Shown: in pieces, positions 1 through 64,000 of the stretch
How positions within the stretch are numbered: position 1 is the first letter of the stretch
Layout of the letters: every line of letters begins with the position of its first letter
NCBI GenBank assembly: GCA_017644185.1
Contig: JAEPMA010000006.1
Coordinates: 1 to 64,000, forward strand
Source of the DNA: Rhodospirillales bacterium
GTDB lineage: Bacteria; Pseudomonadota; Alphaproteobacteria; Rhodospirillales; Casp-alpha2
Reading direction: 5' to 3'
Length of the DNA: 64,000 nucleotides
Translations under genes and position numbers: made by a program
The notes under the pieces: model-generated
Told to the model about the DNA's origin: nothing
Databases searched by the model: none
Seen by the model: the letters and a program-made list of their open reading frames with translations, nothing else

Positions 1-1
1 T

Positions 2-718
2 CTGCAGATCCGGATGGTTTACGAAGTGAACGTCCCGACACTGAACGACGAGATCAACAACCCGATCCGCCGCACCATGATGGGGATCGAATATATCCTG
101 AAGCGTACCGGCCCGATGAGCATGGGGGCGAGCCAGGTCTGCATCTTCACCAAGACGCAACCCGAATTGGACACGCCCGACATCCAGTTTCATTTCCAGC
201 CCCTCAGTGCCGACAAGCCGGGGATTAAAATGCATCCATTTTCAGGGATCACGTCTTCGATCTGCCAGCTGAGGCCGGAAAGCAAGGGCCGCATCGCCAT
301 CACGTCACCCGACGCGGACGTCTATCCGTCGATCCAGCCGAATTATTTGTCGGCGGAAAAGGACCGGCGCACGGTCATCGACTCGATCAAGGTCTCAAGA
401 CGCATCTTCGACACGTCTCCTCTCAAAGACTTCGTGGTGAAGGAACGCCTGCCGGGTCCGGACGTGAAGACGGATGAAGAGATTCTCGAAGCCGCCCGCA
501 ACATCGCGCAGACGATCTATCACCCGACCAGCACGTGCCGCATGGGACCGGACGAGCACGCCGTTGTCGACCCCAGACTGAGGGTGAATGGGGTCAAGGG
601 ACTGCGCGTGGTCGACGCGTCCGTTATGCCGTCGATCGTATCCGGGAACACCAACGCCCCGACCATCATGATCGCGGAGAAAGCCTCCGACATGATCCTC
701 GACGACCGGCGCGCTTAG
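2..718 (+). CDS. GMC-family FAD oxidoreductase, C-terminal part (5' truncated by window)
   Basis: The reading frame is open from base 2 and runs to a TAG at 716-718, so this is the last ~238 residues of a longer gene. The C-terminal signatures of glucose-methanol-choline oxidoreductases are present: YHPTSTCRMG, which carries the catalytic-base histidine, and the closing FAD-site motif SGNTNAPTIMIAEKASD. The family oxidises alcohols, choline or sugars in the cytoplasm with FAD. The N-terminal FAD-binding fold lies outside the window, so the substrate cannot be judged. It converges on a sugar-acid dehydratase-like gene 9 bp away, which fits a carbohydrate or alcohol catabolic role but does not prove one. 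Confidence 0.9.
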   Translation: MQIRMVYEVNVPTLNDEINNPIRRTMMGIEYILKRTGPMSMGASQVCIFTKTQPELDTPDIQFHFQPLSADKPGIKMHPFSGITSSICQLRPESKGRIAITSPDADVYPSIQPNYLSAEKDRRTVIDSIKVSRRIFDTSPLKDFVVKERLPGPDVKTDEEILEAARNIAQTIYHPTSTCRMGPDEHAVVDPRLRVNGVKGLRVVDASVMPSIVSGNTNAPTIMIAEKASDMILDDRRA

Positions 719-727
719 TATCCGTCC

Positions 728-1906
728 TTACTGATCGACCAGCGAGCCGTCCACGTGCGGGCGCATCCGCACACGCCGTGGGAACGCAGGGTGTTTCTCG
801 GCGGCGTCAGGGGCAAGCTTTGTCCCGAGGCCAGGCCCGGTCGGGATTTCGACGAACCCGTCCTTGAACGCGGGGACGTTGGTGACGAGCGACGCGTCCG
901 CAAGCCGGGTCGTCGGCTCGTTCGACGTGCCCTTGTCCTCGAAGCCGACGCCGACGTTCGAATATTCCTGGATGGCGAAGTTGGCGACGCTGGCGTCCAA
1001 CTGTAATTCCGCGAACAGGCAGACCGGCGAGAGTGGGTTGTGCGGCACGATCTGCACGTCGTTGGCTTCGGCGATGGCGGCGATCTTCTTGGCGCCGGTG
1101 AGGCCGCCGCAGAGACACACCGATGTCCTTACATAATCGACACCGTCACGCCTGAGCAGGTTCTGGAAATCGTGCAGCGAGTTGAACCGTTCGCCGGTCG
1201 CGAGGGGGATGGTGATCCGGTCGTTGACCCGGGCCATCGCATCGAAGCTGTCGGGGCGGATCGGATCCTCATAGAACATCGGGCGGTAGGGCTCCAGCTC
1301 CTTGGCGAAGACGACCGCTTCGGCAGGCGTCAGGCGGCGGTGAATTTCGATGCAGAGGTCCAGGTCCGGCCCGACCGCGTCACGGACGGCGGCGACCACG
1401 CCGACGGCGTCGTCGATCTTGCGGGCATGGGATTTGTAATAGGGCTGATCGCGGTTTTCATCGAGGAAGGGGTTGAAGTGGCCGACCGCCGTAAAGCCCA
1501 ACTCCTTCATCTTCACGCAGTTCTGGACCATTTCGTCGGGCGTTTCCGCCTTCACGTGACCGTAGACCCGCGCCTTGTCGCGTGTCGGTCCGCCCATCAA
1601 TTGGTGGATCGGCACGCCCAACGCCTGCCCCTTGATATCCCAAAGCGCGATATCGATGGCCGAGATCGCACCGCAGATCGCTGCACCCCTGAAATGACTG
1701 AACCGGTGCATGATGTTCCAGTGGTGTTCGATTGGGCCCGGGTCCTTGCCGATCAGGTATTCCGCGAATTTGTCGACGGCCGTTTGCGCCGCTTCGAGCT
1801 GGCCCCACGCGCCGCATTCGCCAAGCCCGGTGATGCCGGCGTCGGTTTCGATCTCGACGAACATGAACTTGGACATAAGTGTCGCGGTGACTTTGGTGAT
1901 TTTCAT
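728..1906 (-). CDS. Mandelate racemase/muconate lactonizing enzyme family protein (galactonate-dehydratase-like)
   Basis: This is a 392-residue enolase-superfamily enzyme of normal length. The alignable catalytic residues are visible: E187 and H189 in EIHRR (metal ligand plus base), E213 in FYEDP, E239 in ATGER and H289 in PHNPLSP. The EIHRR and PHNPLSP arrangement resembles D-galactonate dehydratase and related acid-sugar dehydratases, which remove water from an aldonate to give a 2-keto-3-deoxy acid using Mg2+. The start is supported by AAGGAAC just upstream. Subfamily substrate is not decidable by eye. Neighbouring sugar-acid-type genes from 15 to 23 kb make an acid-sugar substrate plausible. 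Confidence 0.85.
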   Translation of the reverse strand: MKITKVTATLMSKFMFVEIETDAGITGLGECGAWGQLEAAQTAVDKFAEYLIGKDPGPIEHHWNIMHRFSHFRGAAICGAISAIDIALWDIKGQALGVPIHQLMGGPTRDKARVYGHVKAETPDEMVQNCVKMKELGFTAVGHFNPFLDENRDQPYYKSHARKIDDAVGVVAAVRDAVGPDLDLCIEIHRRLTPAEAVVFAKELEPYRPMFYEDPIRPDSFDAMARVNDRITIPLATGERFNSLHDFQNLLRRDGVDYVRTSVCLCGGLTGAKKIAAIAEANDVQIVPHNPLSPVCLFAELQLDASVANFAIQEYSNVGVGFEDKGTSNEPTTRLADASLVTNVPAFKDGFVEIPTGPGLGTKLAPDAAEKHPAFPRRVRMRPHVDGSLVDQ

Positions 1907-2052
1907 TTCGGTGTTCCTTCCCTGGCGGCGATGTCGGCCTTTGCGGCGCTACGCCAATCGTTATTCGCGGTACGTCGATATCGACGCATTTGTTTTCAAG
2001 CATTTTCGCCCGGCGGTCAAAGCCGTGGGGTCTAAAGGGATGGCATGCGGGC

Positions 2053-2123
2053 AAGAAAAAACCGGGTCCCGAAGGACCCGGCGAGTTAGACAGGGAGAGA
2101 AGTCTCGGGGAGAGACTAGAAGC
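2053..2123 (-). ncRNA. Candidate small RNA with two hairpins and a CU-rich linker
   Basis: On the minus strand a short transcript of roughly 70 nt can be drawn between a promoter-like pair (2130-2158) and a strong intrinsic terminator (2062-2081). It has a first hairpin AGTCTC-TCCCC-GAGACT (2101-2117), a pyrimidine-rich linker (about 2082-2100) and the terminator hairpin with a TTCG loop followed by a T run. No convincing ORF lies inside. The loop UCCCC and the CU-rich linker could pair with Shine-Dalgarno regions, as in known alphaproteobacterial sRNAs with CCUCC-type loops. The alternative is an attenuated leader of the 728-1906 gene. Structure is seen directly; RNA identity is inference. 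Confidence 0.5.
2062..2081 (-). terminator. Rho-independent terminator, UUCG loop
   Basis: Read on the minus strand this is CCGGGTCC-TTCG-GGACCCGG directly followed by about six T residues. The 8-bp perfect GC stem, stable UUCG tetraloop and U tract make it one of the clearest terminators in the window. It sits upstream of, not after, the minus-strand gene that starts at 1906, so it must end a separate short transcript or act as an attenuator. Confidence 0.85.
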
Positions 2124-2129
2124 ATCCTC

Positions 2130-2158
2130 AACATACCCACTCCCCCTGTCATCAACAG
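2130..2158 (-). promoter_or_regulatory. Putative promoter of the candidate small RNA
   Basis: On the minus strand CTGTTG (2153-2158) and TATGTT (2130-2135) are separated by exactly 17 bp. The -10 box is good and the -35 box weak. The predicted start falls just before the first hairpin of the candidate RNA. Confidence 0.35.
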
Positions 2159-2212
2159 TGACGAGTGTCACAACCAATGATTTTTTTTAAATTTTTTTCG
2201 TCCAGCGCGGGT

Positions 2213-2259
2213 AGGGCCTGAAGCGTGGATTTCCGCCGTTTATCGGCGGTGTAGGCCCT
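2213..2259 (+). other. Nested inverted repeat upstream of the metal-uptake genes
   Basis: An outer stem AGGGCCT/AGGCCCT (2213-2219 with 2253-2259) encloses an inner hairpin CCGCCG-TTTAT-CGGCGG (2233-2249). It lies about 55 bp ahead of the first gene of the DUF2946-YcnI-receptor-TonB block and next to an AT-rich tract (2181-2199). No U tract follows on either strand, so a simple terminator is unlikely. A structured 5' leader is possible but I recognise no known riboswitch. Confidence 0.4.
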
Positions 2260-2314
2260 TATCCCGTTTTCGACTGCCTCGACAGATCGCATTTTGGAGG
2301 GTAATAGCTGCATT

Positions 2315-2740
2315 ATGTTTGGGGGACGTACGAGAAATAGAAGCGGCAATTGGCGCGGTGCCCTGCACAGGCTAAGCCTTGTTCTGTTTCTCCTGCACGC
2401 CGTCATGCCGGTCGGCTTCATGCCTGATTTCGGTGCGTTGCGCGACGGTCACTTCGAAGTCGTCATCTGCACGGGCGCCACAACGAAGACGATCATCGTC
2501 GACGAATCCGGCCAGCCGGTCTCGTCGGAGCAGGAAGCCCCGACCAAACACGCGGGCGCATACAAGTGCGCGTTCAGCGTCACGGCCTTCAAAGCGCTCG
2601 AGGCGGCAACCGTCGTCTTGCCTGCGCTCCTCGTTTCGCATGCACGCGAACGGATCGTTATTCCCGTTCAACAGACCGTTCGTCCAGAAGCCGTCGGTTC
2701 GGTCCTCGGCTCGAGGGGGCCGCCCGTCCATCTCGTTTGA
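2315..2740 (+). CDS. DUF2946-like small exported/membrane protein
   Basis: The protein has 141 residues from the ATG at 2315, 13 bases after a GGAGGG ribosome site; an in-frame TTG at 2294 lies inside that site and is rejected. It has a basic N-terminus, one hydrophobic segment (about residues 18-34, ending in VMPVGFMP), then a CTG...CAF pair of cysteines and a histidine. This is the layout of DUF2946 proteins, which usually sit beside TonB-dependent copper receptors. No catalytic motif is seen. It opens a four-gene metal-uptake block, with the next gene 63 bp downstream. A role in metal handling is inferred from family context only. Confidence 0.65.
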   Translation: MFGGRTRNRSGNWRGALHRLSLVLFLLHAVMPVGFMPDFGALRDGHFEVVICTGATTKTIIVDESGQPVSSEQEAPTKHAGAYKCAFSVTAFKALEAATVVLPALLVSHARERIVIPVQQTVRPEAVGSVLGSRGPPVHLV

Positions 2741-2803
2741 TTATTGAACCGGCGCCCGCACAAGCATGCGCGCCGTGAATAAACAAATCATTCGAGGCTA
2801 ATC

Positions 2804-3343
2804 ATGTTCAATCGTTTATTGGGCGCGGTCCTTGCGGCTGCCGCCATCTTCGTCGCGTGTGCCGATGCATCCGCGCATGTAGTTCTGGATGTCCGCGAAG
2901 CCAAGGCGGGCAGTTACTTCAAAGGGGTGTTCAGGGTCGGGCACGGCTGTGCCGGGTCGCCGACAATCCGCGTCGCCGTCACGATCCCCGACGGCATCAA
3001 CTCGGCGCGGCCACAGCCGAAGCCCGGCTGGGATATCGAAATCGTCAAACGCAAACTGGAAACGCCACGCGATATCGGGCATGGCCGGCAGATCGATGAA
3101 GTCGTGTCCGAGATCGTCTGGAAGGGTGGTCCGCTGCCCAACGCGTACTTCGACGAATTCGCGATCCAGATGCGTCTGCCGGACAGGGCCGAGAACGGGG
3201 TGATCCATTTCCCCGTCCGTCAGGCCTGCGAAAGCGGGGCGAATAATTGGGTCGAGGTGCCCGCGCCGGACAACGCCCAGCACGCGCATCATCACGGGCT
3301 GAAGTTTCCGGCCCCGGCGCTGCACCTGATTCCCAAACCCTGA
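2804..3343 (+). CDS. YcnI/DUF1775-like periplasmic copper-binding protein
   Basis: This is a 179-residue secreted protein with a signal peptide of about 24 residues ending in ASA, which would leave His25 as the first mature residue. YcnI-family (DUF1775) proteins bind Cu(II) through exactly this N-terminal histidine in a monohistidine brace. A conserved PGWDIEI segment follows, and the C-terminus carries a His-rich HAHHHG stretch that could add metal affinity. A GAGG ribosome site precedes the ATG. It lies between a DUF2946 gene and a TonB-dependent receptor, suggesting a periplasmic metal carrier or chaperone serving that uptake route. Copper is the expected metal; it is not proved by the sequence. 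Confidence 0.8.
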   Translation: MFNRLLGAVLAAAAIFVACADASAHVVLDVREAKAGSYFKGVFRVGHGCAGSPTIRVAVTIPDGINSARPQPKPGWDIEIVKRKLETPRDIGHGRQIDEVVSEIVWKGGPLPNAYFDEFAIQMRLPDRAENGVIHFPVRQACESGANNWVEVPAPDNAQHAHHHGLKFPAPALHLIPKP

Positions 3344-3411
3344 AACAACTGCGGTGGCCGGTGCCTGCTGTGATCGCGTGCCGGTCCCGTACGACATGAA
3401 AGATTGTTAAA

Positions 3412-5490
3412 ATGAAGTCGAAAAGAAAAACCGCGGCCCGCCGAGTGCTGCCGCTTGCGTTGTTACCATGGGCGCTGATCGCGCCTGCCCACGCCCAATC
3501 TACGAAAGAGGCGACCGACCTTCCGGCCGTCGTGGTGACCGCGCCTGAGCAGCGCTCGCTGACGGTGCCGTCCGCCGGTGCTGCACGCGAAGAGATTCGC
3601 CAGACGCCGGGCGCCGTCGACGTTGTGCCGGCCGAGCAGTGGGAGAAGACCGAGGCGCGCACCCTCAAGGACGTTCTCGATTTCACCCCCGGCGTATTTG
3701 CGCAGCCGAAATGGGGCGAGGACGCGCGCCTTTCGATCCGCGGTTCCGGGCTGTCGCGCAACTTCCACATGCGCGGCATCCACATGTATCAGGACGGCGT
3801 GCCGGTCAATCAGTCGGACGGCAGTTCGGACTTTCAGGAAATCGATCCGACCGCGTTCGCCTATACCGAAGTCTATAAGGGAGGGAATGCGCTCCGCTAC
3901 GGTGCGAACTCGCTGGGCGGCGCGATCAACTTGGTCAGCCCGACAGGGCACGATGCCAGGCCGTTCGCGGGCACTGTCGGCTTCGGTACCGAAAATCACC
4001 GGGTGCTGCAGGCTAGCACGGGCGGCGTAAAGGGGGTTGTTGACGGGTTCTTCACCGTATCGTCGCTCGACCGGGATGGCTTCCGCGACCACAGCGGCGG
4101 GGACTCGATCCGGGCTGCAGCGAATGCCGGCTGGCGCATCAACGCCGATGCGGAAACCCGCTTCTACGTCAACGTTGCCGATATCCAGCAGGATATTCCA
4201 GGGTCGCTGACGAAGGATGCGGCGCTGACCACGCCGCGCACCGCGAACGCCACCAATATCCGCCAGCATTATCAGCGCAACATCGAATCTTATCGGCTCG
4301 CCAACAAGACGACGCTCCGCTTCGGTCCGACCACATTGGAGGCCGGCGGCTATGCGGTGAGCAAGCATCTGATCCATCCGATTTTTCAGGTGTTGGATTA
4401 TCACTATTACGACTTCGGCGGCTTCGGACGGATCGTCGACGAGCGTGACATCGCGGGCCACGAAAACCGGCTGACGGTGGGTGTGACGGTTTCCGGTGGC
4501 TGGGTCGACAACACCATGTACACCAACAATAACGGTCATAAGGGGGGGCTTCGCTCGCAGTCCAAAGACCGTTCCCTCAATACGGTGGCGTATCTGGACA
4601 ACTCGTTCGACGTGACACCCGACGTGTCGTTGATCGGCGGGCTGCAGGCGGTGCGCGCCGTCCGCAAGCGGGTCGACGAATACCCTGATAACAGCGACAC
4701 CTCGGGCCGAAATGTCTATACGTTCGTCAATCCGAAAGTGGGGGCGATCTGGCGCGCGGGGCGGACATGGGAAGTGTTCGGCAACGTTTCGCAGAGTGGC
4801 GAGGCGCCGACGTTCTCGGAACTTAATTTTACCAACACGGTGCTCTCGGATACCGAAGCCCAGCACGCGACCACATTCGAAATCGGCACGCGTGGTGAGC
4901 ATGCCGGGATCAGTTGGGACGTGGCGTTCTACCGGTCATGGATCGAGAACGAGTTCCAGTATTTCGACCTAGGCGGCGGGAACTACAGTGTCACCAACGC
5001 CGACGAGACGATCCACCAGGGTATCGAGGCGGGGATCGCGTTTGACGTTGCGGAGGGGATCTATCGTCGGGGCGCCAACCCGGACAGTATCCGTTTCAAG
5101 GCCGCATATACGTTCAGCGACTTCCGTTTCGATGACGATGCGTCATGGGGTGATAACGAACTGCCCGGTGCGCCGCGTCATTTCATCAGGATGGAAGCGC
5201 TGTACCAGTCCCCCGACGGCTACTTCGCCGGGCCGAACGTGGAGTGGGTGCCCGAGGCCTACTACGTCGACAACGCCAACACCTTCGAGACGAATGGGTA
5301 CGCGTTGCTCGGCTTCCGCGCCGGTTTCGATGCGACGGAGCAGGTGTCGTTCTTTGTCGACGCCCGAAACCTGACGGACGAAAAGTACATCGCGAGTGCC
5401 AGTGTCGCCGCGACCGCCAATGCGAACTCGGCATTGTTTGAACCGGGCGATGGCCGCTCGGTGTTCGCGGGCATGAAGCTCAAGTGGTGA
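3412..5490 (+). CDS. TonB-dependent outer-membrane receptor (FecA-like plug)
   Basis: The protein has 692 residues with a signal peptide ending in AHAQ (about residue 28), a TonB-box-like LPAVVVTA segment, a plug domain (PGAVDVV, LSIRGSG, GGNALRYGANSLGGAINLVS) and a long beta-barrel ending in an aromatic residue (KLKW). Such receptors import metal chelates, siderophores or cobalamin across the outer membrane using TonB energy. The plug resembles the FecA/siderophore class. The flanking YcnI and DUF2946 genes instead suggest copper or a copper-chelate. It is followed closely by its own tonB. A run of seven G residues at 4552-4558 inside the gene is a possible slippage point. Confidence 0.9.
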   Translation: MKSKRKTAARRVLPLALLPWALIAPAHAQSTKEATDLPAVVVTAPEQRSLTVPSAGAAREEIRQTPGAVDVVPAEQWEKTEARTLKDVLDFTPGVFAQPKWGEDARLSIRGSGLSRNFHMRGIHMYQDGVPVNQSDGSSDFQEIDPTAFAYTEVYKGGNALRYGANSLGGAINLVSPTGHDARPFAGTVGFGTENHRVLQASTGGVKGVVDGFFTVSSLDRDGFRDHSGGDSIRAAANAGWRINADAETRFYVNVADIQQDIPGSLTKDAALTTPRTANATNIRQHYQRNIESYRLANKTTLRFGPTTLEAGGYAVSKHLIHPIFQVLDYHYYDFGGFGRIVDERDIAGHENRLTVGVTVSGGWVDNTMYTNNNGHKGGLRSQSKDRSLNTVAYLDNSFDVTPDVSLIGGLQAVRAVRKRVDEYPDNSDTSGRNVYTFVNPKVGAIWRAGRTWEVFGNVSQSGEAPTFSELNFTNTVLSDTEAQHATTFEIGTRGEHAGISWDVAFYRSWIENEFQYFDLGGGNYSVTNADETIHQGIEAGIAFDVAEGIYRRGANPDSIRFKAAYTFSDFRFDDDASWGDNELPGAPRHFIRMEALYQSPDGYFAGPNVEWVPEAYYVDNANTFETNGYALLGFRAGFDATEQVSFFVDARNLTDEKYIASASVAATANANSALFEPGDGRSVFAGMKLKW

Positions 5491-5518
5491 CGTTGCGCCC
5501 GTGATCGGGACGGGGCGG

Positions 5519-6367
5519 ATGCTGATCGCGCGTAAAACGCCGGACGCGCCGAAACCGGGGAAACCTGGTTTCGGCCCGCGCGTTTTGCTGGCGTCCGCCC
5601 TGTGCCACGCGGCGGTGTTTTCGCTGGCGTGGCTGGCCCCGGCCGCTCCGACGCCTGTTCTCGATGTGCCGATGGTCGTCGAACTGGTGTTCGAAGACGA
5701 CGTTCCGGGGGCGAGCGCGGTGACACCCGAACCGATCCATAAGTCCGTTGAGGTTCGGGAGGAAACCGCAAGAGAGGCCGCCGTCGAGAATGCGCAGGAC
5801 TTGGCGCGGCAACCCGATGACGCGCTGGCAGTACCCCCCGTTCCGGCGCCGGCGCCTGACATCGAGGAAACGGCGTTTGACGATCTGCTGCCTCAATCCG
5901 ACCTGGGAACGCTTCGGGTTCGCCGCAAGCCGAAGCCGCCGATCCCTGAAAAGACAGCGGCCGAACAGCTTCCTGTTCAACCAATAGCAAGCCAGGTCGA
6001 ACCGCGGCCGGTTGAGCGTATCGCGTCGCTGGACGTGCCGCCGCTCAAACACGCACGGCAAATTCCGAACCGCGGCCAGGCAGGTGTGGGGCGGTTCGGT
6101 GCCGTGGCGATGGCTGGTAACCCGCAACCCGTCTATCCGCGCCGTGCGGTGCGTCAGTCGATTGAGGGTACGGTGCATCTGTCGGTCGTTGTCGCCGCGA
6201 GTGGCCGGCCGGCACGGATCGACGTCGCGCAAACCAGCGGCCACGACATCCTGGACAGAGTAGCGGTCGAGACGGTCTACCGGTGGCGGTTCCGCCCCGC
6301 GATGTCGGGCGGCCTTCCGGTCGAAGGCCGCGTCAATCTGCCGATTGTTTTCCGCCTGATCAGATAA
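5519..6367 (+). CDS. tonB: Energy transducer TonB
   Basis: This is a TonB protein of about 282 residues. One N-terminal membrane helix carries the conserved S-x3-H pair (S and H of SALCH), which couples to ExbB-ExbD. A long Pro/Glu/Lys-rich periplasmic linker follows (VPAPAPDIEE, RRKPKPPIPEKT), then a C-terminal TonB domain with QPVYPRRAV and the YRWRFRPA segment. A GTG at 5501 is an alternative start; the ATG at 5519 is preferred because GGGA lies eight bases before it. The gene begins within 30 bp of the receptor stop, so the pair is probably co-transcribed. No exbB or exbD is present locally. Confidence 0.85.
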   Translation: MLIARKTPDAPKPGKPGFGPRVLLASALCHAAVFSLAWLAPAAPTPVLDVPMVVELVFEDDVPGASAVTPEPIHKSVEVREETAREAAVENAQDLARQPDDALAVPPVPAPAPDIEETAFDDLLPQSDLGTLRVRRKPKPPIPEKTAAEQLPVQPIASQVEPRPVERIASLDVPPLKHARQIPNRGQAGVGRFGAVAMAGNPQPVYPRRAVRQSIEGTVHLSVVVAASGRPARIDVAQTSGHDILDRVAVETVYRWRFRPAMSGGLPVEGRVNLPIVFRLIR

Positions 6368-6471
6368 ATCCGGATCGCTTATCAGAGGGTGTATTGGTGG
6401 AAAGGCAATCACCGGTTAGGATGCGGAAATAGACAAGCAAGCATCCGAAAACAGGAACGGGTCGAGGGCAC

Positions 6472-8337
6472 ATGGCATTTACCATCAGCGCCGAAGTGCA
6501 GATGTGGGCGACGTTCGCGATCATCGCGCTGGCGCTTTGCGCCTACACGGCCGAGAAGTGGCCGATGGAGCTGACGTCGCTTGGGACGGTCTGTGCGATC
6601 CTGCTGTTCTTCCAGTTCTTCCGCGTCCCCGCTGATGGCGGCGAGGTCGGGTTAACGCCCGGCCGTATTCTCGAAGGCTTCGCCAACCCGGCGTTGGTGG
6701 CGGTCTTATCGCTTCTGGTGATGGGCCAGGGGTTGATCCGGACGGGGATTCTCGACCGGGGTGCGCAGTGGCTGCTGGATCACATGCGCGCCAAGATCCC
6801 GGTGACGGCGGCAATGTTCGTCGTGCTGTTCATTGTCGGCGCGGTCAGCGGCTTCCTCAACAATACCCCCGTCGTGGTGATCTTCATCCCCCTCATGCAG
6901 GCGATGGCGCACCGCTATCACATCTCACCCAGCCGGGTGATGATCCCGCTCAGTTTCGCCGCCATCCTGGGTGGGATGACGACGCTGATCGGGTCGTCGA
7001 CCAACCTTCTGGTGAATACCGCATTGACCGAGATCGGGGCCAAGCCACTTGAGTTTTTCGATTTCACCGTGCCGGGCGCGATTATCGCGCTGGCGGGCTT
7101 GATGTTCGCGGTGTTCGTGGTGCCCAAGATCCTGCCGGACCGGGCGGGCATGGCGGACAGCGTCGCAACGGAAGGGGCGGGGAAGCAATTCATCGTGCAG
7201 ATCGAAACCCCACCCGATTCCGAACTGATCGGGGAGAGCGCACCGGGCGGGCACTTCAAGGCGCTCCCCGATATGACGGTCAGGATGATCCAACGGGGCG
7301 AAAGGGCGATCCTGCCGCCGTTCGAGGATGTCCAGGTCGTACAGGGTGACGTGATCGTCGTCGCCGCGACACGCGCGGTCCTGAAAGAGGCGATTGCCGA
7401 GCATGGTGAGCTGTTCCACCCCGATCTCAGGGATGGGAAGGCCCTTGAAGACGACGACGAGGACGCGCCCTGGCGCCAGGCCGATCAGGTGCTGGCGGAA
7501 GTGATGATCGCCCCCGCGTCGCGCCTTGTCGGGCAGACACTCAGATTGGCCGGGTTCAGGTATAAAACCGGCTGCATCGTCCTCGGTATCCAGCGCCGGG
7601 CGCGGATGATCCGGGCCAGGATCACGGAAATCCGGTTGGAGGCGGGGGATGTTCTGTTGGTGCAGGGACAGCGGGAAGACGTGCGCGGCCTCAGGGGCGG
7701 GCGGGATGCGATCCTGATTGAAAGTTCGCGCGAGGACCTGCCGACACTCGACCACGTCAAACGGGCGACGCTGATCTTTTTGGGAGCCGTGGTCGCGGCG
7801 GCGACGGGCATGTTGCCGATCGTTGTTTCCGCGTTCGCGGGCGCCGTCGCCATGGTGGCGACGGGGGTGCTTAATCTCAGACAGGCGTTCCGCGCCATCG
7901 ACCCCAAGATCGCGACCGCCATCGCCGCCGCATTGGCGATGAGCGTGGCATTAAGGGAGACCGGGGGTGCCATGTATCTGGCGCACGGGATGGTGTCGAT
8001 GTTTGCCGACCAGGGGCCCTTGATCATCATCTCTGCCTTGTTCCTTCTGGCGGCCCTGATGACCAACGTGATTTCGAATAACGCGGTCGCGGTTTTGTTC
8101 ACGCCGATTGCGGTCGACCTGGCGCGCGAGATTGGCGCCGATCCGATGGTGTTCGCCATCGCCATGGTGTTCGCGGCCAACTGTTCGTTCGCCTCGCCCA
8201 TGGGCTATCAGACCAATCTTCTGGTGATGGGGCCGGGGCACTACAAGTTCCAGGATTTCGTTCGCGCCGGCCTGCCGCTGATCCTGATCGCCTGGGTCGT
8301 GTTCACGATACTGGCGAAGTTCTTCTGGGGGCTTTAG
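6472..8337 (+). CDS. SLC13-family permease with two RCK_C (TrkA-C) domains
   Basis: The inner-membrane protein has 621 residues. About five or six helices come first, then a cytosolic insert of roughly residues 225-430 holding two TrkA-C/RCK_C domains (around IQIETPPDSELIGES and IAPASRLVGQTLRL), then a second helical half. Signature loops NNTPVVVIF, GGMTTLIGSSTNLLVN and NVISNNAVAVLF, and the SPMGYQTNLLV segment, are those of the DASS/SLC13 anion transporters. Bacterial members with RCK_C inserts move sulfate, dicarboxylates or other anions, but the substrate is unclear here. GAGGG precedes the ATG. It appears to be a single-gene unit. Confidence 0.88.
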   Translation: MAFTISAEVQMWATFAIIALALCAYTAEKWPMELTSLGTVCAILLFFQFFRVPADGGEVGLTPGRILEGFANPALVAVLSLLVMGQGLIRTGILDRGAQWLLDHMRAKIPVTAAMFVVLFIVGAVSGFLNNTPVVVIFIPLMQAMAHRYHISPSRVMIPLSFAAILGGMTTLIGSSTNLLVNTALTEIGAKPLEFFDFTVPGAIIALAGLMFAVFVVPKILPDRAGMADSVATEGAGKQFIVQIETPPDSELIGESAPGGHFKALPDMTVRMIQRGERAILPPFEDVQVVQGDVIVVAATRAVLKEAIAEHGELFHPDLRDGKALEDDDEDAPWRQADQVLAEVMIAPASRLVGQTLRLAGFRYKTGCIVLGIQRRARMIRARITEIRLEAGDVLLVQGQREDVRGLRGGRDAILIESSREDLPTLDHVKRATLIFLGAVVAAATGMLPIVVSAFAGAVAMVATGVLNLRQAFRAIDPKIATAIAAALAMSVALRETGGAMYLAHGMVSMFADQGPLIIISALFLLAALMTNVISNNAVAVLFTPIAVDLAREIGADPMVFAIAMVFAANCSFASPMGYQTNLLVMGPGHYKFQDFVRAGLPLILIAWVVFTILAKFFWGL

Positions 8338-8520
8338 GGGGACTGGCGTCACCCAAATCCAGTCGCCATGCGTTAAAATTCACGTTATAGTAGCGAAAAA
8401 AAGATAATGACACCATATTGCGGTGCTTGTGGCGTTGAGCCCCCGCAGGCTGCCACGTCGCATGAATAGCGGCTTCATGCCGCGAGATGCGCGTGCCACT
8501 GAGATCAGGGAGTAGAAAAA

Positions 8521-10146
8521 ATGCGTGTCGTTGAAGAGGGCGGGCGAATTCCGCTATTCAATAAGCAGTTTTCCGATGGCGAAATGATCGACCTTCATGA
8601 GTCGGAAGTGCCGTTCGCTTCGGTCAGACTGGGTTTTGCCGTCGTTATCGAGGGCATAAACGATCTCGATTTCGTCGAATACATCGTCGCTGAGTTTATC
8701 GGTCGCGAAGAAAAGGCATACGAGCAAATTCTACCGGCATTGCGGGACGCGGGAGCGGCCGAGCAGCTTTCCTATCCTGATCGATCCGAGCTCGACAGAC
8801 GAAGTGACGATATTCTGGAAGCAATGTCCGACGATCCAAGTGAAGTGACGTCGGTGGAAAGTCTGTATGTCGCGCTGCGCGGCATCCGCGAGCTTTGGCG
8901 CTCGACAACGGATGAGAGCAATCTGGGGACGATTCTTTCGATCAACCCCAAAGCTTCTTTAACGTCAACGCACATCGTCGACGACGTCGACGTCAACGGG
9001 CGGATGTTGCTCACCCTTGGCCACGATCCGGCCCATCCGCACCTCCACTACGGTCATCCGGTGCTTTTTCTTCAGTCCGGTTCGATCATTCCAACGATGG
9101 GGCTGACGAGCTGGGTTACCGTCGCGAAATGGGGGGCGATCGTCTATACCACGGTGAGAGGTATGTTCACGACGGCGCCCGATGCGGCAGCCTACTTCGT
9201 CGATGCACTGCGCGCCGAGGCGAGCAAGAAAGCGCGCCCATTGCCGCGCCTGGATCGGTTGACGCCCCAGGACGAGACGGACCTGGCGAACGCCGAGCGC
9301 GTGATTGTGTTGTTGCATGGTTTGTTTTCCACCGACGCCGGCACGTTCGACGGTTTGCTCGAATGCTGGGATGACTACGTCGCCAATAAAGCGGGCGGGA
9401 ATGACCAGGGGGTTTATTGGGTCGGCTGGCCGCACGACACGCTCGCATCCGTCAATCAAAACGCCCGTGCTCTGAAGATGAAACTGTTAAAAACCCTGGG
9501 CGCGAGCAATGTCCCTGTGCTTTTCGTCTGCCATTCAAGGGGCGGTGTGCTCGGGCGCGACATTTATCAGGAACTGATCGGCGAGACCGGATGGGATCAA
9601 CGATTAAAAGGCTGTATCACGTACGGCAGTCCGCATAACGGCGTTAAAATCGCGGGTAATCCACTGAAGAGAGCGGGCGGGTATGCGCTGCTCGGCTATG
9701 CTACCAAATCGCTTAAGGCTTTCGATGCGCTGATGGTCTACTTGCATCACAAGAAACGCATCGACGGCATCGACGATCTGCAACCAAAGGGAAACAACGT
9801 TTCTGAGTTTCTCGAGATGTTGGAGCAAAGCGAGAATCTTTTGCCGGACAGGCAGCCGGAACTCTTGGCGGTCGGTGGTGACCTTAGCCTGGCGAAACAG
9901 CCGACCGGCGGCAAACTCAAACAGAAACTTCGGAAGCTTATGCAATGGGGGAATCAGGCCGTGGTCGGATCATCGCGACACGACACTGTGGTGGATACAG
10001 ATTCCTCCATACCGGTCGGGGCCAGTGGCCCGGGCCCCATCCCCGTCGACCATTTCTCATATTTTGAGTTCGGCAATGCCGACGCGGATATCGGGCTCAA
10101 TGCTGGGATCGACCAAATTCGAAGTAAATTCGGTCTAACGCCCTGA
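8521..10146 (+). CDS. Alpha/beta hydrolase with an unrecognised N-terminal domain
   Basis: The protein has 541 residues. I do not recognise the first ~255. They contain an acidic segment and a short hydrophobic stretch near 190-212 (MGLTSWVTVAKWGAIVYTTV). From about 258 on it is an alpha/beta hydrolase: oxyanion-loop LLHGLFS (H266), nucleophile elbow CHSRGG (S339), SPHNG as in lipase-like enzymes, candidate acid D488 and candidate base H511. No signal peptide is visible. AGGGAG precedes the ATG by a normal distance. The gene stands alone between an anion transporter and a small membrane protein. Lipase, PGAP1-like or peptidase activity is possible; I make no functional claim beyond hydrolase. 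Confidence 0.75.
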   Translation: MRVVEEGGRIPLFNKQFSDGEMIDLHESEVPFASVRLGFAVVIEGINDLDFVEYIVAEFIGREEKAYEQILPALRDAGAAEQLSYPDRSELDRRSDDILEAMSDDPSEVTSVESLYVALRGIRELWRSTTDESNLGTILSINPKASLTSTHIVDDVDVNGRMLLTLGHDPAHPHLHYGHPVLFLQSGSIIPTMGLTSWVTVAKWGAIVYTTVRGMFTTAPDAAAYFVDALRAEASKKARPLPRLDRLTPQDETDLANAERVIVLLHGLFSTDAGTFDGLLECWDDYVANKAGGNDQGVYWVGWPHDTLASVNQNARALKMKLLKTLGASNVPVLFVCHSRGGVLGRDIYQELIGETGWDQRLKGCITYGSPHNGVKIAGNPLKRAGGYALLGYATKSLKAFDALMVYLHHKKRIDGIDDLQPKGNNVSEFLEMLEQSENLLPDRQPELLAVGGDLSLAKQPTGGKLKQKLRKLMQWGNQAVVGSSRHDTVVDTDSSIPVGASGPGPIPVDHFSYFEFGNADADIGLNAGIDQIRSKFGLTP

Positions 10147-10201
10147 CACCAGACGGATGCCGTGGTTCATATTTCCAGCTGACGTACTCCGAATCCTGTA
10201 T

Positions 10202-10227
10202 CCGGAAATCCGGGACGGTTGTATAAT
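10202..10227 (+). promoter_or_regulatory. Putative promoter with palindromic spacer
   Basis: A consensus TATAAT (10222-10227) is preceded by the interrupted palindrome CCGGA-AA-TCCGG (10202-10213), which would occupy the spacer upstream of the -10. No good -35 is visible. The pair could drive the small membrane protein at 10366. Confidence 0.35.
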
Positions 10228-10365
10228 ACACGCGGCCTGACGAGCGGCTTCATCGGAAGCAAAGCCTCATGCCGCGAACGCCACCAATGAGTGTCGTTTC
10301 CACCCCCATTGGCCGTTCCTTTGTGCGCTGCCCGCCGTGCCGGGCGGCTGCATCGGAGTACCTGA

Positions 10366-10749
10366 ATGTCCCTGTTTCTCGATATTGTCGTCGGCTCGGC
10401 GGTGGTCATGCTCGCCGTGTCGGCGTTCCTGTTCCTGATCCTCGTCATGCGCAACCCGTTCGTACCCGCTTGGGTGCACGGTGAAAGCGCGGCGCAAGCG
10501 ATTGCGCTTCTGATGACGACCGGTTCGGTGAGTGGTCTCGCCTTTGCGGCGCACGTCTATCACCAGGCGGGTCTGGCGGTTATGCCGTCGTTGGCGGCGG
10601 CGCTTGCCGTGGCAGTTCTGGCAGCGATCGCATTCTGTTGGATGACCGGTTTCCGGATGCGCCTGAAACGCGCCGCCGACGGGTTCTCGCCGTTTGCGCC
10701 GCTGGACCGCACGCCGCACGTGCCGGGGCAGGGTGCCGGCGCGGCCTGA
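10366..10749 (+). CDS. Small four-helix membrane protein of unknown function
   Basis: The protein has 127 residues with hydrophobic segments at about 6-27, 43-63 (weaker) and 70-95, and a hydrophilic tail rich in Pro, Arg and Gly. No family signature is recognised. The start at 10366 is supported by its position after TACCTGA, with no strong Shine-Dalgarno sequence, so the start is uncertain. The gene faces the dehalogenase-like gene ending at 10805. Base composition resembles the neighbours. It is probably a real gene given the coherent helix pattern. Confidence 0.55.
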   Translation: MSLFLDIVVGSAVVMLAVSAFLFLILVMRNPFVPAWVHGESAAQAIALLMTTGSVSGLAFAAHVYHQAGLAVMPSLAAALAVAVLAAIAFCWMTGFRMRLKRAADGFSPFAPLDRTPHVPGQGAGAA

Positions 10750-10804
10750 TCGAAGCGCCGGGCCGGAGGATGATCCTTTTCATCGCCTGCGCCACGCGTA
10801 GGGA

Positions 10805-11701
10805 CTAGAGGTTCGCCGTGAAGAAGCCGTCGAAGTGTTTGAGCACCTCGCCCGGCGCTTCCTCCGCAAGATAATGGCCGCTGTTCACCGCACCGCCGGT
10901 GATGTCGTTGGAACAGTAGCGGCCCCAGATGTCGAGCGGTTCGTACCATTCCCCGATCTTGCCCTTGGCGCCCCACAACACCAGAAGCGGACAGCGGATC
11001 ATGTCGCCCGCATCCCGGCTTTCTTTGTCGTGGATCATGTCGATGGTGGCGGCGGCGCGGTAATCCTCGCACATGGCTGTGATCATCTCGGGCGTGCGCG
11101 CGGCGGCAAGATAGTCGGCGAGGGCGTCGGGGTGGAAGAAGCCGTCGTCTTTTGGTTCGCGCGACGTGTGCGCCTTGAACCATACATCGGGTGCGGCGTT
11201 GATGACGTTTTCGGGGAGCGGGTGACGCTGCGCGAACCAGAACCAGTGGTAATAGCCCATGGCGAAACGCATGTCGGTGCGCTCGAAGTGTTCGATGGTG
11301 GGAATGATGTCGAGCACGGCGAGTTTCTCGACCCTTGTCGCATGATCGATGGCGAGCCGGTGCGCGACGCGCGCGCCCCTGTCGTGGCTGGCGACGCAAA
11401 ACCGCTCATACCCGAAGTGCGACATGACCTCTGCCATGTCCCTGGCCATCGCTTTTTTCGAATAGGGCGCGTGATCGGCGCTCGGGGCCGGCTTGAAGGA
11501 TTGCCCGTACCCCCGGAGGTCCGGGCAGATCACGTGAAAGCGCTCGGATAATGTGGGCGCGACCAGATGCCACATGGCGTGGGTCTGCGGATTACCGTGC
11601 AACAGCAGCAGCGGCGGGCCAGAGCCGGCGTGGCGTAACCTGATGCCACCGCCCGCAACCTGCACCGTTTCGAGTTGGAAGCCGTCGAAGAAATCGGTCA
11701 T
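10805..11701 (-). CDS. Alpha/beta hydrolase with fluoroacetate dehalogenase signature
   Basis: The protein has 298 residues. All positions that define fluoroacetate dehalogenase can be placed: nucleophile D107 in SHDRGAR, carboxylate-binding R108 and R111, acid D131, halide-pocket H152 and W153 (YYHWFW), Y214 and base H276 (NSGHYL). These match the spacing of the Rhodopseudomonas enzyme (D110, R111, R114, D134, H155, W156, Y219, H280) with a nearly constant offset. The family displaces halide from haloacetates in the cytoplasm, giving glycolate. Related epoxide hydrolases lack the H-W-Y halide set. The gene is divergent from the ComA-like gene, with 111 bp between them. Confidence 0.85.
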   Translation of the reverse strand: MTDFFDGFQLETVQVAGGGIRLRHAGSGPPLLLLHGNPQTHAMWHLVAPTLSERFHVICPDLRGYGQSFKPAPSADHAPYSKKAMARDMAEVMSHFGYERFCVASHDRGARVAHRLAIDHATRVEKLAVLDIIPTIEHFERTDMRFAMGYYHWFWFAQRHPLPENVINAAPDVWFKAHTSREPKDDGFFHPDALADYLAAARTPEMITAMCEDYRAAATIDMIHDKESRDAGDMIRCPLLVLWGAKGKIGEWYEPLDIWGRYCSNDITGGAVNSGHYLAEEAPGEVLKHFDGFFTANL

Positions 11702-11812
11702 GGGAGCAGCCTAGGGTGCCGTCTCGTTCCCTGCAATTCCGACATGCACAAATGCGAGCCATTGCCAGGATCATGTTGTATATAGGACTTTCTCAAGCAG
11801 GAGTTTCCCAAC

Positions 11813-12613
11813 ATGACCGACCGGCCGTTTTCTTTTATCCCCGTCCCCGACGGGCGTACCACCACGAAACCACGTAAGACAGGCGTCACGATGATGATCG
11901 ACATGGGCCTTGGCCCGGCGTTGCTCGACGATCATCTGAGCGTGTGCGGCGACTATGTCGACCTCGCCAAGATTTTCGTGGGCTCGGCGAAGCTTTACGA
12001 CGAGAAAGTTTTCGCCAAGAAGGCCGAGGTGTATGCCAAGCACGGGGTCGATATCTTTATCGGTGGGCAGTTCCTGGAATATGTCATCACCAAGCAGGGC
12101 TACGATGCCGCACCCGCGTTCCTGGATGAAGTCAAGCGCATCGGCGTGAAGTGCATCGAAGTATCCGATAACTGCATCGAGATGTCCGACGACCAACGCA
12201 AGCAGCTAGTCAAAATGGCGCTCGACGCGGGCCTGGAAGTCCACGGCGAGGTCGGCTCCAAGCATGACGTCGCCGACATCGACGAGTTGATCCGCCAATC
12301 TGAAGTGTGTCTGGAGGCGGGCTGCGATGTGGTGTTGTTCGAAGCGGCGGAGCTGGTCTCGGCGGGGGTCGCGAATGTCGATTCAATCAGCCGGATCAAG
12401 GCGGCGGTGCCCGCGCATCAGGTGATGATCGAACTGCCGGGTCCGTGGATCGCGGGGGTTTCGATGAACAACGTGTTCGAGATGGCGAAACAGACCCTCA
12501 AAATCTTCGGCCCGGATGCCAATATGGGTAATGTGGCCTGGGATCAGGTCATCAACATGGAATGCCTGCGCCAGAGCGTGGGGATCGCCGGACCGGATTA
12601 CCTCGACCAGTAA
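11813..12613 (+). CDS. Phosphosulfolactate synthase (ComA) family protein
   Basis: The protein has 266 residues in the ComA family, whose archaeal founder adds sulfite to phosphoenolpyruvate to form phosphosulfolactate for coenzyme M. Family segments are intact: MMIDMGLG near the start, YVDLAKIFVGSAKLY, DIFIGGQFLE, IEVSDNCIEM, EVGSKH and ELPGPWIAG, consistent with a TIM-barrel enzyme. Bacterial members often lack an assigned role. A GGAG site lies ahead of the ATG. The gene ends 27 bp before a molybdoenzyme gene on the same strand, so the two are probably co-transcribed. The exact reaction is not established here. Confidence 0.85.
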   Translation: MTDRPFSFIPVPDGRTTTKPRKTGVTMMIDMGLGPALLDDHLSVCGDYVDLAKIFVGSAKLYDEKVFAKKAEVYAKHGVDIFIGGQFLEYVITKQGYDAAPAFLDEVKRIGVKCIEVSDNCIEMSDDQRKQLVKMALDAGLEVHGEVGSKHDVADIDELIRQSEVCLEAGCDVVLFEAAELVSAGVANVDSISRIKAAVPAHQVMIELPGPWIAGVSMNNVFEMAKQTLKIFGPDANMGNVAWDQVINMECLRQSVGIAGPDYLDQ

Positions 12614-12640
12614 TTTTGAAGATCCGAGAGAGAGTCTATC

Positions 12641-14965
12641 GTGCTGAAACCGAAAGCGCCCGACACCCGAGCCGACGCAGATACGCCGTTTAAACCACAC
12701 ACCTCGCACTGGGGGGTGTTCCAGGCGCGGATAAACGACGGGCAGCTTGAGGTAAAACCCCACAAGGACGATCCGGATCCGAACGAAATCCTGCAGAACT
12801 TCCCGACGGCGCTTCGCCATCGCGCCCGCATCGCCCATCCAATGATCCGCAAGGGCTGGTTGGAGAACGGGCCCGGTCCCGACGACCGGCGCGGCAGGGA
12901 TGAGTATGTGGAAGTGTCATGGGAACAGGCGCTCGATCTTTTGGGGCGGGAACTCGGAAGGGTGCGCGACGACCTTGGGCCCGACAGTATTTTCGGCGGG
13001 TCATACGGCTGGTCGAGTGCGGGCCGCTTCCACCACGCCCAAAGCCAGGTGCATCGATTCCTGAATACGGCTTGCGATGGGTATGTGAAATCGATCGCCA
13101 GTTATTCGTCCGGGTCGTCGCAAATCCTGATCCCGCACATTATCGGGGATTACGAAGGGCTGACGAAACGCAACGTCACGTGGGAACAGATGGCGGCGCA
13201 CAGTGAAATCGTCCTCGCGTTCGGGGGGATGGCGCTCAAGAACTCCATGGTCGCGGGGGGAAGTGTCTCGAAGCATGTCGAGCGCGGCGCCATGCAGCGC
13301 GCCGCCGAACGGGGCTGTGAATTTATCACCGTCAGCCCGATCCGCTCTGACCTGCCCGAAGAAGCCAACCCCGAATGGCTGTCGTTGATCCCCGCAACCG
13401 ACACCGCGTTGATGATGGCGCTCGTCCACACGCTCGTGATCGAAGGGAAGCACGACCAGGAATTCCTGGAACGTTTCACCGAAGGCTGGCCGGTATTCGA
13501 GAAATACCTGATGGGGGAAACCGACGGTCAGCCGAAGGATGCCCAGTGGGCGGCGGACCTCACGGGTGTGCCTGCTGATGAGATTATCAATCTCGCGCGC
13601 CGGCTTCATGGTAAGCGTGCCTTGATCGTCGTCTCGCACTCGCTTCAACGGGCCGAACACGGCGAACAACCGGTCTGGATGGGGATGGTGCTGGCCGCCG
13701 CCCTCGGGCAGATCGGTTTGCCGGGGGCTGGATACGGCTACGCGCTTGGCGCCATCGCCTATTACGGCCGCCAGCTTAACGCGGTGCCGGTGCCGACCCT
13801 CTCGCAAGGGCGCAACGGGGTCAGGGATTTCATCCCCGTCGCCCGGATCGCGGACATGCTGCTGAACCCGGGCGGGGAATATCGTTTCAACGGCGAGACC
13901 CGGAAGTATCCGGACATCAAGCTCGTTTACTGGGCGGGCGGAAACCCGTTCCACCATCATCAGGATTTGAACCGCCTGAGAAAGGCGTTCCAAAGATTGG
14001 ACACGCTGGTCGTGCACGAACTCGCCTGGACCGCGACGGCGAAGCACGCCGATGTCGTGCTCCCCGCGACGATGACGCTGGAGCGCGAGGATATCGGGGC
14101 CAGTTCGAACGACCCGCTCCTCATTCCGATGCATCCGGTCGCGGCCCCTTATGGGGAAGCCAGGGACGACTACGCGATCTTTTCCGAACTCTCGAAGAGG
14201 TTAGGCCGCGAACAGGAATTCACCGAGGGCCGCACGGTCCGCCAGTGGCTGGAGCATCTGTATGAGCCGACGCGCCAGCAACTCGAAGAAAAGGGAGAGC
14301 CCGCCCCAAGCTTCGACGAGTTCTGGGAAAGCGAGGGGATTACTATGCCGCAGCGCCCGGATGATGGCGGTTATCTGCGCGCATTTCGCGAGAACCCGGA
14401 TAAGAAGCCGCTGCGCACGCCGAGCGGGAAGCTGGAAATCTTCTCCGACACCATCGCCGGGTTCGGCGAAGCCGACTGTCCGGGGCATGCCACCTGGCTT
14501 GGCCGGGTCTACGTGCCGGACGAGACGACACCTTTCGTGCTGATCGCCAACCAACCCAGGACGCGGCTCCATAGCCAACTCGACTTCGGCGGGCACAGCG
14601 TGGAAAGCAAGGTTCGGGGCCGCGAAGTCGCGACGATGAACGTTGATGATGCCGAGAAGCTCGGGATTAGTGAAGGCGACGTCATCAAGATTTCGAACGC
14701 GCGCGGTGCCTGCCTGGCGGGGGTTACCCTGACGGACGGTATTCGTTCGGGTGTTATCCAACTCGCGACCGGCGCCTGGTACGACCCCGTCGACCCGGAA
14801 GAAGAGAAACCAATGTGCGTTCATGGAAACCCGAACGTGCTGACGCGCGATATCGGGACGTCGGGGTTGGCGCAGGGATGCACGGGACAGTTGACGACCG
14901 TCAGTGTCGAGCGCTTCGACGGCAACCTGCCGCCGATCCAGGCGTTCGAACCGCCCGCGGCTTAA
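12641..14965 (+). CDS. Molybdopterin oxidoreductase, DMSO/TMAO/biotin sulfoxide reductase type
   Basis: The protein has 774 residues from a GTG start, with GAGAGAG ahead of it. It has no N-terminal 4Fe-4S cysteine motif and no twin-arginine signal, so it should be cytoplasmic like BisC. The segment GGSYGWSSAGRFHHAQ holds the serine molybdenum ligand (S126 by alignment with R. sphaeroides DMSO reductase S147). Pterin-binding parts follow (YWAGGNPFHHHQDLN, HELAWTATAKHADVVLPAT) and the C-terminal molydopterin-binding domain (IANQPRTRLHSQLD, GAWYDP). The family reduces S- or N-oxides or works on related substrates. Pairing with a ComA homologue hints at organosulfur chemistry. Confidence 0.9.
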   Translation: MLKPKAPDTRADADTPFKPHTSHWGVFQARINDGQLEVKPHKDDPDPNEILQNFPTALRHRARIAHPMIRKGWLENGPGPDDRRGRDEYVEVSWEQALDLLGRELGRVRDDLGPDSIFGGSYGWSSAGRFHHAQSQVHRFLNTACDGYVKSIASYSSGSSQILIPHIIGDYEGLTKRNVTWEQMAAHSEIVLAFGGMALKNSMVAGGSVSKHVERGAMQRAAERGCEFITVSPIRSDLPEEANPEWLSLIPATDTALMMALVHTLVIEGKHDQEFLERFTEGWPVFEKYLMGETDGQPKDAQWAADLTGVPADEIINLARRLHGKRALIVVSHSLQRAEHGEQPVWMGMVLAAALGQIGLPGAGYGYALGAIAYYGRQLNAVPVPTLSQGRNGVRDFIPVARIADMLLNPGGEYRFNGETRKYPDIKLVYWAGGNPFHHHQDLNRLRKAFQRLDTLVVHELAWTATAKHADVVLPATMTLEREDIGASSNDPLLIPMHPVAAPYGEARDDYAIFSELSKRLGREQEFTEGRTVRQWLEHLYEPTRQQLEEKGEPAPSFDEFWESEGITMPQRPDDGGYLRAFRENPDKKPLRTPSGKLEIFSDTIAGFGEADCPGHATWLGRVYVPDETTPFVLIANQPRTRLHSQLDFGGHSVESKVRGREVATMNVDDAEKLGISEGDVIKISNARGACLAGVTLTDGIRSGVIQLATGAWYDPVDPEEEKPMCVHGNPNVLTRDIGTSGLAQGCTGQLTTVSVERFDGNLPPIQAFEPPAA

Positions 14966-14988
14966 GATCAAGTCGTCGGTATATCCGC

Positions 14989-16092
14989 TCAGCCGAGCGG
15001 AGAGGCCGACAGTTCGGGAAGTTCTATTTTCACCCCGTCGGCGACGCTGCGAATATCTTCGACGACGTTGGCGGGCAGGGGGACGCCGGTCTTCGAGAAC
15101 TTTTGTTCGTTCCGGAGTTCCGGCTCGCCCGGCATCAGGATTTCATCGACCCCGTCCGCGAGGGCCGTCGCTTTCATCAGTTGGATGAAGTTGTCGACGC
15201 GTTCGATAAAGGCGTCTTTCGGCATGAACATCGACACATCCACGGCCATGGTGAACTGGCCGTTGTTCTGCGCGTTTTCGAAGTCCGCATAGAGGTTGTT
15301 GACGAGCTTGCTGTACGCCGCACCCGATAGCACGCCTGCCAGCATATCGACGAGGATCGCGATCGCTGAGCCCTTGGCGCCCGCGAAGGGGAGGACGACC
15401 CCCGCCTCGGCTGCCTTTGAATCTGTCGTCGGCTTCCCCTCGGTGTCGAGGGCCCACCCTTCCGGGATCGGGTCGCCGCGCTTGGCGGCTTCGACGATCT
15501 TTCCGCGCGCGACAACGGACGACGACATGTCCATGACGATGGCGGGAATCGATCCGGCTGGGATGGCGACGGACAACGGGTTGGTCCCGAGCGCGCGGCC
15601 ACGGCTGCCCCAAACCGCCATCGAGATCGGCGAGTTGCTGGCGCTCATGCCGATCAAACCCTGAGAGGCGGCTTGCGTCACATAGAAAGAGCCCGGTCCG
15701 TTGTGATTGCTGTGGCGCACGGACGCGATTCCCACACCAGTTTCTTTCGCGATCTCAATCGCGGTCTTGATAGCGAGGTCGCCGGCGACGGCGCCCATGC
15801 CGTTGTCCGCATCAACAAGGGCGACCGACGCGCTTTTGCGTTCGACCTGGATATTGGGTGCCACGTTGACGACGCCTTTTTCCAGACGCTCGGTATAGAT
15901 GGGAATCCGCGTGACGCCGTGCGATCCGTGGCCGCGCAGATCCGCGTGGACAAGATTGTCGGCGACGGTGCGTGCGGCGCCGGTTTCCAGCCCGAACGCC
16001 TTGAAAACATGGGTGGTGAACTGCCGAAGGGCCTCTCCGTTACAATAGAAAAGAGACGTATTTCCGGCGTTTGCAGCCTTTTCGTTGCCCAT
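14989..16092 (-). CDS. Malate/L-lactate/sulfolactate dehydrogenase family oxidoreductase
   Basis: The protein has 367 residues in the Ldh2/MDH2 family of NAD(P)-dependent 2-hydroxyacid dehydrogenases, a fold unlike classical LDH. Diagnostic stretches are HADLRGHGSHGV, RHSNHNGPGSFY, GTNPLSVAIPAG and the D-x-SSS segment VMDMSSSVVARGK. Members include malate, ureidoglycolate, delta1-piperideine-2-carboxylate and (R)-sulfolactate (ComC) dehydrogenases. GGGGAGG lies just ahead of the start. The gene is divergent from a GntR regulator with a palindrome between them, so it is probably under that regulator. The nearby ComA-like gene makes sulfolactate a candidate substrate, alongside a sugar acid or malate. 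Confidence 0.85.
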   Translation of the reverse strand: MGNEKAANAGNTSLFYCNGEALRQFTTHVFKAFGLETGAARTVADNLVHADLRGHGSHGVTRIPIYTERLEKGVVNVAPNIQVERKSASVALVDADNGMGAVAGDLAIKTAIEIAKETGVGIASVRHSNHNGPGSFYVTQAASQGLIGMSASNSPISMAVWGSRGRALGTNPLSVAIPAGSIPAIVMDMSSSVVARGKIVEAAKRGDPIPEGWALDTEGKPTTDSKAAEAGVVLPFAGAKGSAIAILVDMLAGVLSGAAYSKLVNNLYADFENAQNNGQFTMAVDVSMFMPKDAFIERVDNFIQLMKATALADGVDEILMPGEPELRNEQKFSKTGVPLPANVVEDIRSVADGVKIELPELSASPLG

Positions 16093-16188
16093 GGCGAACC
16101 TCCCCGAGTTGGCGCATTTCCGTGGATGTTACGGATTGCGCGGTCGTTTTGATCGTTGATTGGGCCAAGATTTTCCGATCCGCCCAAG

Positions 16189-16232
16189 ATTGTCAACAAT
16201 TTGAAATTATATGGAGACAAAAATTATTGACA
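16189..16232. promoter_or_regulatory. Divergent promoters with GntR-type palindromic operator
   Basis: ATTGTCAACAAT (16189-16200) is an inverted repeat of ATTGT/ACAAT with a 2-bp centre, the form bound by FadR/FCD-type GntR proteins. On the minus strand a consensus TATAAT occupies 16206-16211, so the palindrome would overlap the start of the dehydrogenase transcript. On the plus strand TTGACA is at 16227-16232, toward the GntR gene, without a clear -10. The layout fits repression of the dehydrogenase and possible autoregulation. Confidence 0.5.
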
Positions 16233-16373
16233 TTGAAACAAAATGGCCATTAGCCTTTGCGAATGGAAGAAATTTTGCCAACAAATCCGGCGCAAAGCCG
16301 CACGGCCACGTTTACGGGCTCCGCGCGCGCGACTACCATTTCCGGGGAGCGACTGGGAGATGGGGAGGCGCTC

Positions 16374-17042
16374 ATGGATGAGGCGAAGAAGACCGGCCTG
16401 CCGTTGCAGGCGATGGTGCGCGACCGGATCGAGCACATGATCCTCAGCGGTGAACTCAAGGCGGGGGAGCATCTGAACGAGAACGCACTCGCCGCTGAAC
16501 TGAATGTCAGCCGGGGGCCGATCCGCGAAGCGACGCGCAGTCTGGCTGACGCGGGCCTGCTGACCATTATGCGGAACCGGGGCGCCTTCGTTCGCGAAAT
16601 CTCACTCGAAGATGTGCTGCACGTTTACGACGTGCGTGCCGGTCTGGCGTCCGTCGCGGGCCGTCTGGCGGCGTTGCGCGCGACACCCGAGGGAGTCGCA
16701 GAGCTGCAGGATCTTTGGGACAGGATGGAAGCCGCGCGGATCGAGCGTGATTCCGACGCGTATTACGAACTCAACCGCCAGTTCCATGCCCGCATCGTCG
16801 AGATGACCGGCAATCCGAAACTGATTGAATTTCACGAAGCCACCGAGCGCGACGTTTTTCTGTTTCTGCGTCGGGGCGTGACCGGACCGACGCGGATCGA
16901 CACGTCGAACCGTCAGCACAAGGAAATGCTGGATGCGATCGCGTCCGGCGATGAACAGGCTGCCGCCAAGGCGTTCGAACGTCATGTCGTCGCCGGGAAA
17001 CAGCGCATGCTGGATACGCTCGTCAGTAATACCGGCGGTTAA
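16374..17042 (+). CDS. GntR-family transcriptional regulator, FCD (FadR) subfamily
   Basis: The protein has 222 residues from the ATG at 16374, chosen because GGGGAGG lies 5-6 bases ahead and the length is typical; ATG 16263 would add 37 unlikely residues. The N-terminal winged helix spans about 12-75 with the NVSRGPIREATRSLADAGLL recognition region. An FCD ligand domain fills the rest, with metal-binding-type residues in the helices (D/N-R-x-FH in YYELNRQFHARI, and H in ERHVVAGK). Such regulators respond to carboxylic acids. It is divergent from the dehydrogenase and upstream of tctCBA, so it probably controls the uptake and oxidation of the transported acid. Confidence 0.9.
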   Translation: MDEAKKTGLPLQAMVRDRIEHMILSGELKAGEHLNENALAAELNVSRGPIREATRSLADAGLLTIMRNRGAFVREISLEDVLHVYDVRAGLASVAGRLAALRATPEGVAELQDLWDRMEAARIERDSDAYYELNRQFHARIVEMTGNPKLIEFHEATERDVFLFLRRGVTGPTRIDTSNRQHKEMLDAIASGDEQAAAKAFERHVVAGKQRMLDTLVSNTGG

Positions 17043-17115
17043 AAAATTAACGGACAACACAATGAAACGAATTGGGGAGGAGACGGAATTTGAGAGCGGT
17101 TAAGACCTGAACGAC

Positions 17116-17150
17116 ATCCGGACCGTGCGCATCGGCGCGATCGTCCGGAT
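17116..17150 (+). other. Inverted repeat in the gntR-tctC intergenic region
   Basis: ATCCGGAC (17116-17123) pairs with GTCCGGAT (17143-17150), and GCGC-ATCG-GCGC forms an inner stem. It lies in the 209-bp gap after the GntR gene, with no U tract following. A weak terminator for gntR or a leader structure of tctC are both possible. The rest of the gap shows only a good ribosome site, TAGGAGGAA, before tctC. Confidence 0.4.
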
Positions 17151-17251
17151 CGACCTAATCCCGATAAAAAAAGAAACGGCGGCGGGCGTGCTTTGCGCCC
17201 CGCGATAAGGGCGCCTACGCCTGCACGAAATATTTATAGGAGGAACACCAA

Positions 17252-18199
17252 ATGAAGCGACTCAGTATTGCAGCTATTTTGACCCTGGCGGTCGCGGTGC
17301 TTTTTGCGGCACCGGCGAGCGCCTGGGAGCCCACCAAACCGATCAAGATCTACGTCGGCTTCTCGCCGGGTGGCGGCACCGACATCGTCGCCCGCACGCT
17401 CGTCGCGGCCAGCCAGGAATTCTTCCCGGTGCCGTTGGTCGTCGTCAACAAGCCGGGCGCCGGTGGCACCATCGCCGCCGACTTTGTCTCCAAACAGGAA
17501 GGCGACGGGTATTCGCTCCTGGTGGCGGGCGGCAGCGAAAGCACGTCCGTGCCGAACCACCGCGAAGTGTCCTACAGCCTCGATAACTTCCGCGGCGTGC
17601 TGCGGAACATCCGCGCCCGGATCATCCTCGTCAGCAAGGCCGGTAGCGACATCAAGACCATTGACGATCTGGTGAAGAAGGCGAAAGCCGAGTCGGGCAA
17701 GCTGGCCTACGCGTCCAGCGGCGCCGGGACCCTCTATCATTCGACCATGCTGCTGTTCACGAAAGCGGCCGGGATCGACATGAAGCACGTCCCCTATAAG
17801 GGCGGTTCGCCCGCCATGGCGGCGTTGCTTGGTGGTCACGTCGACATCACCCTCGCGGCACCCGAAGAAGCGCAGGCCCAGGTCGAAGCCGGTCAGGTCA
17901 ATCTGTTGGGTCTGACGTCGACGGAACGCACCGATCTGTTCCCGGACGTGCCGACCCTGAAAGAGCTGGGCTACGACGTCTATCTGGAAAACCAGAAGGG
18001 TATCGTCGGCCCCGCCTCGATGCCGGACGATGTGTACCAGTACCTGCACGACAAGTTCAAAATGGGTATGGACACGAAGGTCTGGCAGAAGATGGCCGGC
18101 AAGCTGAAGCTTGAAACGTCCTATCTGAACGGCCCTGACTTCAAAGATGCCATGGGTACGATGTCGAAGACCATCGGCGATGCGGTCAAAGGCCTCTAA
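17252..18199 (+). CDS. tctC: Tripartite tricarboxylate transporter substrate-binding protein (TctC family)
   Basis: The protein has 315 residues with a signal peptide (about 1-24, cut after ASA) and the Bug/TctC fold. The loops GFSPGGGTDIVAR and VNKPGAGGTIAADFV, the AYASSGAGT segment and the GLTSTERTDLFPDVPTL stretch are characteristic. It captures a carboxylate in the periplasm and hands it to TctB-TctA. A strong AGGAGGAA precedes the ATG. It heads a tctC-tctB-tctA series spaced 45 and 8 bp. The GntR gene just upstream is the likely regulator. The ligand cannot be read from sequence; Bug proteins bind di- and tricarboxylates, aromatics and others. Confidence 0.9.
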   Translation: MKRLSIAAILTLAVAVLFAAPASAWEPTKPIKIYVGFSPGGGTDIVARTLVAASQEFFPVPLVVVNKPGAGGTIAADFVSKQEGDGYSLLVAGGSESTSVPNHREVSYSLDNFRGVLRNIRARIILVSKAGSDIKTIDDLVKKAKAESGKLAYASSGAGTLYHSTMLLFTKAAGIDMKHVPYKGGSPAMAALLGGHVDITLAAPEEAQAQVEAGQVNLLGLTSTERTDLFPDVPTLKELGYDVYLENQKGIVGPASMPDDVYQYLHDKFKMGMDTKVWQKMAGKLKLETSYLNGPDFKDAMGTMSKTIGDAVKGL

Positions 18200-18244
18200 G
18201 GCTCCGAAGGCCGGCAAGCAACGCGTTAGGGGAGAACAGCAAAC

Positions 18245-18718
18245 ATGAAAACCGACCGGATTTTCGGATGTGTGTCGGCGTTGCTCGGACTCCTCTTCGT
18301 GTTCTTGGCGGTGCCGTCAATCACTGGTGATTGGCAGCAGGGTGAACAGGCGCGGTACTTCACCGTTGGTCCGCGCCTGTTCCCCTACATTTCCGGCGTG
18401 TTGGTGACCGTGTTCGCGGTCCTGATCGCCCTCAAACCCGACGGTATGAACAGCATCGCCGCGTTTCTGCAGCCGGGCGCGGCAAAGAGGGCGTTATTCG
18501 CCATCGTGCTTGCGTTCGTCTACGTCGCGCTGCTGGAGCCACTCGGCTTCATCATCGCGAGCGTGCTGGTGCTGTTCGCGTTTTTCATCGGTTTCGGCGA
18601 GCGCCGCTGGAAGCTGATCGTGCCGATCGCCGTAATCGTGCCGATTGCCGTTTCCGCGATGTTCTCGGGCTTTTTCAAGGTCCAGCTGCCGCCCGGGCTG
18701 TTCGCGATTTCGTTCTAG
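18245..18718 (+). CDS. tctB: Tripartite tricarboxylate transporter small subunit TctB
   Basis: The protein has 157 residues with four hydrophobic helices (about 10-26, 45-60, 80-105 and 115-140), the expected size and topology for TctB. The YFTVGPRLFPYISG segment before the second helix is typical of the family. It works with TctA in the inner membrane, driven by an ion gradient. GGGGAGAA lies ahead of the ATG, and tctA begins 8 bp after its stop, suggesting translational coupling. Confidence 0.88.
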   Translation: MKTDRIFGCVSALLGLLFVFLAVPSITGDWQQGEQARYFTVGPRLFPYISGVLVTVFAVLIALKPDGMNSIAAFLQPGAAKRALFAIVLAFVYVALLEPLGFIIASVLVLFAFFIGFGERRWKLIVPIAVIVPIAVSAMFSGFFKVQLPPGLFAISF

Positions 18719-18726
18719 GTTGAACC

Positions 18727-20232
18727 ATGGATTTATTTATTAGCGCCGCCAGTGAAGTCTTTGCGCCGGCCAATCTGCTGATCCTTCTGGCATCGACGGT
18801 GATTGGAATCGTCATCGGCGCCATTCCCGGTCTGACGGTGACCATGGCGGTCGCGCTTGCGGTGCCGCTGACGATCTGGATGGAAACCACGCCCGCGATG
18901 CTGATGCTGCTCGGGCTCTATGGGTCAGGGATTTACGGGGGCAGCATCTCGGCGTGTCTGTTGAACGCGCCGGGGACGCCCGCATCGGCGGCGACCGCGC
19001 TTGACGGTTACGAACTTGGTAAGCAGGGGAAGGCTTTAAAGGCGCTCAAGGTCGCGCTCTGGGCATCGGTTTACGGTGGGTTGTTCTCGATCGTGCTTCT
19101 TGTTTTGATCGCGCCGCAATTGGCGCAGGTCGCGCTCAAGTTCGGGCCGGCGGAAATCACGTGTCTGCTGATCTTCGCCCTCACGGTGGTTTCCGTCCTG
19201 TCGGGCGATTCGATCATGAAGGGGTTGTTCGCGGCCGCGCTTGGGATGCTGCTCGCGACCATCGGCGCGGACCCGATGCTGATGATTCCCAGATTCACGT
19301 TCGGGGTGGACGAACTATTCGACGGGCTTGCCTATATCCCGCTTTTGATTGGTTTGTTCGCCATCGCCGAGATGTTCGCCCAATCCGAACAGTCTTTCCG
19401 TTTCGGGGCGACGATCCTGAGTATCAAGGACGGCGAACGCGACGAGAACCGGATTTACGCCGAGGACGTGAAGAAGTGCGCGATCCCGGTGATCCGATCG
19501 GGGTTCTTCGGTGCGTTTATCGGGATGCTGCCGGGCTTGGGCGCCGCCGTCGCTTCGTTCGTCGGATATGCGGAAACCAAGCGCGCCTCGAAAGAGCCCG
19601 AGAAGTTCGGTAAAGGCGCCATTGAGGGGGTTGCCGCATCCGAGTCCGCCAACAACGCGGTCACCGGATCGGCGATGATCCCGATGCTGGCGCTCGCCAT
19701 TCCGGGTGACCCACCGACAGCGATCCTGTTGAGCGCGCTGATGATTCAGGGCGTGACCGTGGGGCCGCTGATCTTCGCCAACAACCCGGACGTGGTCTAC
19801 ATGATCTACGTCGCGTTGTTCATGGCTCTCGTCGCGACTGCGGGGGTGGCGGCGATGTTCATGAAGCCGATCTCGCATGTCCTCCGGGTGCCGAAGGTCT
19901 TTCTCTATCCGATCATCCTCTCTATGTGCGTGGCGGGCAGCTATGCGATCCGCTTCAACGTGTTCGATGTGTTCGTGATGTTGGGTGCGGGTGTACTCGG
20001 TTACGTCATGCGGATATTCGGCGTGCCGGTCGCGCCGTTGTTGATCGCCTTCATCCTGACGCGCCCGTTCGAGGAATCGCTGCGTCAGGCTTTAATCCGT
20101 TCCGAGGGAAGTCTCATGGTCTTCCTCGAGCATCCCATTGCCCTGTTCTTCCTGATCCTGGCCGTTGCCGCCGTCGCCTTCACGGTGTGGCGCGAACACA
20201 AGACCGGCCACCGCATCGGCGAGCAGGGCTGA
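18727..20232 (+). CDS. tctA: Tripartite tricarboxylate transporter large subunit TctA
   Basis: The protein has 501 residues with about a dozen membrane helices. The TctA signatures are clear: GAIPGLTVTMAVALAVPLT near residue 36, YGSGIYGGSISACLLNAPGTP, and a second copy-like GMLPGLGAAVASFVGYAETK followed by ESANNAVTGSAMIPMLALAI. These conserved glycine-proline loops form the substrate path. The length is standard for the family. It starts 8 bp after tctB and is followed 27 bp later by a hydroxyacid dehydrogenase gene, so transport and catabolism are probably in one transcript. Confidence 0.92.
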   Translation: MDLFISAASEVFAPANLLILLASTVIGIVIGAIPGLTVTMAVALAVPLTIWMETTPAMLMLLGLYGSGIYGGSISACLLNAPGTPASAATALDGYELGKQGKALKALKVALWASVYGGLFSIVLLVLIAPQLAQVALKFGPAEITCLLIFALTVVSVLSGDSIMKGLFAAALGMLLATIGADPMLMIPRFTFGVDELFDGLAYIPLLIGLFAIAEMFAQSEQSFRFGATILSIKDGERDENRIYAEDVKKCAIPVIRSGFFGAFIGMLPGLGAAVASFVGYAETKRASKEPEKFGKGAIEGVAASESANNAVTGSAMIPMLALAIPGDPPTAILLSALMIQGVTVGPLIFANNPDVVYMIYVALFMALVATAGVAAMFMKPISHVLRVPKVFLYPIILSMCVAGSYAIRFNVFDVFVMLGAGVLGYVMRIFGVPVAPLLIAFILTRPFEESLRQALIRSEGSLMVFLEHPIALFFLILAVAAVAFTVWREHKTGHRIGEQG

Positions 20233-20259
20233 ACCAACCCCAGAGATTGGAGAGTTATC

Positions 20260-21162
20260 GTGCCATCCAGTGCCAGTAATACCGAAGTCGGCTTCATCGG
20301 GCTTGGCGTCATGGGCAAGTCCATGGCCCGCAACCTGCTCAAGGCCGGATTTTCGCTGACCGTACACAATCGCTCGCAGGGCAAGGTCGACGAGCTTGTC
20401 GGCGAGGGCGCCAAGGACGGCGGCTCACCCGCCGGTGTCGCAAAAGTGTGCGACGTGATCTTCATGTGCCTGCCGGACACCCCCGACGTCGACAAGATCC
20501 TGTTCGGCGAGAACGGTGTGATCGAGGGTATTCACGAGGGCGCCGTCATCGTCGACTGTTCGACCATTTCCGCGACCGAAACCCAGGCATTCGCCGAGAA
20601 ATTGAAAGCGAAAGGCGTCGACATGGTCGACAGCCCCGTCAGCGGCGGGCCGGGCGGTGCGGAAAAAGGCACGCTTTCGTGCATGCTGGGCGGCGACGCC
20701 GATGTGATTAAGCGGGTGCAGCCGATGTTGGACGCGATCGGCGAGAAGTTCGTGCACGCCGGGCCGACGGGCGCCGGTCAGCTCGTCAAATCCTGCAATC
20801 AGCTGGTGATTTCGGCGACCATGATGGGCGTGTCCGAGGCCGTCGCGCTCTGCAAGAAACTGAACATCGACCCGAACGCGATGCGCGAAGCCTTATTGGG
20901 GGGATCGGCGCAGAGCTTCGTCCTTCAGAACCATGGGAAGAGGTTGATCGACGAGACGCTCGATCCCGGTTTCAGGGCCGAACTGATGCTGAAGGATATG
21001 AAGCTCGCCATGAATACCGGCCGCGACGCGGGAGTGTTCGTGCCGGCGACGGCTTTGGCGGTGCAGATGCTGACGGCGCTTTGCCAGACGGGCCGTAACG
21101 GTCTGGACAGTGCCGCGCTGGGTCTCGTGTTCCAGGAAATGTCGGGTGTGAAGGACGCGTGA
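20260..21162 (+). CDS. NAD(P)-dependent beta-hydroxyacid dehydrogenase (GarR/3-hydroxyisobutyrate dehydrogenase family)
   Basis: The protein has 300 residues from a GTG start with TTGGAGAG ahead. The N-terminal Rossmann motif GFIGLGVMGKSMARNL, the substrate loop DSPVSGGPGGAEKGTLSCM and the catalytic-lysine region GAGQLVKSCNQ are all typical of the family, which includes tartronate semialdehyde reductase (GarR/GlxR) and 3-hydroxyisobutyrate dehydrogenase. It reversibly oxidises a beta-hydroxyacid in the cytoplasm. The 27-bp spacing from tctA suggests it acts on a product of the imported acid. Together with the downstream aldolase, a glycerate or tartronate semialdehyde route is plausible but unproved. 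Confidence 0.88.
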   Translation: MPSSASNTEVGFIGLGVMGKSMARNLLKAGFSLTVHNRSQGKVDELVGEGAKDGGSPAGVAKVCDVIFMCLPDTPDVDKILFGENGVIEGIHEGAVIVDCSTISATETQAFAEKLKAKGVDMVDSPVSGGPGGAEKGTLSCMLGGDADVIKRVQPMLDAIGEKFVHAGPTGAGQLVKSCNQLVISATMMGVSEAVALCKKLNIDPNAMREALLGGSAQSFVLQNHGKRLIDETLDPGFRAELMLKDMKLAMNTGRDAGVFVPATALAVQMLTALCQTGRNGLDSAALGLVFQEMSGVKDA

Positions 21163-21168
21163 CGCGGC

Positions 21169-21987
21169 TTAAAAACCGTACAGGCGGGCCGGATTTTCCA
21201 CCGCGACGTTCGGCCAGTCTTCACCGCACCACGATCTGACGAGCGTCAACAGTTTTTCGTCGTCGGGCTTTTCGTCCGGCCCAAGGCTCGGATGCGGCCA
21301 GTTACTGCCCCAAAGAAGACGATCCGGGGCAACGTCACGAAGTTGTCTAACCCTCTCGGGGCCGCTGCCCGCGGTCTCGAAATCGGGTGCGATGTAATAG
21401 GGCGCGGAAAGCTTGAGCCAGATATGAGAACGACCGAGCAGACGGAGCAGGCACTGGAACGCGGGGTGATCGACGCCCGCGCCCTCCGGCATGCGTCCGA
21501 AGTGATCGATCACCACGTCGCAGGGAAGACGGCTGAGCCGCTCTTCGATTTCGGGAAGCTCGTCGCCCGCGGTCTGTACGATCACGTGCCAGCCCATGTC
21601 GGCGATATATTTCGCCACAGGTTCGAGGTCCGAAATCGGCAAACAACCCTTGGCGAGACTGTGAAACCGGACGCCCCTGACGCCGGCATCGTTAAGTTTC
21701 CTCAAATCCGATTTGATCGCCTCCACGCCGACAATCGCGACACCGCGCGCGTTGCCGTCATCGCGCGCGAGGGCATCGAAAAGACACGCGTGGTCGCGGC
21801 CGTACCCGCTCGGCTGCACGTAAACGGTCTTTGTGATCCCGAGACGCGCGCGAAGCTTCATGTAGTCGTCGAACGTCGCACCGGGCTCGAGCCCGCTCGA
21901 CGGGAACCGGTCCGCAGGTCCGTAAACATGCATATGCGTGTCGCAGATGCCGCTCAAAGGCCGGTCCGATGCATTGCCGTCATTCAT
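21169..21987 (-). CDS. Amidohydrolase family protein (2-pyrone-4,6-dicarboxylate lactonase-like)
   Basis: The protein has 272 residues in the amidohydrolase-2 group. Metal or active-site elements are the N-terminal CDTHMHVYG (H-x-H), the VIDHFGRMPEG histidine segment and the C-terminal LLWGSNWPHP aspartate/tryptophan region. PDC lactonase (LigI) and D-galactarolactone isomerase belong to this group, both opening or moving sugar- or aromatic-derived lactones. It converges on the dehydrogenase (6-bp gap) and is divergent from the aldolase gene by only 30 bp. No good ribosome site precedes the ATG at 21987, so the start is tentative. Confidence 0.8.
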   Translation of the reverse strand: MNDGNASDRPLSGICDTHMHVYGPADRFPSSGLEPGATFDDYMKLRARLGITKTVYVQPSGYGRDHACLFDALARDDGNARGVAIVGVEAIKSDLRKLNDAGVRGVRFHSLAKGCLPISDLEPVAKYIADMGWHVIVQTAGDELPEIEERLSRLPCDVVIDHFGRMPEGAGVDHPAFQCLLRLLGRSHIWLKLSAPYYIAPDFETAGSGPERVRQLRDVAPDRLLWGSNWPHPSLGPDEKPDDEKLLTLVRSWCGEDWPNVAVENPARLYGF

Positions 21988-22017
21988 TGGAAAAATTCGA
22001 ACCTTAAGGAGAAAGCC

Positions 22018-22812
22018 ATGCCCGTGATTGAAAACGCGATGAAGAAGAAACTGGAGGCGGGAGAGAACGTGTTCTCCTTCAATCTGGTTGTCTCACGATA
22101 TCCGGCGGCGACGTGGATAGGCAAGGAATGCGGCTTCGATTGGTTGTTCATCGACACCGAGCATAACTCGATGGACCTGGACACCGTATCCGCGCTTTGT
22201 CTGTCCGCTTTGCCGCTGGGCATTACGCCCATCGTGCGCGTGCCGGGACACGAGCACTTTCACGCCACCCGCGCCCTCGATGCGGGGGCGATGGGTGTCG
22301 TGGTGCCGCACGTCGATACACCCGAACAGGCGCGTCAGGTGGTCGAGAACTGCAAGTTCCCGCCGCTTGGCATGCGCTCGCTGACGGCGCCGGTGCCGCA
22401 GCTCGGCTTCGAGGGGATGTCGGCGAAGGATGCGCTCCCGGTGCTCAACGACAACACCTTCATCATCGTCATGGTCGAAACGCCGGAAGCCATCGAAAAC
22501 GTCGACGCCATTGCGGCCGTCGAAGGGATCGATTGCGTATTGGTCGGATCGAACGACCTGGCGGCGACGATGGGGGTTCCGGGCGAGGTCGGTCACGACC
22601 GGGTGGTCGAGGCGTATGCGAAGGTCATCGCGGCTTGTGAGAAGCACGGAAAATATCCGGGTATGGGCGGCATCTACGATCATGCGATCATGGAGAAGTA
22701 TATCAAAATGGGTGCCCGCGTCTGTCAGGGGGGCGGCGACACCGCATTTATGATCGCGGGTGGGAAGGAACGGATGAAGTTCCTCAACACCCTTAAGAAA
22801 TCCCAGAAATAA
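22018..22812 (+). CDS. HpcH/HpaI-type class II aldolase
   Basis: The protein has 264 residues from the ATG at 22018, which follows AAGGAGAAA by an ideal distance. HpcH/HpaI signatures are present: FDWLFIDTEHNSMDL, with acid and histidine of the active site, PIVRVPGH, DAGAMGVVVPHVDTPEQA, and METAL-ligand Glu in VMVETPEAIENVD followed by VLVGSNDLAATMG. The family cleaves 2-keto-3-deoxy acids to pyruvate and an aldehyde with a divalent metal. That fits the product of the MR/MLE dehydratase class and the neighbouring semialdehyde reductase-like enzyme. It was probably recruited for sugar-acid or aromatic breakdown. Confidence 0.9.
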   Translation: MPVIENAMKKKLEAGENVFSFNLVVSRYPAATWIGKECGFDWLFIDTEHNSMDLDTVSALCLSALPLGITPIVRVPGHEHFHATRALDAGAMGVVVPHVDTPEQARQVVENCKFPPLGMRSLTAPVPQLGFEGMSAKDALPVLNDNTFIIVMVETPEAIENVDAIAAVEGIDCVLVGSNDLAATMGVPGEVGHDRVVEAYAKVIAACEKHGKYPGMGGIYDHAIMEKYIKMGARVCQGGGDTAFMIAGGKERMKFLNTLKKSQK

Positions 22813-22865
22813 ACGACCCTGCAAACTTGCCTGGCCGCCGCCGTTCTCTCTGAGTGCGACGGCGG

Positions 22866-23756
22866 TCAGTTTTCTTCCAGGGTCTGGCGAAGCGCCTCGG
22901 CGAACGCCAAAACATGCCCACTGGCGGGCCGGTTGGCGGCGCGGATCAATCTTAACTCGTATGCGACTTTCGGTTCGAACGGGACGCGGACGATCCCCTT
23001 ACCCTCATAGGCGCGTGCCGTCACAGGGTCCAGCACCGAAACCCCCATGCCCTTCGCCACCAAGCCACAAATAGAACCGGAATAAGAACTGTCGAAGATG
23101 ACGTCGGGGGTGATGCCTTCCGCTTCGAACGATTTCAGGATGCGTTGTTGCATCAGGCTGTATTCGTTCACCATCAGCATCGCTTCCCCGTCCAGGTCTT
23201 TCGGGCGTATAACCTTCTTCTTCGCCAGTTTGTGATTTTCCGGAACGACGGCGACCACGTGAAGGGTGGGGAGGGGCATGATCTCCACACCCCCTGTCTG
23301 GGGCGGTAATACCGCGACACCGAGATCTGCCTTGTTGGCGGCGACCAGGTCGGTGACTTCGGGCGATGGGCAGCTGTGAAGCGAGACGGTCACGTCCGGC
23401 CAGTTGTTTCTAAACCGCGCGATCGCGTCGGGGATGGCGAAGAACGAGGGGGCGAGGGAGGCGGCGATGTTAATCCGCCCGCTCCGGTTTCTCTTCAGAT
23501 CGCTCGCGAACAGGGCCACCTGATCGAGACCGTGGAAGCTGCGTTCCACTTCATGATAGAGCGCGGTGGCGTCGGGTGTGGGGGCAATCGACGTGCCCTC
23601 GCGCACGAAAAGCGGCAGACCGATCTCCGCCTCCAAATCCCTTATCAGGCGGCTGACGGCGGGCTGGGTGATGTTCATCAAATTCCCGGCCGCGGTCATC
23701 CCACCCGTCCGGTAGACGGCGCGAAAAGCTTCGATCTGGCGCAGATTGAGGCGCAT
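22866..23756 (-). CDS. LysR-family transcriptional regulator
   Basis: The protein has 296 residues of standard LysR form. The winged helix-turn-helix lies at about 1-60 (MRLNLRQIEAFRAVYRTGGM, NITQPAVSRLIRDLE). The effector domain follows from about 90 (GRINIAASLAPSFFAIPDAI). LysR proteins usually activate a divergent gene on binding a small ligand and repress themselves. Here the divergent gene is the TfdA-like dioxygenase, 103 bp away, with a T-N11-A box between. The effector is unknown; in this setting a substrate or product of the dioxygenase is likely. Confidence 0.92.
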   Translation of the reverse strand: MRLNLRQIEAFRAVYRTGGMTAAGNLMNITQPAVSRLIRDLEAEIGLPLFVREGTSIAPTPDATALYHEVERSFHGLDQVALFASDLKRNRSGRINIAASLAPSFFAIPDAIARFRNNWPDVTVSLHSCPSPEVTDLVAANKADLGVAVLPPQTGGVEIMPLPTLHVVAVVPENHKLAKKKVIRPKDLDGEAMLMVNEYSLMQQRILKSFEAEGITPDVIFDSSYSGSICGLVAKGMGVSVLDPVTARAYEGKGIVRVPFEPKVAYELRLIRAANRPASGHVLAFAEALRQTLEEN

Positions 23757-23771
23757 GCGTTTGTATCAACC

Positions 23772-23802
23772 CATAATATTTAGTTATGAAGACTGCTATA
23801 AT
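23772..23802 (+). promoter_or_regulatory. LysR box plus consensus -10 for the dioxygenase gene
   Basis: CATAATATTTAGTTATG (23772-23788) is an inverted repeat with the LysR T-N11-A core. A perfect TATAAT (23797-23802) lies eight bases later, so the box covers the -35 position, which has no -35 match of its own. That is the arrangement of a LysR-activated promoter. A second interrupted palindrome, CTGAC-CA-GTCAG, lies at 23817-23828. Confidence 0.55.
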
Positions 23803-23859
23803 CCAAATTTGACATTCTGACCAGTCAGGCGTTGAGTCGGGGGTAGGAGGAAACAAAAA

Positions 23860-24750
23860 ATGTCCATCACCGTTACCCCGCTTCATGCGACGTTCGCGGC
23901 GCGCGTCGAAGGCGCCGACCTGACCCAGCCTATCGACGAGGCGACCGCCGATGTATTGCGTGACGCCATCGACACGCATGGTGTTCTGGTCTTTCCGGGT
24001 GAGAAACTGACCGAAGATCAGCAGATCGACTTCGCGAACCTGTTCGGGACGCTCGATGTGCGCAACGGCATCATCCAGACCGGGATCAAGCAGCGCATCA
24101 GCGAGCGCCTTGTCGATATTTCGAACATCGACGACAAGGGCCAACTGCTCGACCGCCAGAACCGCCGCCGCATGGCCAATCTCGGCAATCAGCTTTGGCA
24201 CACCGACGCCTCATTCAAAGCGACGACGGCGAAATACTCTCTGCTCCACGCGCATACCGTTGTCAGCGAAGGGGGTGAAACCCAATACGCCGACATGTGC
24301 GCGGCTTATGATGCGCTGCCCCAGAAGATGAAGGACAAGATCGCGGATCTCGAGGCCGAGCATTCCGTCATCGCGTCGCGCGCATCAATGGGCTTCATGG
24401 ATTTCAGCGACGAGGAACGCGCCGCGCTGCCGCCGCAGGTTCGTCCCCTCGTGCGCGAATTGCCGTCCGGGCGCACGTCGCTCTATCTGGCGTCGCACGC
24501 ATCGCACATTATCGGGTGGCCGATCCCGGAAGGACGGATGTTGATCCGCGATCTGATGGAGCACGCGACCCAGCGCGAGTTCGTCTATACGCATAATTGG
24601 GAAATCGGCGATCTGGTGATGTGGGATAACCGCCGCACCATGCACAGGGCCCGCCCGTTCGACGAGAGCGAAGCCCGCGACATGCGCCGCGCCACCGTGA
24701 TGGACCCGGACTGGCAGGTGTCGCGCCACGAACTGGCGAGCACCGGCTGA
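23860..24750 (+). CDS. TauD/TfdA-family Fe(II)/2-oxoglutarate dioxygenase
   Basis: The protein has 296 residues. The iron facial triad is complete: H114 and D116 in WHTDASF and H261 in TMHRARPF. T140 and R275/R276 are placed to hold 2-oxoglutarate. Positions nearly coincide with those of TfdA (H114, D116, T141). The family hydroxylates a carbon next to sulfonate, ether or carboxylate groups, releasing CO2 and succinate; TauD frees sulfite from taurine and TfdA cleaves 2,4-D. The substrate here cannot be fixed. AGGAGG lies ahead of the ATG. Expression is probably controlled by the divergent LysR gene. Confidence 0.9.
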   Translation: MSITVTPLHATFAARVEGADLTQPIDEATADVLRDAIDTHGVLVFPGEKLTEDQQIDFANLFGTLDVRNGIIQTGIKQRISERLVDISNIDDKGQLLDRQNRRRMANLGNQLWHTDASFKATTAKYSLLHAHTVVSEGGETQYADMCAAYDALPQKMKDKIADLEAEHSVIASRASMGFMDFSDEERAALPPQVRPLVRELPSGRTSLYLASHASHIIGWPIPEGRMLIRDLMEHATQREFVYTHNWEIGDLVMWDNRRTMHRARPFDESEARDMRRATVMDPDWQVSRHELASTG

Positions 24751-24782
24751 CGTAGCGGAAAGTCATAAGAGACAAGACGATG

Positions 24783-24825
24783 GGCCTGCGGACAGGGGGG
24801 CAAGTGATTTCCCGGTCCGTGGGCC
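24783..24825 (+). other. Long RNA stem between the dioxygenase gene and serC
   Basis: GGCCTGCGGAC (24783-24793) can pair over 11 positions with GTCCGTGGGCC (24815-24825), nine Watson-Crick and two G-U. The loop has GGG and CCC that could extend it. There is no U tract after it. It lies 33 bp after the dioxygenase stop and before the serC promoter, so a 3'-end or processing structure is the simplest reading. Confidence 0.4.
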
Positions 24826-24853
24826 TTCGTCATTCGGCTTCGAAAAATCCCGC

Positions 24854-24881
24854 TTGATATCTCCCGCAATCGCAGTACGTT
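24854..24881 (+). promoter_or_regulatory. Putative serC promoter
   Basis: TTGATA (24854-24859) and TACGTT (24876-24881) are 16 bp apart, a fair match to alphaproteobacterial sigma-70 promoters. The predicted start near 24888 gives a leader of about 52 nt, made up almost entirely of the two hairpins annotated next. Confidence 0.4.
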
Positions 24882-24887
24882 CTCGGT

Positions 24888-24939
24888 GGGCCACGCTTCC
24901 CCAACGAGGCGCGACCTTTCTGAGAGGAAAGGAGATAGC
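24888..24939 (+). ncRNA. serC leader with two hairpins (candidate serC RNA motif)
   Basis: Two consecutive hairpins fill the space before serC: CGCTTC-CCCAAC-GAGGCG (24894-24911, one U-G pair) and CCTTTC-TGAGAG-GAAAGG (24915-24932). The second includes part of the AAAGGAGA ribosome site, so its folding would limit serC translation. The serC RNA motif is a known short conserved structure upstream of serC-serA in alphaproteobacteria, and taxon, position and gene order all fit. Identity to that motif was not tested by covariance search. Confidence 0.6.
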
Positions 24940-26112
24940 ATGAACACCCTTCAGAAGCCGGACGTGCGTCCGGCGAACCCCAATTTCTCATCCGGACCCT
25001 GCTCCAAACGTCCTGGCTGGCGCCCCGACGTGCTGGCGAACGCCTTTCTCGGCCGTTCGCACCGCCACGCCACCGGCAAGAAGCTTTTAAAAGAAGTCAT
25101 CGACCGCACCCGCGAGGTCCTCAAACTTCCCGAGGGCTATCGGGTCGGCATCGTGCCCGCGTCCGACACGGGCGCCGTCGAAATGGCGATGTGGTCGGTC
25201 TTGGGGCCGCGCGGCGTCGAGGTGTTGTCGTGGGAAAGCTTCGGCAAGCAGTGGGCGGTCGACGTCCAGAAACAACTCAAGCTCGACGACGTGAAGCTGA
25301 CAGACGCGCCTTATGGGGAGATTCCGGATCTTTCGAAGGTCGATTTCTCGCGCGACGTCATCTTCACCTGGAACGGCACGACGGGCGGTGTGAAATCACC
25401 CAATGGCGACTGGATTCCGGCGGACCGCGAGGGGCTGACCATCGTCGATGGGACGTCGGCGGTGTTCGCGATGGATATGCCATGGGACAAGATCGATATC
25501 TGCACGTATTCCTGGCAGAAGGCGATGGGCGGTGAAGCGGCGCACGGGATGCTGGTGCTGAGCCCGCGCGCCGTCGAGCGGATCGAAAGCTACGATCCCC
25601 CATGGCCGATGCCGAAAGTCTTCCGGATGAAGAAGGGCGACAAGCTCAACGAGGAAGTGTTCGAAGGGATCACCATCAACACACCCTCGATGCTGTGCGT
25701 CGAGGATGCGCTGGACGGCCTCAAGTGGGCGGAATCCATCGGTGGTTTGAACGCGCTTCTAAAGCGCGTGAACAGCAGTTTCACCGCGCTGAGCGCGTGG
25801 GTCGACAGCGCCGACTGGATCGATTTCATCTGCAAGGACCCGTCCGTCCGCTCGGATACCTCGGTCGTTCTCGTCGTCACCGACCCTTGGTTCACGGAGA
25901 TGGACGAAGCCAACCAGCGCGATTTCATCAAAAAACTGACCGGGCTTCTGGATAAAGAGGGTGCCGCTTTCGATATCGGGTCTCACCGCGACGCCCCTCC
26001 GGGCCTTCGCATCTGGTGCGGCGCCACCGTCGAGGCCAGCGATATCGCAGCGCTTGGTCCTTGGCTCGATTGGGGATTTCATACCGTTAAATCCGAACTC
26101 CAGGAGGCTTGA
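24940..26112 (+). CDS. serC: Phosphoserine aminotransferase SerC
   Basis: The protein has 390 residues from the ATG at 24940, placed by AAAGGAGA; an upstream GTG at 24886 would run through the leader and is rejected. It is a PLP class V aminotransferase of the longer alphaproteobacterial SerC type. The PLP lysine is K194 in YSWQKAMGG, with the ASDTGAVEMAMW and FTWNGTTGG phosphate/substrate loops before it. It converts 3-phosphohydroxypyruvate and glutamate to phosphoserine. Its stop is 3 bp before the serA start, so the two serine-pathway genes are translated together under one leader. Confidence 0.93.
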   Translation: MNTLQKPDVRPANPNFSSGPCSKRPGWRPDVLANAFLGRSHRHATGKKLLKEVIDRTREVLKLPEGYRVGIVPASDTGAVEMAMWSVLGPRGVEVLSWESFGKQWAVDVQKQLKLDDVKLTDAPYGEIPDLSKVDFSRDVIFTWNGTTGGVKSPNGDWIPADREGLTIVDGTSAVFAMDMPWDKIDICTYSWQKAMGGEAAHGMLVLSPRAVERIESYDPPWPMPKVFRMKKGDKLNEEVFEGITINTPSMLCVEDALDGLKWAESIGGLNALLKRVNSSFTALSAWVDSADWIDFICKDPSVRSDTSVVLVVTDPWFTEMDEANQRDFIKKLTGLLDKEGAAFDIGSHRDAPPGLRIWCGATVEASDIAALGPWLDWGFHTVKSELQEA

Positions 26113-26115
26113 GCC

Positions 26116-27690
26116 ATGCCGAAAGTTCTGATTTCCGACAAGATGTCGCCGCTTGCCGCCGACGTCTTCGAACAGCGTGGGATCGAGGTCGATGTCATCA
26201 CCGACATGGACAAGGATCAGCTCTCGGAGAAGATCGGTGAATACGACGGGATCGCGATCCGTTCCGCGACCAAGATCACGCCCAAAACGCTCGCCAATCC
26301 GGGCAACCTGAAAGTCATCGGCCGCGCCGGGATCGGTGTCGACAACGTCGACGTGAAAGCGGCGACGGGGGCCGGGATCGTCGTGATGAACACCCCTTTC
26401 GGGAATGCCATCACGACCGCCGAGCACGCCATCACAATGATGCTGTCGCTGGCCCGCCAAATTCCCGCGGCGAATGCCTCGACCCACGCCGGCAAGTGGG
26501 AGAAATCCCGCTTCATGGGGGTCGAGTTGATGGGCAAGACCCTGGGGATTATCGGTTGCGGGAATATCGGCGCCATCGTCGCCGACCGGGCGCAGGGTCT
26601 TAAAATGAAGGTGATCGCGTTCGATCCGTTCTTGTCGGAAGAACGCGCGCAATCGCTGGGTGTGGAGAAAGTCACGCTCGATGAGCTTCTCCCCCGCGCC
26701 GACTTTATCAGCCTGCACACCCCGTTGACCGACCAAACCCGGAATATCCTGGGGGCCGATGCGCTCAACAAGACCAAACCGGGGGTGCGGATCGTCAACT
26801 GCGCGCGCGGCGGACTGGTCGACGAACTGGCCCTCAAGGCGGCGATCGAATCCGGGCACGTCGCGGGCGCCGCACTCGACGTCTACGCGGAAGAACCCGC
26901 CAAGGATAATCCGCTGTTCGGGATGGAGCAGGTGGTTTGCACACCGCATCTGGGGGCGTCCACGTCAGAGGCGCAGGAAAAGGTCGCGGTGCAGGTCGCC
27001 GAGCAGATGGCCGATTATCTGATCAGCGGGGCCGTCACCAACGCGCTTAACATGGCGTCGGTGACCGCCGAAGAAGCGCCGAAGCTGAAGCCTTATATGG
27101 CGTTAGCCGAGCAATTGGGGGCGTTCGCAGGCCAGGCGACACTGAGCGCCATCAAGGGGATCGAAATCCGCTACGAAGGCGATGTCTCGACGCTCAACAC
27201 CAAGCCGCTGACGGCGATCGTCCTCAAGGGGCTTTTGGGTCCGCTTTTGGAAGGCGTCAATATGGTCAACGCGCCGATCATCGCCGAGGACCGCAATATC
27301 AAGATTCTCGAAGCGAAGTCGGAAACGGCGGGTGATTACCACACCCTCGTCACCGTGACCGTGACGACGGAGAACCAGGAACGGTCGATCAAGGGGACGC
27401 TGTTCAACCATGAACCGCGCATCGTCGAGATCAAGGGCATCCACATCGATGCCAAGCTGGGGCCGAACATGCTCTATATCGCCAACCACGATAAACCCGG
27501 GCTGATTGGTGCGCTCGGGACCGTGTTGGGTGAAGCGGGCGTCAACATCGCGACCTTTAACCTGGGTCGTGCGAGCGAAGGCGGGGACGCCATCGCCCTG
27601 ATCGAGATCGACGGTCAGCCGCCGGCAGCGGTGCTGGCCCAGGTGCAGAGTCTTCAACACGTGATGCATGCGATCCCGATGCGATTCTAG
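26116..27690 (+). CDS. serA: D-3-phosphoglycerate dehydrogenase SerA
   Basis: The protein has 524 residues, the long form with substrate, NAD-binding, ASB and ACT domains in that order. Key parts are AGIGVDNVDVKAA, the Rossmann GIIGCGNIGAIVADRA, the substrate arginine region NCARGGLVDE, catalytic CTPHLGASTSEAQ with the active histidine, and a C-terminal ACT domain beginning near NMLYIANHDKPGLIGALGTV. It oxidises 3-phosphoglycerate in the first step of serine synthesis, and the ACT domain usually senses serine. GGAGG lies inside the serC end. It is cotranscribed with serC. Confidence 0.95.
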   Translation: MPKVLISDKMSPLAADVFEQRGIEVDVITDMDKDQLSEKIGEYDGIAIRSATKITPKTLANPGNLKVIGRAGIGVDNVDVKAATGAGIVVMNTPFGNAITTAEHAITMMLSLARQIPAANASTHAGKWEKSRFMGVELMGKTLGIIGCGNIGAIVADRAQGLKMKVIAFDPFLSEERAQSLGVEKVTLDELLPRADFISLHTPLTDQTRNILGADALNKTKPGVRIVNCARGGLVDELALKAAIESGHVAGAALDVYAEEPAKDNPLFGMEQVVCTPHLGASTSEAQEKVAVQVAEQMADYLISGAVTNALNMASVTAEEAPKLKPYMALAEQLGAFAGQATLSAIKGIEIRYEGDVSTLNTKPLTAIVLKGLLGPLLEGVNMVNAPIIAEDRNIKILEAKSETAGDYHTLVTVTVTTENQERSIKGTLFNHEPRIVEIKGIHIDAKLGPNMLYIANHDKPGLIGALGTVLGEAGVNIATFNLGRASEGGDAIALIEIDGQPPAAVLAQVQSLQHVMHAIPMRF

Positions 27691-27712
27691 ATAAATATAA
27701 AGGGGAGGAAGA

Positions 27713-28411
27713 ATGACGGAAGCGACAACGGACAATCCGGTCGGACATGATCTTGAGGCGGAATCGGCCGAGGTCTTGGACGTGTTGGCGAAAGGCGGGA
27801 TCGCGATCATCCCGCTCAATGTGGCTTACGCCATTCTGGGGCAGACGGAATCGGCGATCCGAAAGATCTTCGAGGTCAAACAGCGGAGCTTTGACAAACC
27901 TTCGGGTAATTTCGGCAGTGCCGCCGCGTCCGCCGACCTACACATATTGACGGACGAGGGGGTGGCCCTTCGGACCGCGTTGATCGAGGACGCCGATCTG
28001 CCGTTTTCCATCGTCGCCGAATACCGCAAGGATCACCCGTTCTTAAGTAACGTCGACCCCTTCGTACTTTCGACCAGCACGAAGGGAACGACGATGGACA
28101 TGCTGATGAACGCGGGACCGCTTCATAACGCGCTTGCGAAGCTGAGCTACGAGCGCAAGACGCCGGTATTCGGCTCAAGCGCCAACCAATCGCTTTCCGG
28201 GTCCAAGTACACGATCAGTGATATCGAGCCGGCGGTTTTGGATGCCGCCGATATCATCATCGATCACGGTCGCTGCCGGGACGCCAACGATCAGGGCATG
28301 TCGTCGACGATTATCGACTTCAGGGACTGGTCGGTGGTGCGCGCCGGCTGCCGCTTCGACGAGATCAAAGCCTTCGCCAAGGCGCGTTTCGGCATTTCCC
28401 TCGGCGCCTGA
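27713..28411 (+). CDS. Sua5/YciO/YrdC-domain protein with altered motifs
   Basis: The protein has 232 residues. The overall pattern is YrdC-like: GGIAIIPLNVAYAILG in place of the usual PTDTVYGLG, a KQRSFDKPSG segment where K-R-P is expected, PFSIVAEYR, and SSANQSLSG where true members have S-x-A-N-x-SG. The domain binds RNA or nucleotide and in TsaC/Sua5 makes threonylcarbamoyl-AMP for tRNA. The divergent first motif argues against that job here. It starts 22 bp after serA with GGGGAGGAA ahead, so it may belong to the serine operon. Function not assigned. Confidence 0.65.
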   Translation: MTEATTDNPVGHDLEAESAEVLDVLAKGGIAIIPLNVAYAILGQTESAIRKIFEVKQRSFDKPSGNFGSAAASADLHILTDEGVALRTALIEDADLPFSIVAEYRKDHPFLSNVDPFVLSTSTKGTTMDMLMNAGPLHNALAKLSYERKTPVFGSSANQSLSGSKYTISDIEPAVLDAADIIIDHGRCRDANDQGMSSTIIDFRDWSVVRAGCRFDEIKAFAKARFGISLGA

Positions 28412-28542
28412 TCCCCGGATTCCAGCTGAATTTCCCAACTATTCGCTGTACTCGGTTGGTCCAAAATTTCACAAGTTTATCTGTTGCAATAAATAACAAT
28501 TACAATATGTCTATGGAGTATTCATAACCCTCGGAGGATATC

Positions 28543-29202
28543 ATGAGTTTAAGACTGAATAGCGAAGCGCCGAATTTCACGGCGGAAACGACCGAAGGCA
28601 CCATCGACTTCCATGAATGGATCGGTGACGGCTGGGCGGTGTTGTTTTCGCATCCCAAGGATTTCACACCCATCTGCACCACCGAGCTGGGCTATGCGGC
28701 GAAACTGAAGCCCGATTTCGAAAGCCGGAACTGCAAGATCATCGGCCTCAGCGTCGACCCGGTATCGGACCATGTCGAATGGGCGAAGGACATCGAAAGT
28801 TCGCAGGGCTATGCGGTCAACTATCCGATGATCGGGGATGAAAACCTGAAAGTCGCCAAGCTTTATGACATGCTGCCTGATGATGCGGGCGATAGTGCCG
28901 AAGGCCGCACGGCGGTCGATAACCTGACGGCCCGGACGGTGTTCATTATCGGGCCCGACAAGAAGATCAAGGCGTCGCTTACGTATCCGATGAGCACGGG
29001 CCGGAATTTTTATGAAATCCTGAGGTTGCTGGATTCCTGCCAGCTCACCGCGAAAGAGCAGGTCGCGACCCCGGTCAACTGGAAGCAGGGCGAGGATGTG
29101 GTGATCGTGCCGGCCGTCAACGACGAGGCCGCGAAAGCGAAGTATCCGGACGGCTGGAAATCACCGCTGCCGTATCTCCGGATCGTCCCGGCGCCGAAGT
29201 GA
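28543..29202 (+). CDS. 1-Cys peroxiredoxin (Prx6-type)
   Basis: The protein has 219 residues with the peroxidatic cysteine C45 in HPKDFTPICTTELGY and the long C-terminal extension (VNWKQGEDVVIVP, GWKSPLPYLRIVP) that marks the Prx6 group. It reduces hydrogen peroxide and alkyl or lipid peroxides in the cytoplasm. TCGGAGGA precedes the ATG. An AT-rich upstream region (28440-28520) carries TTGCAA (28484-28489) with TATGTC 16 bp later, a weak promoter candidate. It looks like a monocistronic stress gene, ended by repeats and a hairpin downstream. Confidence 0.93.
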   Translation: MSLRLNSEAPNFTAETTEGTIDFHEWIGDGWAVLFSHPKDFTPICTTELGYAAKLKPDFESRNCKIIGLSVDPVSDHVEWAKDIESSQGYAVNYPMIGDENLKVAKLYDMLPDDAGDSAEGRTAVDNLTARTVFIIGPDKKIKASLTYPMSTGRNFYEILRLLDSCQLTAKEQVATPVNWKQGEDVVIVPAVNDEAAKAKYPDGWKSPLPYLRIVPAPK

Positions 29203-29220
29203 CGGATAATATTGTGACTT

Positions 29221-29297
29221 TGTCATTCCGGCGGATGCCGGAATCCAGAGTGTTGCGGTGATTCGTCTCGACCCCGGCTTGCGCCGGGGTGACGAGA
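29221..29297. repeat. Bipartite intergenic palindrome (GTCATTCCGG type)
   Basis: Two hairpins, ATTCCGGC-GGAT-GCCGGAAT (29225-29244) and ACCCCGGC-TTGC-GCCGGGGT (29271-29290), are bracketed by GTCA and TGAC so the whole is itself an inverted repeat. Elements of this form are scattered through many proteobacterial genomes. It sits directly after the peroxiredoxin gene. Confidence 0.7.
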
Positions 29298-29313
29298 AAT
29301 AAAGCAGACTCAA

Positions 29314-29346
29314 AGAGCCCCGGCCACATGGGTGGTCCGGGGCTCT
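29314..29346 (+). terminator. Strong hairpin, probable terminator
   Basis: AGAGCCCCGG (29314-29323) pairs perfectly with CCGGGGCTCT (29337-29346) over 10 bp around a 13-nt loop. Four T residues follow five bases later, so the U tract is weak. It is the likely end of the peroxiredoxin transcript. Confidence 0.55.
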
Positions 29347-29844
29347 CGCGGTTTTACCGCTGTCCGCGCCGAGCGCGAACGTCTGTCCCTGCCTGCCGCC
29401 GGTCGGCGGGCAAGCCAAATAACGTATTCAGTTTTTCAAGCGATTAACGATCCGCCACGTCCCGGCCGGGTGACGTTTAAACTCAGGCGAAACGTGGCCC
29501 CGGGCATCGCCGGGGCCAGGGACTATGGTCCGGTGGAGCCTCCATGCGACTTCTCCTGATTGTTTAGGGGCTATCTCTCCCGATAGCCCATCGTCGGAAT
29601 CGTACGCCCGTTGGATTCCGCTTTCAACGTCACTCCGGTTGCATTTTGTAAACGGCGCGAAGCGGGTACCGGGACGCGGTGTCAGGCCGCAAGATCGGCT
29701 TCAGCCGGGGGGGGGTGGGGGTGACACGAAAAAAAATCGCGCGGCATTAAGTCCCGCTTGTCGGCAATCAAGAAAGGGAATAGCGTTTTTTTCATCAACG
29801 TCGAAACCGCCAAAAGCGGTCACACATCCATTGGGAGAAAACGC
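29347..29844. other. Gene-free stretch ahead of the TRAP transporter
   Basis: No convincing gene is present. Contents seen: hairpin GGGCTATC-TCTCCC-GATAGCCC (29568-29589), a run of nine G residues (29707-29715) soon followed by an A-rich run (29729-29736), and a ribosome site GGGAGA before the ATG at 29845. The homopolymer runs could be slippery. Open frames crossing here are short, cross the repeats and have no family resemblance. Confidence 0.5.
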
Positions 29845-30789
29845 ATGCGTGCATTTGTTAAGGCGGGCGCCTTTGCTTCTGCTGTTATGTTTGCTGTGGT
29901 TGGATCGGCATCCGCTGCCGACCTTAAACTCGTTACCGGTCCGCAGGGCGGATCGTGGTATCCGCTCGGTGGCGCTCTTAAGAACCTGATCGAAAAAGAG
30001 ATCGCCGGTTCCAACGTCCAAGTCGGCCCCGGTGCCGGTATCGCCAACGTCAAGGCTATCGAAGCCGGCAAGGCGGATATCGGTTTCGCAAACTCGGTTT
30101 CGACGGTCGACGCCATCAACGGTAAGGCGCCGTTCGAGAAGAAGTATACGAACGTCTGCAACGTCGCCACCCTCTACCCGCAGTACTTCCAGGTCGTGAC
30201 GCTCGCCGAGAGCGGCATCAAGACGCCTGCTGACCTCAAGGGCAAGGCCCTGACGACCCAGAAAAAGGGCAACACCGGCGAGCAGATCACCGTGCATCTG
30301 CTTGAGGCTTACGGCCTTAGTTACAGCGACCTGCCGAAGGTCAACCAGGGCTCCTACACCGACTCCGTCAACCAGTTGAAGGACGGCAACGCTGATTGGT
30401 TCACGTTGGGCACGACCGCCCCCGCCAGCGCCATCATGGACCTCGCCGCATCGCGCGATGTCATGCTGGTGCCGATCCCGGACGACGGTCTGGCCAACAT
30501 GCAGAAAATCAACCCCGGCTATAAGCGGATCGTGATCAAGGCCGGGACTTACCCGAAACAGACCGCTGACGTCGGCACGGTCGGTTACGCCACGCATGTC
30601 ATCGCGCGTTGCGATCTCGATGCCAAAACGGTCGAAGGCGTGCTGAACGCCATGGCGGGCGGTATCGGCGACCTGGCGGCCATTGCCAAGGCGATGGCAG
30701 GTGCCGACCCGAAGGCGATGGCGCTCGATATCGGCGTGCCGTTACACGGTGGCGCCACGGCCTTTTACAAGTCGAAAGGCGCTCTCTGA
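29845..30789 (+). CDS. TAXI-family TRAP transporter substrate-binding protein
   Basis: The protein has 314 residues from the ATG at 29845 (GGGAGA nine bases before it). The frame is open further upstream, but those codons are not protein-like. A signal peptide of ~23 residues ends in ASAAD. The TAXI opening LVTGPQGGSWYPLGGAL is clear, followed by GPGAGIANVKAIEAGKADI, typical of periplasmic binding proteins of TRAP-TAXI systems. It binds a carboxylate or amino acid and delivers it to the fused permease encoded 86 bp downstream. Known TAXI ligands include glutamate and 2-oxoglutarate, but the ligand here is unknown. Confidence 0.92.
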   Translation: MRAFVKAGAFASAVMFAVVGSASAADLKLVTGPQGGSWYPLGGALKNLIEKEIAGSNVQVGPGAGIANVKAIEAGKADIGFANSVSTVDAINGKAPFEKKYTNVCNVATLYPQYFQVVTLAESGIKTPADLKGKALTTQKKGNTGEQITVHLLEAYGLSYSDLPKVNQGSYTDSVNQLKDGNADWFTLGTTAPASAIMDLAASRDVMLVPIPDDGLANMQKINPGYKRIVIKAGTYPKQTADVGTVGYATHVIARCDLDAKTVEGVLNAMAGGIGDLAAIAKAMAGADPKAMALDIGVPLHGGATAFYKSKGAL

Positions 30790-30875
30790 GCCTGACGCTT
30801 TAACCTGAGTATCCTCCTCTGCGGTGCTTCTCCGGAAGCGCTGCAGGGGAGCCTTTATGCGGTTGGAGTAGCCAT

Positions 30876-32723
30876 ATGTTCAGCGGTAAGAATTGGGCAT
30901 GGTATGCCGTCACAATCGTTGGCGCCGCCATGTCGGGCTATCATCTTTACGTCGCGTTCTTCGGTTCGCCCGATGCACAGCTTTTTCGCACCACACACCT
31001 GGCCTTCGCGCTGGTGATGGCGTTCCTGATGTCGCCGTGCTTCCCGCGCAAGGACGGCACGCCGGGCTGGCCCGATCTTGTTCTGGTGGGGGCCTCGCTG
31101 TTGGCATGTGGTTACCAGTTCTGGGCCAAGGACTATATCGACAATCGCATGATCTATGTCGACGATCTGGCGACCGGCGACTGGATTTTCGGCCTGCTGA
31201 TGATCGCCGTGCTTCTGGAAGCGACCCGGCGCCTGATGGGCCTCGTGCTGCCGGTCACCGCACTTATCTTTGTCGGCTACGGTCTCTTTATTCACGGCAC
31301 CGACCTCGGCCCGATGCTCGAACAGTTGTATCTGACGACCGACGGCATCCTCGGTATTCCGGTCAGCGTGTCCGCAACATACGTGGTGCTGTTCATCCTT
31401 TTCGGCGCGTTCGTCGAACGTACCGGCACCGGTAAGCTGTTCATGGATTTCGCGATGTCGCTGACCGGTCACACGGCAGGCGGCCCGGCCAAGGTCGCGT
31501 GCATCACAAGCGCCATGTTCGGCACCGTATCCGGAAGCGCCGTCGCCAACGTCATGACCACGGGCACGTTTTCGATCCCGCTGATGAAGCGGATCGGATA
31601 CCGCCCCGCTTTTGCCGGCGCGGTGGAAGCCGTCGCGTCCACGGGCGGTCAGATTATGCCGCCGATCATGGGCGCGGCCGCCTTCGTCATGGCCGAGTTC
31701 ATGGGCATTGCCTATCTCGAAGTCGCCAAGTACGCCCTGATTCCGGCCGTGCTTTATTTCGGTGCGCTGTTCATGGCGGTGCATTTCGAAGCGCGTCGCG
31801 TCGGCATGGTCGGCCTGCCCAAGTCGGAATTGCCGTCGTTGAAAGAGACGTTGAAAACCAGCGGCCATCTCTTCATCCCGCTGGTTGTCATCGTCGGTGT
31901 CCTAATCGCCGGTTTCAGCGCGCCGTTCGCCGCGCTTTGCGGTATTTTCTCGGTGTTTCCCACCATCATGCTGCGCAAATCGAGCCGCCAGCATCTCAAT
32001 CCGCGAAACATGCTGGAAGCGCTGGTCGACGGGGCCAAGAACGCGGTCGGGGTCGCGCTTGCCTGTGGTTGCGCCGGGATCGTCATCGGCGTGATCGCAC
32101 TGTCCGGTCTCGGCATCGAGTTTACCAGTTTCGTTCTCGACATTTCGCAGAACTCGCTGGTCGTGGCGTTGTTCCTGACCATGCTCGCCGGCATCATTCT
32201 CGGTATGGGGATGCCGACGACCCCGGCATACATCATGCAGGTCGCCCTGCTGGTGCCGGCGGTCGTGAAATTGGGCGTCACCGTCGAGGCGGCGCACATG
32301 TTCGTGTTCTATTTCGCCATTCTGTCGGCGATCACACCGCCGGTCGCGCTGGCTGTCTATGCGGCGAACGGGATTTCCGGCGCCGGGTTGTGGGAGTCCG
32401 GGGTGGCTGCGGTGAAGTTGGGGCTGACCGGCTACATCATTCCGTTCATGTTCGTGTTCGGCCCGTCACTGCTTCTCATCGGCGCCTGGCACACCATCGC
32501 GTTGACGACGGTTTCGGCGATTTCGGGGGTGGTGCTGCTGGCCGCCGGGCTACACGGATACCTGATTGCCCACGCACCGATGTGGCAGCGCGTCCTGATG
32601 GTGGCGGCGGCGATCTGCCTGATCAAGCCGGGGCTCTATACGGATGCGGCGGGGATCGCGCTGGCGCTTATCGTCATCGTCGGGCAGACCGTTGAACGCA
32701 GGCGGGCGCAAACCAGCGGGTGA
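30876..32723 (+). CDS. TRAP transporter fused permease (DctQM-type)
   Basis: The inner-membrane protein has 615 residues. The first ~150 residues form a four-helix DctQ-like part, and the rest a DctM-like part with GHTAGGPAKVACITSAMFG, GSAVANVMTTGTFSIPLMK, GGQIMPPIMGAAAFVMAEF and GMGMPTTPAYIMQ, all hallmarks of TRAP large subunits fused to the small one, the usual form for TAXI systems. Transport is Na+ or H+ driven. GGAGTAG precedes the ATG. It forms an operon with the binding protein upstream. No catabolic gene adjoins it, so the substrate cannot be guessed from context. Confidence 0.93.
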   Translation: MFSGKNWAWYAVTIVGAAMSGYHLYVAFFGSPDAQLFRTTHLAFALVMAFLMSPCFPRKDGTPGWPDLVLVGASLLACGYQFWAKDYIDNRMIYVDDLATGDWIFGLLMIAVLLEATRRLMGLVLPVTALIFVGYGLFIHGTDLGPMLEQLYLTTDGILGIPVSVSATYVVLFILFGAFVERTGTGKLFMDFAMSLTGHTAGGPAKVACITSAMFGTVSGSAVANVMTTGTFSIPLMKRIGYRPAFAGAVEAVASTGGQIMPPIMGAAAFVMAEFMGIAYLEVAKYALIPAVLYFGALFMAVHFEARRVGMVGLPKSELPSLKETLKTSGHLFIPLVVIVGVLIAGFSAPFAALCGIFSVFPTIMLRKSSRQHLNPRNMLEALVDGAKNAVGVALACGCAGIVIGVIALSGLGIEFTSFVLDISQNSLVVALFLTMLAGIILGMGMPTTPAYIMQVALLVPAVVKLGVTVEAAHMFVFYFAILSAITPPVALAVYAANGISGAGLWESGVAAVKLGLTGYIIPFMFVFGPSLLLIGAWHTIALTTVSAISGVVLLAAGLHGYLIAHAPMWQRVLMVAAAICLIKPGLYTDAAGIALALIVIVGQTVERRRAQTSG

Positions 32724-32763
32724 TGTCCGCCTCGCTACCGGCGTCTGAAAGTATTTTATAAAT

Positions 32764-32850
32764 CGTCACCGTGAACTTGATTCACGGTCCATCTATGTTC
32801 GGCCGAAAGACACCTCGCCTCACGGGTGCTGAATCGAGTTCAGCATGACG
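32764..32850. repeat. Intergenic repeat B, copy 1 (CGTCA...TGACG, 87 bp)
   Basis: The element starts CGTCA and ends TGACG. It contains two hairpins, CCGTGAA-CTTGA-TTCACGG (32769-32787) and TGCTGAA-TCGAG-TTCAGCA (32827-32845). It lies between the convergent TRAP permease and metA. A second copy of nearly equal length is at 49292-49380. Confidence 0.75.
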
Positions 32851-32865
32851 ATGGGGGGGGATGTG

Positions 32866-33819
32866 TCAGGCTGCGTCGTCGGCTTTCGGCACGGCGGGGC
32901 GGTCGTCGCCGATTTTATCGAGGTCGTAGGGCGTGCCCTGGTAGATCCAGTTGATCCAGTTCCCAAACAGGATGTGCGCGTTGGCGCGCCAGGTGTTGAC
33001 CGGCTCGCGGGAAGGATCGTCGTCGGGGTAATAGTTCCGGGGGACTTCGATCTCCGCACCCTTGGCGACGTCGCGGCTGTATTCATCGCCGAGCGTGGTC
33101 GAGTCGTATTCCAGGTGATTGAACATCTGCACATGGTTCAAAATCGGATCGAACACCAATGCCATGCCGGCGTCGTCGGACTCTGCAAGGATTTCGAGGT
33201 GCTTGAACTTCGCCAGGTCTTCGCGGTGATTTTCGGTGTGACGCGATACCGGGATCGGGATCGTGTCGTTGAGCCCCCGCATCAGGGGCGAAGTCGAGTC
33301 CAGAACCTTGTGCGGGAACACACCGAACGCTTTCCCCGGCAGAAGATACTTCGGGATTTTATAGAAGTGATAGAGCGCCGCCTGCGCGCCCCAGCACAAA
33401 TTGAAGCACCCGTGCACGTTGCTGCGTGACCATTCGAAGATGTCGCAGAGTTCGGGCCAGTAGCGGACGTCTTCGAAAGGCAGTTTTTCGATCGGGGCGC
33501 CGGTGACGATCAGGCCGTCGTACTTTTGCTCTTTGACGTCGGCCCATGGCTCGTAGAAGTGCAGAAGATGCTCTTCCGACGTCGTCTTCGGCTTGTGGGA
33601 GCTGAGCGACAGTAACGTGCATTCGATCTGCAAGGGTGTTGCGCCAAGGACGCGGGCGAGCTGCGTCTCGGTTTTGATCTTCTCCGGCATCAGGTTCAGG
33701 ATTGCGATCTTTAAAGGGCGGATATCCTGACGGATGGCGTCGTCGTCATCGATAATGGGGACGCCTTCCTTTTCGAGCACCTTGCGCGCGGGCAGTTCTG
33801 TCGGAATTTTGATCGGCAT
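32866..33819 (-). CDS. metA: Homoserine O-acyltransferase MetA, predicted acetyl-CoA type
   Basis: The protein has 317 residues of the MetA family (class I amidotransferase-like fold). The catalytic set is exact in numbering: C142 (CFNLCWGAQ), H235 and E237 (FNHLEYD). The acyl-donor switch at residue 111 is Glu (GAPIEKLPFED). MetA enzymes with Glu111 use acetyl-CoA, those with Gly111 use succinyl-CoA, so this one should make O-acetylhomoserine for methionine synthesis. It starts 14 bp after the P-loop gene stop on the same strand and is probably co-transcribed with it. No SAM riboswitch could be recognised upstream. Confidence 0.93.
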   Translation of the reverse strand: MPIKIPTELPARKVLEKEGVPIIDDDDAIRQDIRPLKIAILNLMPEKIKTETQLARVLGATPLQIECTLLSLSSHKPKTTSEEHLLHFYEPWADVKEQKYDGLIVTGAPIEKLPFEDVRYWPELCDIFEWSRSNVHGCFNLCWGAQAALYHFYKIPKYLLPGKAFGVFPHKVLDSTSPLMRGLNDTIPIPVSRHTENHREDLAKFKHLEILAESDDAGMALVFDPILNHVQMFNHLEYDSTTLGDEYSRDVAKGAEIEVPRNYYPDDDPSREPVNTWRANAHILFGNWINWIYQGTPYDLDKIGDDRPAVPKADDAA

Positions 33820-33833
33820 TGTTCTTATTGTCC

Positions 33834-34796
33834 TCAGACGTCCTGGCCGCGTGTGCGGGCCCGTTCCTGACAGACCTTGAGATAGCGACTGGCGTTCGCG
33901 TTGGCAACCTCGTCCGCTGCCGACTGTTTCTCGATCAGGTCGTAAAGCAGGCGGATGAAGGCCTCGGAATTCGGCGTTTTCCCGGTTTCACCGTTGCCCG
34001 GGAACAGGTCGTCGACATTGACCGAGAAGCCGTACTTCTCGGCGAAGTTCTCGTAACGCGGCTTCCGGTCCTCGAGCAGAAGCGGAAACAATTCCCTCGC
34101 AAACGCGCGCCGGTCCACGCCCTTGCCGTCGTCGGGTTGACCGGCGAGATGCTTCTCGATGAAGTCGGGGTGATAGAAAAGCGGCTTTGGATCGCTTTCG
34201 GCGCGGCGCTTGAGGGTTTCCTCGCCTTCCGCGTTGGCGCGGATATAGAGGATCACCGTATTCTCGCGGAGCGCTGAAATGACCGGATCCTCGGGGTTGT
34301 CGATATCGGCGATCTCGCAAAGGCTTCCCGATGCATCGTTGATGAAGTCCTTGCACGAATAAATACGCCAGGATTTCACGAGGAAGCGGCCGACATCGCG
34401 CATCGATTTGATCTCGGCGTCACGGTACTCCTGCTGGCGCTCGAGGAATGTCGCCTTGTCGAGCCCGCCGCTCTCCGGGTCGCCGAACATCCCCAGATAC
34501 GTCGAAACCGGCTCCAGGTTGTCGACCGAGATGTTGTGATTGATGTAGATCGAATCCGAACTCAATAATCCCGCGATGAACGGGTCCGTCCGCATGATGC
34601 GGAACTTGATGTTGTCGAGGATCGATTCCGCCAGATGCGCCGTACCGATCCGGTAGTCGGCGGAATAATGGAACCAGTTGTCACTGCGGCGGAGCGAAGT
34701 CGACAGCATGGTCTTGCCGACACCCGACATGCCAAGCAGCGTCACTGCGTGCGGCAATGCGCGGAATTCCTCGAAACTGGGTAACGGCGACGGCAT
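33834..34796 (-). CDS. P-loop ATPase/kinase-like protein of unknown function, upstream of metA
   Basis: The protein has 320 residues. A Walker A motif GMSGVGKT sits at about 22-29. After it come HYSADYRIGT, a glycine-rich middle, a CKDFINDASGSLCEI segment and VILYIRANAEGEE, compatible with a kinase- or NTPase-type fold of the P-loop class. I do not recognise a named family. No signal peptide or membrane helix is seen. Its stop lies 14 bp before metA, implying co-expression and perhaps a role linked to homoserine or methionine metabolism. A nucleotide kinase or regulatory ATPase are options; none is supported further. Confidence 0.8.
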   Translation of the reverse strand: MPSPLPSFEEFRALPHAVTLLGMSGVGKTMLSTSLRRSDNWFHYSADYRIGTAHLAESILDNIKFRIMRTDPFIAGLLSSDSIYINHNISVDNLEPVSTYLGMFGDPESGGLDKATFLERQQEYRDAEIKSMRDVGRFLVKSWRIYSCKDFINDASGSLCEIADIDNPEDPVISALRENTVILYIRANAEGEETLKRRAESDPKPLFYHPDFIEKHLAGQPDDGKGVDRRAFARELFPLLLEDRKPRYENFAEKYGFSVNVDDLFPGNGETGKTPNSEAFIRLLYDLIEKQSAADEVANANASRYLKVCQERARTRGQDV

Positions 34797-34884
34797 GGCA
34801 ACCTCGATGGCAATTCGTTTCGGGGGTGAATTTCCCCGTTATCGGGGCCGCCGTCAAACCCGCTTTTGCCGTGATACGGGGGTG

Positions 34885-35529
34885 TCAGGCGGCAGAGGAA
34901 TCTTTCTTCCCCGCGCCGGTGACGGCGGCATAGTCGTCCTTCAGGCGTGCGATCCCGCGTTCCAGGAACGAGTCACGCATGGCATGCCCGTTGCCCGGCC
35001 TCGCCGTCATGTTTTCGGGTGGGGTCGGGTTTGTGACCTCCGGCCAGTGGCCTGGCTGCGCGTGCGCTCCCTCGGATGCGATGGCGACCGGGTCGTCGTC
35101 TTCGATCGCCGGTGGCTGGGTGACTTCCAACGTGTCCCAGGTGATCTCGAGGGGGATGTTGTTGGGGTCGAAGAAATAGATCGACCATAAGGTGCCGTGG
35201 TCGACGGCGCCCGTCACCTCGATCCCAGCGGCTTCCAGCTTATCCTTGAATGCGAACAAATCCTCGCGGCTGTCGACGGTGAACGACACGTGATCGAATC
35301 CAAGGGGCGCGGAGGTGGGACTGCCGTGGAATTTCTCCTCCATCACACTCGCGCCTTCGTACTGGAAGAATGCGACGAGCGTATTGCCGGCGCGGAAGAA
35401 ATAGTGCCGGAATCCATCGTGACCGATCCCTGAATGCAGTTCCATCCCCAACAGGTCGCGATAGAAGCGGATCGTGCCGGTCAGGTCCGGGGTGATGAAT
35501 GCCAGATGGTTGATGCCTTTCAACTGCAT
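34885..35529 (-). CDS. VOC-superfamily (glyoxalase/dioxygenase-like) protein
   Basis: The protein has 214 residues. A single VOC domain occupies about 1-130: HLAFIT with the first metal histidine, FYRDLLGMEL, GFDHVSFTV with the second histidine, and IPLEITWDT with the glutamate ligand. The family includes glyoxalase I, ring-cleaving dioxygenases and fosfomycin resistance enzymes. The acidic, proline-rich tail (131-214) is unusual and has no assigned role. It lies on the minus strand between der and the P-loop gene, 70 bp and 88 bp away, and may be its own unit. The reaction is not predictable. Confidence 0.85.
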   Translation of the reverse strand: MQLKGINHLAFITPDLTGTIRFYRDLLGMELHSGIGHDGFRHYFFRAGNTLVAFFQYEGASVMEEKFHGSPTSAPLGFDHVSFTVDSREDLFAFKDKLEAAGIEVTGAVDHGTLWSIYFFDPNNIPLEITWDTLEVTQPPAIEDDDPVAIASEGAHAQPGHWPEVTNPTPPENMTARPGNGHAMRDSFLERGIARLKDDYAAVTGAGKKDSSAA

Positions 35530-35598
35530 GGGAGCCTCCTCACGGTTCCAAGCTGTCGAAGAGTATAACGAGGATAGGGCGGGGCCGAAACCCGGCGC

Positions 35599-36984
35599 TC
35601 AAGCGAAGGGGTTCTTGCCCGAGCGCGTGTGGATGCGGATCGGAATCCCATCAAGGCCGAAATCGTCGCGGAGCCCATTGGCCAGATAGCGCAAGTAGCT
35701 GTCCGGCAGTTTCCCGGCGGTCGACGAGAACAGATAAAAGGTCGGCGGCCGTGTCTTGGCCTGGGTCGCGTAGCGGATCGTCAGGCGTTTTCCGTGCGAG
35801 CCCATGGGTGGCGGGTGCGCCTCGAGCATGGCAGATAGCCAACGGTTGAGCGCCCCTGTCGGTACGCGGGTATTCCAGAGATCGAAAATCTCGAACACGG
35901 TCGGGAGGAGCCTGTCGACACCTTTGCCGGTCAATGCCGACATGGTGACGACGCGCACGCCCCTGATTTGTTGCAGCGAGGTCTGGAGGCGGTCCTTGAT
36001 CAGCGCCATCTGCTCGTTCCGGTTTTTGACCGAGTCCCATTTGTTGACGGCGATGATCAGCGCCCGCCCTTCGTCGACGACCTTGCGGGCGATGGTCAGG
36101 TCCTGTTTCTCAAGCGGCTGTTCGGCATCGAGCACCAGCACCACGACCTGTGCGTACTGGATCGCACGGAATGTATCGTTGACGGCGAGGTGTTCGAGCT
36201 TCGCCTGTACCCGCGCCTGGCGCCTTAATCCCGCAGTGTCGACGAGGCGGATTTCGCGGCCCTGCCACGTCCATTTGGTGGCGATGGCGTCACGGGTGAT
36301 CCCGGCTTCAGGCCCCGTCAGCATCCGGTCTTCACCCAGAAGGCGGTTCACGAGTGTCGATTTCCCCGCGTTCGGGCGGCCGACGATAGCGAGTTGAAGA
36401 GGGGAAGAAAGCACGCTTTCGTCGTCTTCCTCCTCGCCACTGTCCTGAAGCGGCAAAAGATCACCGTCTTCGGCGGCTTCGGCTTCCGCGGCATCGCGAA
36501 ACGGGATGAGGGCGTCGTACAATTCTTCGAGACCGAGGCCATGTTCCGCGGACAGCGCGATCGGATCGCCCAGACCCAGGCTGTAAGCTTCGTATATCCC
36601 GGCTTCTGCCTGCTGGCCCTCACACTTGTTGACGCCGAGGATCACGGGGGTGTTCTGCGCCCTCAGCCAATGCGCGAAGTGACTGTCGGTGGGGGTGACG
36701 CCGGCCCGGCCGTCGATCAGCAAAAGGGCGACGTCGGCATCGATCACGGCCTGTTCGGTCTGCTGGCGCATTCGGCTTTCGATGCTGTCGTCGGTGGCGT
36801 CCTCGAGGCCGGCGGTGTCGAGGATGTGGAACTTGAGGTCCGAGATCGACGCTTCAGCTTCGCGGCGATCGCGCGTCACCCCCGGTGTGTCGTCGACGAT
36901 GGCCAGGCGTTTGCCGACCAGCCGGTTGAACAGCGTCGATTTTCCGACGTTGGGTCGGCCAATGATGGCGAGGGTGAAGCTCAT
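35599..36984 (-). CDS. der: Ribosome-assembly GTPase Der (EngA)
   Basis: The protein has 461 residues with the diagnostic tandem G domains: GRPNVGKST near residue 9, DTAGLED and NKCE in the first; GRPNAGKST near 207, DTAGLRRQ and NKWD in the second. A C-terminal KH-like domain follows. Der acts in assembly of the 50S ribosomal subunit. An acidic stretch (EEEDDES) links the two G domains, longer than in E. coli. The gene is the last of the yfgM-bamB-der run, 23 bp after bamB, the same order as in E. coli. Confidence 0.97.
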   Translation of the reverse strand: MSFTLAIIGRPNVGKSTLFNRLVGKRLAIVDDTPGVTRDRREAEASISDLKFHILDTAGLEDATDDSIESRMRQQTEQAVIDADVALLLIDGRAGVTPTDSHFAHWLRAQNTPVILGVNKCEGQQAEAGIYEAYSLGLGDPIALSAEHGLGLEELYDALIPFRDAAEAEAAEDGDLLPLQDSGEEEDDESVLSSPLQLAIVGRPNAGKSTLVNRLLGEDRMLTGPEAGITRDAIATKWTWQGREIRLVDTAGLRRQARVQAKLEHLAVNDTFRAIQYAQVVVLVLDAEQPLEKQDLTIARKVVDEGRALIIAVNKWDSVKNRNEQMALIKDRLQTSLQQIRGVRVVTMSALTGKGVDRLLPTVFEIFDLWNTRVPTGALNRWLSAMLEAHPPPMGSHGKRLTIRYATQAKTRPPTFYLFSSTAGKLPDSYLRYLANGLRDDFGLDGIPIRIHTRSGKNPFA

Positions 36985-37007
36985 GGTTTTCTGGCCGGGT
37001 TATCCGG

Positions 37008-38372
37008 TCACCGGTAAACGACGAGTTCGGCGTCGTTGGCGAGGAAGATCACCGACCCGTTGGCGACGATGGGTGGGACCGAGACGCCATCCGGCAATTC
37101 GACGACACCCAGCAAACGACCGGTATACGGTGACACCGCGAGCGCTTCCTCGTTTGAACCGGCGACGATCAAGCGGTCGCTGGCGAGGATCGGGCCGGTC
37201 CAGACGATGGGGTCTTCCTTATCCTCCGGATCCTCGAACAACGGCAGGCCGGTAACCCACATAACCTTACCGTCGTCACGGGAAACGCAGATAAGCTCGT
37301 TCTCGTTGGTGATGGTGTAAATGTAATCGCCGGCCACCCACGGGCTTTCCGTCCCCCCGATCTCACGCGCCCAGTTGCGGCGACCGGTGCGCACATCGAT
37401 GGAGGCCATGACACCTGCGTGGCTGATGGCGATCACCCGGCTACGGTCGATGACCGGGCGGCCTCTGATCTGCGCCAATGCGGCGACGGCGTCGGTGCGG
37501 CGGACCGAAATCAGGTTGTCCTGCCAAAGCACGCGGCCATTATCGACGCGAAGGGCATAAAGTTCGCCCGACGTATAGGGGACGACGACGACACCGTTGT
37601 CGACGGCGGGGCTGGCGCCCCCCAGAAGGGCGGCGATTTCCTGGCTTCCCTGATGAGTCCATAAAGTCGAGCCGTCACGGGCGTCGAGGGCGAGCAGGTT
37701 ATTGTCGACGGTCACGACGAAGACCCGGCCGCCACGCACTGTGGGGGCGACCCGCATCGGGATGCCGATCCGTTGCTTCCAGACGATCGTGCCGTCCTTG
37801 GCGTCGATGGCGAACACAATCCCAAAGCCGGTCGCGACAAAGACGCGGTCGCGTTCGAAGGCGATGCCGCCGCCGACATGACCCTCGTCATCGTCGTCGG
37901 GTTCCAGGTCGATATCCCAGATGGTGTCGCCGTCTTCCAGTCTGTAGGCCGTCAGTTCGGATTCGGTGTCGAGGGCGTATACGACACCGTTGGCGACGAT
38001 CGGCGTCGCGACGAAGCGCAATTCGTCATCGGCACCGGTGCCGATATCGCGGCTCCAGACCTCGGCCAGGTTGTCGCGGACGGCCACGTGATGCATCGCG
38101 TGGTTGGCGTATCCACCCGCCATCGGCCAGTTGTCGTTGGGCGTCGGTGCGGGGAGAAGGATATTGGCTTCGCCGGGGGCGACATCGGCCCGCAGGCTGC
38201 GTTCGTTGGCGAGCACCGCGATGCGTTCACCCGGAAGCGGCGGCTCCTTCTTGCTGAAGGGGTCCCAGTCCTTGAGTGTGTCACACCCGCCGAGCACCAA
38301 CGTCGCCGTCATCATCAGAGCGAGAACGCCGGCCCGAAAAGGTGCGCGCGAATGCCGCCAGGAAAACGTCAT
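37008..38372 (-). CDS. bamB: BamB-like outer-membrane assembly lipoprotein (PQQ-type beta-propeller)
   Basis: The protein has 454 residues. A lipoprotein signal with LVLGGC near residue 29 anchors it to a membrane. The remainder is an eight-bladed propeller with repeated GTIVWK, GSTLWTHQ and GRVLWQ strands, as in BamB, the scaffold protein of the BAM complex that inserts outer-membrane beta-barrels. Identification rests on this fold plus gene order yfgM-bamB-der. The start overlaps the yfgM stop by ATGA, so translation is coupled. Generic PQQ-repeat proteins are the alternative, made unlikely by position. Confidence 0.9.
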   Translation of the reverse strand: MTFSWRHSRAPFRAGVLALMMTATLVLGGCDTLKDWDPFSKKEPPLPGERIAVLANERSLRADVAPGEANILLPAPTPNDNWPMAGGYANHAMHHVAVRDNLAEVWSRDIGTGADDELRFVATPIVANGVVYALDTESELTAYRLEDGDTIWDIDLEPDDDDEGHVGGGIAFERDRVFVATGFGIVFAIDAKDGTIVWKQRIGIPMRVAPTVRGGRVFVVTVDNNLLALDARDGSTLWTHQGSQEIAALLGGASPAVDNGVVVVPYTSGELYALRVDNGRVLWQDNLISVRRTDAVAALAQIRGRPVIDRSRVIAISHAGVMASIDVRTGRRNWAREIGGTESPWVAGDYIYTITNENELICVSRDDGKVMWVTGLPLFEDPEDKEDPIVWTGPILASDRLIVAGSNEEALAVSPYTGRLLGVVELPDGVSVPPIVANGSVIFLANDAELVVYR

Positions 38373-39034
38373 TGACCAATCGCCTGCATCAGTTCCTCAG
38401 CACGTGAGCGTACGCCGCCGGGCGCTTGTGGGTCCAGTGCGTTTGCCTGCAGCCATTCCCGCGCCTTGTCCTTCTGGCCCAGCATAATCGCGGCCATGGC
38501 GGAGATTTCCCGCGCCGAATGGCGCCATTCGCTGTTTCCTTCGGTCAGCGGCGCAAGCTTGTCGATGACCGGCTGGGCGTTGTCCTTGCTGATGTCGAGC
38601 ATCTGTACGGCGTTCAGAATGGTGGCGAGGTGGCGGAACGATTCGGGATGTTCGCTGTCGGCGGCGATCTTCGCGTAAAGATCCGCAGCACCGGAAGGAT
38701 CGCCGTTCTTCGCCATCAACGATGCGTGGCGCAGTTTGACGAGCACGTCCAGCTTGCCCGTGCCGTCCGTTTCAAGCTTGGCGAGGCTGTCGATGGCGCT
38801 TTGGGTCTGACCCTGTTCGGCAAGCGACGACGCACCGATCAGGCGGTCCGTCGATTCCATCCGGACACTGCGGTCATAGGCGCGCCAGCCTTGATAGCTC
38901 GCGACCACGACGACAACGGCGACGGCAACGCCGATCACGTATTTGCCGTACGCCTGCCAAAGCTTCTGCGCCTGTTCATGGCGCAGTTCCTCGTCGATTT
39001 CGCGCATCAACGCGTCGTCTTCGTGATCCGCCAA
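38369..39034 (-). CDS. YfgM-like TPR membrane protein
   Basis: The protein has 221 residues if started at the TTG at 39034, which follows GGAG by six bases; the ATG at 39007 is an alternative, and the longer frame to 39166 is rejected as non-protein-like. There is a cytosolic head (REIDEELRHEQ), one membrane helix (about 33-52, YVIGVAVAVVVVVAS) and a periplasmic TPR region. YfgM binds the Sec translocon and works with periplasmic chaperones. It overlaps the bamB start by four bases (ATGA), preserving the E. coli order yfgM-bamB-der. Confidence 0.82.
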   Translation of the reverse strand: MADHEDDALMREIDEELRHEQAQKLWQAYGKYVIGVAVAVVVVVASYQGWRAYDRSVRMESTDRLIGASSLAEQGQTQSAIDSLAKLETDGTGKLDVLVKLRHASLMAKNGDPSGAADLYAKIAADSEHPESFRHLATILNAVQMLDISKDNAQPVIDKLAPLTEGNSEWRHSAREISAMAAIMLGQKDKAREWLQANALDPQAPGGVRSRAEELMQAIGQ

Positions 39035-39232
39035 CCTCGTCTCCGTCTGTCCGCTCCCCAAGGATATGGGGCTGATTAAAAAGCGCCCAAACATATCGGG
39101 GCGGCACCCGAATGGCAAACGATTGCAGCGGTTTATGACCGGAATTCCCGGGGCCGTCCGGGGCATTTCTTAAGGGCGCGTTAACCACTTTTCGGTGATA
39201 CTCTGCAAACGTCAACAGGAGGCAATCTTGCC

Positions 39233-39574
39233 ATGAAATCTCCCGCCAGGCGGCTTTCCGCCGTATTGGTCCTGATATTCGCGCTGGCGGCGTCCGGTTG
39301 CTCGATGTTGGTGCCGGCCGAGGGCGTCTCGCTGATGGGGACGGAAAAGACCCTGGGCGACCACCTGATCTCGCTTTCCAGCGGTAAAAACTGCTCCACC
39401 GTCCGCCGCGAGCAGGGGCTGACTTACTGTGAAGAGGACATGCCGCAAATCCGCCAGAATATATACTGCTACCGCGACCTTGGGGGCGTGACCTGCTATG
39501 ATAAGGCTGACCCGCACGGCGTGAACCAGAACCAGCAGCGCGTTGATCGCAACGATCACAATTTGCCGAAGTAA
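39233..39574 (+). CDS. Small putative lipoprotein
   Basis: The protein has 113 residues with a lipoprotein signal: charged start, hydrophobic core and LAASGC lipobox (Cys near residue 23). The mature part has five further cysteines (CSTV, YCEE, YCYR, TCYD) that could form disulfides in the periplasm. I recognise no function. The ATG follows AGGAGGCAA by a normal distance. It is divergent from the yfgM gene and 49 bp ahead of the Sel1-repeat gene, so the two may be co-transcribed. Confidence 0.7.
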   Translation: MKSPARRLSAVLVLIFALAASGCSMLVPAEGVSLMGTEKTLGDHLISLSSGKNCSTVRREQGLTYCEEDMPQIRQNIYCYRDLGGVTCYDKADPHGVNQNQQRVDRNDHNLPK

Positions 39575-39623
39575 CCTCGCGTCCCGGCCGGGCGCGGCCC
39601 GGATCAGGGAATAACCGAGGACA

Positions 39624-40343
39624 ATGTCTTTCCGTTTCATATTCTGGACTGTCCTCGCGTGCCTGGTGGTCTCGGGCACGGCGGGCTGGATTTTTCGCGG
39701 CGACCGTACCCCGGACCCGGAAGAACAGGCCCTGGCCGCTTACGAGGCGGCGCTGAAATCCGAGAAGCGCGCCGCTGAAACCGGCGATGTCGAGGATTGG
39801 ACCCGGTACGCCCGCTCATTGGCGACGGCGCCTAAGCAGTTCCAGGACGTAAAACAGGCGATGACGTGGTATCGGAAAGCCGCCGACAAGGGCTATGCCC
39901 CCGCGCAGGTGGGGATCGGCGATCTGTACGCTAAGGGATTGGGCGTACGACAGGACCATTACCGGGCGCAGGAGTGGTACAATACCGCAACCCGGCTTTC
40001 GCGCAACGCGGATGCGTATTTCAAGGTGGGTGAGGGATATTTCCGCGGGCTTGGCGCCGCGCAGGACTATGGCGCGGCGTTGCCGTACTACCGGGTCGCG
40101 GCGGAAGAGGGGAACCCGGTCGCGCAGTACTTACTTGGATCGATGTACGAGGCCGGGTGGGGCATCGAACAGGACCTGATCGAGGCGTGGGTCTGGTACA
40201 AGCGTGCGCTACCCGGTGCTCAACAAATCAGCCAGCATGAAGAGACCTACGACGTGGAGCATGCGCTTGAACGGGTGACCAGGCACATGAACCGCTCGCA
40301 ACTCGATGTCGCGCAAAAGAAGTTCACGGAACTCTCAAAATAG
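39624..40343 (+). CDS. Sel1-repeat (TPR-like) protein with N-terminal membrane anchor
   Basis: The protein has 239 residues. An N-terminal hydrophobic segment (about 4-24, FIFWTVLACLVVSGTAGWIF) is either a signal anchor or a signal peptide. Several Sel1-like repeats follow (AMTWYRKAADKGYAPAQVG, AQEWYNTATRL, GAALPYYRVAAEEGNPVAQY). Such repeats mediate protein binding at the periplasmic or membrane face. No enzyme motif is seen. It starts with GAGGACA ahead and follows the small lipoprotein. The partner is unknown. Confidence 0.8.
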   Translation: MSFRFIFWTVLACLVVSGTAGWIFRGDRTPDPEEQALAAYEAALKSEKRAAETGDVEDWTRYARSLATAPKQFQDVKQAMTWYRKAADKGYAPAQVGIGDLYAKGLGVRQDHYRAQEWYNTATRLSRNADAYFKVGEGYFRGLGAAQDYGAALPYYRVAAEEGNPVAQYLLGSMYEAGWGIEQDLIEAWVWYKRALPGAQQISQHEETYDVEHALERVTRHMNRSQLDVAQKKFTELSK

Positions 40344-40393
40344 CCCGACGTTCGGAGTTGACGCGCCCGCGGACGCCCCGCAACATCCCGCCC

Positions 40394-41149
40394 ATGAGTA
40401 TTTCCGCCGTCACCTTCGATCTTTGGGACACCGTATTCGACGACGAGTCGGACGAACCCAAGCGCCTTGCGCAGGGGCTGGAAACCAAGCCCGAGACCCG
40501 CCACCTGCTTCTTTTGGAGGCGTTGTCGCGTCATCACGAGATCACACGCGCCGACGTTGATCTGGCCTATGCCGTCGCCAATGCCGCCTTTTATAAGGTT
40601 TGGCAGGAAGCGAGCATCACCTGGACCAACCGGGAACGGCTGGAGGTGCTACTGAAGGGGCTTGGTAAGCCGCTCCCGGAAGACGAACTGACCGCGTTGT
40701 CGACGAAGATGGAACGGCTCGAAGTCGAGACGCCGCCAGATATCCTGCCGGGGGTGAAGGACGCCATCGCGAGCTTGAGTGAGCGGTATGATTTGTGCGT
40801 GGTGTCCGATACCATCGTGACGCCCGGGCACGGCCTTCGCGACATGCTCGCCCATCACGATTTATTAAAATATTTCAAGGGGTTCGCGTTTTCCGACGAA
40901 GTCGGCCGCTCGAAACCCGATAAGGCGATGTTCGAAGCGGCGCAAGCCGCGATGGGCGTGCCGTTCGAAGAGATGGTGCATATCGGCGACCGTGACAATA
41001 AAGATATCAAGGGCGCGCAGGCGTTGGGGATGAAGGCGATCCTGTACACTTTCAAACGCGACGTCGATCGCTACACGACATCGGCGGATGCGGTTTGTGA
41101 AGATCACAAGGACCTCGTCGGGATCATCGACGCGCTGGCGGAGGAATGA
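40394..41149 (+). CDS. HAD-superfamily hydrolase (DxWDT type)
   Basis: The protein has 251 residues from the ATG at 40394; the longer frame from 40358 is rejected. The nucleophile motif is FDLWDT, with D9 as nucleophile and W instead of Asp two residues on. The later HAD motifs are clear: VVSDTI, K in GRSKPDKAMFEAA and GDRDNKDIKGAQ. Cap domain size fits subfamily IA. Because the second motif-I aspartate is displaced, phosphatase activity is less certain, and dehalogenase-like chemistry is conceivable. It lies 4 bp ahead of a glutamine amidotransferase gene, implying co-translation. Confidence 0.85.
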   Translation: MSISAVTFDLWDTVFDDESDEPKRLAQGLETKPETRHLLLLEALSRHHEITRADVDLAYAVANAAFYKVWQEASITWTNRERLEVLLKGLGKPLPEDELTALSTKMERLEVETPPDILPGVKDAIASLSERYDLCVVSDTIVTPGHGLRDMLAHHDLLKYFKGFAFSDEVGRSKPDKAMFEAAQAAMGVPFEEMVHIGDRDNKDIKGAQALGMKAILYTFKRDVDRYTTSADAVCEDHKDLVGIIDALAEE

Positions 41150-41153
41150 AGAT

Positions 41154-41993
41154 ATGACGAAATCGCCGAAGATCCTGATCGCGGACGGCAATACAAAAGA
41201 CCGCAACGACGCGATGATCGCCGTCGGCGGTGAACTGGGCGCCGCCCTTTACGCCAACGAAATTCGCCGCATGTTCCCGGATGCCGAACTGGTGACGATC
41301 TATCCTGCCGATAAGGATGATTACCTCCCCAAGGGTGTCGGGCTCGACGACTTCGACGGCATGGTGATGGGGGGCTCGGGCCTGCACGCGTTCGACAGGG
41401 AACCCGAAGTGACCCGCCAGGTCGATCTGATGCGGGACGCCCTGGACGCCGGGTTGCCCGTGCTGGGGTCTTGCTGGGGGCTGCAGGTGGCGGCGGCGGC
41501 GACCGGGGGGACGGTCAACAAAAGCCCGCGCGGGCGCGAGGTCGGGATTGCGCGCAAAATCTCACTGACGCCGTCGGGATGCGGGCATCCGTTGTTCGCC
41601 GACAAGCCGGCCGTGTTCGACAGCCCGTGCATCCACTATGACGAAGTCACGCATCTGCCGTCCGGGTCGGTGATTTTGGCTCAGAACGCACATTCCGCCG
41701 TGCAGGCCGCCGTCATCCGCAAGGGCAAGGGCGTGTTCTGGGGCGTGCAGTACCACCCCGAATTCAACGTGCCGCACCTCGCCAACCTCTATCGGCGCTA
41801 TGCGGACGACATGCTGTCGCAGGGCTATTTCGTCGACGAAGACGATCTGGAGAGATACTGCAACGAACTGGATGCCCTTCATCAGGACCCGTCGCGTCTC
41901 GATCTGCGCTGGCGGCTCGGCATCGACGACGACATTCTGGATGCGGACCTGCGCTGCCGCGAAATCCGCAACTGGGTCGATAGCCTGGTCTAG
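41154..41993 (+). CDS. Class I glutamine amidotransferase-like protein
   Basis: The protein has 279 residues from the ATG at 41154, with GAGGAATGA just ahead. The catalytic triad of class I amidotransferases is intact: C107 in GSCWGLQ, H201 and E203 in VQYHPEF. The domain resembles the GMP-synthase-type glutaminase without the synthetase partner. Stand-alone members hydrolyse gamma-glutamyl bonds or supply ammonia to an unknown acceptor. The C-terminal ~60 residues are charged and unassigned. Its stop TAG shares the CTAG at 41990-41993 with the convergent MarC gene. Confidence 0.85.
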   Translation: MTKSPKILIADGNTKDRNDAMIAVGGELGAALYANEIRRMFPDAELVTIYPADKDDYLPKGVGLDDFDGMVMGGSGLHAFDREPEVTRQVDLMRDALDAGLPVLGSCWGLQVAAAATGGTVNKSPRGREVGIARKISLTPSGCGHPLFADKPAVFDSPCIHYDEVTHLPSGSVILAQNAHSAVQAAVIRKGKGVFWGVQYHPEFNVPHLANLYRRYADDMLSQGYFVDEDDLERYCNELDALHQDPSRLDLRWRLGIDDDILDADLRCREIRNWVDSLV

Positions 41994-42646
41994 TTCATCG
42001 CCGTCAGAAGATTGCTGCCGCGAATGCCGTCGAAGATGAACTGAACGGCAAGCGCCGTCAGCAATACCCCGATCACACGCGAAATCACATTGAGGCCGGT
42101 GACGCCCAGCAGTTTTTGGATTTGAGTCGCCATCAATAGAAACGCCAGCGACAAACCCAAGTTGGCCATCAACGCACCCAAGACAGCGGCGGTCCGGAGC
42201 GCATCGCCGTGCGCATCCGCCATCAAAAGGACGACGGCGCCCATGGTCCCGGCGCCTGCAATCAATGGCGTCGCAAGGGGGAAGACGGAAAGATCGGCGC
42301 GGTGGGTGGATTCCTCGGCCTCTTCCTCCGTCGTCGAACTGATGCCGCTCGAATGCGCCAAGACCATGTTGATCCCGACAAGTAACAAAAGAATCCCACC
42401 CGCCGTCTTCAACGACGCCAGCGTGATTCCAAGATACGAAAGCACCGACTTCCCGAAGAATGCGAACGCCAACAGAATGCCCGCCGCGACGAGGACCCCC
42501 TTGATGGCGGTGCGGCGGCGCTGTTTCGGCGGCATGCCCGCCGTTAATCCGGCGTAGATCGCGGCGACGTCGATCGGCCCGATCACCGCGAAGAACGTCG
42601 TGAAGGCGACGAGCGCGGTTTCGATCACTTTCGGTGAGATATCCAT
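41990..42646 (-). CDS. MarC/NAAT-family integral membrane protein
   Basis: The protein has 218 residues, chosen from the ATG at 42646 after GGGGGAAGAA; the frame extends to 42706 but lacks a ribosome site there. Six hydrophobic helices and the motifs FFAVIGPIDVAAIY, KTAGGILLLLVGINM and PLATPLIAGAGTMGAVV identify the MarC family. Its function is unsettled; some members are suggested to move amino acids. The stop codon overlaps that of the amidotransferase by four bases. Confidence 0.88.
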   Translation of the reverse strand: MDISPKVIETALVAFTTFFAVIGPIDVAAIYAGLTAGMPPKQRRRTAIKGVLVAAGILLAFAFFGKSVLSYLGITLASLKTAGGILLLLVGINMVLAHSSGISSTTEEEAEESTHRADLSVFPLATPLIAGAGTMGAVVLLMADAHGDALRTAAVLGALMANLGLSLAFLLMATQIQKLLGVTGLNVISRVIGVLLTALAVQFIFDGIRGSNLLTAMN

Positions 42647-42745
42647 TTCTTCCCCCGATCCCCGTCTCAAGGAACACCGGATCGCCGGTGCGGTCAATGC
42701 TTCCAACGGCGTTTCCGGCGGCTCTCATAGCCGCTACGGTAATGT

Positions 42746-43492
42746 ATGGCCGCTGACGATCCCGCCTTCATCTTTCTGCACGGCTTCATGGGCCGGGCGG
42801 AGACGCATGTCTTCGGCAGGACCTTCGAATATTTCAGGGGGCTTCGCGATTTGGTGCGGGAAACCGAAATCACGGCGCGCATCCCGCAGATGCCGTACCG
42901 TGCCGGGATCGATGCCCGCGCCGCCGTTGCGGCCAAGGCAATGGACGAGCTTGGTGATCAGCGGATCGCCGTCGTCGGCGTCAGCATGGGCGGGCTGGTG
43001 GCCCGGGCGCTCGCCGCGCGTCACGACCCGGGTAGACGGATCAGAACCGTCATCACCATCGCGACACCGCATCGGGGCTCACCGCTCGCCGACCGTTCGC
43101 TATCGACCGAAACCCGGTTGCCGGGATGGCTTGTCGATCAGTTCCGCCCGGCGCTGGAGGATCTGTCCATCGATGGGGCGATGCGGTTCAACGCCCGCAC
43201 ACCGGATCGTCCGGATGTCAGATATCTGTCGTGGGGCTTTTCACGGCCTGACGCTCAGATGCCGCTGTTCCTGAAGCACCGGGAAAGGCAGATCCGCCCG
43301 ATCGAGGGCGATAACGACGGCATGGTGTCCGTCGAGTCCTCGAAATGGGGTGAAAAGTTCACTTACGCCCGCGCCGATCATTTCGAGACCATCGGTTGGT
43401 CGCCGAAGCGGAAAGACGAAAAAAGCGGCCGCCCGTTCGATCAGAAGCAGCTCTGGCGCGACGTGATCGCCGCCGCGCGCGCACGATCCTAG
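42746..43492 (+). CDS. Triacylglycerol-lipase-like alpha/beta hydrolase
   Basis: The protein has 248 residues. Nucleophile elbow GVSMGGLVARALA and oxyanion FLHGFMGR are intact. TPHRGSPLAD is typical of bacterial lipases. The acid in GDNDGMVSVES and the histidine in ADHFE complete the triad. No signal peptide is visible, so a cytoplasmic esterase is likely. The start has no strong ribosome site. It shares CTAG (43489-43492) with the convergent alcohol dehydrogenase gene. Whether the natural substrate is an ester of lipid type is not certain. Confidence 0.8.
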   Translation: MAADDPAFIFLHGFMGRAETHVFGRTFEYFRGLRDLVRETEITARIPQMPYRAGIDARAAVAAKAMDELGDQRIAVVGVSMGGLVARALAARHDPGRRIRTVITIATPHRGSPLADRSLSTETRLPGWLVDQFRPALEDLSIDGAMRFNARTPDRPDVRYLSWGFSRPDAQMPLFLKHRERQIRPIEGDNDGMVSVESSKWGEKFTYARADHFETIGWSPKRKDEKSGRPFDQKQLWRDVIAAARARS

Positions 43493-44661
43493 AGCGTCCC
43501 CGCCATCGACGCGTCGTACATCTGGCGCATTTCCGCCTCACCGACGTGAACCGGGTTACCACCTGCCGTTGGGTCCTCTGCAGCCATCTTCGACAGCTCG
43601 TCCAGGCGCGATGCGTCAACGCCCAGCTCGGCGGCGGTGTGCGGGATGTCGAACTCTTTTCTTAAATCTAACACCCACTTCTGCACATCGTCGAAGCCGT
43701 CGCCGATTTCCAGCCATTTGGCGAGGCGGGTCAGCTTCACGTCAATGGCGTCACGGTTGAACGCCAGCACGTACGGCATGAAGACCGCGTTGGTCAGGCC
43801 GTGGTGCGTGTCGAAGATCGCGCCGACCGGGTGCGACAGTGAGTGGATCGCCCCCAGGCCTTTCTGGAAGGCGACCGCGCCCATGGCGGCGGCGGACATC
43901 ATGTGCGCGCGCGCTGTCAGGTTGGAGCCGTCCTTGACCGCCGTCGGCAGCCACTCTTTCACCAGACGCATGCCTTCGACCGCAATCCCTTCCCCCATCG
44001 GGTGATAGAACGGGGAGCAGTAAGCCTCCAGACAGTGCGCGAGGGCATCCATCCCGGTCCACGCCGTGATGTTGGCGGGCAGGCCCTGCGTCAGTTCCGG
44101 GTCGCAGATGACGACGGCGGGCAGAAGCTTGGGGTGGAAGATGATCTTTTTCGTGTGGGTGGTCTCATCCGTGATGACCCCGGCGCGGCCCACTTCGGAG
44201 CCGGTCCCGGAAGTGGTCGGCACCGCGACGATAGGGGCAATCCCGTCCGGGTCGGCGAGTTTCCAGTTCGAGCCGATATCCTCGAAATCCCAGATCGGCC
44301 GGGTTTGACCAACCATCAACGCGATGCACTTGGCGCAGTCCATGGCGCTGCCGCCGCCCCATGCGATGATGCCGTCGTGATTGCCGGATCGATAAGCTTC
44401 GAGACCCGCCTCGACGTTGGCATTCACCGGGTTGCCGCGCACGTCGGAGAACACCGCGCCGGGCACACCGGCGGCTTCGAGTTCCGACAATGCCGCCGGG
44501 ATCATCGGCAGATTCTTGAGGCCCGGGTCGGTCACCAGCAGCGGGCGGGACATACCCTGTTCCTTGCAGACCTTGCCGATTTCCTTGATGCGGCCGACGC
44601 CGAAACGGACGGCGGTGGGGTAGCTCCAGTTTCCGGAAAGCTGGGGGGCGTCGTTGCTCAT
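43489..44661 (-). CDS. Iron-containing alcohol dehydrogenase
   Basis: The protein has 390 residues of group III (Fe-ADH) family. The NAD(P) loop GGGSAMDCAK, TTSGTGSEVGRAGV and metal-binding segments GMDALAHCLEAY and HSLSHPVGAIFDTHHGLTNA are present with D and three His ligands. It oxidises short-chain alcohols or related hydroxyacids. AGGAGAA precedes the ATG. It is the last of a minus-strand series after lysE and the FecR-domain gene, 12 bp from lysE. Specific substrate unknown. Confidence 0.93.
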   Translation of the reverse strand: MSNDAPQLSGNWSYPTAVRFGVGRIKEIGKVCKEQGMSRPLLVTDPGLKNLPMIPAALSELEAAGVPGAVFSDVRGNPVNANVEAGLEAYRSGNHDGIIAWGGGSAMDCAKCIALMVGQTRPIWDFEDIGSNWKLADPDGIAPIVAVPTTSGTGSEVGRAGVITDETTHTKKIIFHPKLLPAVVICDPELTQGLPANITAWTGMDALAHCLEAYCSPFYHPMGEGIAVEGMRLVKEWLPTAVKDGSNLTARAHMMSAAAMGAVAFQKGLGAIHSLSHPVGAIFDTHHGLTNAVFMPYVLAFNRDAIDVKLTRLAKWLEIGDGFDDVQKWVLDLRKEFDIPHTAAELGVDASRLDELSKMAAEDPTAGGNPVHVGEAEMRQMYDASMAGTL

Positions 44662-44673
44662 GCAGATATTCTC

Positions 44674-45339
44674 CTAACGGCGAGCGGTCCACGCCAGCGC
44701 CACACCGGCGCCGGCGAATAATAGGGCGAACAGGCGGTTTCGAAGCATCGCCTGCCGCTTGGTTTTGATCAGCCGGCCCATGCGTCCAGCCAACAATCCA
44801 TAAGTGGCGTAATTCATGAACGACAGCGTGACCGATGTCACGCCGAGGATGACGAGCTGCGCGAGGCCGATATCGGTCCCGGCCGCGGCCGTCATGAAGG
44901 GGGGATAGACCAGCACATACGTCAAAGCGGACTTCGGGTTGGTCAGGGTGATCAGCGCGGCCTTGATGGCGATCCCGCCCGCTTCGCGCTTTTCGATCCT
45001 TGGGGGCTGCACCGGGTTGTCTGACGCGTTCCACGACTGCCACGCGAGGAAGATCAGATACCCGACACCGACCCAGCGGAGGATTTCAAACAGTTCCGCC
45101 GACGCCGCTAAAAACGCGATCAGGCCGAAGCCGACCATCACCACGTAGACCGAAACCCCGAACGCGAATCCGGCGGCCGCCGCCAGCGCCGCACCGTCGC
45201 CCCGGCGCGCGCCGCAGGCCATGGCGTAAGCGGCGTTGGGGCCGGGGAAGGCGGCAATACCGATCCACAAAGCGACGAACAAGAGCCAGGTTTCAAGCGG
45301 CATAACGTGACCGGTCAGGATTTCAGTGAGCATATCCAT
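44674..45339 (-). CDS. LysE-family amino acid exporter
   Basis: The protein has 221 residues with six hydrophobic helices. The LysE/RhtB opening FPGPNAAYAMACGARRGDGAAL and a later LTNPKSALTYVLVYPPF loop identify the family, which exports lysine, arginine, homoserine, threonine or related compounds. It starts 9 bp after the FecR-domain gene and 12 bp before the alcohol dehydrogenase, so the three are likely one transcript. Exported species unknown. Confidence 0.88.
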   Translation of the reverse strand: MDMLTEILTGHVMPLETWLLFVALWIGIAAFPGPNAAYAMACGARRGDGAALAAAAGFAFGVSVYVVMVGFGLIAFLAASAELFEILRWVGVGYLIFLAWQSWNASDNPVQPPRIEKREAGGIAIKAALITLTNPKSALTYVLVYPPFMTAAAGTDIGLAQLVILGVTSVTLSFMNYATYGLLAGRMGRLIKTKRQAMLRNRLFALLFAGAGVALAWTARR

Positions 45340-45348
45340 CTTATCTGG

Positions 45349-45975
45349 CTATTTCGTGAACGCCGTCGTCGCGGCGGCGCGGTCAAGTTTGTCTTTACCC
45401 CAGACAACGGGCTCGGACGGGATTTGATCCATATCGCCGATCGACGTGCCCTGACCGCTGCGCGTCAACTCGACACGGCCACCCGCATTCTCGACATAGA
45501 CGCCCTTGCCGCTGAACAGTGCGACTTCCATGTCGTCTTCGATGGTGCCGACCCAGAACGTGGTGCCGCGGATGCCGATGGTTGCGGTCTCCGTCTGTAA
45601 AATCATCGACGAGTCGGCGACCTTCATCAAAGAGCCGCTGGTCATCTGCATTGCGCCCTTCATCAGGCGCATGACGGCATTGCCGCCGTTCTGTTCGACG
45701 ACGAATTCGATGACGGTGAACTGCGTCCGCTCACCCAGCTTCGCGGTCGTGCCGTCGGTAAACGTCAACTCGACCCGGGCCCCCTTACCCGTCGAGATGA
45801 CATCGCCCAACTGCACCTCGCTGCCGACTTTCAGCGGGCGGGGCAGGGCGTCCTGCATGGCGACAGCGGCCTTTTCGAGCCGTGTCACCTTGGCAACGAC
45901 ATCGGTGTTCTGCTGTTGCGCGGCGGCGGGGCCGGCAAGGCAGAGGATAAACAGGAACAAAGCGGCGAAACGCAT
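45349..45975 (-). CDS. FecR-domain periplasmic protein
   Basis: The protein has 208 residues from the ATG at 45975, with GGAGAA ahead; the frame to 46008 is extended without a site. A signal peptide (about 1-20, ending in AAAQQ) leads a FecR-like domain: RPLKVGSEVQLGDVISTGKGARVEL then LTFTDGTTAKLGERTQF and TIGIRGTTFWV. Secreted FecR-domain proteins without a transmembrane helix are usual in alphaproteobacteria and their role is unclear. No sigma factor gene adjoins, so it is not an ordinary iron-signalling FecR. Confidence 0.82.
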   Translation of the reverse strand: MRFAALFLFILCLAGPAAAQQQNTDVVAKVTRLEKAAVAMQDALPRPLKVGSEVQLGDVISTGKGARVELTFTDGTTAKLGERTQFTVIEFVVEQNGGNAVMRLMKGAMQMTSGSLMKVADSSMILQTETATIGIRGTTFWVGTIEDDMEVALFSGKGVYVENAGGRVELTRSGQGTSIGDMDQIPSEPVVWGKDKLDRAAATTAFTK

Positions 45976-46032
45976 GGCACTTCTCCGGCTGAATGGGACT
46001 TTGCCCATAACGAGGGCGGTATCTGCGGAGTC

Positions 46033-47403
46033 TTAAATGATTTCGAAGTAGCGTTCCATCTCCCAATCGGTGATGTGCTTGCGGAACTCCCGCTCCTCCC
46101 ACTCTCGGCTGGCGGCGTAGTGATCCACGAACACATCGCCGAACATATCGCGCGCGACTTTGGATGATTTCAGGCGGCCCGCGGCTTCGAAAAGCGTTGT
46201 CGGTAACTGCAGCTTCTTCGGGAATTTTTTCTCATATGCGTTGCCCTCGACCTTCGGCTCAGGCGTCAGCCCCGCTTCGATCCCGTGCAGGCCCGATGCG
46301 ATGGCGGCGGCGAGCGCGAGATACGGGTTGCAGTCCGCCGCCGCGACCCGGTATTCGACCCGTTGGGATTTCTCAGAGCCCGGTACGACGCGCAAGGCGC
46401 AGGTTCGGTTGTCGACGCCCCAGGTCGCCTCGGTCGGCGCCCAGAACCCCGGGATCAGGCGGGTGTAGCTGTTCACCGTCGGCGCGATCATGGCGAGGAA
46501 TTCGGGCATCAGTTTCTGTTGGCCGGCGACGAACTGGGTCATGGTCTTGCTCATCCCGTCCGGGCCTTTGGCGTCAAAGAACACAGGCTTCCCGCCGCCC
46601 TTTTTGGTCAGCGAGATATGGATATGTCCGGACTGACCCGGCCAGTCCGGCGACCATTTCGCCATGAACGTCGCCATGAGACCGTGCTTCTGCGCCATGA
46701 TCTTGGCGAAGGTCTTGAACAGTGCCGCCTTGTCGGCCGCCGCGATGGCTTCGTCGACGGTGATCGCGGCCTCGAGGACACCCGGGCCGGTCTCTTCGTG
46801 AAGACCTTCGAGCTTCATGTCCATTTCGACGCAGCCGTCGAGCAGGTCGCGGTAGAGGTCGCTTTCGACCGTATTCCTCAAGACCGAATAACCGAAGAAC
46901 CCGGGTTGTAAGGGCTTCATGTCACGGTAGTTCTTTTCGCGGACGCTGTGCGGCGTTTCCTCGAACACGAAGAATTCGAACTCGAAGCCCGCCTTGACGT
47001 CATATCCCAGTTTGTTTGCGCGCTCCAGAACACGGCGCAGCGTGCCGCGCGGACAGACGTCTTCGTATTTGCCCGCGAACTCGCCCAGGAAGAACAGCAT
47101 GTCGTCTTCCCAAGCAATATCGCGGCAACTGTCGGGCAGCAATCTGACTTCCGCGTCCGGGTAACCCGTGTGCCAGCCGGTGATCTGTACGTTGTCATAG
47201 AGTTGATCGTAGGAATCCCAACCCACGACCACGTCGCAGAAACCGAAACCCTTCTCCAAAGCGGACAGAAACTTGTCCCGGCTCATGTACTTGCCGCGCA
47301 TGATCCCGTCGATGTCGAAGACGCCGACTTTGACGTATTCCAGCCCGCGTTCCTTGATGATCGCCTTGGCGTCGGCGACCGATTTCACATTGCGCGCGTA
47401 CAT
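46033..47403 (-). CDS. Glutamine synthetase family protein (gamma-glutamylamine synthetase-like)
   Basis: The protein has 456 residues from the ATG at 47403, after AGGGGG. It has the GS N-terminal beta-grasp and catalytic domains: GFEFEFFVFEE (metal glutamates), QSGHIHISL (glutamate binding), NRTCALRVVPG and VEYRVAAADCNPYLALAA. Lengths and motifs suit the PuuA/GlnA-like subgroups that ligate glutamate to an amine such as putrescine or ethanolamine, rather than ammonia-assimilating GlnA. No amine-catabolic partner lies beside it, so the substrate stays open. Confidence 0.85.
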   Translation of the reverse strand: MYARNVKSVADAKAIIKERGLEYVKVGVFDIDGIMRGKYMSRDKFLSALEKGFGFCDVVVGWDSYDQLYDNVQITGWHTGYPDAEVRLLPDSCRDIAWEDDMLFFLGEFAGKYEDVCPRGTLRRVLERANKLGYDVKAGFEFEFFVFEETPHSVREKNYRDMKPLQPGFFGYSVLRNTVESDLYRDLLDGCVEMDMKLEGLHEETGPGVLEAAITVDEAIAAADKAALFKTFAKIMAQKHGLMATFMAKWSPDWPGQSGHIHISLTKKGGGKPVFFDAKGPDGMSKTMTQFVAGQQKLMPEFLAMIAPTVNSYTRLIPGFWAPTEATWGVDNRTCALRVVPGSEKSQRVEYRVAAADCNPYLALAAAIASGLHGIEAGLTPEPKVEGNAYEKKFPKKLQLPTTLFEAAGRLKSSKVARDMFGDVFVDHYAASREWEEREFRKHITDWEMERYFEII

Positions 47404-47527
47404 TCGCAACCCCCTGATGAAGCTATTGTGATTTATGCTATTTTAGGGGTGTCGCCCCCCACGCGCCAAGCGCCGGATTGGCTTTGGCGCCGGAAATCGA
47501 GGCTAAATTCAGGATTCCCGGCCAACT

Positions 47528-49288
47528 ATGGAAATCGATCTGACGGAAACGCTGAAACGCGGCATCGCGTTACACCAAAAGGGCGACCTCGATGGGGCCG
47601 AGGCCGCCTATGCGTCGATCCTGAAGGCCGCGCCGGGGCACGCGGATGCCCTGCATCTGTCGGGACTGATCAACCACCAAAGGGGCGATCATGGCGCGGC
47701 AGCAAAGATGATTTGCGAAGCCATCGAGATGGATAAAAACGTCGCCCTTTATCACGCCAACTTAGGCCGGGTTTTGAAGGCGGCAGGCGATGATAAGGCG
47801 GCGGTCGAGGCGTTCCGGGGGGCGGTGCAGCTTGAACCCGAGACGGCGAGTTTACACGCCGATCTGGCGTCGGCTTTGTTGGGGGCGGGGGATGCGGACG
47901 CGGCCAGGGCGCGCGCCAATCTGGCCATCGAACTCGACCCGAACTCGGCGGAGGCGCACGTCAATCTGGGGCTGGCGTTGCAGGACCTTTATGGTCCGTC
48001 GCAGGACGACGCTGTTAGGGCCTTCCGCCGCGCCATCGAACTTGCGCCGGGGCTCGCCGGCGGTCACCTCGGGCTTGGCGTGGCGCTCCACGAAAGCGGT
48101 GACACGGCGGCGGCGAAGAAAGCGTACGAAGAGGCGGTGCGCCTTAATCCCGGTTTCGTCGAGGCGCATTGTAATCTGGGCAATCTGGCGCGTGACGCGC
48201 TGAGGTTTTCGGATGCGGTCGATCACTACCACATGGCCCTCAAGATCGATCCGCGCCAAGCGCAGGTCTGGGGCAACATGGCGGTGGCACTGCAAGAGGC
48301 GGGGGAGCTGGACGCCGCGCTGACGGCTTACGACAACGCCGTCACGCTGGCGCCCGAAGATGCGGATATAAGGCGCAACCGGGGGATGGCGCTGCTGGCC
48401 AAGGGACACTTCGTCGAGGGCTGGCAGGATTATGAGTACCGCTGGAAGACGGCGAGGTTCAGAAAGTTAGTGCGCGACAGGGGCGCGCCGGCATGGCAGG
48501 GAGAGGACCTCACGAATAAAAAGATACTCGTGCATGCGGAGCAGGGCTTCGGCGACACGATCCAGTTCTGCCGTTATTTACCGATATTGAACCGTAGGGG
48601 TGCGGCAATGATCTTTGAATGCGCGGATGCCCTCCGCCCATTGATCGAAACCCTCGAAGGCGTCGATAAGATCGCCGCACCCGATGATACTGTCGCGAAG
48701 GCGGATTTTCATGTGCCGCTTCTGAGTTTGCCCCGACTTCTCGGCACGACGGTGGAGAGCATTCCAGCGGATATCCCTTATCTCTTCTCCCCCAGGGACC
48801 GTTTGAAAAAGTGGCAGGCGATGGCGGAAACCTGGCCGTCAGGGAAGAAGATCGGCATCGCCTGGCGCGGCAGCCCCGACCATCCGCGCGATAACGTGCG
48901 TTCGCCGGGTCTCCAACCCTTCATGACGCTGATGGGCGAGGGCGTAAAGCTGGTGTCTTTGCAAAAAGATCAGGCCGCCTTTGATCTTTCAGGCGTGGAT
49001 GGGGCTGAGAACATTATCGACGTCACCCAGGAGATACGGGATTTCGCCGATACCGCCGCACTGATGATGCAACTGGATGCGGTCATCTCGTGCGACAGTG
49101 CGCCCCTGCATCTGGCCGGTGCCCTGGGCGTTCAGACGTTCGCCGTCCTGCCTCATGTCGCCGAGTGGCGTTGGGGCGAAGTGGGGGAGACGACGCCCTG
49201 GTATCCGGAGATGAAGTTGATGCGCCAGCCCCAGTCCGGGGATTGGGACGCGGTGTTTAAGTTGGTGGCCGGTTATTTGAACAAATGA
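47528..49288 (+). CDS. TPR-repeat protein with C-terminal glycosyltransferase-like domain
   Basis: The protein has 586 residues. About eight TPR repeats fill residues 1-300 (KGDLDGAEAAYASILKAAPG, NPGFVEAHCNLGNLARDALR). The C-terminal part (about 330-586) resembles GT9/GT41-like domains, with HAEQGFGDTIQFCRYLP, IGIAWRGSPDHPRDN and DAVISCDSAPLHLAGALGV. Such proteins can glycosylate flagellin or other targets, or act as scaffolds. No signal peptide. The target is unknown and no flagellar gene is nearby. It is divergent from the glutamine-synthetase-like gene. Confidence 0.85.
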   Translation: MEIDLTETLKRGIALHQKGDLDGAEAAYASILKAAPGHADALHLSGLINHQRGDHGAAAKMICEAIEMDKNVALYHANLGRVLKAAGDDKAAVEAFRGAVQLEPETASLHADLASALLGAGDADAARARANLAIELDPNSAEAHVNLGLALQDLYGPSQDDAVRAFRRAIELAPGLAGGHLGLGVALHESGDTAAAKKAYEEAVRLNPGFVEAHCNLGNLARDALRFSDAVDHYHMALKIDPRQAQVWGNMAVALQEAGELDAALTAYDNAVTLAPEDADIRRNRGMALLAKGHFVEGWQDYEYRWKTARFRKLVRDRGAPAWQGEDLTNKKILVHAEQGFGDTIQFCRYLPILNRRGAAMIFECADALRPLIETLEGVDKIAAPDDTVAKADFHVPLLSLPRLLGTTVESIPADIPYLFSPRDRLKKWQAMAETWPSGKKIGIAWRGSPDHPRDNVRSPGLQPFMTLMGEGVKLVSLQKDQAAFDLSGVDGAENIIDVTQEIRDFADTAALMMQLDAVISCDSAPLHLAGALGVQTFAVLPHVAEWRWGEVGETTPWYPEMKLMRQPQSGDWDAVFKLVAGYLNK

Positions 49289-49291
49289 CTC

Positions 49292-49380
49292 CGTCGCCCT
49301 GAACTTGGTTCAGGGCCCATGAATGGTTCAAACGGTGGACCGTCGAGCAATATGGTTCCTCAATCGAGTTCAGGATGACG
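49292..49380. repeat. Intergenic repeat B, copy 2 (CGTCG...TGACG, 89 bp)
   Basis: It shares ends, length and layout with the element at 32764-32850. The first hairpin is CCCTGAA-CTTGG-TTCAGGG (49297-49315) and the second a mismatched TCCTCAA-TCGAG-TTCAGGA (49357-49375). The shared TCGAGTTCAG segment and near-identical size mark one family. It separates the TPR-glycosyltransferase gene from the end of the AEP operon. Confidence 0.75.
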
Positions 49381-49403
49381 TCAAAGTCTGTAGACGCATA
49401 GAA

Positions 49404-49430
49404 AAAGGCCCGGGAATCACCCGGGCCTTT
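49404..49430 (-). terminator. Rho-independent terminator of the AEP operon
   Basis: AAAGGCCCGGG (49404-49414) pairs with CCCGGGCCTTT (49420-49430) across a 5-nt loop. Read on the minus strand, the stem is followed by a T run, 22 bp after the phnY stop. It is symmetric enough to act on the plus strand as well. Confidence 0.9.
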
Positions 49431-49452
49431 GAAACGAAACCTCTGTCGCGGC

Positions 49453-50904
49453 TTACTGCCAGGGCATCGAGAAGGTTTTGACGTTGGTGAAGCTCTTCAT
49501 CGCCTCGATCACGCCTTCCTTGTAGCCAAGGCCCGAGTCCTTGATACCGCCGAACGGCGACATCTCGATCCGGTAACCCGGCACTTCCCAGATATTCACG
49601 GTGCCGTGCTGCAGTTCGTTGATGAACCGCGTGATGTAATCGAGGCGGTTGGTGGCGACACCGGACGACAGACCGAAGTTGGTGCCGTTGGCGACGCGGA
49701 TGGCGTCGTCGATGTCCTTGATGCGCATGATCGGAATGGCCGGGCCGAAGGTTTCTTCGACCACCAACTCCATATCCGGCGTCACGTGATCGACGACGGT
49801 GGGCGGGAAGATCGCGCCCTGACGGTCGTTCCCGTGCAGCAGCTTGGCGCCCGCCTTGACCGCGTCTTCGACACGGCGCTGGAAGGTCTTGGCGGCGTCT
49901 TCGTTGATGACGCAGCCGACGTCGGTGGTCGGGTCGGTCGGCGCACCGGCCTTGAGGGCTTTCGCCTTCTCGACGCACTTGGCGGCGAATGCGTCGGCAA
50001 CGCTTTCATGAACAAGGATACGTTTCACCGCCGTGCAGCGCTGACCCGAGTTCTTGGTGGCGCCGGCGACGGCCATGGTCGCGGCGCGTTCGATGTCGGC
50101 GTCTTCCATGATGATGAACGGCGCGTTGCCACCCAGTTCAAGCACGGTGCGGCGATAGCCCGCCTTTTCGGCGATCATCTTGCCGACCGGCACGCCACCC
50201 GTGAAGGTGATCAGGTCGATGTGCGGGTCCTTGATCATGGTGTCGCCGATCTTGTTCGGCATACCCGTGACCACGTTGAACATTTCCGGCGGCAGGCCGG
50301 CTTCGTAAAGAACGTCGGCCAGCATGAGCGCCGTCAGCGGTGTCAATTCGGTCGGCTTGCAGACCATCCGGTTGTTGGTGGCGATCGACGGCGCGATCTT
50401 GTGGGCCACCATGTTGAGCGGGTGGTTGAACGGCGTAATCGCCGAGATCACGCCCAAAAGCGGCTCGCGCTGGGTAAATATCTTGCGGCGCTGGCCGTGC
50501 GGCGTCAGGTCGCAGGAGAAGATTTCCCCGTCATCCTTGATCACCATCTGACCGGTCAGGGTGAACACGTCAAACGCCCGGCCGACTTCGTAGAGGCTGT
50601 CTTTCTTCGACAGTCCACATTCCGCCGTGATCAGATCCGAGATCTCGTCCTTACGTGAGACCAGAAGCTCAGCGGTTTTCTGCAGGATTTGCTGGCGCTC
50701 GTAACGGGTCAGGTTCGGCTTGTAGGCGTTGGCAATCTTGAAAGCTTCCTGAATCTGTTCCGGATCGGCGTTCGGCACGGTGCCGACGACGCTGCCGTCA
50801 TAGGGGTTCAGGACCTCGATCCGGTCGTCGTTGTCGACGTGTTTACCGGCAATCCGCATGGTTTCATGGCGGGGCGAGGTGGTTTGATCGGAATGCGCGT
50901 CCAT
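49453..50904 (-). CDS. phnY: Phosphonoacetaldehyde dehydrogenase PhnY
   Basis: The protein has 483 residues of the NAD-dependent aldehyde dehydrogenase superfamily. Active-site residues are C290 ([11 protein letters not shown]), E256 (LELGGNAPF) and N160 (TPFNHPLN), the cysteine one residue from that of the S. meliloti PhnY. It would oxidise phosphonoacetaldehyde to phosphonoacetate. The specific assignment comes from its place: last gene of the minus-strand AEP operon, 19 bp after phnA. Generic succinate-semialdehyde-type ALDHs are the alternative. Confidence 0.92.
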
Positions 50905-50923
50905 TTAGAAGTTCTCCCGTCCT

Positions 50924-52171
50924 TCAGGATACGTGATTGAGGGCGACATCGAAGATGTCGAAGTTGCGTAGCTGCTGGCCGCCAGGCAATCCGCTCACCG
51001 GCTTGGTAACGATCAGCGGCACCGTCTGTTCGGTGACGCCCCCGTGTGAGCGAAGCGGCTCTTTGAGCTGCGACAGGTCGTGACGATCGGCGCTGGTGCC
51101 GATGACCTTGGATTTGTCCGAGACCACGATCAGGTCGCCGAGCCGGTCTTCCGGCAGTTCGAAAACGCGGCAGCCTTCGGCACGGTCATAGACGTTCTGA
51201 ATGCCAGGCAGGTCTTTCAGCTTGGCGGCGACGTCGGCGGCCGTGGCGGGGTCTTTCAGATAGACCGTCGCAAACGAACCGAGCGCGCCGTGGTGCACGA
51301 CGTAAGGGTCGGTGATCGGCAGGATCACGCGGGCCTTTTCCTCACCCAACATGCCGTCCAACACTTCCTGCAGGAAGATCACGTCCGGCTGTCCGCCGCT
51401 TTCGTGCTTGGCGTTCATGCCGTGATCCGCGGTCAGCGCCAGGGTCGCGCCCAAGGCATCGAGCTTGGCGAAGTAACCGTCCATCATCGCATAGAACTGG
51501 TTGGCAACCGGGGTGCCCGGGGCGTGCTTGTGCTGGATGTAGTCGGTCGTCGACAGATACATCAGATCGGGGCGCATACTTTCCATCAGCTTGACGCCGG
51601 CGTCGAAGATGAACTCGCTGAGCTCGGCGGAATAGACCGACGGAATCTCGCGGCCGACCATTTTCTGGGCGTTGTCGATGCCGTTTTCGGCCATCGTGGT
51701 TTCGTCGGCTTTTTCGGACGAGAAGCTGACGGCGCGGCCCGACGAGAAATCAAGACCGTGGCCGAGCAGGCGGCGCAGCTTGTCCTTTGCGGTGACGACG
51801 CAGACCTTGGCGCCGGCATCGTGGAACGCCTTGAAGATCGTCTCGGCGCGCAGGAACTTCGGATCGTTCATCATCACTTCCTCGCCCGTGTCGGGGTCGA
51901 GGAAGAAGTTGCCCGAAATGCCATGCACGGCGGGCGGGCGGCCTGTCACGATCGAGAGGTTATTGGGGTTGGTGAAGCTCGGGACCACGCAGTGCGCCCG
52001 AAGGTCGGCGCCGTTCTTCAGCGCTTTTTCGAGGAACGGCATGTGGCCGCCGGCGATCGCCTGTTCGATGTAGTCGGGTTCGGAACCGTCGATGCAGACG
52101 ACGACGACGGGGTTCTTCGGCCAGTTGTAGGTGCGGCCGTTGATGGTGACTGTCTTGTTGATACTGTTCAT
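50924..52171 (-). CDS. phnA: Phosphonoacetate hydrolase PhnA
   Basis: The protein has 415 residues of the alkaline-phosphatase-superfamily phosphonoacetate hydrolases. Zinc ligands and nucleophile can be placed: D28 (CIDGSEPD), T67 (PSFTNPNN), D210 and H214 (TTDYIQHKH), D249 and H250 (TADHGMN) and H376 (RSHGG). The numbering is close to the S. meliloti enzyme. It cuts the C-P bond of phosphonoacetate to acetate and phosphate, the last step of the PhnW-PhnY-PhnA route. It lies 18 bp after phnW and 19 bp before phnY. Confidence 0.95.
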   Translation of the reverse strand: MNSINKTVTINGRTYNWPKNPVVVVCIDGSEPDYIEQAIAGGHMPFLEKALKNGADLRAHCVVPSFTNPNNLSIVTGRPPAVHGISGNFFLDPDTGEEVMMNDPKFLRAETIFKAFHDAGAKVCVVTAKDKLRRLLGHGLDFSSGRAVSFSSEKADETTMAENGIDNAQKMVGREIPSVYSAELSEFIFDAGVKLMESMRPDLMYLSTTDYIQHKHAPGTPVANQFYAMMDGYFAKLDALGATLALTADHGMNAKHESGGQPDVIFLQEVLDGMLGEEKARVILPITDPYVVHHGALGSFATVYLKDPATAADVAAKLKDLPGIQNVYDRAEGCRVFELPEDRLGDLIVVSDKSKVIGTSADRHDLSQLKEPLRSHGGVTEQTVPLIVTKPVSGLPGGQQLRNFDIFDVALNHVS

Positions 52172-52189
52172 TATTCCTCTGCTTTCGTG

Positions 52190-53320
52190 TCAGGCCGCCG
52201 CCGGACGTCCGGTCTGGACGTTCATTTCCTTGAGAACGGCTTCGATGACGGCCAGTGCACCGTGCATCTCGTCGGCGCCCAAAGCGCCGATGCAGCCGAT
52301 TCGGAAAGACGGTGCGACGGTCAGTTTCCCGGGATAAATGATGTAACCCTGATCCTTGAGGCGGTCGTAGAACGCCTCGAAGTCGAAGTTCGGGTCTTCG
52401 GGCATCTTGAAGGTGACGATGATCGGTGCCTGCAGGTTATCGGGCAGGAGCGTCTCGAAGCCGAGTTTGCGCATACCCGAAATCAGGATGTCGCGATTCT
52501 CGGTATAGCGCTTGAAGCGGCCGGCGATCCCACCGGCCTTTTTGAACTGCTCGATAGCGCTGTCGAAGGCGACGATCACGTGGGTCGGCGGGGTGAAGCG
52601 CCACTGGGCGTTCTTTTCCATCGCCGTCCATTGATCGTAGAGATCGAGACTGAGCGCGTGGGCATTGCCCTTGCAACCTTCGAGCACCGATTTGCGGATC
52701 AAGGCGAACCCCATGCCCGGGACACCCTCGAGGCATTTGTTCGAAGACGCCATGACGGCGTCGAAGGTGATCTTCTTCGCATCGAGTTCGATGGCGCCGA
52801 AGGCGCTCATGGCGTCGATGATCAGGCTCTTGCCGTGTTTTTCGCAGACATTCGCGATGTCGGCGATCGGGTTGAGAATGCCCGACGTGGTTTCGCAGTG
52901 AACCGCGAGGACGTGGGTGATCGCCTTGTCGGCGCCGAGCATCTTATCCAGCTCAGCCATGTCGGGCGGGGTGTCTTCCGGCGTTTCGTAAACGGTGCAG
53001 GCGCGTCCCGCGTAGGACAGGATTTTCACCATCCGGTGGCCATAAGCACCGTTGATCAGGATCAGCGCCTTGCCGTCTTTGGGAATTACGGTCCCCAACG
53101 TCGCTTCGACGGCAAAGGTGCCGCTGCCCTGCACCGGAACACATACATGCGTGTCCGCTGCATTGGCGATGTCCAGAAGGCTTCGGCGCATCCGCGCGTT
53201 GGTTTCGATGAAGGTGGCGTCGCGCGAACCCCAGTCATGCAGCATGGCCTGTTTGGTTTCGTCGCTGGTGGTCAGGGGGCCGGGCGTGAGTAGCCAGGGA
53301 TCACGATCTGAGGTCGTCAT
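52190..53320 (-). CDS. phnW: 2-aminoethylphosphonate-pyruvate transaminase PhnW
   Basis: The protein has 376 residues of class V PLP aminotransferases. The PLP lysine is K195 (SSNKCLEGVPG); in P. aeruginosa PhnW it is K194. Substrate-loop features LLTPGPLTTSDE, VQGSGTFAVEATLG and DAMSAFGAIE are family-typical. It transfers the amino group of AEP to pyruvate, giving phosphonoacetaldehyde and alanine. Its promoter region carries a candidate operator (53336-53357), so it may start a second transcript within the operon as well as being read from upstream. Confidence 0.95.
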   Translation of the reverse strand: MTTSDRDPWLLTPGPLTTSDETKQAMLHDWGSRDATFIETNARMRRSLLDIANAADTHVCVPVQGSGTFAVEATLGTVIPKDGKALILINGAYGHRMVKILSYAGRACTVYETPEDTPPDMAELDKMLGADKAITHVLAVHCETTSGILNPIADIANVCEKHGKSLIIDAMSAFGAIELDAKKITFDAVMASSNKCLEGVPGMGFALIRKSVLEGCKGNAHALSLDLYDQWTAMEKNAQWRFTPPTHVIVAFDSAIEQFKKAGGIAGRFKRYTENRDILISGMRKLGFETLLPDNLQAPIIVTFKMPEDPNFDFEAFYDRLKDQGYIIYPGKLTVAPSFRIGCIGALGADEMHGALAVIEAVLKEMNVQTGRPAAA

Positions 53321-53335
53321 GAGTGTCTCCGCGTT

Positions 53336-53386
53336 GTCTGTAACCGCGATTACGGACTTTATCGGTCAAAAACGGTCAAAAGTCCA
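53336..53386 (-). promoter_or_regulatory. Internal promoter of phnW with DeoR-type operator
   Basis: On the minus strand TGGACT (53381-53386) and GATAAA (53358-53363) are 17 bp apart. Immediately downstream is GTCCGTAA-TCGCGG-TTACAGAC (53336-53357), an inverted repeat with one mismatch that covers the predicted start site. Its core TTACGGAC also occurs twice near the deoR gene (57562-57573 and 57631-57642). Two direct copies of TTTTGACCG lie between the boxes. A repressor bound here would block the internal promoter. Confidence 0.5.
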
Positions 53387-53424
53387 CAAATAAAAAGCGA
53401 AAGTTTTTTTACGCCGGGCGTCGT

Positions 53425-55125
53425 TCAGCGTTTGCGCCAGGCCTGTGTGCGGCTCTGAATGCCGCGTGTCAGGATCATGTGCAGGAGCCGGACACCGGCC
53501 GCCGTGCAGACGATCATCATACCCATGGCGGCGGCGGGCGACTGGTCACCCGCATCGTCCATGTTGAGGACCGCGACGGAGGCGAGCGATGTGTCCGACG
53601 AATACAGGAACACCACCGCCGACACCGTGGTCATGGCGTTGACGAACAGATACATCGAGATGTCGAGGACCGCGGGCGTGCAGACGGGGACCGTGACCCG
53701 CCAGAAGGTCTTGTAGAAGGGCGCTTTCAGGGATTGCGAGACCGCCTCGAATTCCGGGTCCATCTGTTTCAAAGCCGTCACCGCAGATAAATGCGCGACG
53801 GTATAGAAGTGGGTGATCGTACAGATCACCAGGATCGGCATGGTGTGGTAGAGGAAATTCAGCGGATTGTCGGGGCTGTTGAAGAAAAAGACGTAGGCGA
53901 GGCCCAGCACCAGACCCGGCACCGCCATCGGCACCATGCAGAGTGCCTGCATCGCGGTGCGGCCTTGTTGGAAGCCGCGGCTTTTCTCGACCAGATACGC
54001 GCCGAAGAACACGATCGCTGTCCCGAAGATGGCGGTCCACGTCGCCAATTCGATGGAATTGTAATAGGAGTCCCAACCGCCGCCGTCCATCAGCTTGAAG
54101 TTATAGTGCTTGGTGGTCAGGCTCAGGTTATAGGGCCAGAACTTCACGACGGACGCGAAGGCGGCCATCGCGAGGATCGACAGGATGATGAAGCCGATCA
54201 GGCTGCAGAACGCCAGCATGATGCGGTCGAAGGCCTTGCTGGGTTTGGGCTGGAACGGTACCGCGCGTGCCGACAACAGGGCGACCTGCTTCCTCTGCAC
54301 GATGCGGTCGGCGATGAACGCGAACACGGCAGGGATCAGCAGCGCCATCGAAACGACGGCGCCCATTTGGAAGTCGTGGCGGCCGACGACCTGTTTATAG
54401 ACGTCGGTGGCGAGGACGTTGTATTGCCCGCCGACGACCTTCGGGACGCCGAAGTCGGTGATGATCAGGGTGAAGGCGACGAAGAACGCGGATACCAGTC
54501 CATAGCGCATGCTGGGGAGCGTCACCGTGAAGAACGTTTTGATCTTGCTGGCGCCCAGAACCTCGGACGCTTCGTAAAGGCGGGCGTCGCTCAGCGACAT
54601 GCTGATCAGCATGATCGTCATGACGTGGGGGAAGACGTAAAACACTTCCCCCATCACGATCCCGATGGGGCCGTATAATTCGGCGCCGAACAGCCATTCC
54701 TTGATGATCCCCTGGTTCCCGAAGAAGAACACCAAAGCGATCGCCGGCAACAGCGACGGCATCAGGATCGGCACCAGCGCAATGCCCTTGAACAGGCTCT
54801 TGAACGGCATGCACGACCGCGTCAGCGCATAAGCGTAGATAAACGCCACGAACATGACGATCACCGTCGCCATCAGCGTCACCTTGAAACTGTTTCCGAT
54901 GGACCACGAAAGCGCAGGCGTCGTCAGATAGGTGATGTAGTTCTTGAGCCCGATAAACTCGCCTTGCGCATTCTCGAAGCTCTTGGACAACAGTGCATAA
55001 AGCGGGAAGGCGATGCAGATCAGCAGATAGAGTGCGATCAAGATCATCGCGCCGCGCATGATCCAGTCGTCACGGCTGATTTTTGGTTTAACGATCGGGG
55101 CGGTGTTGGCGGCGGCCTCGCTCAT
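53425..55125 (-). CDS. AEP ABC transporter permease, fused two-domain (PhnU2/AepW type)
   Basis: The protein has 566 residues with two copies of the ABC permease region. The first half shows GNSFKVTLMATVIVMFVAF and EVLGASKIKTFFTVTLP (EAA-like loop); the second EAVSQSLKAPFYKTFWRVTVP. About twelve helices. The length and pairing with the ATPase and binding protein fit the putative AEP transporter permeases of the PhnU2/AepW class. It lies 9 bp after the ATPase gene and 104 bp before phnW. Substrate specificity rests on the operon. Confidence 0.9.
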   Translation of the reverse strand: MSEAAANTAPIVKPKISRDDWIMRGAMILIALYLLICIAFPLYALLSKSFENAQGEFIGLKNYITYLTTPALSWSIGNSFKVTLMATVIVMFVAFIYAYALTRSCMPFKSLFKGIALVPILMPSLLPAIALVFFFGNQGIIKEWLFGAELYGPIGIVMGEVFYVFPHVMTIMLISMSLSDARLYEASEVLGASKIKTFFTVTLPSMRYGLVSAFFVAFTLIITDFGVPKVVGGQYNVLATDVYKQVVGRHDFQMGAVVSMALLIPAVFAFIADRIVQRKQVALLSARAVPFQPKPSKAFDRIMLAFCSLIGFIILSILAMAAFASVVKFWPYNLSLTTKHYNFKLMDGGGWDSYYNSIELATWTAIFGTAIVFFGAYLVEKSRGFQQGRTAMQALCMVPMAVPGLVLGLAYVFFFNSPDNPLNFLYHTMPILVICTITHFYTVAHLSAVTALKQMDPEFEAVSQSLKAPFYKTFWRVTVPVCTPAVLDISMYLFVNAMTTVSAVVFLYSSDTSLASVAVLNMDDAGDQSPAAAMGMMIVCTAAGVRLLHMILTRGIQSRTQAWRKR

Positions 55126-55134
55126 ATCAGTCGA

Positions 55135-56226
55135 CTACCCCCGCGCCGGATAGACGTTCATATGCTCGGCGGGAAGCGCGACCTGGATCCTGCTACCGAC
55201 CGAGATGTCGATTTCACGCGCCCGTGCAACCGAAACGTCGATCATCAGGCTCGTATCGCCGCTGACCGGGTCGGTGTGCAAGCGGTGGAACGAGCCCAGG
55301 AACTCGACATGATGGATGCCGAGTTCGATCTGGTTCGGTGCGCCGTCGACACGGCTGCCGGTGAGCACGTCTTCGGGGCGGATGCACAACGTTACGTCCT
55401 GACCCGCGCTCAAATCCGGCGGGCTGGCGCTCAGTGAGACTTCGAAATTTCCGATCTGCGCCGAGGTCGGCGTCTGCAATTTCGCGTCGATGAAATTCGT
55501 CGTTCCGATAAAGTCTGCGACGAACGGAGACGCGGGGTGCGAATAGATATCGATGGGTGAGCCGACCTGCTCGATGACGCCATTATTCATAACGACGATC
55601 CGGTCGGCCATGGTCAGGGCTTCTTCCTGATCGTGGGTCACCATGATGGTGGTGACGCCGATCTGGTTTTGCAGTTCCTTGATTTCGTGGCGCAGCCGGG
55701 CGCGAACCTTGGCGTCCAGCGCGGATAACGGCTCATCGAGGAGCAAAAGCCCGGGTTCGGTCGCCAGCGCGCGGGCGAGGGCGACGCGCTGTTGCTGACC
55801 GCCCGATAGTTGGGCAGGATATTTGCGGCCCTGATCGGGCAGCCCCACCAGTTCCAGCAATTCCGCGACCCGCGTCTTGATGCGGTCCTGCGGGACTTTC
55901 TGATTCTCAAGACCATAAGCGACGTTTTTCTCGACCGTTAGGTTCGGGAACAGCGCGTAGGACTGAAAGACGATTCCGAAATCGCGGGACGACGGGGGCA
56001 GGTCGGAAATATCGCGGCCTTTCTGGAAAACCTGGCCGCTGGTCTGGATGTCCAGGCCGGCGATGGCGCGCAGGAGCGTGGTCTTGCCACACCCGGACGG
56101 GCCCAGAAAACAGACGAATTCCTTCTCAAAAACTTCAAGGGAGATGTCCTTGAGTGCCGTGAATTCGCCGAACTTCTTGGTGACGCCGACGATTTTCAGG
56201 TACGGCTCAGCCGTTTCCGATGCCAT
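55135..56226 (-). CDS. AEP ABC transporter ATP-binding protein (PhnT2/AepV type)
   Basis: The protein has 363 residues. Walker A GPSGCGKTT, signature LSGGQQQRVALARAL, Walker B LLLLDEPLSALD and the H-loop VTHDQEEAL are all intact. A C-terminal TOBE-like domain follows, as in ATPases of the spermidine/iron group. It powers the fused permease downstream. It starts 116 bp after the binding protein gene, with a hairpin in between that may reduce its expression relative to the binding protein. Confidence 0.93.
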   Translation of the reverse strand: MASETAEPYLKIVGVTKKFGEFTALKDISLEVFEKEFVCFLGPSGCGKTTLLRAIAGLDIQTSGQVFQKGRDISDLPPSSRDFGIVFQSYALFPNLTVEKNVAYGLENQKVPQDRIKTRVAELLELVGLPDQGRKYPAQLSGGQQQRVALARALATEPGLLLLDEPLSALDAKVRARLRHEIKELQNQIGVTTIMVTHDQEEALTMADRIVVMNNGVIEQVGSPIDIYSHPASPFVADFIGTTNFIDAKLQTPTSAQIGNFEVSLSASPPDLSAGQDVTLCIRPEDVLTGSRVDGAPNQIELGIHHVEFLGSFHRLHTDPVSGDTSLMIDVSVARAREIDISVGSRIQVALPAEHMNVYPARG

Positions 56227-56292
56227 GTATGCCCATCCCCCTCAGGTGAGGCTGAATACGATAAACGAATAATGTGACAATTTAAACGGATT

Positions 56293-56317
56293 GCCCCGAG
56301 CGAATGTCGCTCGGGGC
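56293..56317 (-). terminator. Hairpin after the AEP binding-protein gene
   Basis: GCCCCGAGCGA (56293-56303) pairs with TCGCTCGGGGC (56307-56317) through a 3-nt loop, 25 bp after the binding-protein stop. No proper U tract follows on the minus strand, so it is more likely a partial terminator or 3'-stabilising stem, of the kind often found after binding-protein genes to raise their level over the membrane subunits. Confidence 0.6.
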
Positions 56318-56342
56318 TCTCCAGTTCAGATAACCGTACCCG

Positions 56343-57380
56343 TTACTTCGGGTCGGATTTGCTGTCGTAGCGCTTCCGCCATTCGTCGAGAATGCGGATG
56401 CGGTTCTTGGCCGCCCAGGCAAAATCGTTCTGGATCATTTTGCCCTCGATCCCGGCCGGGAAGTTTTCGACCGGCTTCGATTTGCCGACCATGGACACAA
56501 CGGCATAGGACTCGTTGTACATCTTCATGGCGGTTTCGCTGATCGACCAGTCGGCCAGCTTCTTGGCGGCGTCCAGCTTCTTGGTGTTGTGGACGATGGC
56601 GAAGGACTCCAGGTCCCAGCCCACGCCCGGCGACGGTGCGATCACCTCAAGCGGCGCACCTTCGGACTTCGACTTGGCACCACGGTAGGCGAACGAAACG
56701 CCGATAGCGGTTTCACCACGGGCCGCCAGTTTGCACGGCGCGGAACCGGAGTGCGTATAGCGCGAGATGTTCTCGTGCAGGGCATCCATGTATTTCCACG
56801 CTTCGTCCTCGCCCATCATCTGCATCCAGCTGGAGACGTCGAGGAAGCCGGTGCCCGACGAGTTCGGGTTCGGCATGATGACGTGGCCCTTGTAAACCGG
56901 CTTGGTCAGATCGGTCCAATCGGTCGGGATCGGCAGGTTGGCTTTCTTGGCTTCGATGGTGTTGTAGCAGACCGACGCAATCCACGCGCGCTGGCCGACC
57001 CATTGCGGGGCCTTGTTGACGGTGTCGTAGAATTTCTTGTCGATCTTATCGAGGCCCTTGGGCGCATACCCCTGGAAGTAACCTTCGTTACCCAGCAGCA
57101 TCAGGCTGGTGGCGGCGAGCCCCCAGACGACATCGGCCTGCGGGTTGTCTTTTTCGGCCATCAGCTTGGACGTCACGATCCCGGTGGAATCACGAATCCA
57201 GTTGATGGTAATGCCGGGGTTGTCGCTCTCGAAGGCTTTCTTGAAGCCCGCGAGTTCGTCGGCCTCGACGGCGGTGTAGACGGTCAGTTCGACCGCTTTC
57301 GCCGGTGCCGCGGCGAAAAGGCCGAGCGCCGCGATCCCGAACGTCGCGCTTTTAATAAATTTAGAGAATCCTGCATTCAT
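56343..57380 (-). CDS. AEP ABC transporter substrate-binding protein (PhnS2/AepX type)
   Basis: The protein has 345 residues from the ATG at 57380, following AGGAGT; the frame to 57419 includes non-coding codons. A signal peptide (about 1-29, ending in AKAVE) leads a class of iron/spermidine-type binding protein. VYTAVEADELAGFKKAF, WGLAATSLMLLGNEGYFQGY and PNSSGTGFLDVSSW are visible. It would deliver AEP in the periplasm. Assignment depends on linkage to phnW-phnA-phnY. It is first in the operon and divergent from deoR. Confidence 0.9.
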   Translation of the reverse strand: MNAGFSKFIKSATFGIAALGLFAAAPAKAVELTVYTAVEADELAGFKKAFESDNPGITINWIRDSTGIVTSKLMAEKDNPQADVVWGLAATSLMLLGNEGYFQGYAPKGLDKIDKKFYDTVNKAPQWVGQRAWIASVCYNTIEAKKANLPIPTDWTDLTKPVYKGHVIMPNPNSSGTGFLDVSSWMQMMGEDEAWKYMDALHENISRYTHSGSAPCKLAARGETAIGVSFAYRGAKSKSEGAPLEVIAPSPGVGWDLESFAIVHNTKKLDAAKKLADWSISETAMKMYNESYAVVSMVGKSKPVENFPAGIEGKMIQNDFAWAAKNRIRILDEWRKRYDSKSDPK

Positions 57381-57422
57381 TATTGGTACTCCTAGCTCCC
57401 TGGTTGCAGCATCAATCAATCG

Positions 57423-57452
57423 ATCAAACAGTCACAAAGCCACTAGTGTCAA
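57423..57452 (-). promoter_or_regulatory. Promoter of the AEP operon
   Basis: On the minus strand a consensus TTGACA (57447-57452) is followed after 18 bp by TTTGAT (57423-57428), about 45 bp before the start of the binding-protein gene. This is the best promoter match in the 321-bp deoR intergenic region. Confidence 0.5.
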
Positions 57453-57561
57453 CAAAAGCGGTCATGCCGTTCTAGCGTCAGATGGATTGGAATCCTCACC
57501 CATTGATGGTTTGAGAGGCAATTTGTTGGTTCGTTGCCATTACGTCGAAAGCTTAGCCAAT

Positions 57562-57642
57562 CCTGTCCGTAAACGATAGGGATAATTCGAACTGTAAAGA
57601 AGGTTTGAAGTCCGGGGCTGGGTGGGCTTATTTACGGACAGG
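57562..57642. promoter_or_regulatory. Pair of inverted 12-bp operator candidates upstream of deoR
   Basis: CCTGTCCGTAAA (57562-57573) and its exact reverse complement TTTACGGACAGG (57631-57642) lie 57 bp apart in the region between the AEP operon and the DeoR gene. GATAAT (57581-57586) between them may be the deoR -10. The same core TTACGGAC recurs at phnW. DeoR proteins often bind spaced sites and loop DNA, so these are candidate binding sites. The rest of the 57381-57701 gap has no gene. Confidence 0.55.
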
Positions 57643-57701
57643 CAAATCCGGGGGAACGCGCGGGAATGGCGCGTTGCGGTTCAACGGGGGGACCGGAAAC
57701 C

Positions 57702-58466
57702 ATGCTGGCAGAAGAACGCCGCGCGAGAATTCTGGAATTCGTCAATGAACGGGGCTCGGTGTCGGTCAGCGACCTTCATCGCCGTCTCAAAGTCTCGCAA
57801 GAGACAATCCGCCGCGACATCACCAAGCTGGCACAGGAATCCCGGTTGCGTAAAACGCATGGCGGGGCACTAGCGCTGGATCATTCGGAACCTGTTTTTG
57901 ATGAACGGATGGCCGTTAACATCGAAGGCAAGCGCGCGATCGGCCGGATCGCCGCGGAAATGGTAACGGATGATTCGACGCTTCTCATCGATTCCGGGAC
58001 GACGACGCTGTGTCTCGCCGAGAACCTGCTCGAACGCCGCCGTTTGACGGTTTACACCAACGACATCCACATCGCGCAGCGTCTTGCGGGGCGCAACGAC
58101 AATAAGGTCTATTTGACGGGTGGCGAGGTTTTGGCCAGCGAAGGCGCCCTGGTCGGCCGTGATGCGACGGCGATGCTGGCGAACTATTATCCAGATTTCG
58201 TCTTCGTCGGCGCTGCGGCATTCGCGACGCAGCCGTTCCTGATGGACTACACCCGCGACGCGGCGGAGCTTCGGTCCCAGATGCTGTCACAGGGCCGGAC
58301 CAAGGTCGTGCTCGTCGATCACACCAAATTCGGGCGGACGGCACCGGTCAAGGTGGGGGGATTGGAAGATGTGGATATCATCATCACCGACATCGCCCTC
58401 AAGGGGGATATCAAAGACGGCCTTGCCAAACTCAACGCCGAAATTCTGATCGCCGAAGACGTCTGA
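57702..58466 (+). CDS. DeoR-family transcriptional regulator of the AEP operon
   Basis: The protein has 254 residues from the ATG at 57702, with GGAAACC just ahead; the longer frame from 57666 is rejected. It has the DeoR N-terminal helix-turn-helix (RRARILEFVNERGSVSVSDL, VSQETIRRDITKL) and C-terminal effector domain with DSGTTTLCLAE and GGEVLASEGALVG. The family normally senses sugar phosphates. Being divergent from the AEP transport operon and beside spaced operator candidates, it probably controls that operon and itself. AEP operons more often use LysR or GntR regulators. A phosphonate such as AEP is a guessable effector. Confidence 0.9.
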   Translation: MLAEERRARILEFVNERGSVSVSDLHRRLKVSQETIRRDITKLAQESRLRKTHGGALALDHSEPVFDERMAVNIEGKRAIGRIAAEMVTDDSTLLIDSGTTTLCLAENLLERRRLTVYTNDIHIAQRLAGRNDNKVYLTGGEVLASEGALVGRDATAMLANYYPDFVFVGAAAFATQPFLMDYTRDAAELRSQMLSQGRTKVVLVDHTKFGRTAPVKVGGLEDVDIIITDIALKGDIKDGLAKLNAEILIAEDV

Positions 58467-58488
58467 TCTCTCTCATTGGGTTTCGACA

Positions 58489-58580
58489 TGCTTCGAGATG
58501 GACACATCGCGTCCTCCTCAGCATGAGGGTGCTGTTTTGAGGTTCTCATCCTGAGGAGGCCGTAAGGCCGTCTCGAAGGA
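58489..58580. repeat. Intergenic repeat C (TTCGAGA...TCTCGAA, CCTCAGGATGAGG type)
   Basis: CTTCGAGA (58491-58498) and TCTCGAAG (58571-58578) are complementary ends. Inside, CCTCCTCAGCATGAGG (58513-58528) faces CTCATCCTGAGGAGG (58545-58559). The GGCCGTAAGGCC loop (58558-58569) forms a third small hairpin. Many alphaproteobacterial genomes have such CTTCGAGACGGC...CCTCAGGATGAGG repeats. It lies between convergent deoR and the SDR gene. Confidence 0.7.
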
Positions 58581-58596
58581 TCAATGGCGAGGCACG

Positions 58597-59316
58597 TTAT
58601 TCTTCCGGCTCGGCGGTGATCATCTCGCCGTTCAGATCGCATTCCGCCGAACCCAGTTTGACGAATTCGTGGGCGATGCTTTCCGGTGTCTTCAACTTAT
58701 TCGGATCCTCGCCGGGCATGGCGGCGGCCCGCATCCCGGTCCGGGTTGCGCCCGGGTTGAGGATGTTGACCTTCATATTCGTCTTGCCGATCTCCTCGGC
58801 GTAGGTCCGGACCATCATGTCGAGGCCTGCCTTCGATACGGCATAGGCGCTCCAGAAGGCGCGTGGAATATGCCCGACGACGGACGTCACATAAATCGAA
58901 CGGCCGCTGTCGGACGCGCGTAAAAGCGGGTCCATCGAGCGGAGCAGGCGGAAGCACGACGTCAGGTTGACGTTCATGACCTCATCCCAAACCTTCGGGT
59001 CGAGCTGGTGCATCGGCGTCAACACACCCAACAGCCCGGCATTGGCGACGAGCGTGTCGAGCCGGCCGAAACGCTCGTAGATCGCGGCGCCCACCTTGTC
59101 GATGGCGTCGTGGTTTTTCAGATCGAGGGGCAGAAGGGTCGCCTCGACGCCGGTTTCGGCGCGGATCTCGTCGTCCAGCTCCTCGAGTGCGCCCTGGGTG
59201 CGGGCGACGAGGATCGGGTGCGCACCCTCTTGGGCGAAACGCTTGGCAACGGCGCGGCCGATGCCGCGCGATGCGCCCGTGATCAGGGCGATGCGACCCT
59301 CAAGTTTCTTTGACAT
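58597..59316 (-). CDS. Short-chain dehydrogenase/reductase (SDR)
   Basis: The protein has 239 residues of classical SDR. The NAD(P) site GASRGIGRAVAKR, NAGLLG, catalytic serine region TSVVGH and Y-x3-K in SAYAVSKAGLD are intact. Many SDRs reduce keto groups in lipid or secondary metabolism. It is 14 bp after purF and probably read with it, an arrangement seen next to purF in other alphaproteobacteria. Substrate unknown. Confidence 0.92.
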   Translation of the reverse strand: MSKKLEGRIALITGASRGIGRAVAKRFAQEGAHPILVARTQGALEELDDEIRAETGVEATLLPLDLKNHDAIDKVGAAIYERFGRLDTLVANAGLLGVLTPMHQLDPKVWDEVMNVNLTSCFRLLRSMDPLLRASDSGRSIYVTSVVGHIPRAFWSAYAVSKAGLDMMVRTYAEEIGKTNMKVNILNPGATRTGMRAAAMPGEDPNKLKTPESIAHEFVKLGSAECDLNGEMITAEPEE

Positions 59317-59330
59317 TGAAGATTCCCCGT

Positions 59331-60791
59331 TCAGTCCCGTTCGGCGAGAAGCGACAGCTGTCTCGGCAGACCACCACCTTCACGATCGACCAGCGGGATC
59401 GGATAATCGCCGGTGAAGCACGCGTCGCAGTACTGCGGCATTTCCGTGTCCCGGCGGGCTTCCCCAACGGCGCGGTAGAGGCCGTCGATGGAGATGAAGG
59501 CGAGGCTGTCGACACCGATAATATCGGCCATCTGCTGGACGTCGTGTTGTGCCGCCATCAGCTGTTCGCGCTCCGGCGTGTCGATCCCGTAGAAGCAGGA
59601 ATGCGTCGTCGGCGGCGACGAAATGCGCATGTGGACCTCGGTCGCGCCGGCGGCGCGGACCATCTCGACGATCTTGGTCGACGTCGTGCCCCGGACGATG
59701 GAATCGTCGACCAGCACGACGCGCTTGCCCTTGATCGAACCCTGGTTGGCGTTGTGCTTCAACCTGACACCCAGGTGCCGGATTTGCGCGGTGGGCTCGA
59801 TGAACGTCCGGCCGACGTAGTGGTTGCGGATGATGCCGAGTTCGAAAGGAATGTCGGATTGTTGGGCGTATCCGATGGCCGACGGCACGCCGCTGTCCGG
59901 CACGGGGACGATCACGTCGGCGGGGACGCTGCTCTCTCTCGCCAACTCGCGGCCAATGTTCTTGCGGACGGCATAAACATGGCGGCCTTCGATGTTGCTG
60001 TCGGGGCGCGCGAAGTAGATGTATTCGAAAATGCAGAAGCGGCGTGGCTTCTTGGAGAACGGCTTCAACGAATGCAGGCCGTTTTCGTCGATGATGACGA
60101 TCTCGCCCGGATCGACGTCACGGACGAACTTGGCGCCCAGGATATCCAGCGCGCAGGTTTCCGACGTCATGATGTAGGCATCGCCCAGGCGGCCGATCAC
60201 GAGCGGACGAACTCCGTAAGGATCGCGGACGCCGATCAGTTTCTTGCCCGACATGGCGACGAGGGAGAACGCACCCTCAAGTTGAGAAATGGCGTCCGTC
60301 AGGCGGTCGACGACGCGGCCGTATTCGCTGCGCGCGATCAGATGGATGATGGTTTCGGTATCGCTGGTGGACTGAAAAATACTGCCGCGCTCGATAAGGG
60401 CGCGGCGTACAGCGTAGGCATTCGTGAGGTTGCCGTTGTGAGCGACGGCGAGGCCGCCGAACTTGAACTCCGCAAACAACGGCTGGACGTTGCGGATCAC
60501 CGTGTCGCCGGAGGTCGAATATCGGACATGGCCGATGGCGACGTTGCCGGGAAGTTGCGAGATCACTTCTTCGGAGGAGAAGTTGTCTCCGACAAGGCCG
60601 AGTGCGCGGTGGCTGTGGAACTGTTCTCCGTCGTAGGACACGATCCCGACCGCTTCCTGGCCGCGGTGCTGCAGGGCATGAAGCCCGAGCGCGGTATGTG
60701 CGGCGGCATCGATATGCCCGTAGATGCCGAACAGGCCGCATTCCTCATGGGGATGGTCATCGTCGAGGGATGGGTCAAAAGAACTCGTCAT
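59331..60791 (-). CDS. purF: Amidophosphoribosyltransferase PurF
   Basis: The protein has 486 residues from the ATG at 60791, which follows AGGA by eight bases; the frame to 60818 is an extension. An N-terminal glutaminase domain has its Cys (EECGLFGIYGH, C18) to be exposed by removal of a short propeptide. The PRPP site VVLVDDSIVRGTT is in the C-terminal half. It makes 5-phosphoribosylamine from PRPP and glutamine, the first step of purine synthesis. It sits 23 bp after cvpA. Confidence 0.95.
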   Translation of the reverse strand: MTSSFDPSLDDDHPHEECGLFGIYGHIDAAAHTALGLHALQHRGQEAVGIVSYDGEQFHSHRALGLVGDNFSSEEVISQLPGNVAIGHVRYSTSGDTVIRNVQPLFAEFKFGGLAVAHNGNLTNAYAVRRALIERGSIFQSTSDTETIIHLIARSEYGRVVDRLTDAISQLEGAFSLVAMSGKKLIGVRDPYGVRPLVIGRLGDAYIMTSETCALDILGAKFVRDVDPGEIVIIDENGLHSLKPFSKKPRRFCIFEYIYFARPDSNIEGRHVYAVRKNIGRELARESSVPADVIVPVPDSGVPSAIGYAQQSDIPFELGIIRNHYVGRTFIEPTAQIRHLGVRLKHNANQGSIKGKRVVLVDDSIVRGTTSTKIVEMVRAAGATEVHMRISSPPTTHSCFYGIDTPEREQLMAAQHDVQQMADIIGVDSLAFISIDGLYRAVGEARRDTEMPQYCDACFTGDYPIPLVDREGGGLPRQLSLLAERD

Positions 60792-60814
60792 GGCGGGCAT
60801 CCTAGCGTTTCCGT

Positions 60815-61471
60815 TCACTGATTGGAACCTGTGCCGTCGATCAGCCGCTCGAGGTTCTTGCGCTGATCGGCATTGTAACCGTCCTGGGCCGGAACGTCTT
60901 GCTGTTTCGGTTCCGGCGTCATCAGGCCCTTTACGTCGATGCTGGTTTTGCTCCCCGTCGCCGACGTTCCGGTGATGTGATCGGGTACCAAAGTCTTAAG
61001 TAGTGCGGCGCCCGGCTTTATCAACTGCATCGTACGGGCCTCGCGGATGACGGCCGGATGATCTTCTTCGGGGACGATCAATTCAAGCCCGATATAGGCG
61101 ACGCATACCAGCACTGCACCCCGCGCAAGCCCGAACAAAAAGCCGAGCGAGCGGTCAAGCACGTTGAGCGCACTGGCCTGCACCTGTTTGGCAATGGCGC
61201 GGGTGATCAGCGACAGAAAAACAAGCGTGACGATAAAGATAACCGTGCCTGCAACCAGATCGGCGGCCAGGTCGAGGGCGATGTATTTTCTGGCGAACGG
61301 TTTGGCGTAGGGAAAGCCGTAAAACGTCGCGAAGATGGCGCCGATCCAGCCCCCGACCGACAACACTTCGTGGACGAAGCCGCGTGCGTAGGCGAGGACG
61401 GCGGACACAAGCAGGATAAGCAGAACGCCGATATCGACGACGTTGATGGGCAGATCGTTGATCGCCTCCAT
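60815..61471 (-). CDS. cvpA: CvpA-family membrane protein
   Basis: The protein has 218 residues with four hydrophobic helices and the CvpA pattern NVVDIGVLLILLVSAVLAYARGFVHE near the N-terminus (split here: VVDIGVLLIL, AYARGFVHEVLS). A polar, low-complexity tail follows. CvpA was named for colicin V production; its molecular role is unclear and it often precedes purF. Order radA-cvpA-purF is kept here, with 9 and 23 bp gaps. Confidence 0.88.
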   Translation of the reverse strand: MEAINDLPINVVDIGVLLILLVSAVLAYARGFVHEVLSVGGWIGAIFATFYGFPYAKPFARKYIALDLAADLVAGTVIFIVTLVFLSLITRAIAKQVQASALNVLDRSLGFLFGLARGAVLVCVAYIGLELIVPEEDHPAVIREARTMQLIKPGAALLKTLVPDHITGTSATGSKTSIDVKGLMTPEPKQQDVPAQDGYNADQRKNLERLIDGTGSNQ

Positions 61472-61480
61472 CTCCCGTCC

Positions 61481-62875
61481 TCAACCCATAGCCTGATGTG
61501 TGCGCACCGCCGGCAGGATGGCGTCGGCAAGCTCGCGCAGGTGCGAAATTTCGGTGATCTGCAGATCGTAATCGGCGCTCTTGGTTTTCTTGGCGGAGCG
61601 GACGCGGGGAATGATGGCGCGGGTAAATCCCAACTTTGCGGCCTCCTTCAGACGCGCATCGATCCGAGATACGGGGCGGATTTCTCCGGACAGTCCGATC
61701 TCGCCGAAAATCACGGTGCCGCCGGTGATCGCTTCGCCGCTCTCGGAAGATAAAAGCGCCGCCGCGACCGCAAGGTCGGCAGCCGGTTCGGAAATTTTCA
61801 ACCCCCCGGCGACGTTCAGGTACACATCCAGCGGTCCCAATGCAAGACCGCAACGCGCGTCCAGCACCGCCATGACCATCGCCAGCCGTCCGCCGTCCCA
61901 GCCGATGACGGCACGGCGCGGTGTGCCCAGTGCGCTCGGCGCCACCAATGCCTGGATTTCGACCAGTACAGGGCGCGATCCCTCGATGCCCGCGAAGACG
62001 GCGGCACCGGAGACATCGCCCTCGCGCTCGCCCAGGAACAGCTCGGACGGATTTTCGACTTCATCCAGACCGCCGTCCGACATTTCGAAGACGCCGATCT
62101 CGTCGGCCGGACCGAAGCGGTTTTTGACGGCGCGCAAGATCCGGAACTGATGCGAGCGCTCACCTTCGAAATGAAGGACGGTGTCGACCATGTGTTCGAG
62201 TACGCGCGGGCCGGCGATGGTGCCTTCCTTGGTGACGTGACCAACGAGGAGGAGGGCGAAGCCGCGCCGTTTGGCGAGTCTTATCAATTCCTGCGCCGAC
62301 GCGCGCACCTGAGAGACGGTGCCCGGCGCGGATTCCAGATTGTCGAGGAACATGGTCTGGATGGAATCGATGACCACCACGTCGAGATGGTCGGGCGTGT
62401 CGAGGGTCGCGACGATATCGCGAACGCTGGTCGCGGCGGCGAGGGAAACGGGGGCCTTGTCGAGACCCAGCCTGCGCGCGCGCAATCTTAGCTGCGCGAT
62501 GGCTTCTTCGCCGGAGATATAGACCGTCTTGCCGGTCCCCGCGAGCTTGGCGGTGACCTGCATCAGAAGGGTGGACTTGCCGATCCCGGGATCCCCACCG
62601 ACCAGAACGGCCGAGCCGGGCACCAGACCGCCACCGAGGACCCGGTCGAATTCGGCGATGCCGGCAACGCGGCGGGGCGGGTCTTTTTCATGGCCGTCGA
62701 GGCCGACGAATTCGATCTTCTTACCGCGTTTTCCCCCAAGCCCCTTGGGCGCGCTTTCGGGGCCGGCTTCCTCGGTCAGGCTGTTCCACGCACCGCAGGC
62801 GTCGCAACGGCCCATCCATTTCGGATGCGTGGCGCCGCATTCCTGGCAGACATAGGTGGATTTCGCTTTGGCCAA
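61481..62875 (-). CDS. radA: DNA repair protein RadA
   Basis: The protein has 464 residues with the N-terminal four-cysteine zinc finger (CQECGATHPKWMGRCDACGAWN), Walker A GGDPGIGKST, the RadA-specific KNRFG motif (VKNRFGPADEIG) and a C-terminal Lon-like domain. It is a RecA-related helicase that helps branch migration in recombination. First of the radA-cvpA-purF-SDR unit. Confidence 0.95.
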   Translation of the reverse strand: MAKAKSTYVCQECGATHPKWMGRCDACGAWNSLTEEAGPESAPKGLGGKRGKKIEFVGLDGHEKDPPRRVAGIAEFDRVLGGGLVPGSAVLVGGDPGIGKSTLLMQVTAKLAGTGKTVYISGEEAIAQLRLRARRLGLDKAPVSLAAATSVRDIVATLDTPDHLDVVVIDSIQTMFLDNLESAPGTVSQVRASAQELIRLAKRRGFALLLVGHVTKEGTIAGPRVLEHMVDTVLHFEGERSHQFRILRAVKNRFGPADEIGVFEMSDGGLDEVENPSELFLGEREGDVSGAAVFAGIEGSRPVLVEIQALVAPSALGTPRRAVIGWDGGRLAMVMAVLDARCGLALGPLDVYLNVAGGLKISEPAADLAVAAALLSSESGEAITGGTVIFGEIGLSGEIRPVSRIDARLKEAAKLGFTRAIIPRVRSAKKTKSADYDLQITEISHLRELADAILPAVRTHQAMG

Positions 62876-62998
62876 GCCTCGCTCCCTCAGCCCAGAGAGA
62901 TTGAGGCTTAAGACAAACCGGGCGTTGCCGCAAGCGGCCTCGTTTTTTGTGTGACCGATCTGTACACTCCAGCGCTTTCGGAGACACGGAGACCGCCG

Positions 62999-63643
62999 AT
63001 GTATACGCTTTTCTGGTCAACAAGAACCGCCGCAATCGCCCCGGATGCGGTGCTGAGCGAGGCGAACGCCGATTTCGTCCGAAAAGAGGTGAAACGAACG
63101 GCGGGGCGTGTCGATGATCCCGAATTCGAGAAGATTTCTCCCATGAAGCAGATTCCGGCGCTGCAGTTGCCGGACGGTACCGTGTTGTGCGAATCGCTGG
63201 CGATCTCGCTGGCGCTCGCCGAACGGCTGCCGGAAGCCGATATTCTACCCCCGCCCGGGTCGAACGAACGCGCCGTGGTCTATCGCTGGCTGATGCACAT
63301 GATCTGCAACATTTACGAGGTCGACTTAAGACACAGCTACGCAGATCGATACACCACCGACCCTGATGGGGTCGCGGGCGTGCGCGCCGCTGCCGAAGAG
63401 CGGTGGGACAGGGCGTTTAAGATAATCGAGGACGCGATTGATGGCGGCGCCTGGTTCGTCGGGGGGCGGTTTTCGCTCGCCGACGTTTATCTGGCGGCGA
63501 CAGTCTGTTGGCACTACGACACCCCGGCGTTATTAGAGCGCTCCCCCAACATCGCCCGGGTATGCGGCAATGTGCGCAAGCGCGACAAAACGGGGCCGTT
63601 GTTCGCGCTTTATAAAATGAACGAGCTGGACGGGTTAGTTTGA
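62999..63643 (+). CDS. Glutathione S-transferase family protein
   Basis: The protein has 214 residues from the ATG at 62999, preceded by GGAGACC; the GTG at 62951 is less likely. The thioredoxin-like N-terminal domain has the S-x-x-T-A region SPMKQIPALQLPDGTVLCES with the cis-Pro and glutathione Ser, and an all-helical C-terminal domain with GGRFSLADVYLAATVCWH. GSTs conjugate glutathione or act in reduction. The TFWST opening resembles catalytically diverse bacterial GSTs. It is divergent from radA. Confidence 0.88.
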   Translation: MYTLFWSTRTAAIAPDAVLSEANADFVRKEVKRTAGRVDDPEFEKISPMKQIPALQLPDGTVLCESLAISLALAERLPEADILPPPGSNERAVVYRWLMHMICNIYEVDLRHSYADRYTTDPDGVAGVRAAAEERWDRAFKIIEDAIDGGAWFVGGRFSLADVYLAATVCWHYDTPALLERSPNIARVCGNVRKRDKTGPLFALYKMNELDGLV

Positions 63644-63657
63644 GTCTGAAGCCTGTT

Positions 63658-63739
63658 TCCCGGCCTTGAGCCGGGACCGATTTCCGATATCCCACTGATC
63701 TTGCCATGGGGCCCGGACCGGACCTTCGTCCCGTCCGGG
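63658..63739. repeat. Intergenic repeat D (TCCCGGC...GCCGGGA)
   Basis: TCCCGGC-CTTGA-GCCGGGA (63658-63676) is a tight 7-bp hairpin, followed by CCCGGAC (63712-63718) paired with GTCCGGG (63733-63739). Comparable GTCCCGGCTCAAGGCCGGGA elements recur in many alphaproteobacterial intergenic regions. It begins 15 bp after the GST stop. Confidence 0.65.
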
Positions 63740-63774
63740 AGACAAAAGCTTGGATTTTCTCTCAATTCACACTT

Positions 63775-63880
63775 CCCCCTCACCTAACCTCTCCCCCTGA
63801 AGGGGGAGAGGGATTGCATCGATGCGCTTCGGCAGGGTCCCTCTTCCCCGCGAAGGCGGGGGAGAGGACAGGTGAGGGGG
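63775..63880. repeat. MITE-like element E with 11-bp terminal inverted repeats
   Basis: Perfect ends CCCCCTCACCT (63775-63785) and AGGTGAGGGGG (63870-63880) enclose a 106-bp element. Inside are CTCTCCCCCT-GA-AGGGGGAGAG (63789-63810) and a further pyrimidine/purine-rich hairpin. No coding sequence. It is of the CTCTCCCCC...GGGGGAGAG type that is dispersed in many proteobacterial genomes. Confidence 0.75.
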
Positions 63881-63907
63881 CTAAATTAAAGGGGCGAAGA
63901 TCAGGAA

Positions 63908-64000
63908 TTAATGTCTGACCGCCATCTTGATCGGGCCGTCGGCGCGGCCGTGGATGAACTGATCCACGTATTCGTTGTCCGAATGATCGATGGCGTCGGT
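63908..64000 (-). CDS. MlaF-like ABC transporter ATPase, C-terminal fragment
   Basis: The minus strand encodes 30 residues up to a TAA at 63908-63910, with the 5' part beyond the window. The tail VDQFIHGRADGPIKMAV matches the C-terminal pattern QF-x-x-G-x-ADGP of MlaF/Ttg2A ATPases, which drive phospholipid transport between the two membranes. Only the end is visible, so no ATPase motif can be checked. Confidence 0.65.
   Translation of the reverse strand, partial: TDAIDHSDNEYVDQFIHGRADGPIKMAVRH

Follow-up and report, generated by a model that had tools for sequence, protein, structure and literature searches.

A ComA-like gene paired with a BisC-type molybdoenzyme gene in a Rhodospirillales bacterium, a possible organosulfur catabolic module

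Gene content of the locus

The window, that is the whole 64,000-nucleotide stretch of Rhodospirillales DNA analysed here, contains a ComA-family gene followed by a gene coding a BisC-type molybdoenzyme (Table 1); the original prediction had placed the two 27 bp apart, and the ORF boundaries agree with this. It had also named a ComC-like enzyme as the next gene over, which is correct as to position; however, this Ldh_2 gene is convergent with the pair and divergent from the GntR and Tct genes, and thus lies outside the ComA-molybdoenzyme operon, so that an operon of all three genes was ruled out. Its product scored 273.9 bits with the NCBIfam model of L-sulfolactate dehydrogenase (NF040650), for which the equivalog cut-off is 500, and is a possible pathway partner of the pair. 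The GntR regulator reaches 191 bits with phnR_burk (NCBIfam cut-off 271.5).

Table 1. Coordinates of the ComA-molybdoenzyme pair and of the genes downstream of it in the window
Feature	Position	Strand	Remarks
ComA-family gene	11813-12613	+	266 aa; Pfam PF02679 4e-54
Intergenic spacer	12614-12640	+	27 bp; both genes on the same strand, operon-like
BisC-type bis-MGD molybdoenzyme gene	12641-14965	+	774 aa, GTG start
Ldh_2 (malate/L-lactate/sulfolactate-type) 2-hydroxyacid dehydrogenase	14989-16092	-	PF02615 392.5 bits
GntR/FCD regulator	16257-17042	+	top NCBIfam match phnR_burk, under cut-off
TctC, solute-binding protein (tripartite tricarboxylate transporter, TTT)	17252-18199	+	PF03401 175.7 bits
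TctB	18245-18718	+	PF07331
TctA	18727-20232	+	PF01970

Pfam and NCBIfam searches of the neighbouring genes recognised no CoM-cluster gene beside the window pair; SuyAB was not recognised there, and sulfatase, DUF3604 and Ssu genes are likewise absent from its surroundings in the window. The genome does have one DUF3604 and one sulfatase gene, located together on another contig.

The ComA-like protein and its subfamily

The assignment of the first gene to the ComA family, made in the original prediction, is borne out by Pfam (184 bits with PF02679, cut-off 25.2) and by the structure model (pLDDT 94), which has the same fold as the Methanocaldococcus jannaschii (1qwg; VIA-align Z 32.5, rmsd 1.4, 240 residues aligned, 30% identity) and Bacillus subtilis YitD (1u83; Z 29.1) proteins. 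The acidic/Lys/Asn/Arg core is invariant between the window protein, these two and the Xanthobacter plasmid homologue Xaut_5052; it comprises D30, K53, E89, E116, S118, E146, K150, E177, E180, E207, N240, E250 and R253, which in M. jannaschii ComA numbering are D20, K43, E79, E103, S105, E133, K137, E168, E171, E205, N227, E237 and R240. The protein belongs to a distinct, mostly proteobacterial ComA subfamily, and according to the residue table the acidic/lysine core is intact in all 69 of its members.

Part of the CoM-type ComA signature is missing from the subfamily. Arg170, Ser172, Gly173, Gly175 and Gly177 of the M. jannaschii enzyme are present in 3/3 CoM-type proteins compared, which have in common a Gly-rich RESGxGxG segment; this segment is deleted in 69/69 subfamily members, where Ala always stands at the Arg170 position (A179 in the window protein) and no residue aligns with Gly175 or Gly177. 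Lys209 (EAPxK) is missing from at least 67 of the 69, in a column that adjoins an insertion and is uncertainly aligned. Arg170 and the RESGxGxG segment probably hold the phosphate of PEP in the CoM-type enzymes; with this segment lost, the window protein is most likely a phosphate-independent relative and not a phosphosulfolactate synthase. The protein scored 156.8 bits with TIGR03849 (arch_ComA, NCBIfam), whose equivalog cut-off is 280. The earlier proposal that the protein joins sulfite to PEP is weakened by the loss of the Arg170 segment and by this low score. Subfamily genes carry the annotation 'phosphosulfolactate synthase', as on a Chelativorans plasmid.

A sulfatase-type hydrolase or DUF3604 gene is found near ComA in 50 of the 69 subfamily loci. 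Among the 33 loci of at least 16 kb, sulfatase genes occur in 16, DUF3604 in 14, TauD in 13 and SsuA-like genes in 12, versus 0, 1, 2 and 0, respectively, in 20 background stretches, a comparison biased towards the loci by neighbour queries that came from the same loci. The gene-order table leaves out L052, L059, L061, L062 and L073, whose ComA ORF was uncalled, and its entries L028 and L030 duplicate L077 and L092. TauD, SsuABC-like or TauE genes are also present in several loci: the top NCBIfam match of the TauD neighbours is taurine dioxygenase, under its cut-off, the ABC genes resemble SsuA, SsuC and TauB, and a gene of the TauE sulfite-exporter family immediately precedes ComA in 5 loci. 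Moreover, in three genomes (G013, G024, G030) the only PF00884 gene is located immediately before ComA. The c2 'sulfatases' mostly have C-V-P-A-R, and their substrates may be esters of phosphate or phosphonate. In the DUF3604 proteins Pfam found only DUF3604; their D/H pattern could hint at a PHP-type fold. Foldseek returned beta-sandwich-type proteins with a query TM of at most 0.17 among the matches listed, which counts neither for nor against this fold. Literature searches gave no paper joining ComA, phosphosulfolactate and sulfatase, and nothing apparently related on DUF3604. The subfamily neighbourhoods point, loosely, to organosulfur chemistry. The ComA superfamily as such is not sulfur-bound, since other branches adjoin PrpD/PrpF and TctC, or TcuA and TctCBA.

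One of the nearest known systems is the sulfolactate degradation module (SlcHFG TTT importer, SlcC/ComC, SuyAB, TauE), with which the window has in common a transporter of the TTT type and a dehydrogenase of the Ldh_2 family, and some betaproteobacterial subfamily loci share GD_AH_C (the family that includes SuyB), TauE, TctC and Ldh_2; unlike that module, the window has no recognised SuyAB beside the pair. Conversely, ComA-like and molybdoenzyme genes are not part of the module as described in the excerpts of PMC12421959 and PMC5812351. The table in the excerpt of the latter, a TTT review, has mostly carboxylates as substrates, and TTT systems for sulfolactate also exist (PMC5812351).

The molybdoenzyme and the recurrence of the pairing

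The second gene product contains the Pfam domains Molybdopterin, Molydop_binding and Molybdopterin_N. It scores 622 bits with the DMSO reductase 1eu1, with Ser, Tyr and Trp aligned: Ser156 corresponds to the Mo-ligand serine of the Rhodobacter enzyme, Ser147, and Tyr122 and Trp124 are also kept, so that the predicted serine ligand was recovered both by alignment and in the residue table. No twin-arginine motif was seen when the N-terminal sequence was read, in agreement with the predicted lack of a signal sequence. Judged by its sequence, the protein is a member of the cytoplasmic S/N-oxide reductase family; it shares the serine ligand, Tyr122, Trp124, the domain make-up and about 36-51% identity with BisC/TorZ-type reductases and Rhodobacter DMSO reductase. 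Its score with the subfamily model bisC_fam (TIGR00509, NCBIfam) is under the cut-off (915.8 bits vs 1017.55); in the class sample 82 genomes have a match, and only 27 of these exceed that value. A quick tree, of the kind suggested with the original prediction, placed it among cytoplasmic BisC-type enzymes, in a 41-row clade (SH-aLRT 94) that is large, alphaproteobacterial and mostly without Tat signals; the E. coli BisC, TorZ and TorA rows lie apart from this clade, and differ also in that the window enzyme is linked to a ComA-like gene.

Adjacency of the two genes, which the original prediction had proposed to look for elsewhere, recurs in 6 further genomes, all of one other lineage, but it is not general: only 4 of the 69 named subfamily loci have it, and in G003, the genus-mate of the window, ComA is present without the molybdoenzyme pairing. 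A survey of 61 related genomes, with that of the window among them, counted the ComA subfamily in 11, a BisC-type enzyme in 14 and both in 5, and in 5/5 of these the genes are adjacent and in the same order, which is more than chance. The spacer is 84-87 bp in the four other pairs measured.

In quick trees of both proteins the window is separated from the six other linked genomes. AU tests with all linked genomes constrained as one clade gave p = 0.00021 for the molybdoenzyme and p = 0.0022 for ComA, rejecting a single inheritance of the pair; since the window pair stands apart in both trees, the pairing apparently has at least two separate origins. The 82-row ComA set omitted L098, L104, L105 and L106 (partial or redundant), with rows for G013, G024 and G003 added; the molybdoenzyme trees excluded duplicates, fragment L119 and two large but unrelated molybdoproteins, and the AU test on 36 rows also excluded long or redundant ones. 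Literature searches found no paper joining phosphosulfolactate with biotin sulfoxide reductase, and nothing apparent on a ComA-molybdoenzyme pairing under phosphosulfolactate synthase and molybdopterin.

Possible function of the pair

The apparently repeated origin of the pairing suggests a breakdown route for sulfur-containing compounds that has gone unrecognised. We tentatively propose, with rather less than even confidence, that the pair is a short operon within an organosulfur catabolic module, combining a phosphate-independent ComA-like lyase with a molybdoenzyme that reduces an S- or N-oxide. The TIM-barrel keeps the acidic/lysine core with which ComA forms or cleaves a C-S bond adjacent to an enolate; the protein could, for example, eliminate sulfite, or another leaving group like it, from the beta carbon of a carboxylate, as an analogue of the SuyAB sulfolactate lyase that amounts to ComA run backwards, while the molybdoenzyme would act in the cytoplasm, reducing an S- or N-oxide of that compound or of one that accompanies it. 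Phosphate independence, lyase chemistry, a sulfur substrate and this role of the molybdoenzyme are what we infer from sequences and gene contexts. The lack of sulfatase, DUF3604 and Ssu genes beside the window pair, the C-V-P-A-R of most c2 hydrolases, the PrpD/PrpF and TcuA contexts of other ComA-family branches and the rarity of the pairing in the subfamily weigh against this proposal.

A module not involving sulfur is unlikely, though to be taken seriously: the ComA-like protein would act on a plain or phosphonylated carboxylate imported via Tct, the 'sulfatase' would be a phosphodiester or phosphonate-ester hydrolase and the molybdoenzyme would reduce an N-oxide. The PrpD/PrpF and TcuA contexts of other ComA-family genes, the C-V-P-A-R of most c2 hydrolases, the phnR_burk-like regulator and the prevalence of carboxylates among the TTT substrates tabulated in the review excerpt fit this reading; the TauD, TauE and SsuA/SsuC/TauB-like neighbours of the subfamily, and the sulfolactate TTT systems, argue against it. 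Equally doubtful is that the molybdoenzyme is an ordinary salvage enzyme for methionine or biotin sulfoxide, found beside the ComA-like gene by chance. Indeed, BisC-type enzymes are widespread, occurring in 82 of the 385 genomes of the class sample (E <= 1e-150), and lie in unrelated gene contexts in other relatives, and E. coli BisC acts on MetSO and biotin sulfoxide as a reductase and has no electron-donating proteins encoded alongside it (PMC7759655, excerpt); however, chance association accords poorly with a gene order and orientation that two separate lineages have in common, with adjacency in every co-occurring relative and with the short spacers.

A true phosphosulfolactate synthase, fixing sulfite onto PEP and feeding sulfolactate to the ComC-like Ldh_2 enzyme, would account for the ComA fold, the invariant core and the neighbouring dehydrogenase (274 bits with the sulfolactate dehydrogenase model); with the Arg170 region lost throughout the subfamily, the arch_ComA score well under its cut-off, and the Ldh_2 gene convergent and its product under its own cut-off, it is improbable. 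Most speculative, and very unlikely as it stands, is that the ComA-like protein represents a new type of lyase, which would carry out beta-elimination on carboxylates with a sulfoxonium, sulfoxide or sulfonate substituent (e.g., DMSOP-like), the BisC-type enzyme reducing the released sulfoxide; if this lyase-plus-reductase reading were true, the pair would provide a two-gene intracellular route unrelated to the known DMSP lyases or to periplasmic DMSO respiration.

Returning to the proposed organosulfur module, the operon, apparently formed twice, leads to one substrate hypothesis that is testable with two purified proteins. The ComA subfamily genes also mark catabolic islands. Should the subfamily prove to be a branch independent of phosphate, a considerable number of bacterial genes carry the wrong name, phosphosulfolactate synthase.

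Conservation of the ComA-molybdoenzyme pair

The ComA-family gene and the BisC-type molybdoenzyme gene lie on the same strand with a 27-bp spacer, as originally noted. The Ldh_2 gene, taken as a ComC-like neighbour, does follow the pair, but on the other strand; transcribed away from it are a GntR gene and the genes of a TctC-TctB-TctA transporter. This orientation suggests that it goes with the GntR/Tct genes, if anywhere.

Features of the window
Feature	Position	Strand	Remarks
ComA-family gene	11813-12613	+	266 aa; family per Pfam and NCBIfam
Molybdoenzyme gene	12641-14965	+	774 aa, GTG start; family per Pfam and NCBIfam
Ldh_2 gene	14989-16092	opposite to pair	directly after the pair
506-aa protein	21292-22812		HpcH/HpaI aldolase match confined to the C-terminal half; first ~280 residues outside it
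TauD gene	23860		~9 kb downstream of the pair
408-aa ORF	24886-26112		directly 5' of a SerA-type gene; start resembles phosphoserine aminotransferase by eye; no match in Pfam

Of 61 related genomes, counting that of the window, 11 carry a member of the ComA subfamily (at least 40% identity) and 14 a BisC-type enzyme (E <= 1e-100); both occur in five (G000, the window's own, G013, G024, G030 and G035), where they are always adjacent. Scanning 84,980 named species genomes returned 69 loci of the subfamily, four with the pair (L055, L058, L063, L071); L058 and L063 apparently correspond to contigs G035:C4 and G030:C4 and were counted once, giving seven distinct genomes. Thus, the adjacency holds in six genomes besides the window's, but in only 4 of the 69 named loci: the pair is real and recurrent, but rare. 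Of the six, G013, G024, G030 and G035 share a genus, and L055 and L071 group with them in quick trees. In two genomes of the class sample (G254, G439) both genes are present but apart. G003, a genus-mate of the window's organism, has a ComA of the other lineage without the molybdoenzyme. Going by their listings, none of the papers searched describes such a pair.

In both the ComA and the molybdoenzyme trees, branches with good support make a minimum of two label changes necessary for the genes belonging to pairs. Constraining the linked genes together was rejected for the molybdoenzymes (p-AU 0.00021; 4 linked rows of 36) and for ComA (p-AU 0.0022; 7 of 70), in tests resting on quick trees in which some branches, including the window's, are long; two origins of the pairing are therefore most likely. 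The window's nearest ComA relatives, L038 and L039, have no such molybdoenzyme in about 10 kb of DNA each. Whether this order and strand came about twice independently or one partner was replaced in situ, the outcome speaks for selection on the link.

Fold and residues of the two proteins

The AlphaFold model of the ComA protein, built on a 46-row alignment, has a mean pLDDT of 94.1. In structural comparison it lies closest to M. jannaschii ComA (Z 32.5, rmsd 1.4, 240 residues, 30% identity), with a designed particle (9cm1) second and B. subtilis PSL synthase third (Z 29.1); further matches are pyruvate carboxylases (Z about 16). An alignment of 82 sequences comprised 69 subfamily rows (three of them from other relatives, the remaining 66 from the named loci plus the window), four near rows, six other rows and three CoM-type rows, namely M. 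jannaschii ComA, YitD and Xanthobacter Xaut_5052, which have CoM or sulfolactate roles; the Xaut_5052 gene is located within a 2-hydroxypropyl-CoM lyase cluster. All 69 subfamily members agree at thirteen core positions with charged or polar residues. In the same 69, Arg170 (M. jannaschii numbering) is Ala, Ser172 is substituted and the Gly175 and Gly177 columns are gaps; Gly173 is substituted in at least 68, and Arg170 is also absent from the near and other rows. In CoM-type ComA, we infer, this Arg170/Gly segment serves phosphate or another anionic group in the PEP reaction. This comparison weakens the reading of the protein as a true PEP and sulfite enzyme, and the phosphosulfolactate synthase label is doubtful. 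Elsewhere, a 35%-identical ComA-like gene on an Arthrobacter plasmid (L183) lies beside thioredoxin, thioredoxin reductase and UGSC (seleno)protein genes, and an order-level relative (G043; L003, L016-L022) has eight ComA-family matches of several subfamilies, some beside Tct genes.

A full-length alignment with Rhodobacter DMSO reductase (622 bits) pairs Ser156, Tyr122 and Trp124 of the molybdoenzyme with the Mo-ligand serine and the active-site Tyr and Trp; the serine ligand noted at first is thus borne out, and E. coli BisC and TorZ, like the six other enzymes linked to ComA, keep all three residues. According to a review (PMC7759655), a serine ligand is typical of Dor/Tor-type enzymes, and BisC acts on biotin sulfoxide and methionine sulfoxide with an unknown physiological electron donor. 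The proposed phylogenetic comparison, a 52-row quick tree, placed the enzyme inside a 41-row clade separate from E. coli BisC, TorZ and TorA; a motif scan of this clade flagged a Tat-like stretch in one row (L174, at its very start). The enzyme falls below the bisC_fam cut-off; of 385 genomes sampled from the class, 82 have a match, and 55 of these likewise stay below it. At L133 and L137 (G012, G022), a BisC-type enzyme lies within a conserved cluster resembling ectoine degradation, whose ORFs, read by eye, include an AsnC regulator, an amino-acid ABC transporter, a PLP lyase, and M20 and M24 peptidases; at L138 (G046, 5733-10867), another BisC-type enzyme has GD_AH_C, SAF (SuyA-like) and TctA genes within a few kb.

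Genomic context of the ComA subfamily

The 69 subfamily loci (905,074 bases) contain DUF3604 in 31, a sulfatase-type hydrolase in 29, TauD in 20, TctC in 18, an SsuC-like permease in 16, an SsuA-like protein in 15, GGT in 8, HAD in 7, TauE in 6 and GD_AH_C in 5; DUF3604 or the hydrolase occurs in 50, neither in 19. Those 33 loci that span 16 kb or more were compared with 20 stretches of 16.8 kb, spaced evenly in four relatives (hydrolase 16 against 0, DUF3604 14 against 1, TauD 13 against 2, SsuC-like permease 12 against 0, SsuA-like protein 12 against 0), a comparison biased by queries drawn from the loci themselves and by close relatives among them. By the gene-order table (70 rows, of which two are duplicates), ComA has the hydrolase directly upstream in 17 and directly downstream in 6, DUF3604 in 7 and 6, respectively, and TauE directly upstream in 5.

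The other paired lineage has the order hydrolase, ComA, molybdoenzyme; HAD, TauD and SsuC/B/A-like genes follow on the opposite strand, and DUF3604 lies some 9 kb away from ComA. In G013, G024 and G030, the hydrolase of this island is the only PF00884 match of the genome. Most of the sulfatase-type (c2) hydrolases have the motif C-V-P-A-R, so they may act on a phosphonate or a phosphodiester. In the window, no hydrolase, DUF3604 or Ssu gene lies beside the pair; the one hydrolase and one DUF3604 of its genome sit together on a different contig, where a TctA-like gene accompanies them.

Proposed function

A sulfolactate module of SlcC/ComC dehydrogenases, SuyAB and TauE has been described (PMC12421959), to which, in two bacteria, a TTT importer belongs (PMC5812351). 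The Tct and Ldh_2 genes of the window are reminiscent of this module, without proving it. The pair need not be about sulfur, since ComA-family genes elsewhere adjoin PrpD/PrpF, or TcuA. The commonness and varied contexts of BisC-type enzymes, and the lack of hydrolase, DUF3604 and Ssu genes beside the window's pair, also count against the function proposed here.

Beyond the ComA fold, we infer every functional step. The loss of the CoM-type segment with retention of the core fits a phosphate-independent ComA-like enzyme. If this is a lyase that releases sulfite from an unphosphorylated beta-sulfo carboxylate, it would carry out ComA chemistry in reverse, with products identical to those of SuyAB, and would account for the neighbouring TauE. 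The molybdoenzyme would serve as the reductase for an S- or N-oxide derived from that compound.
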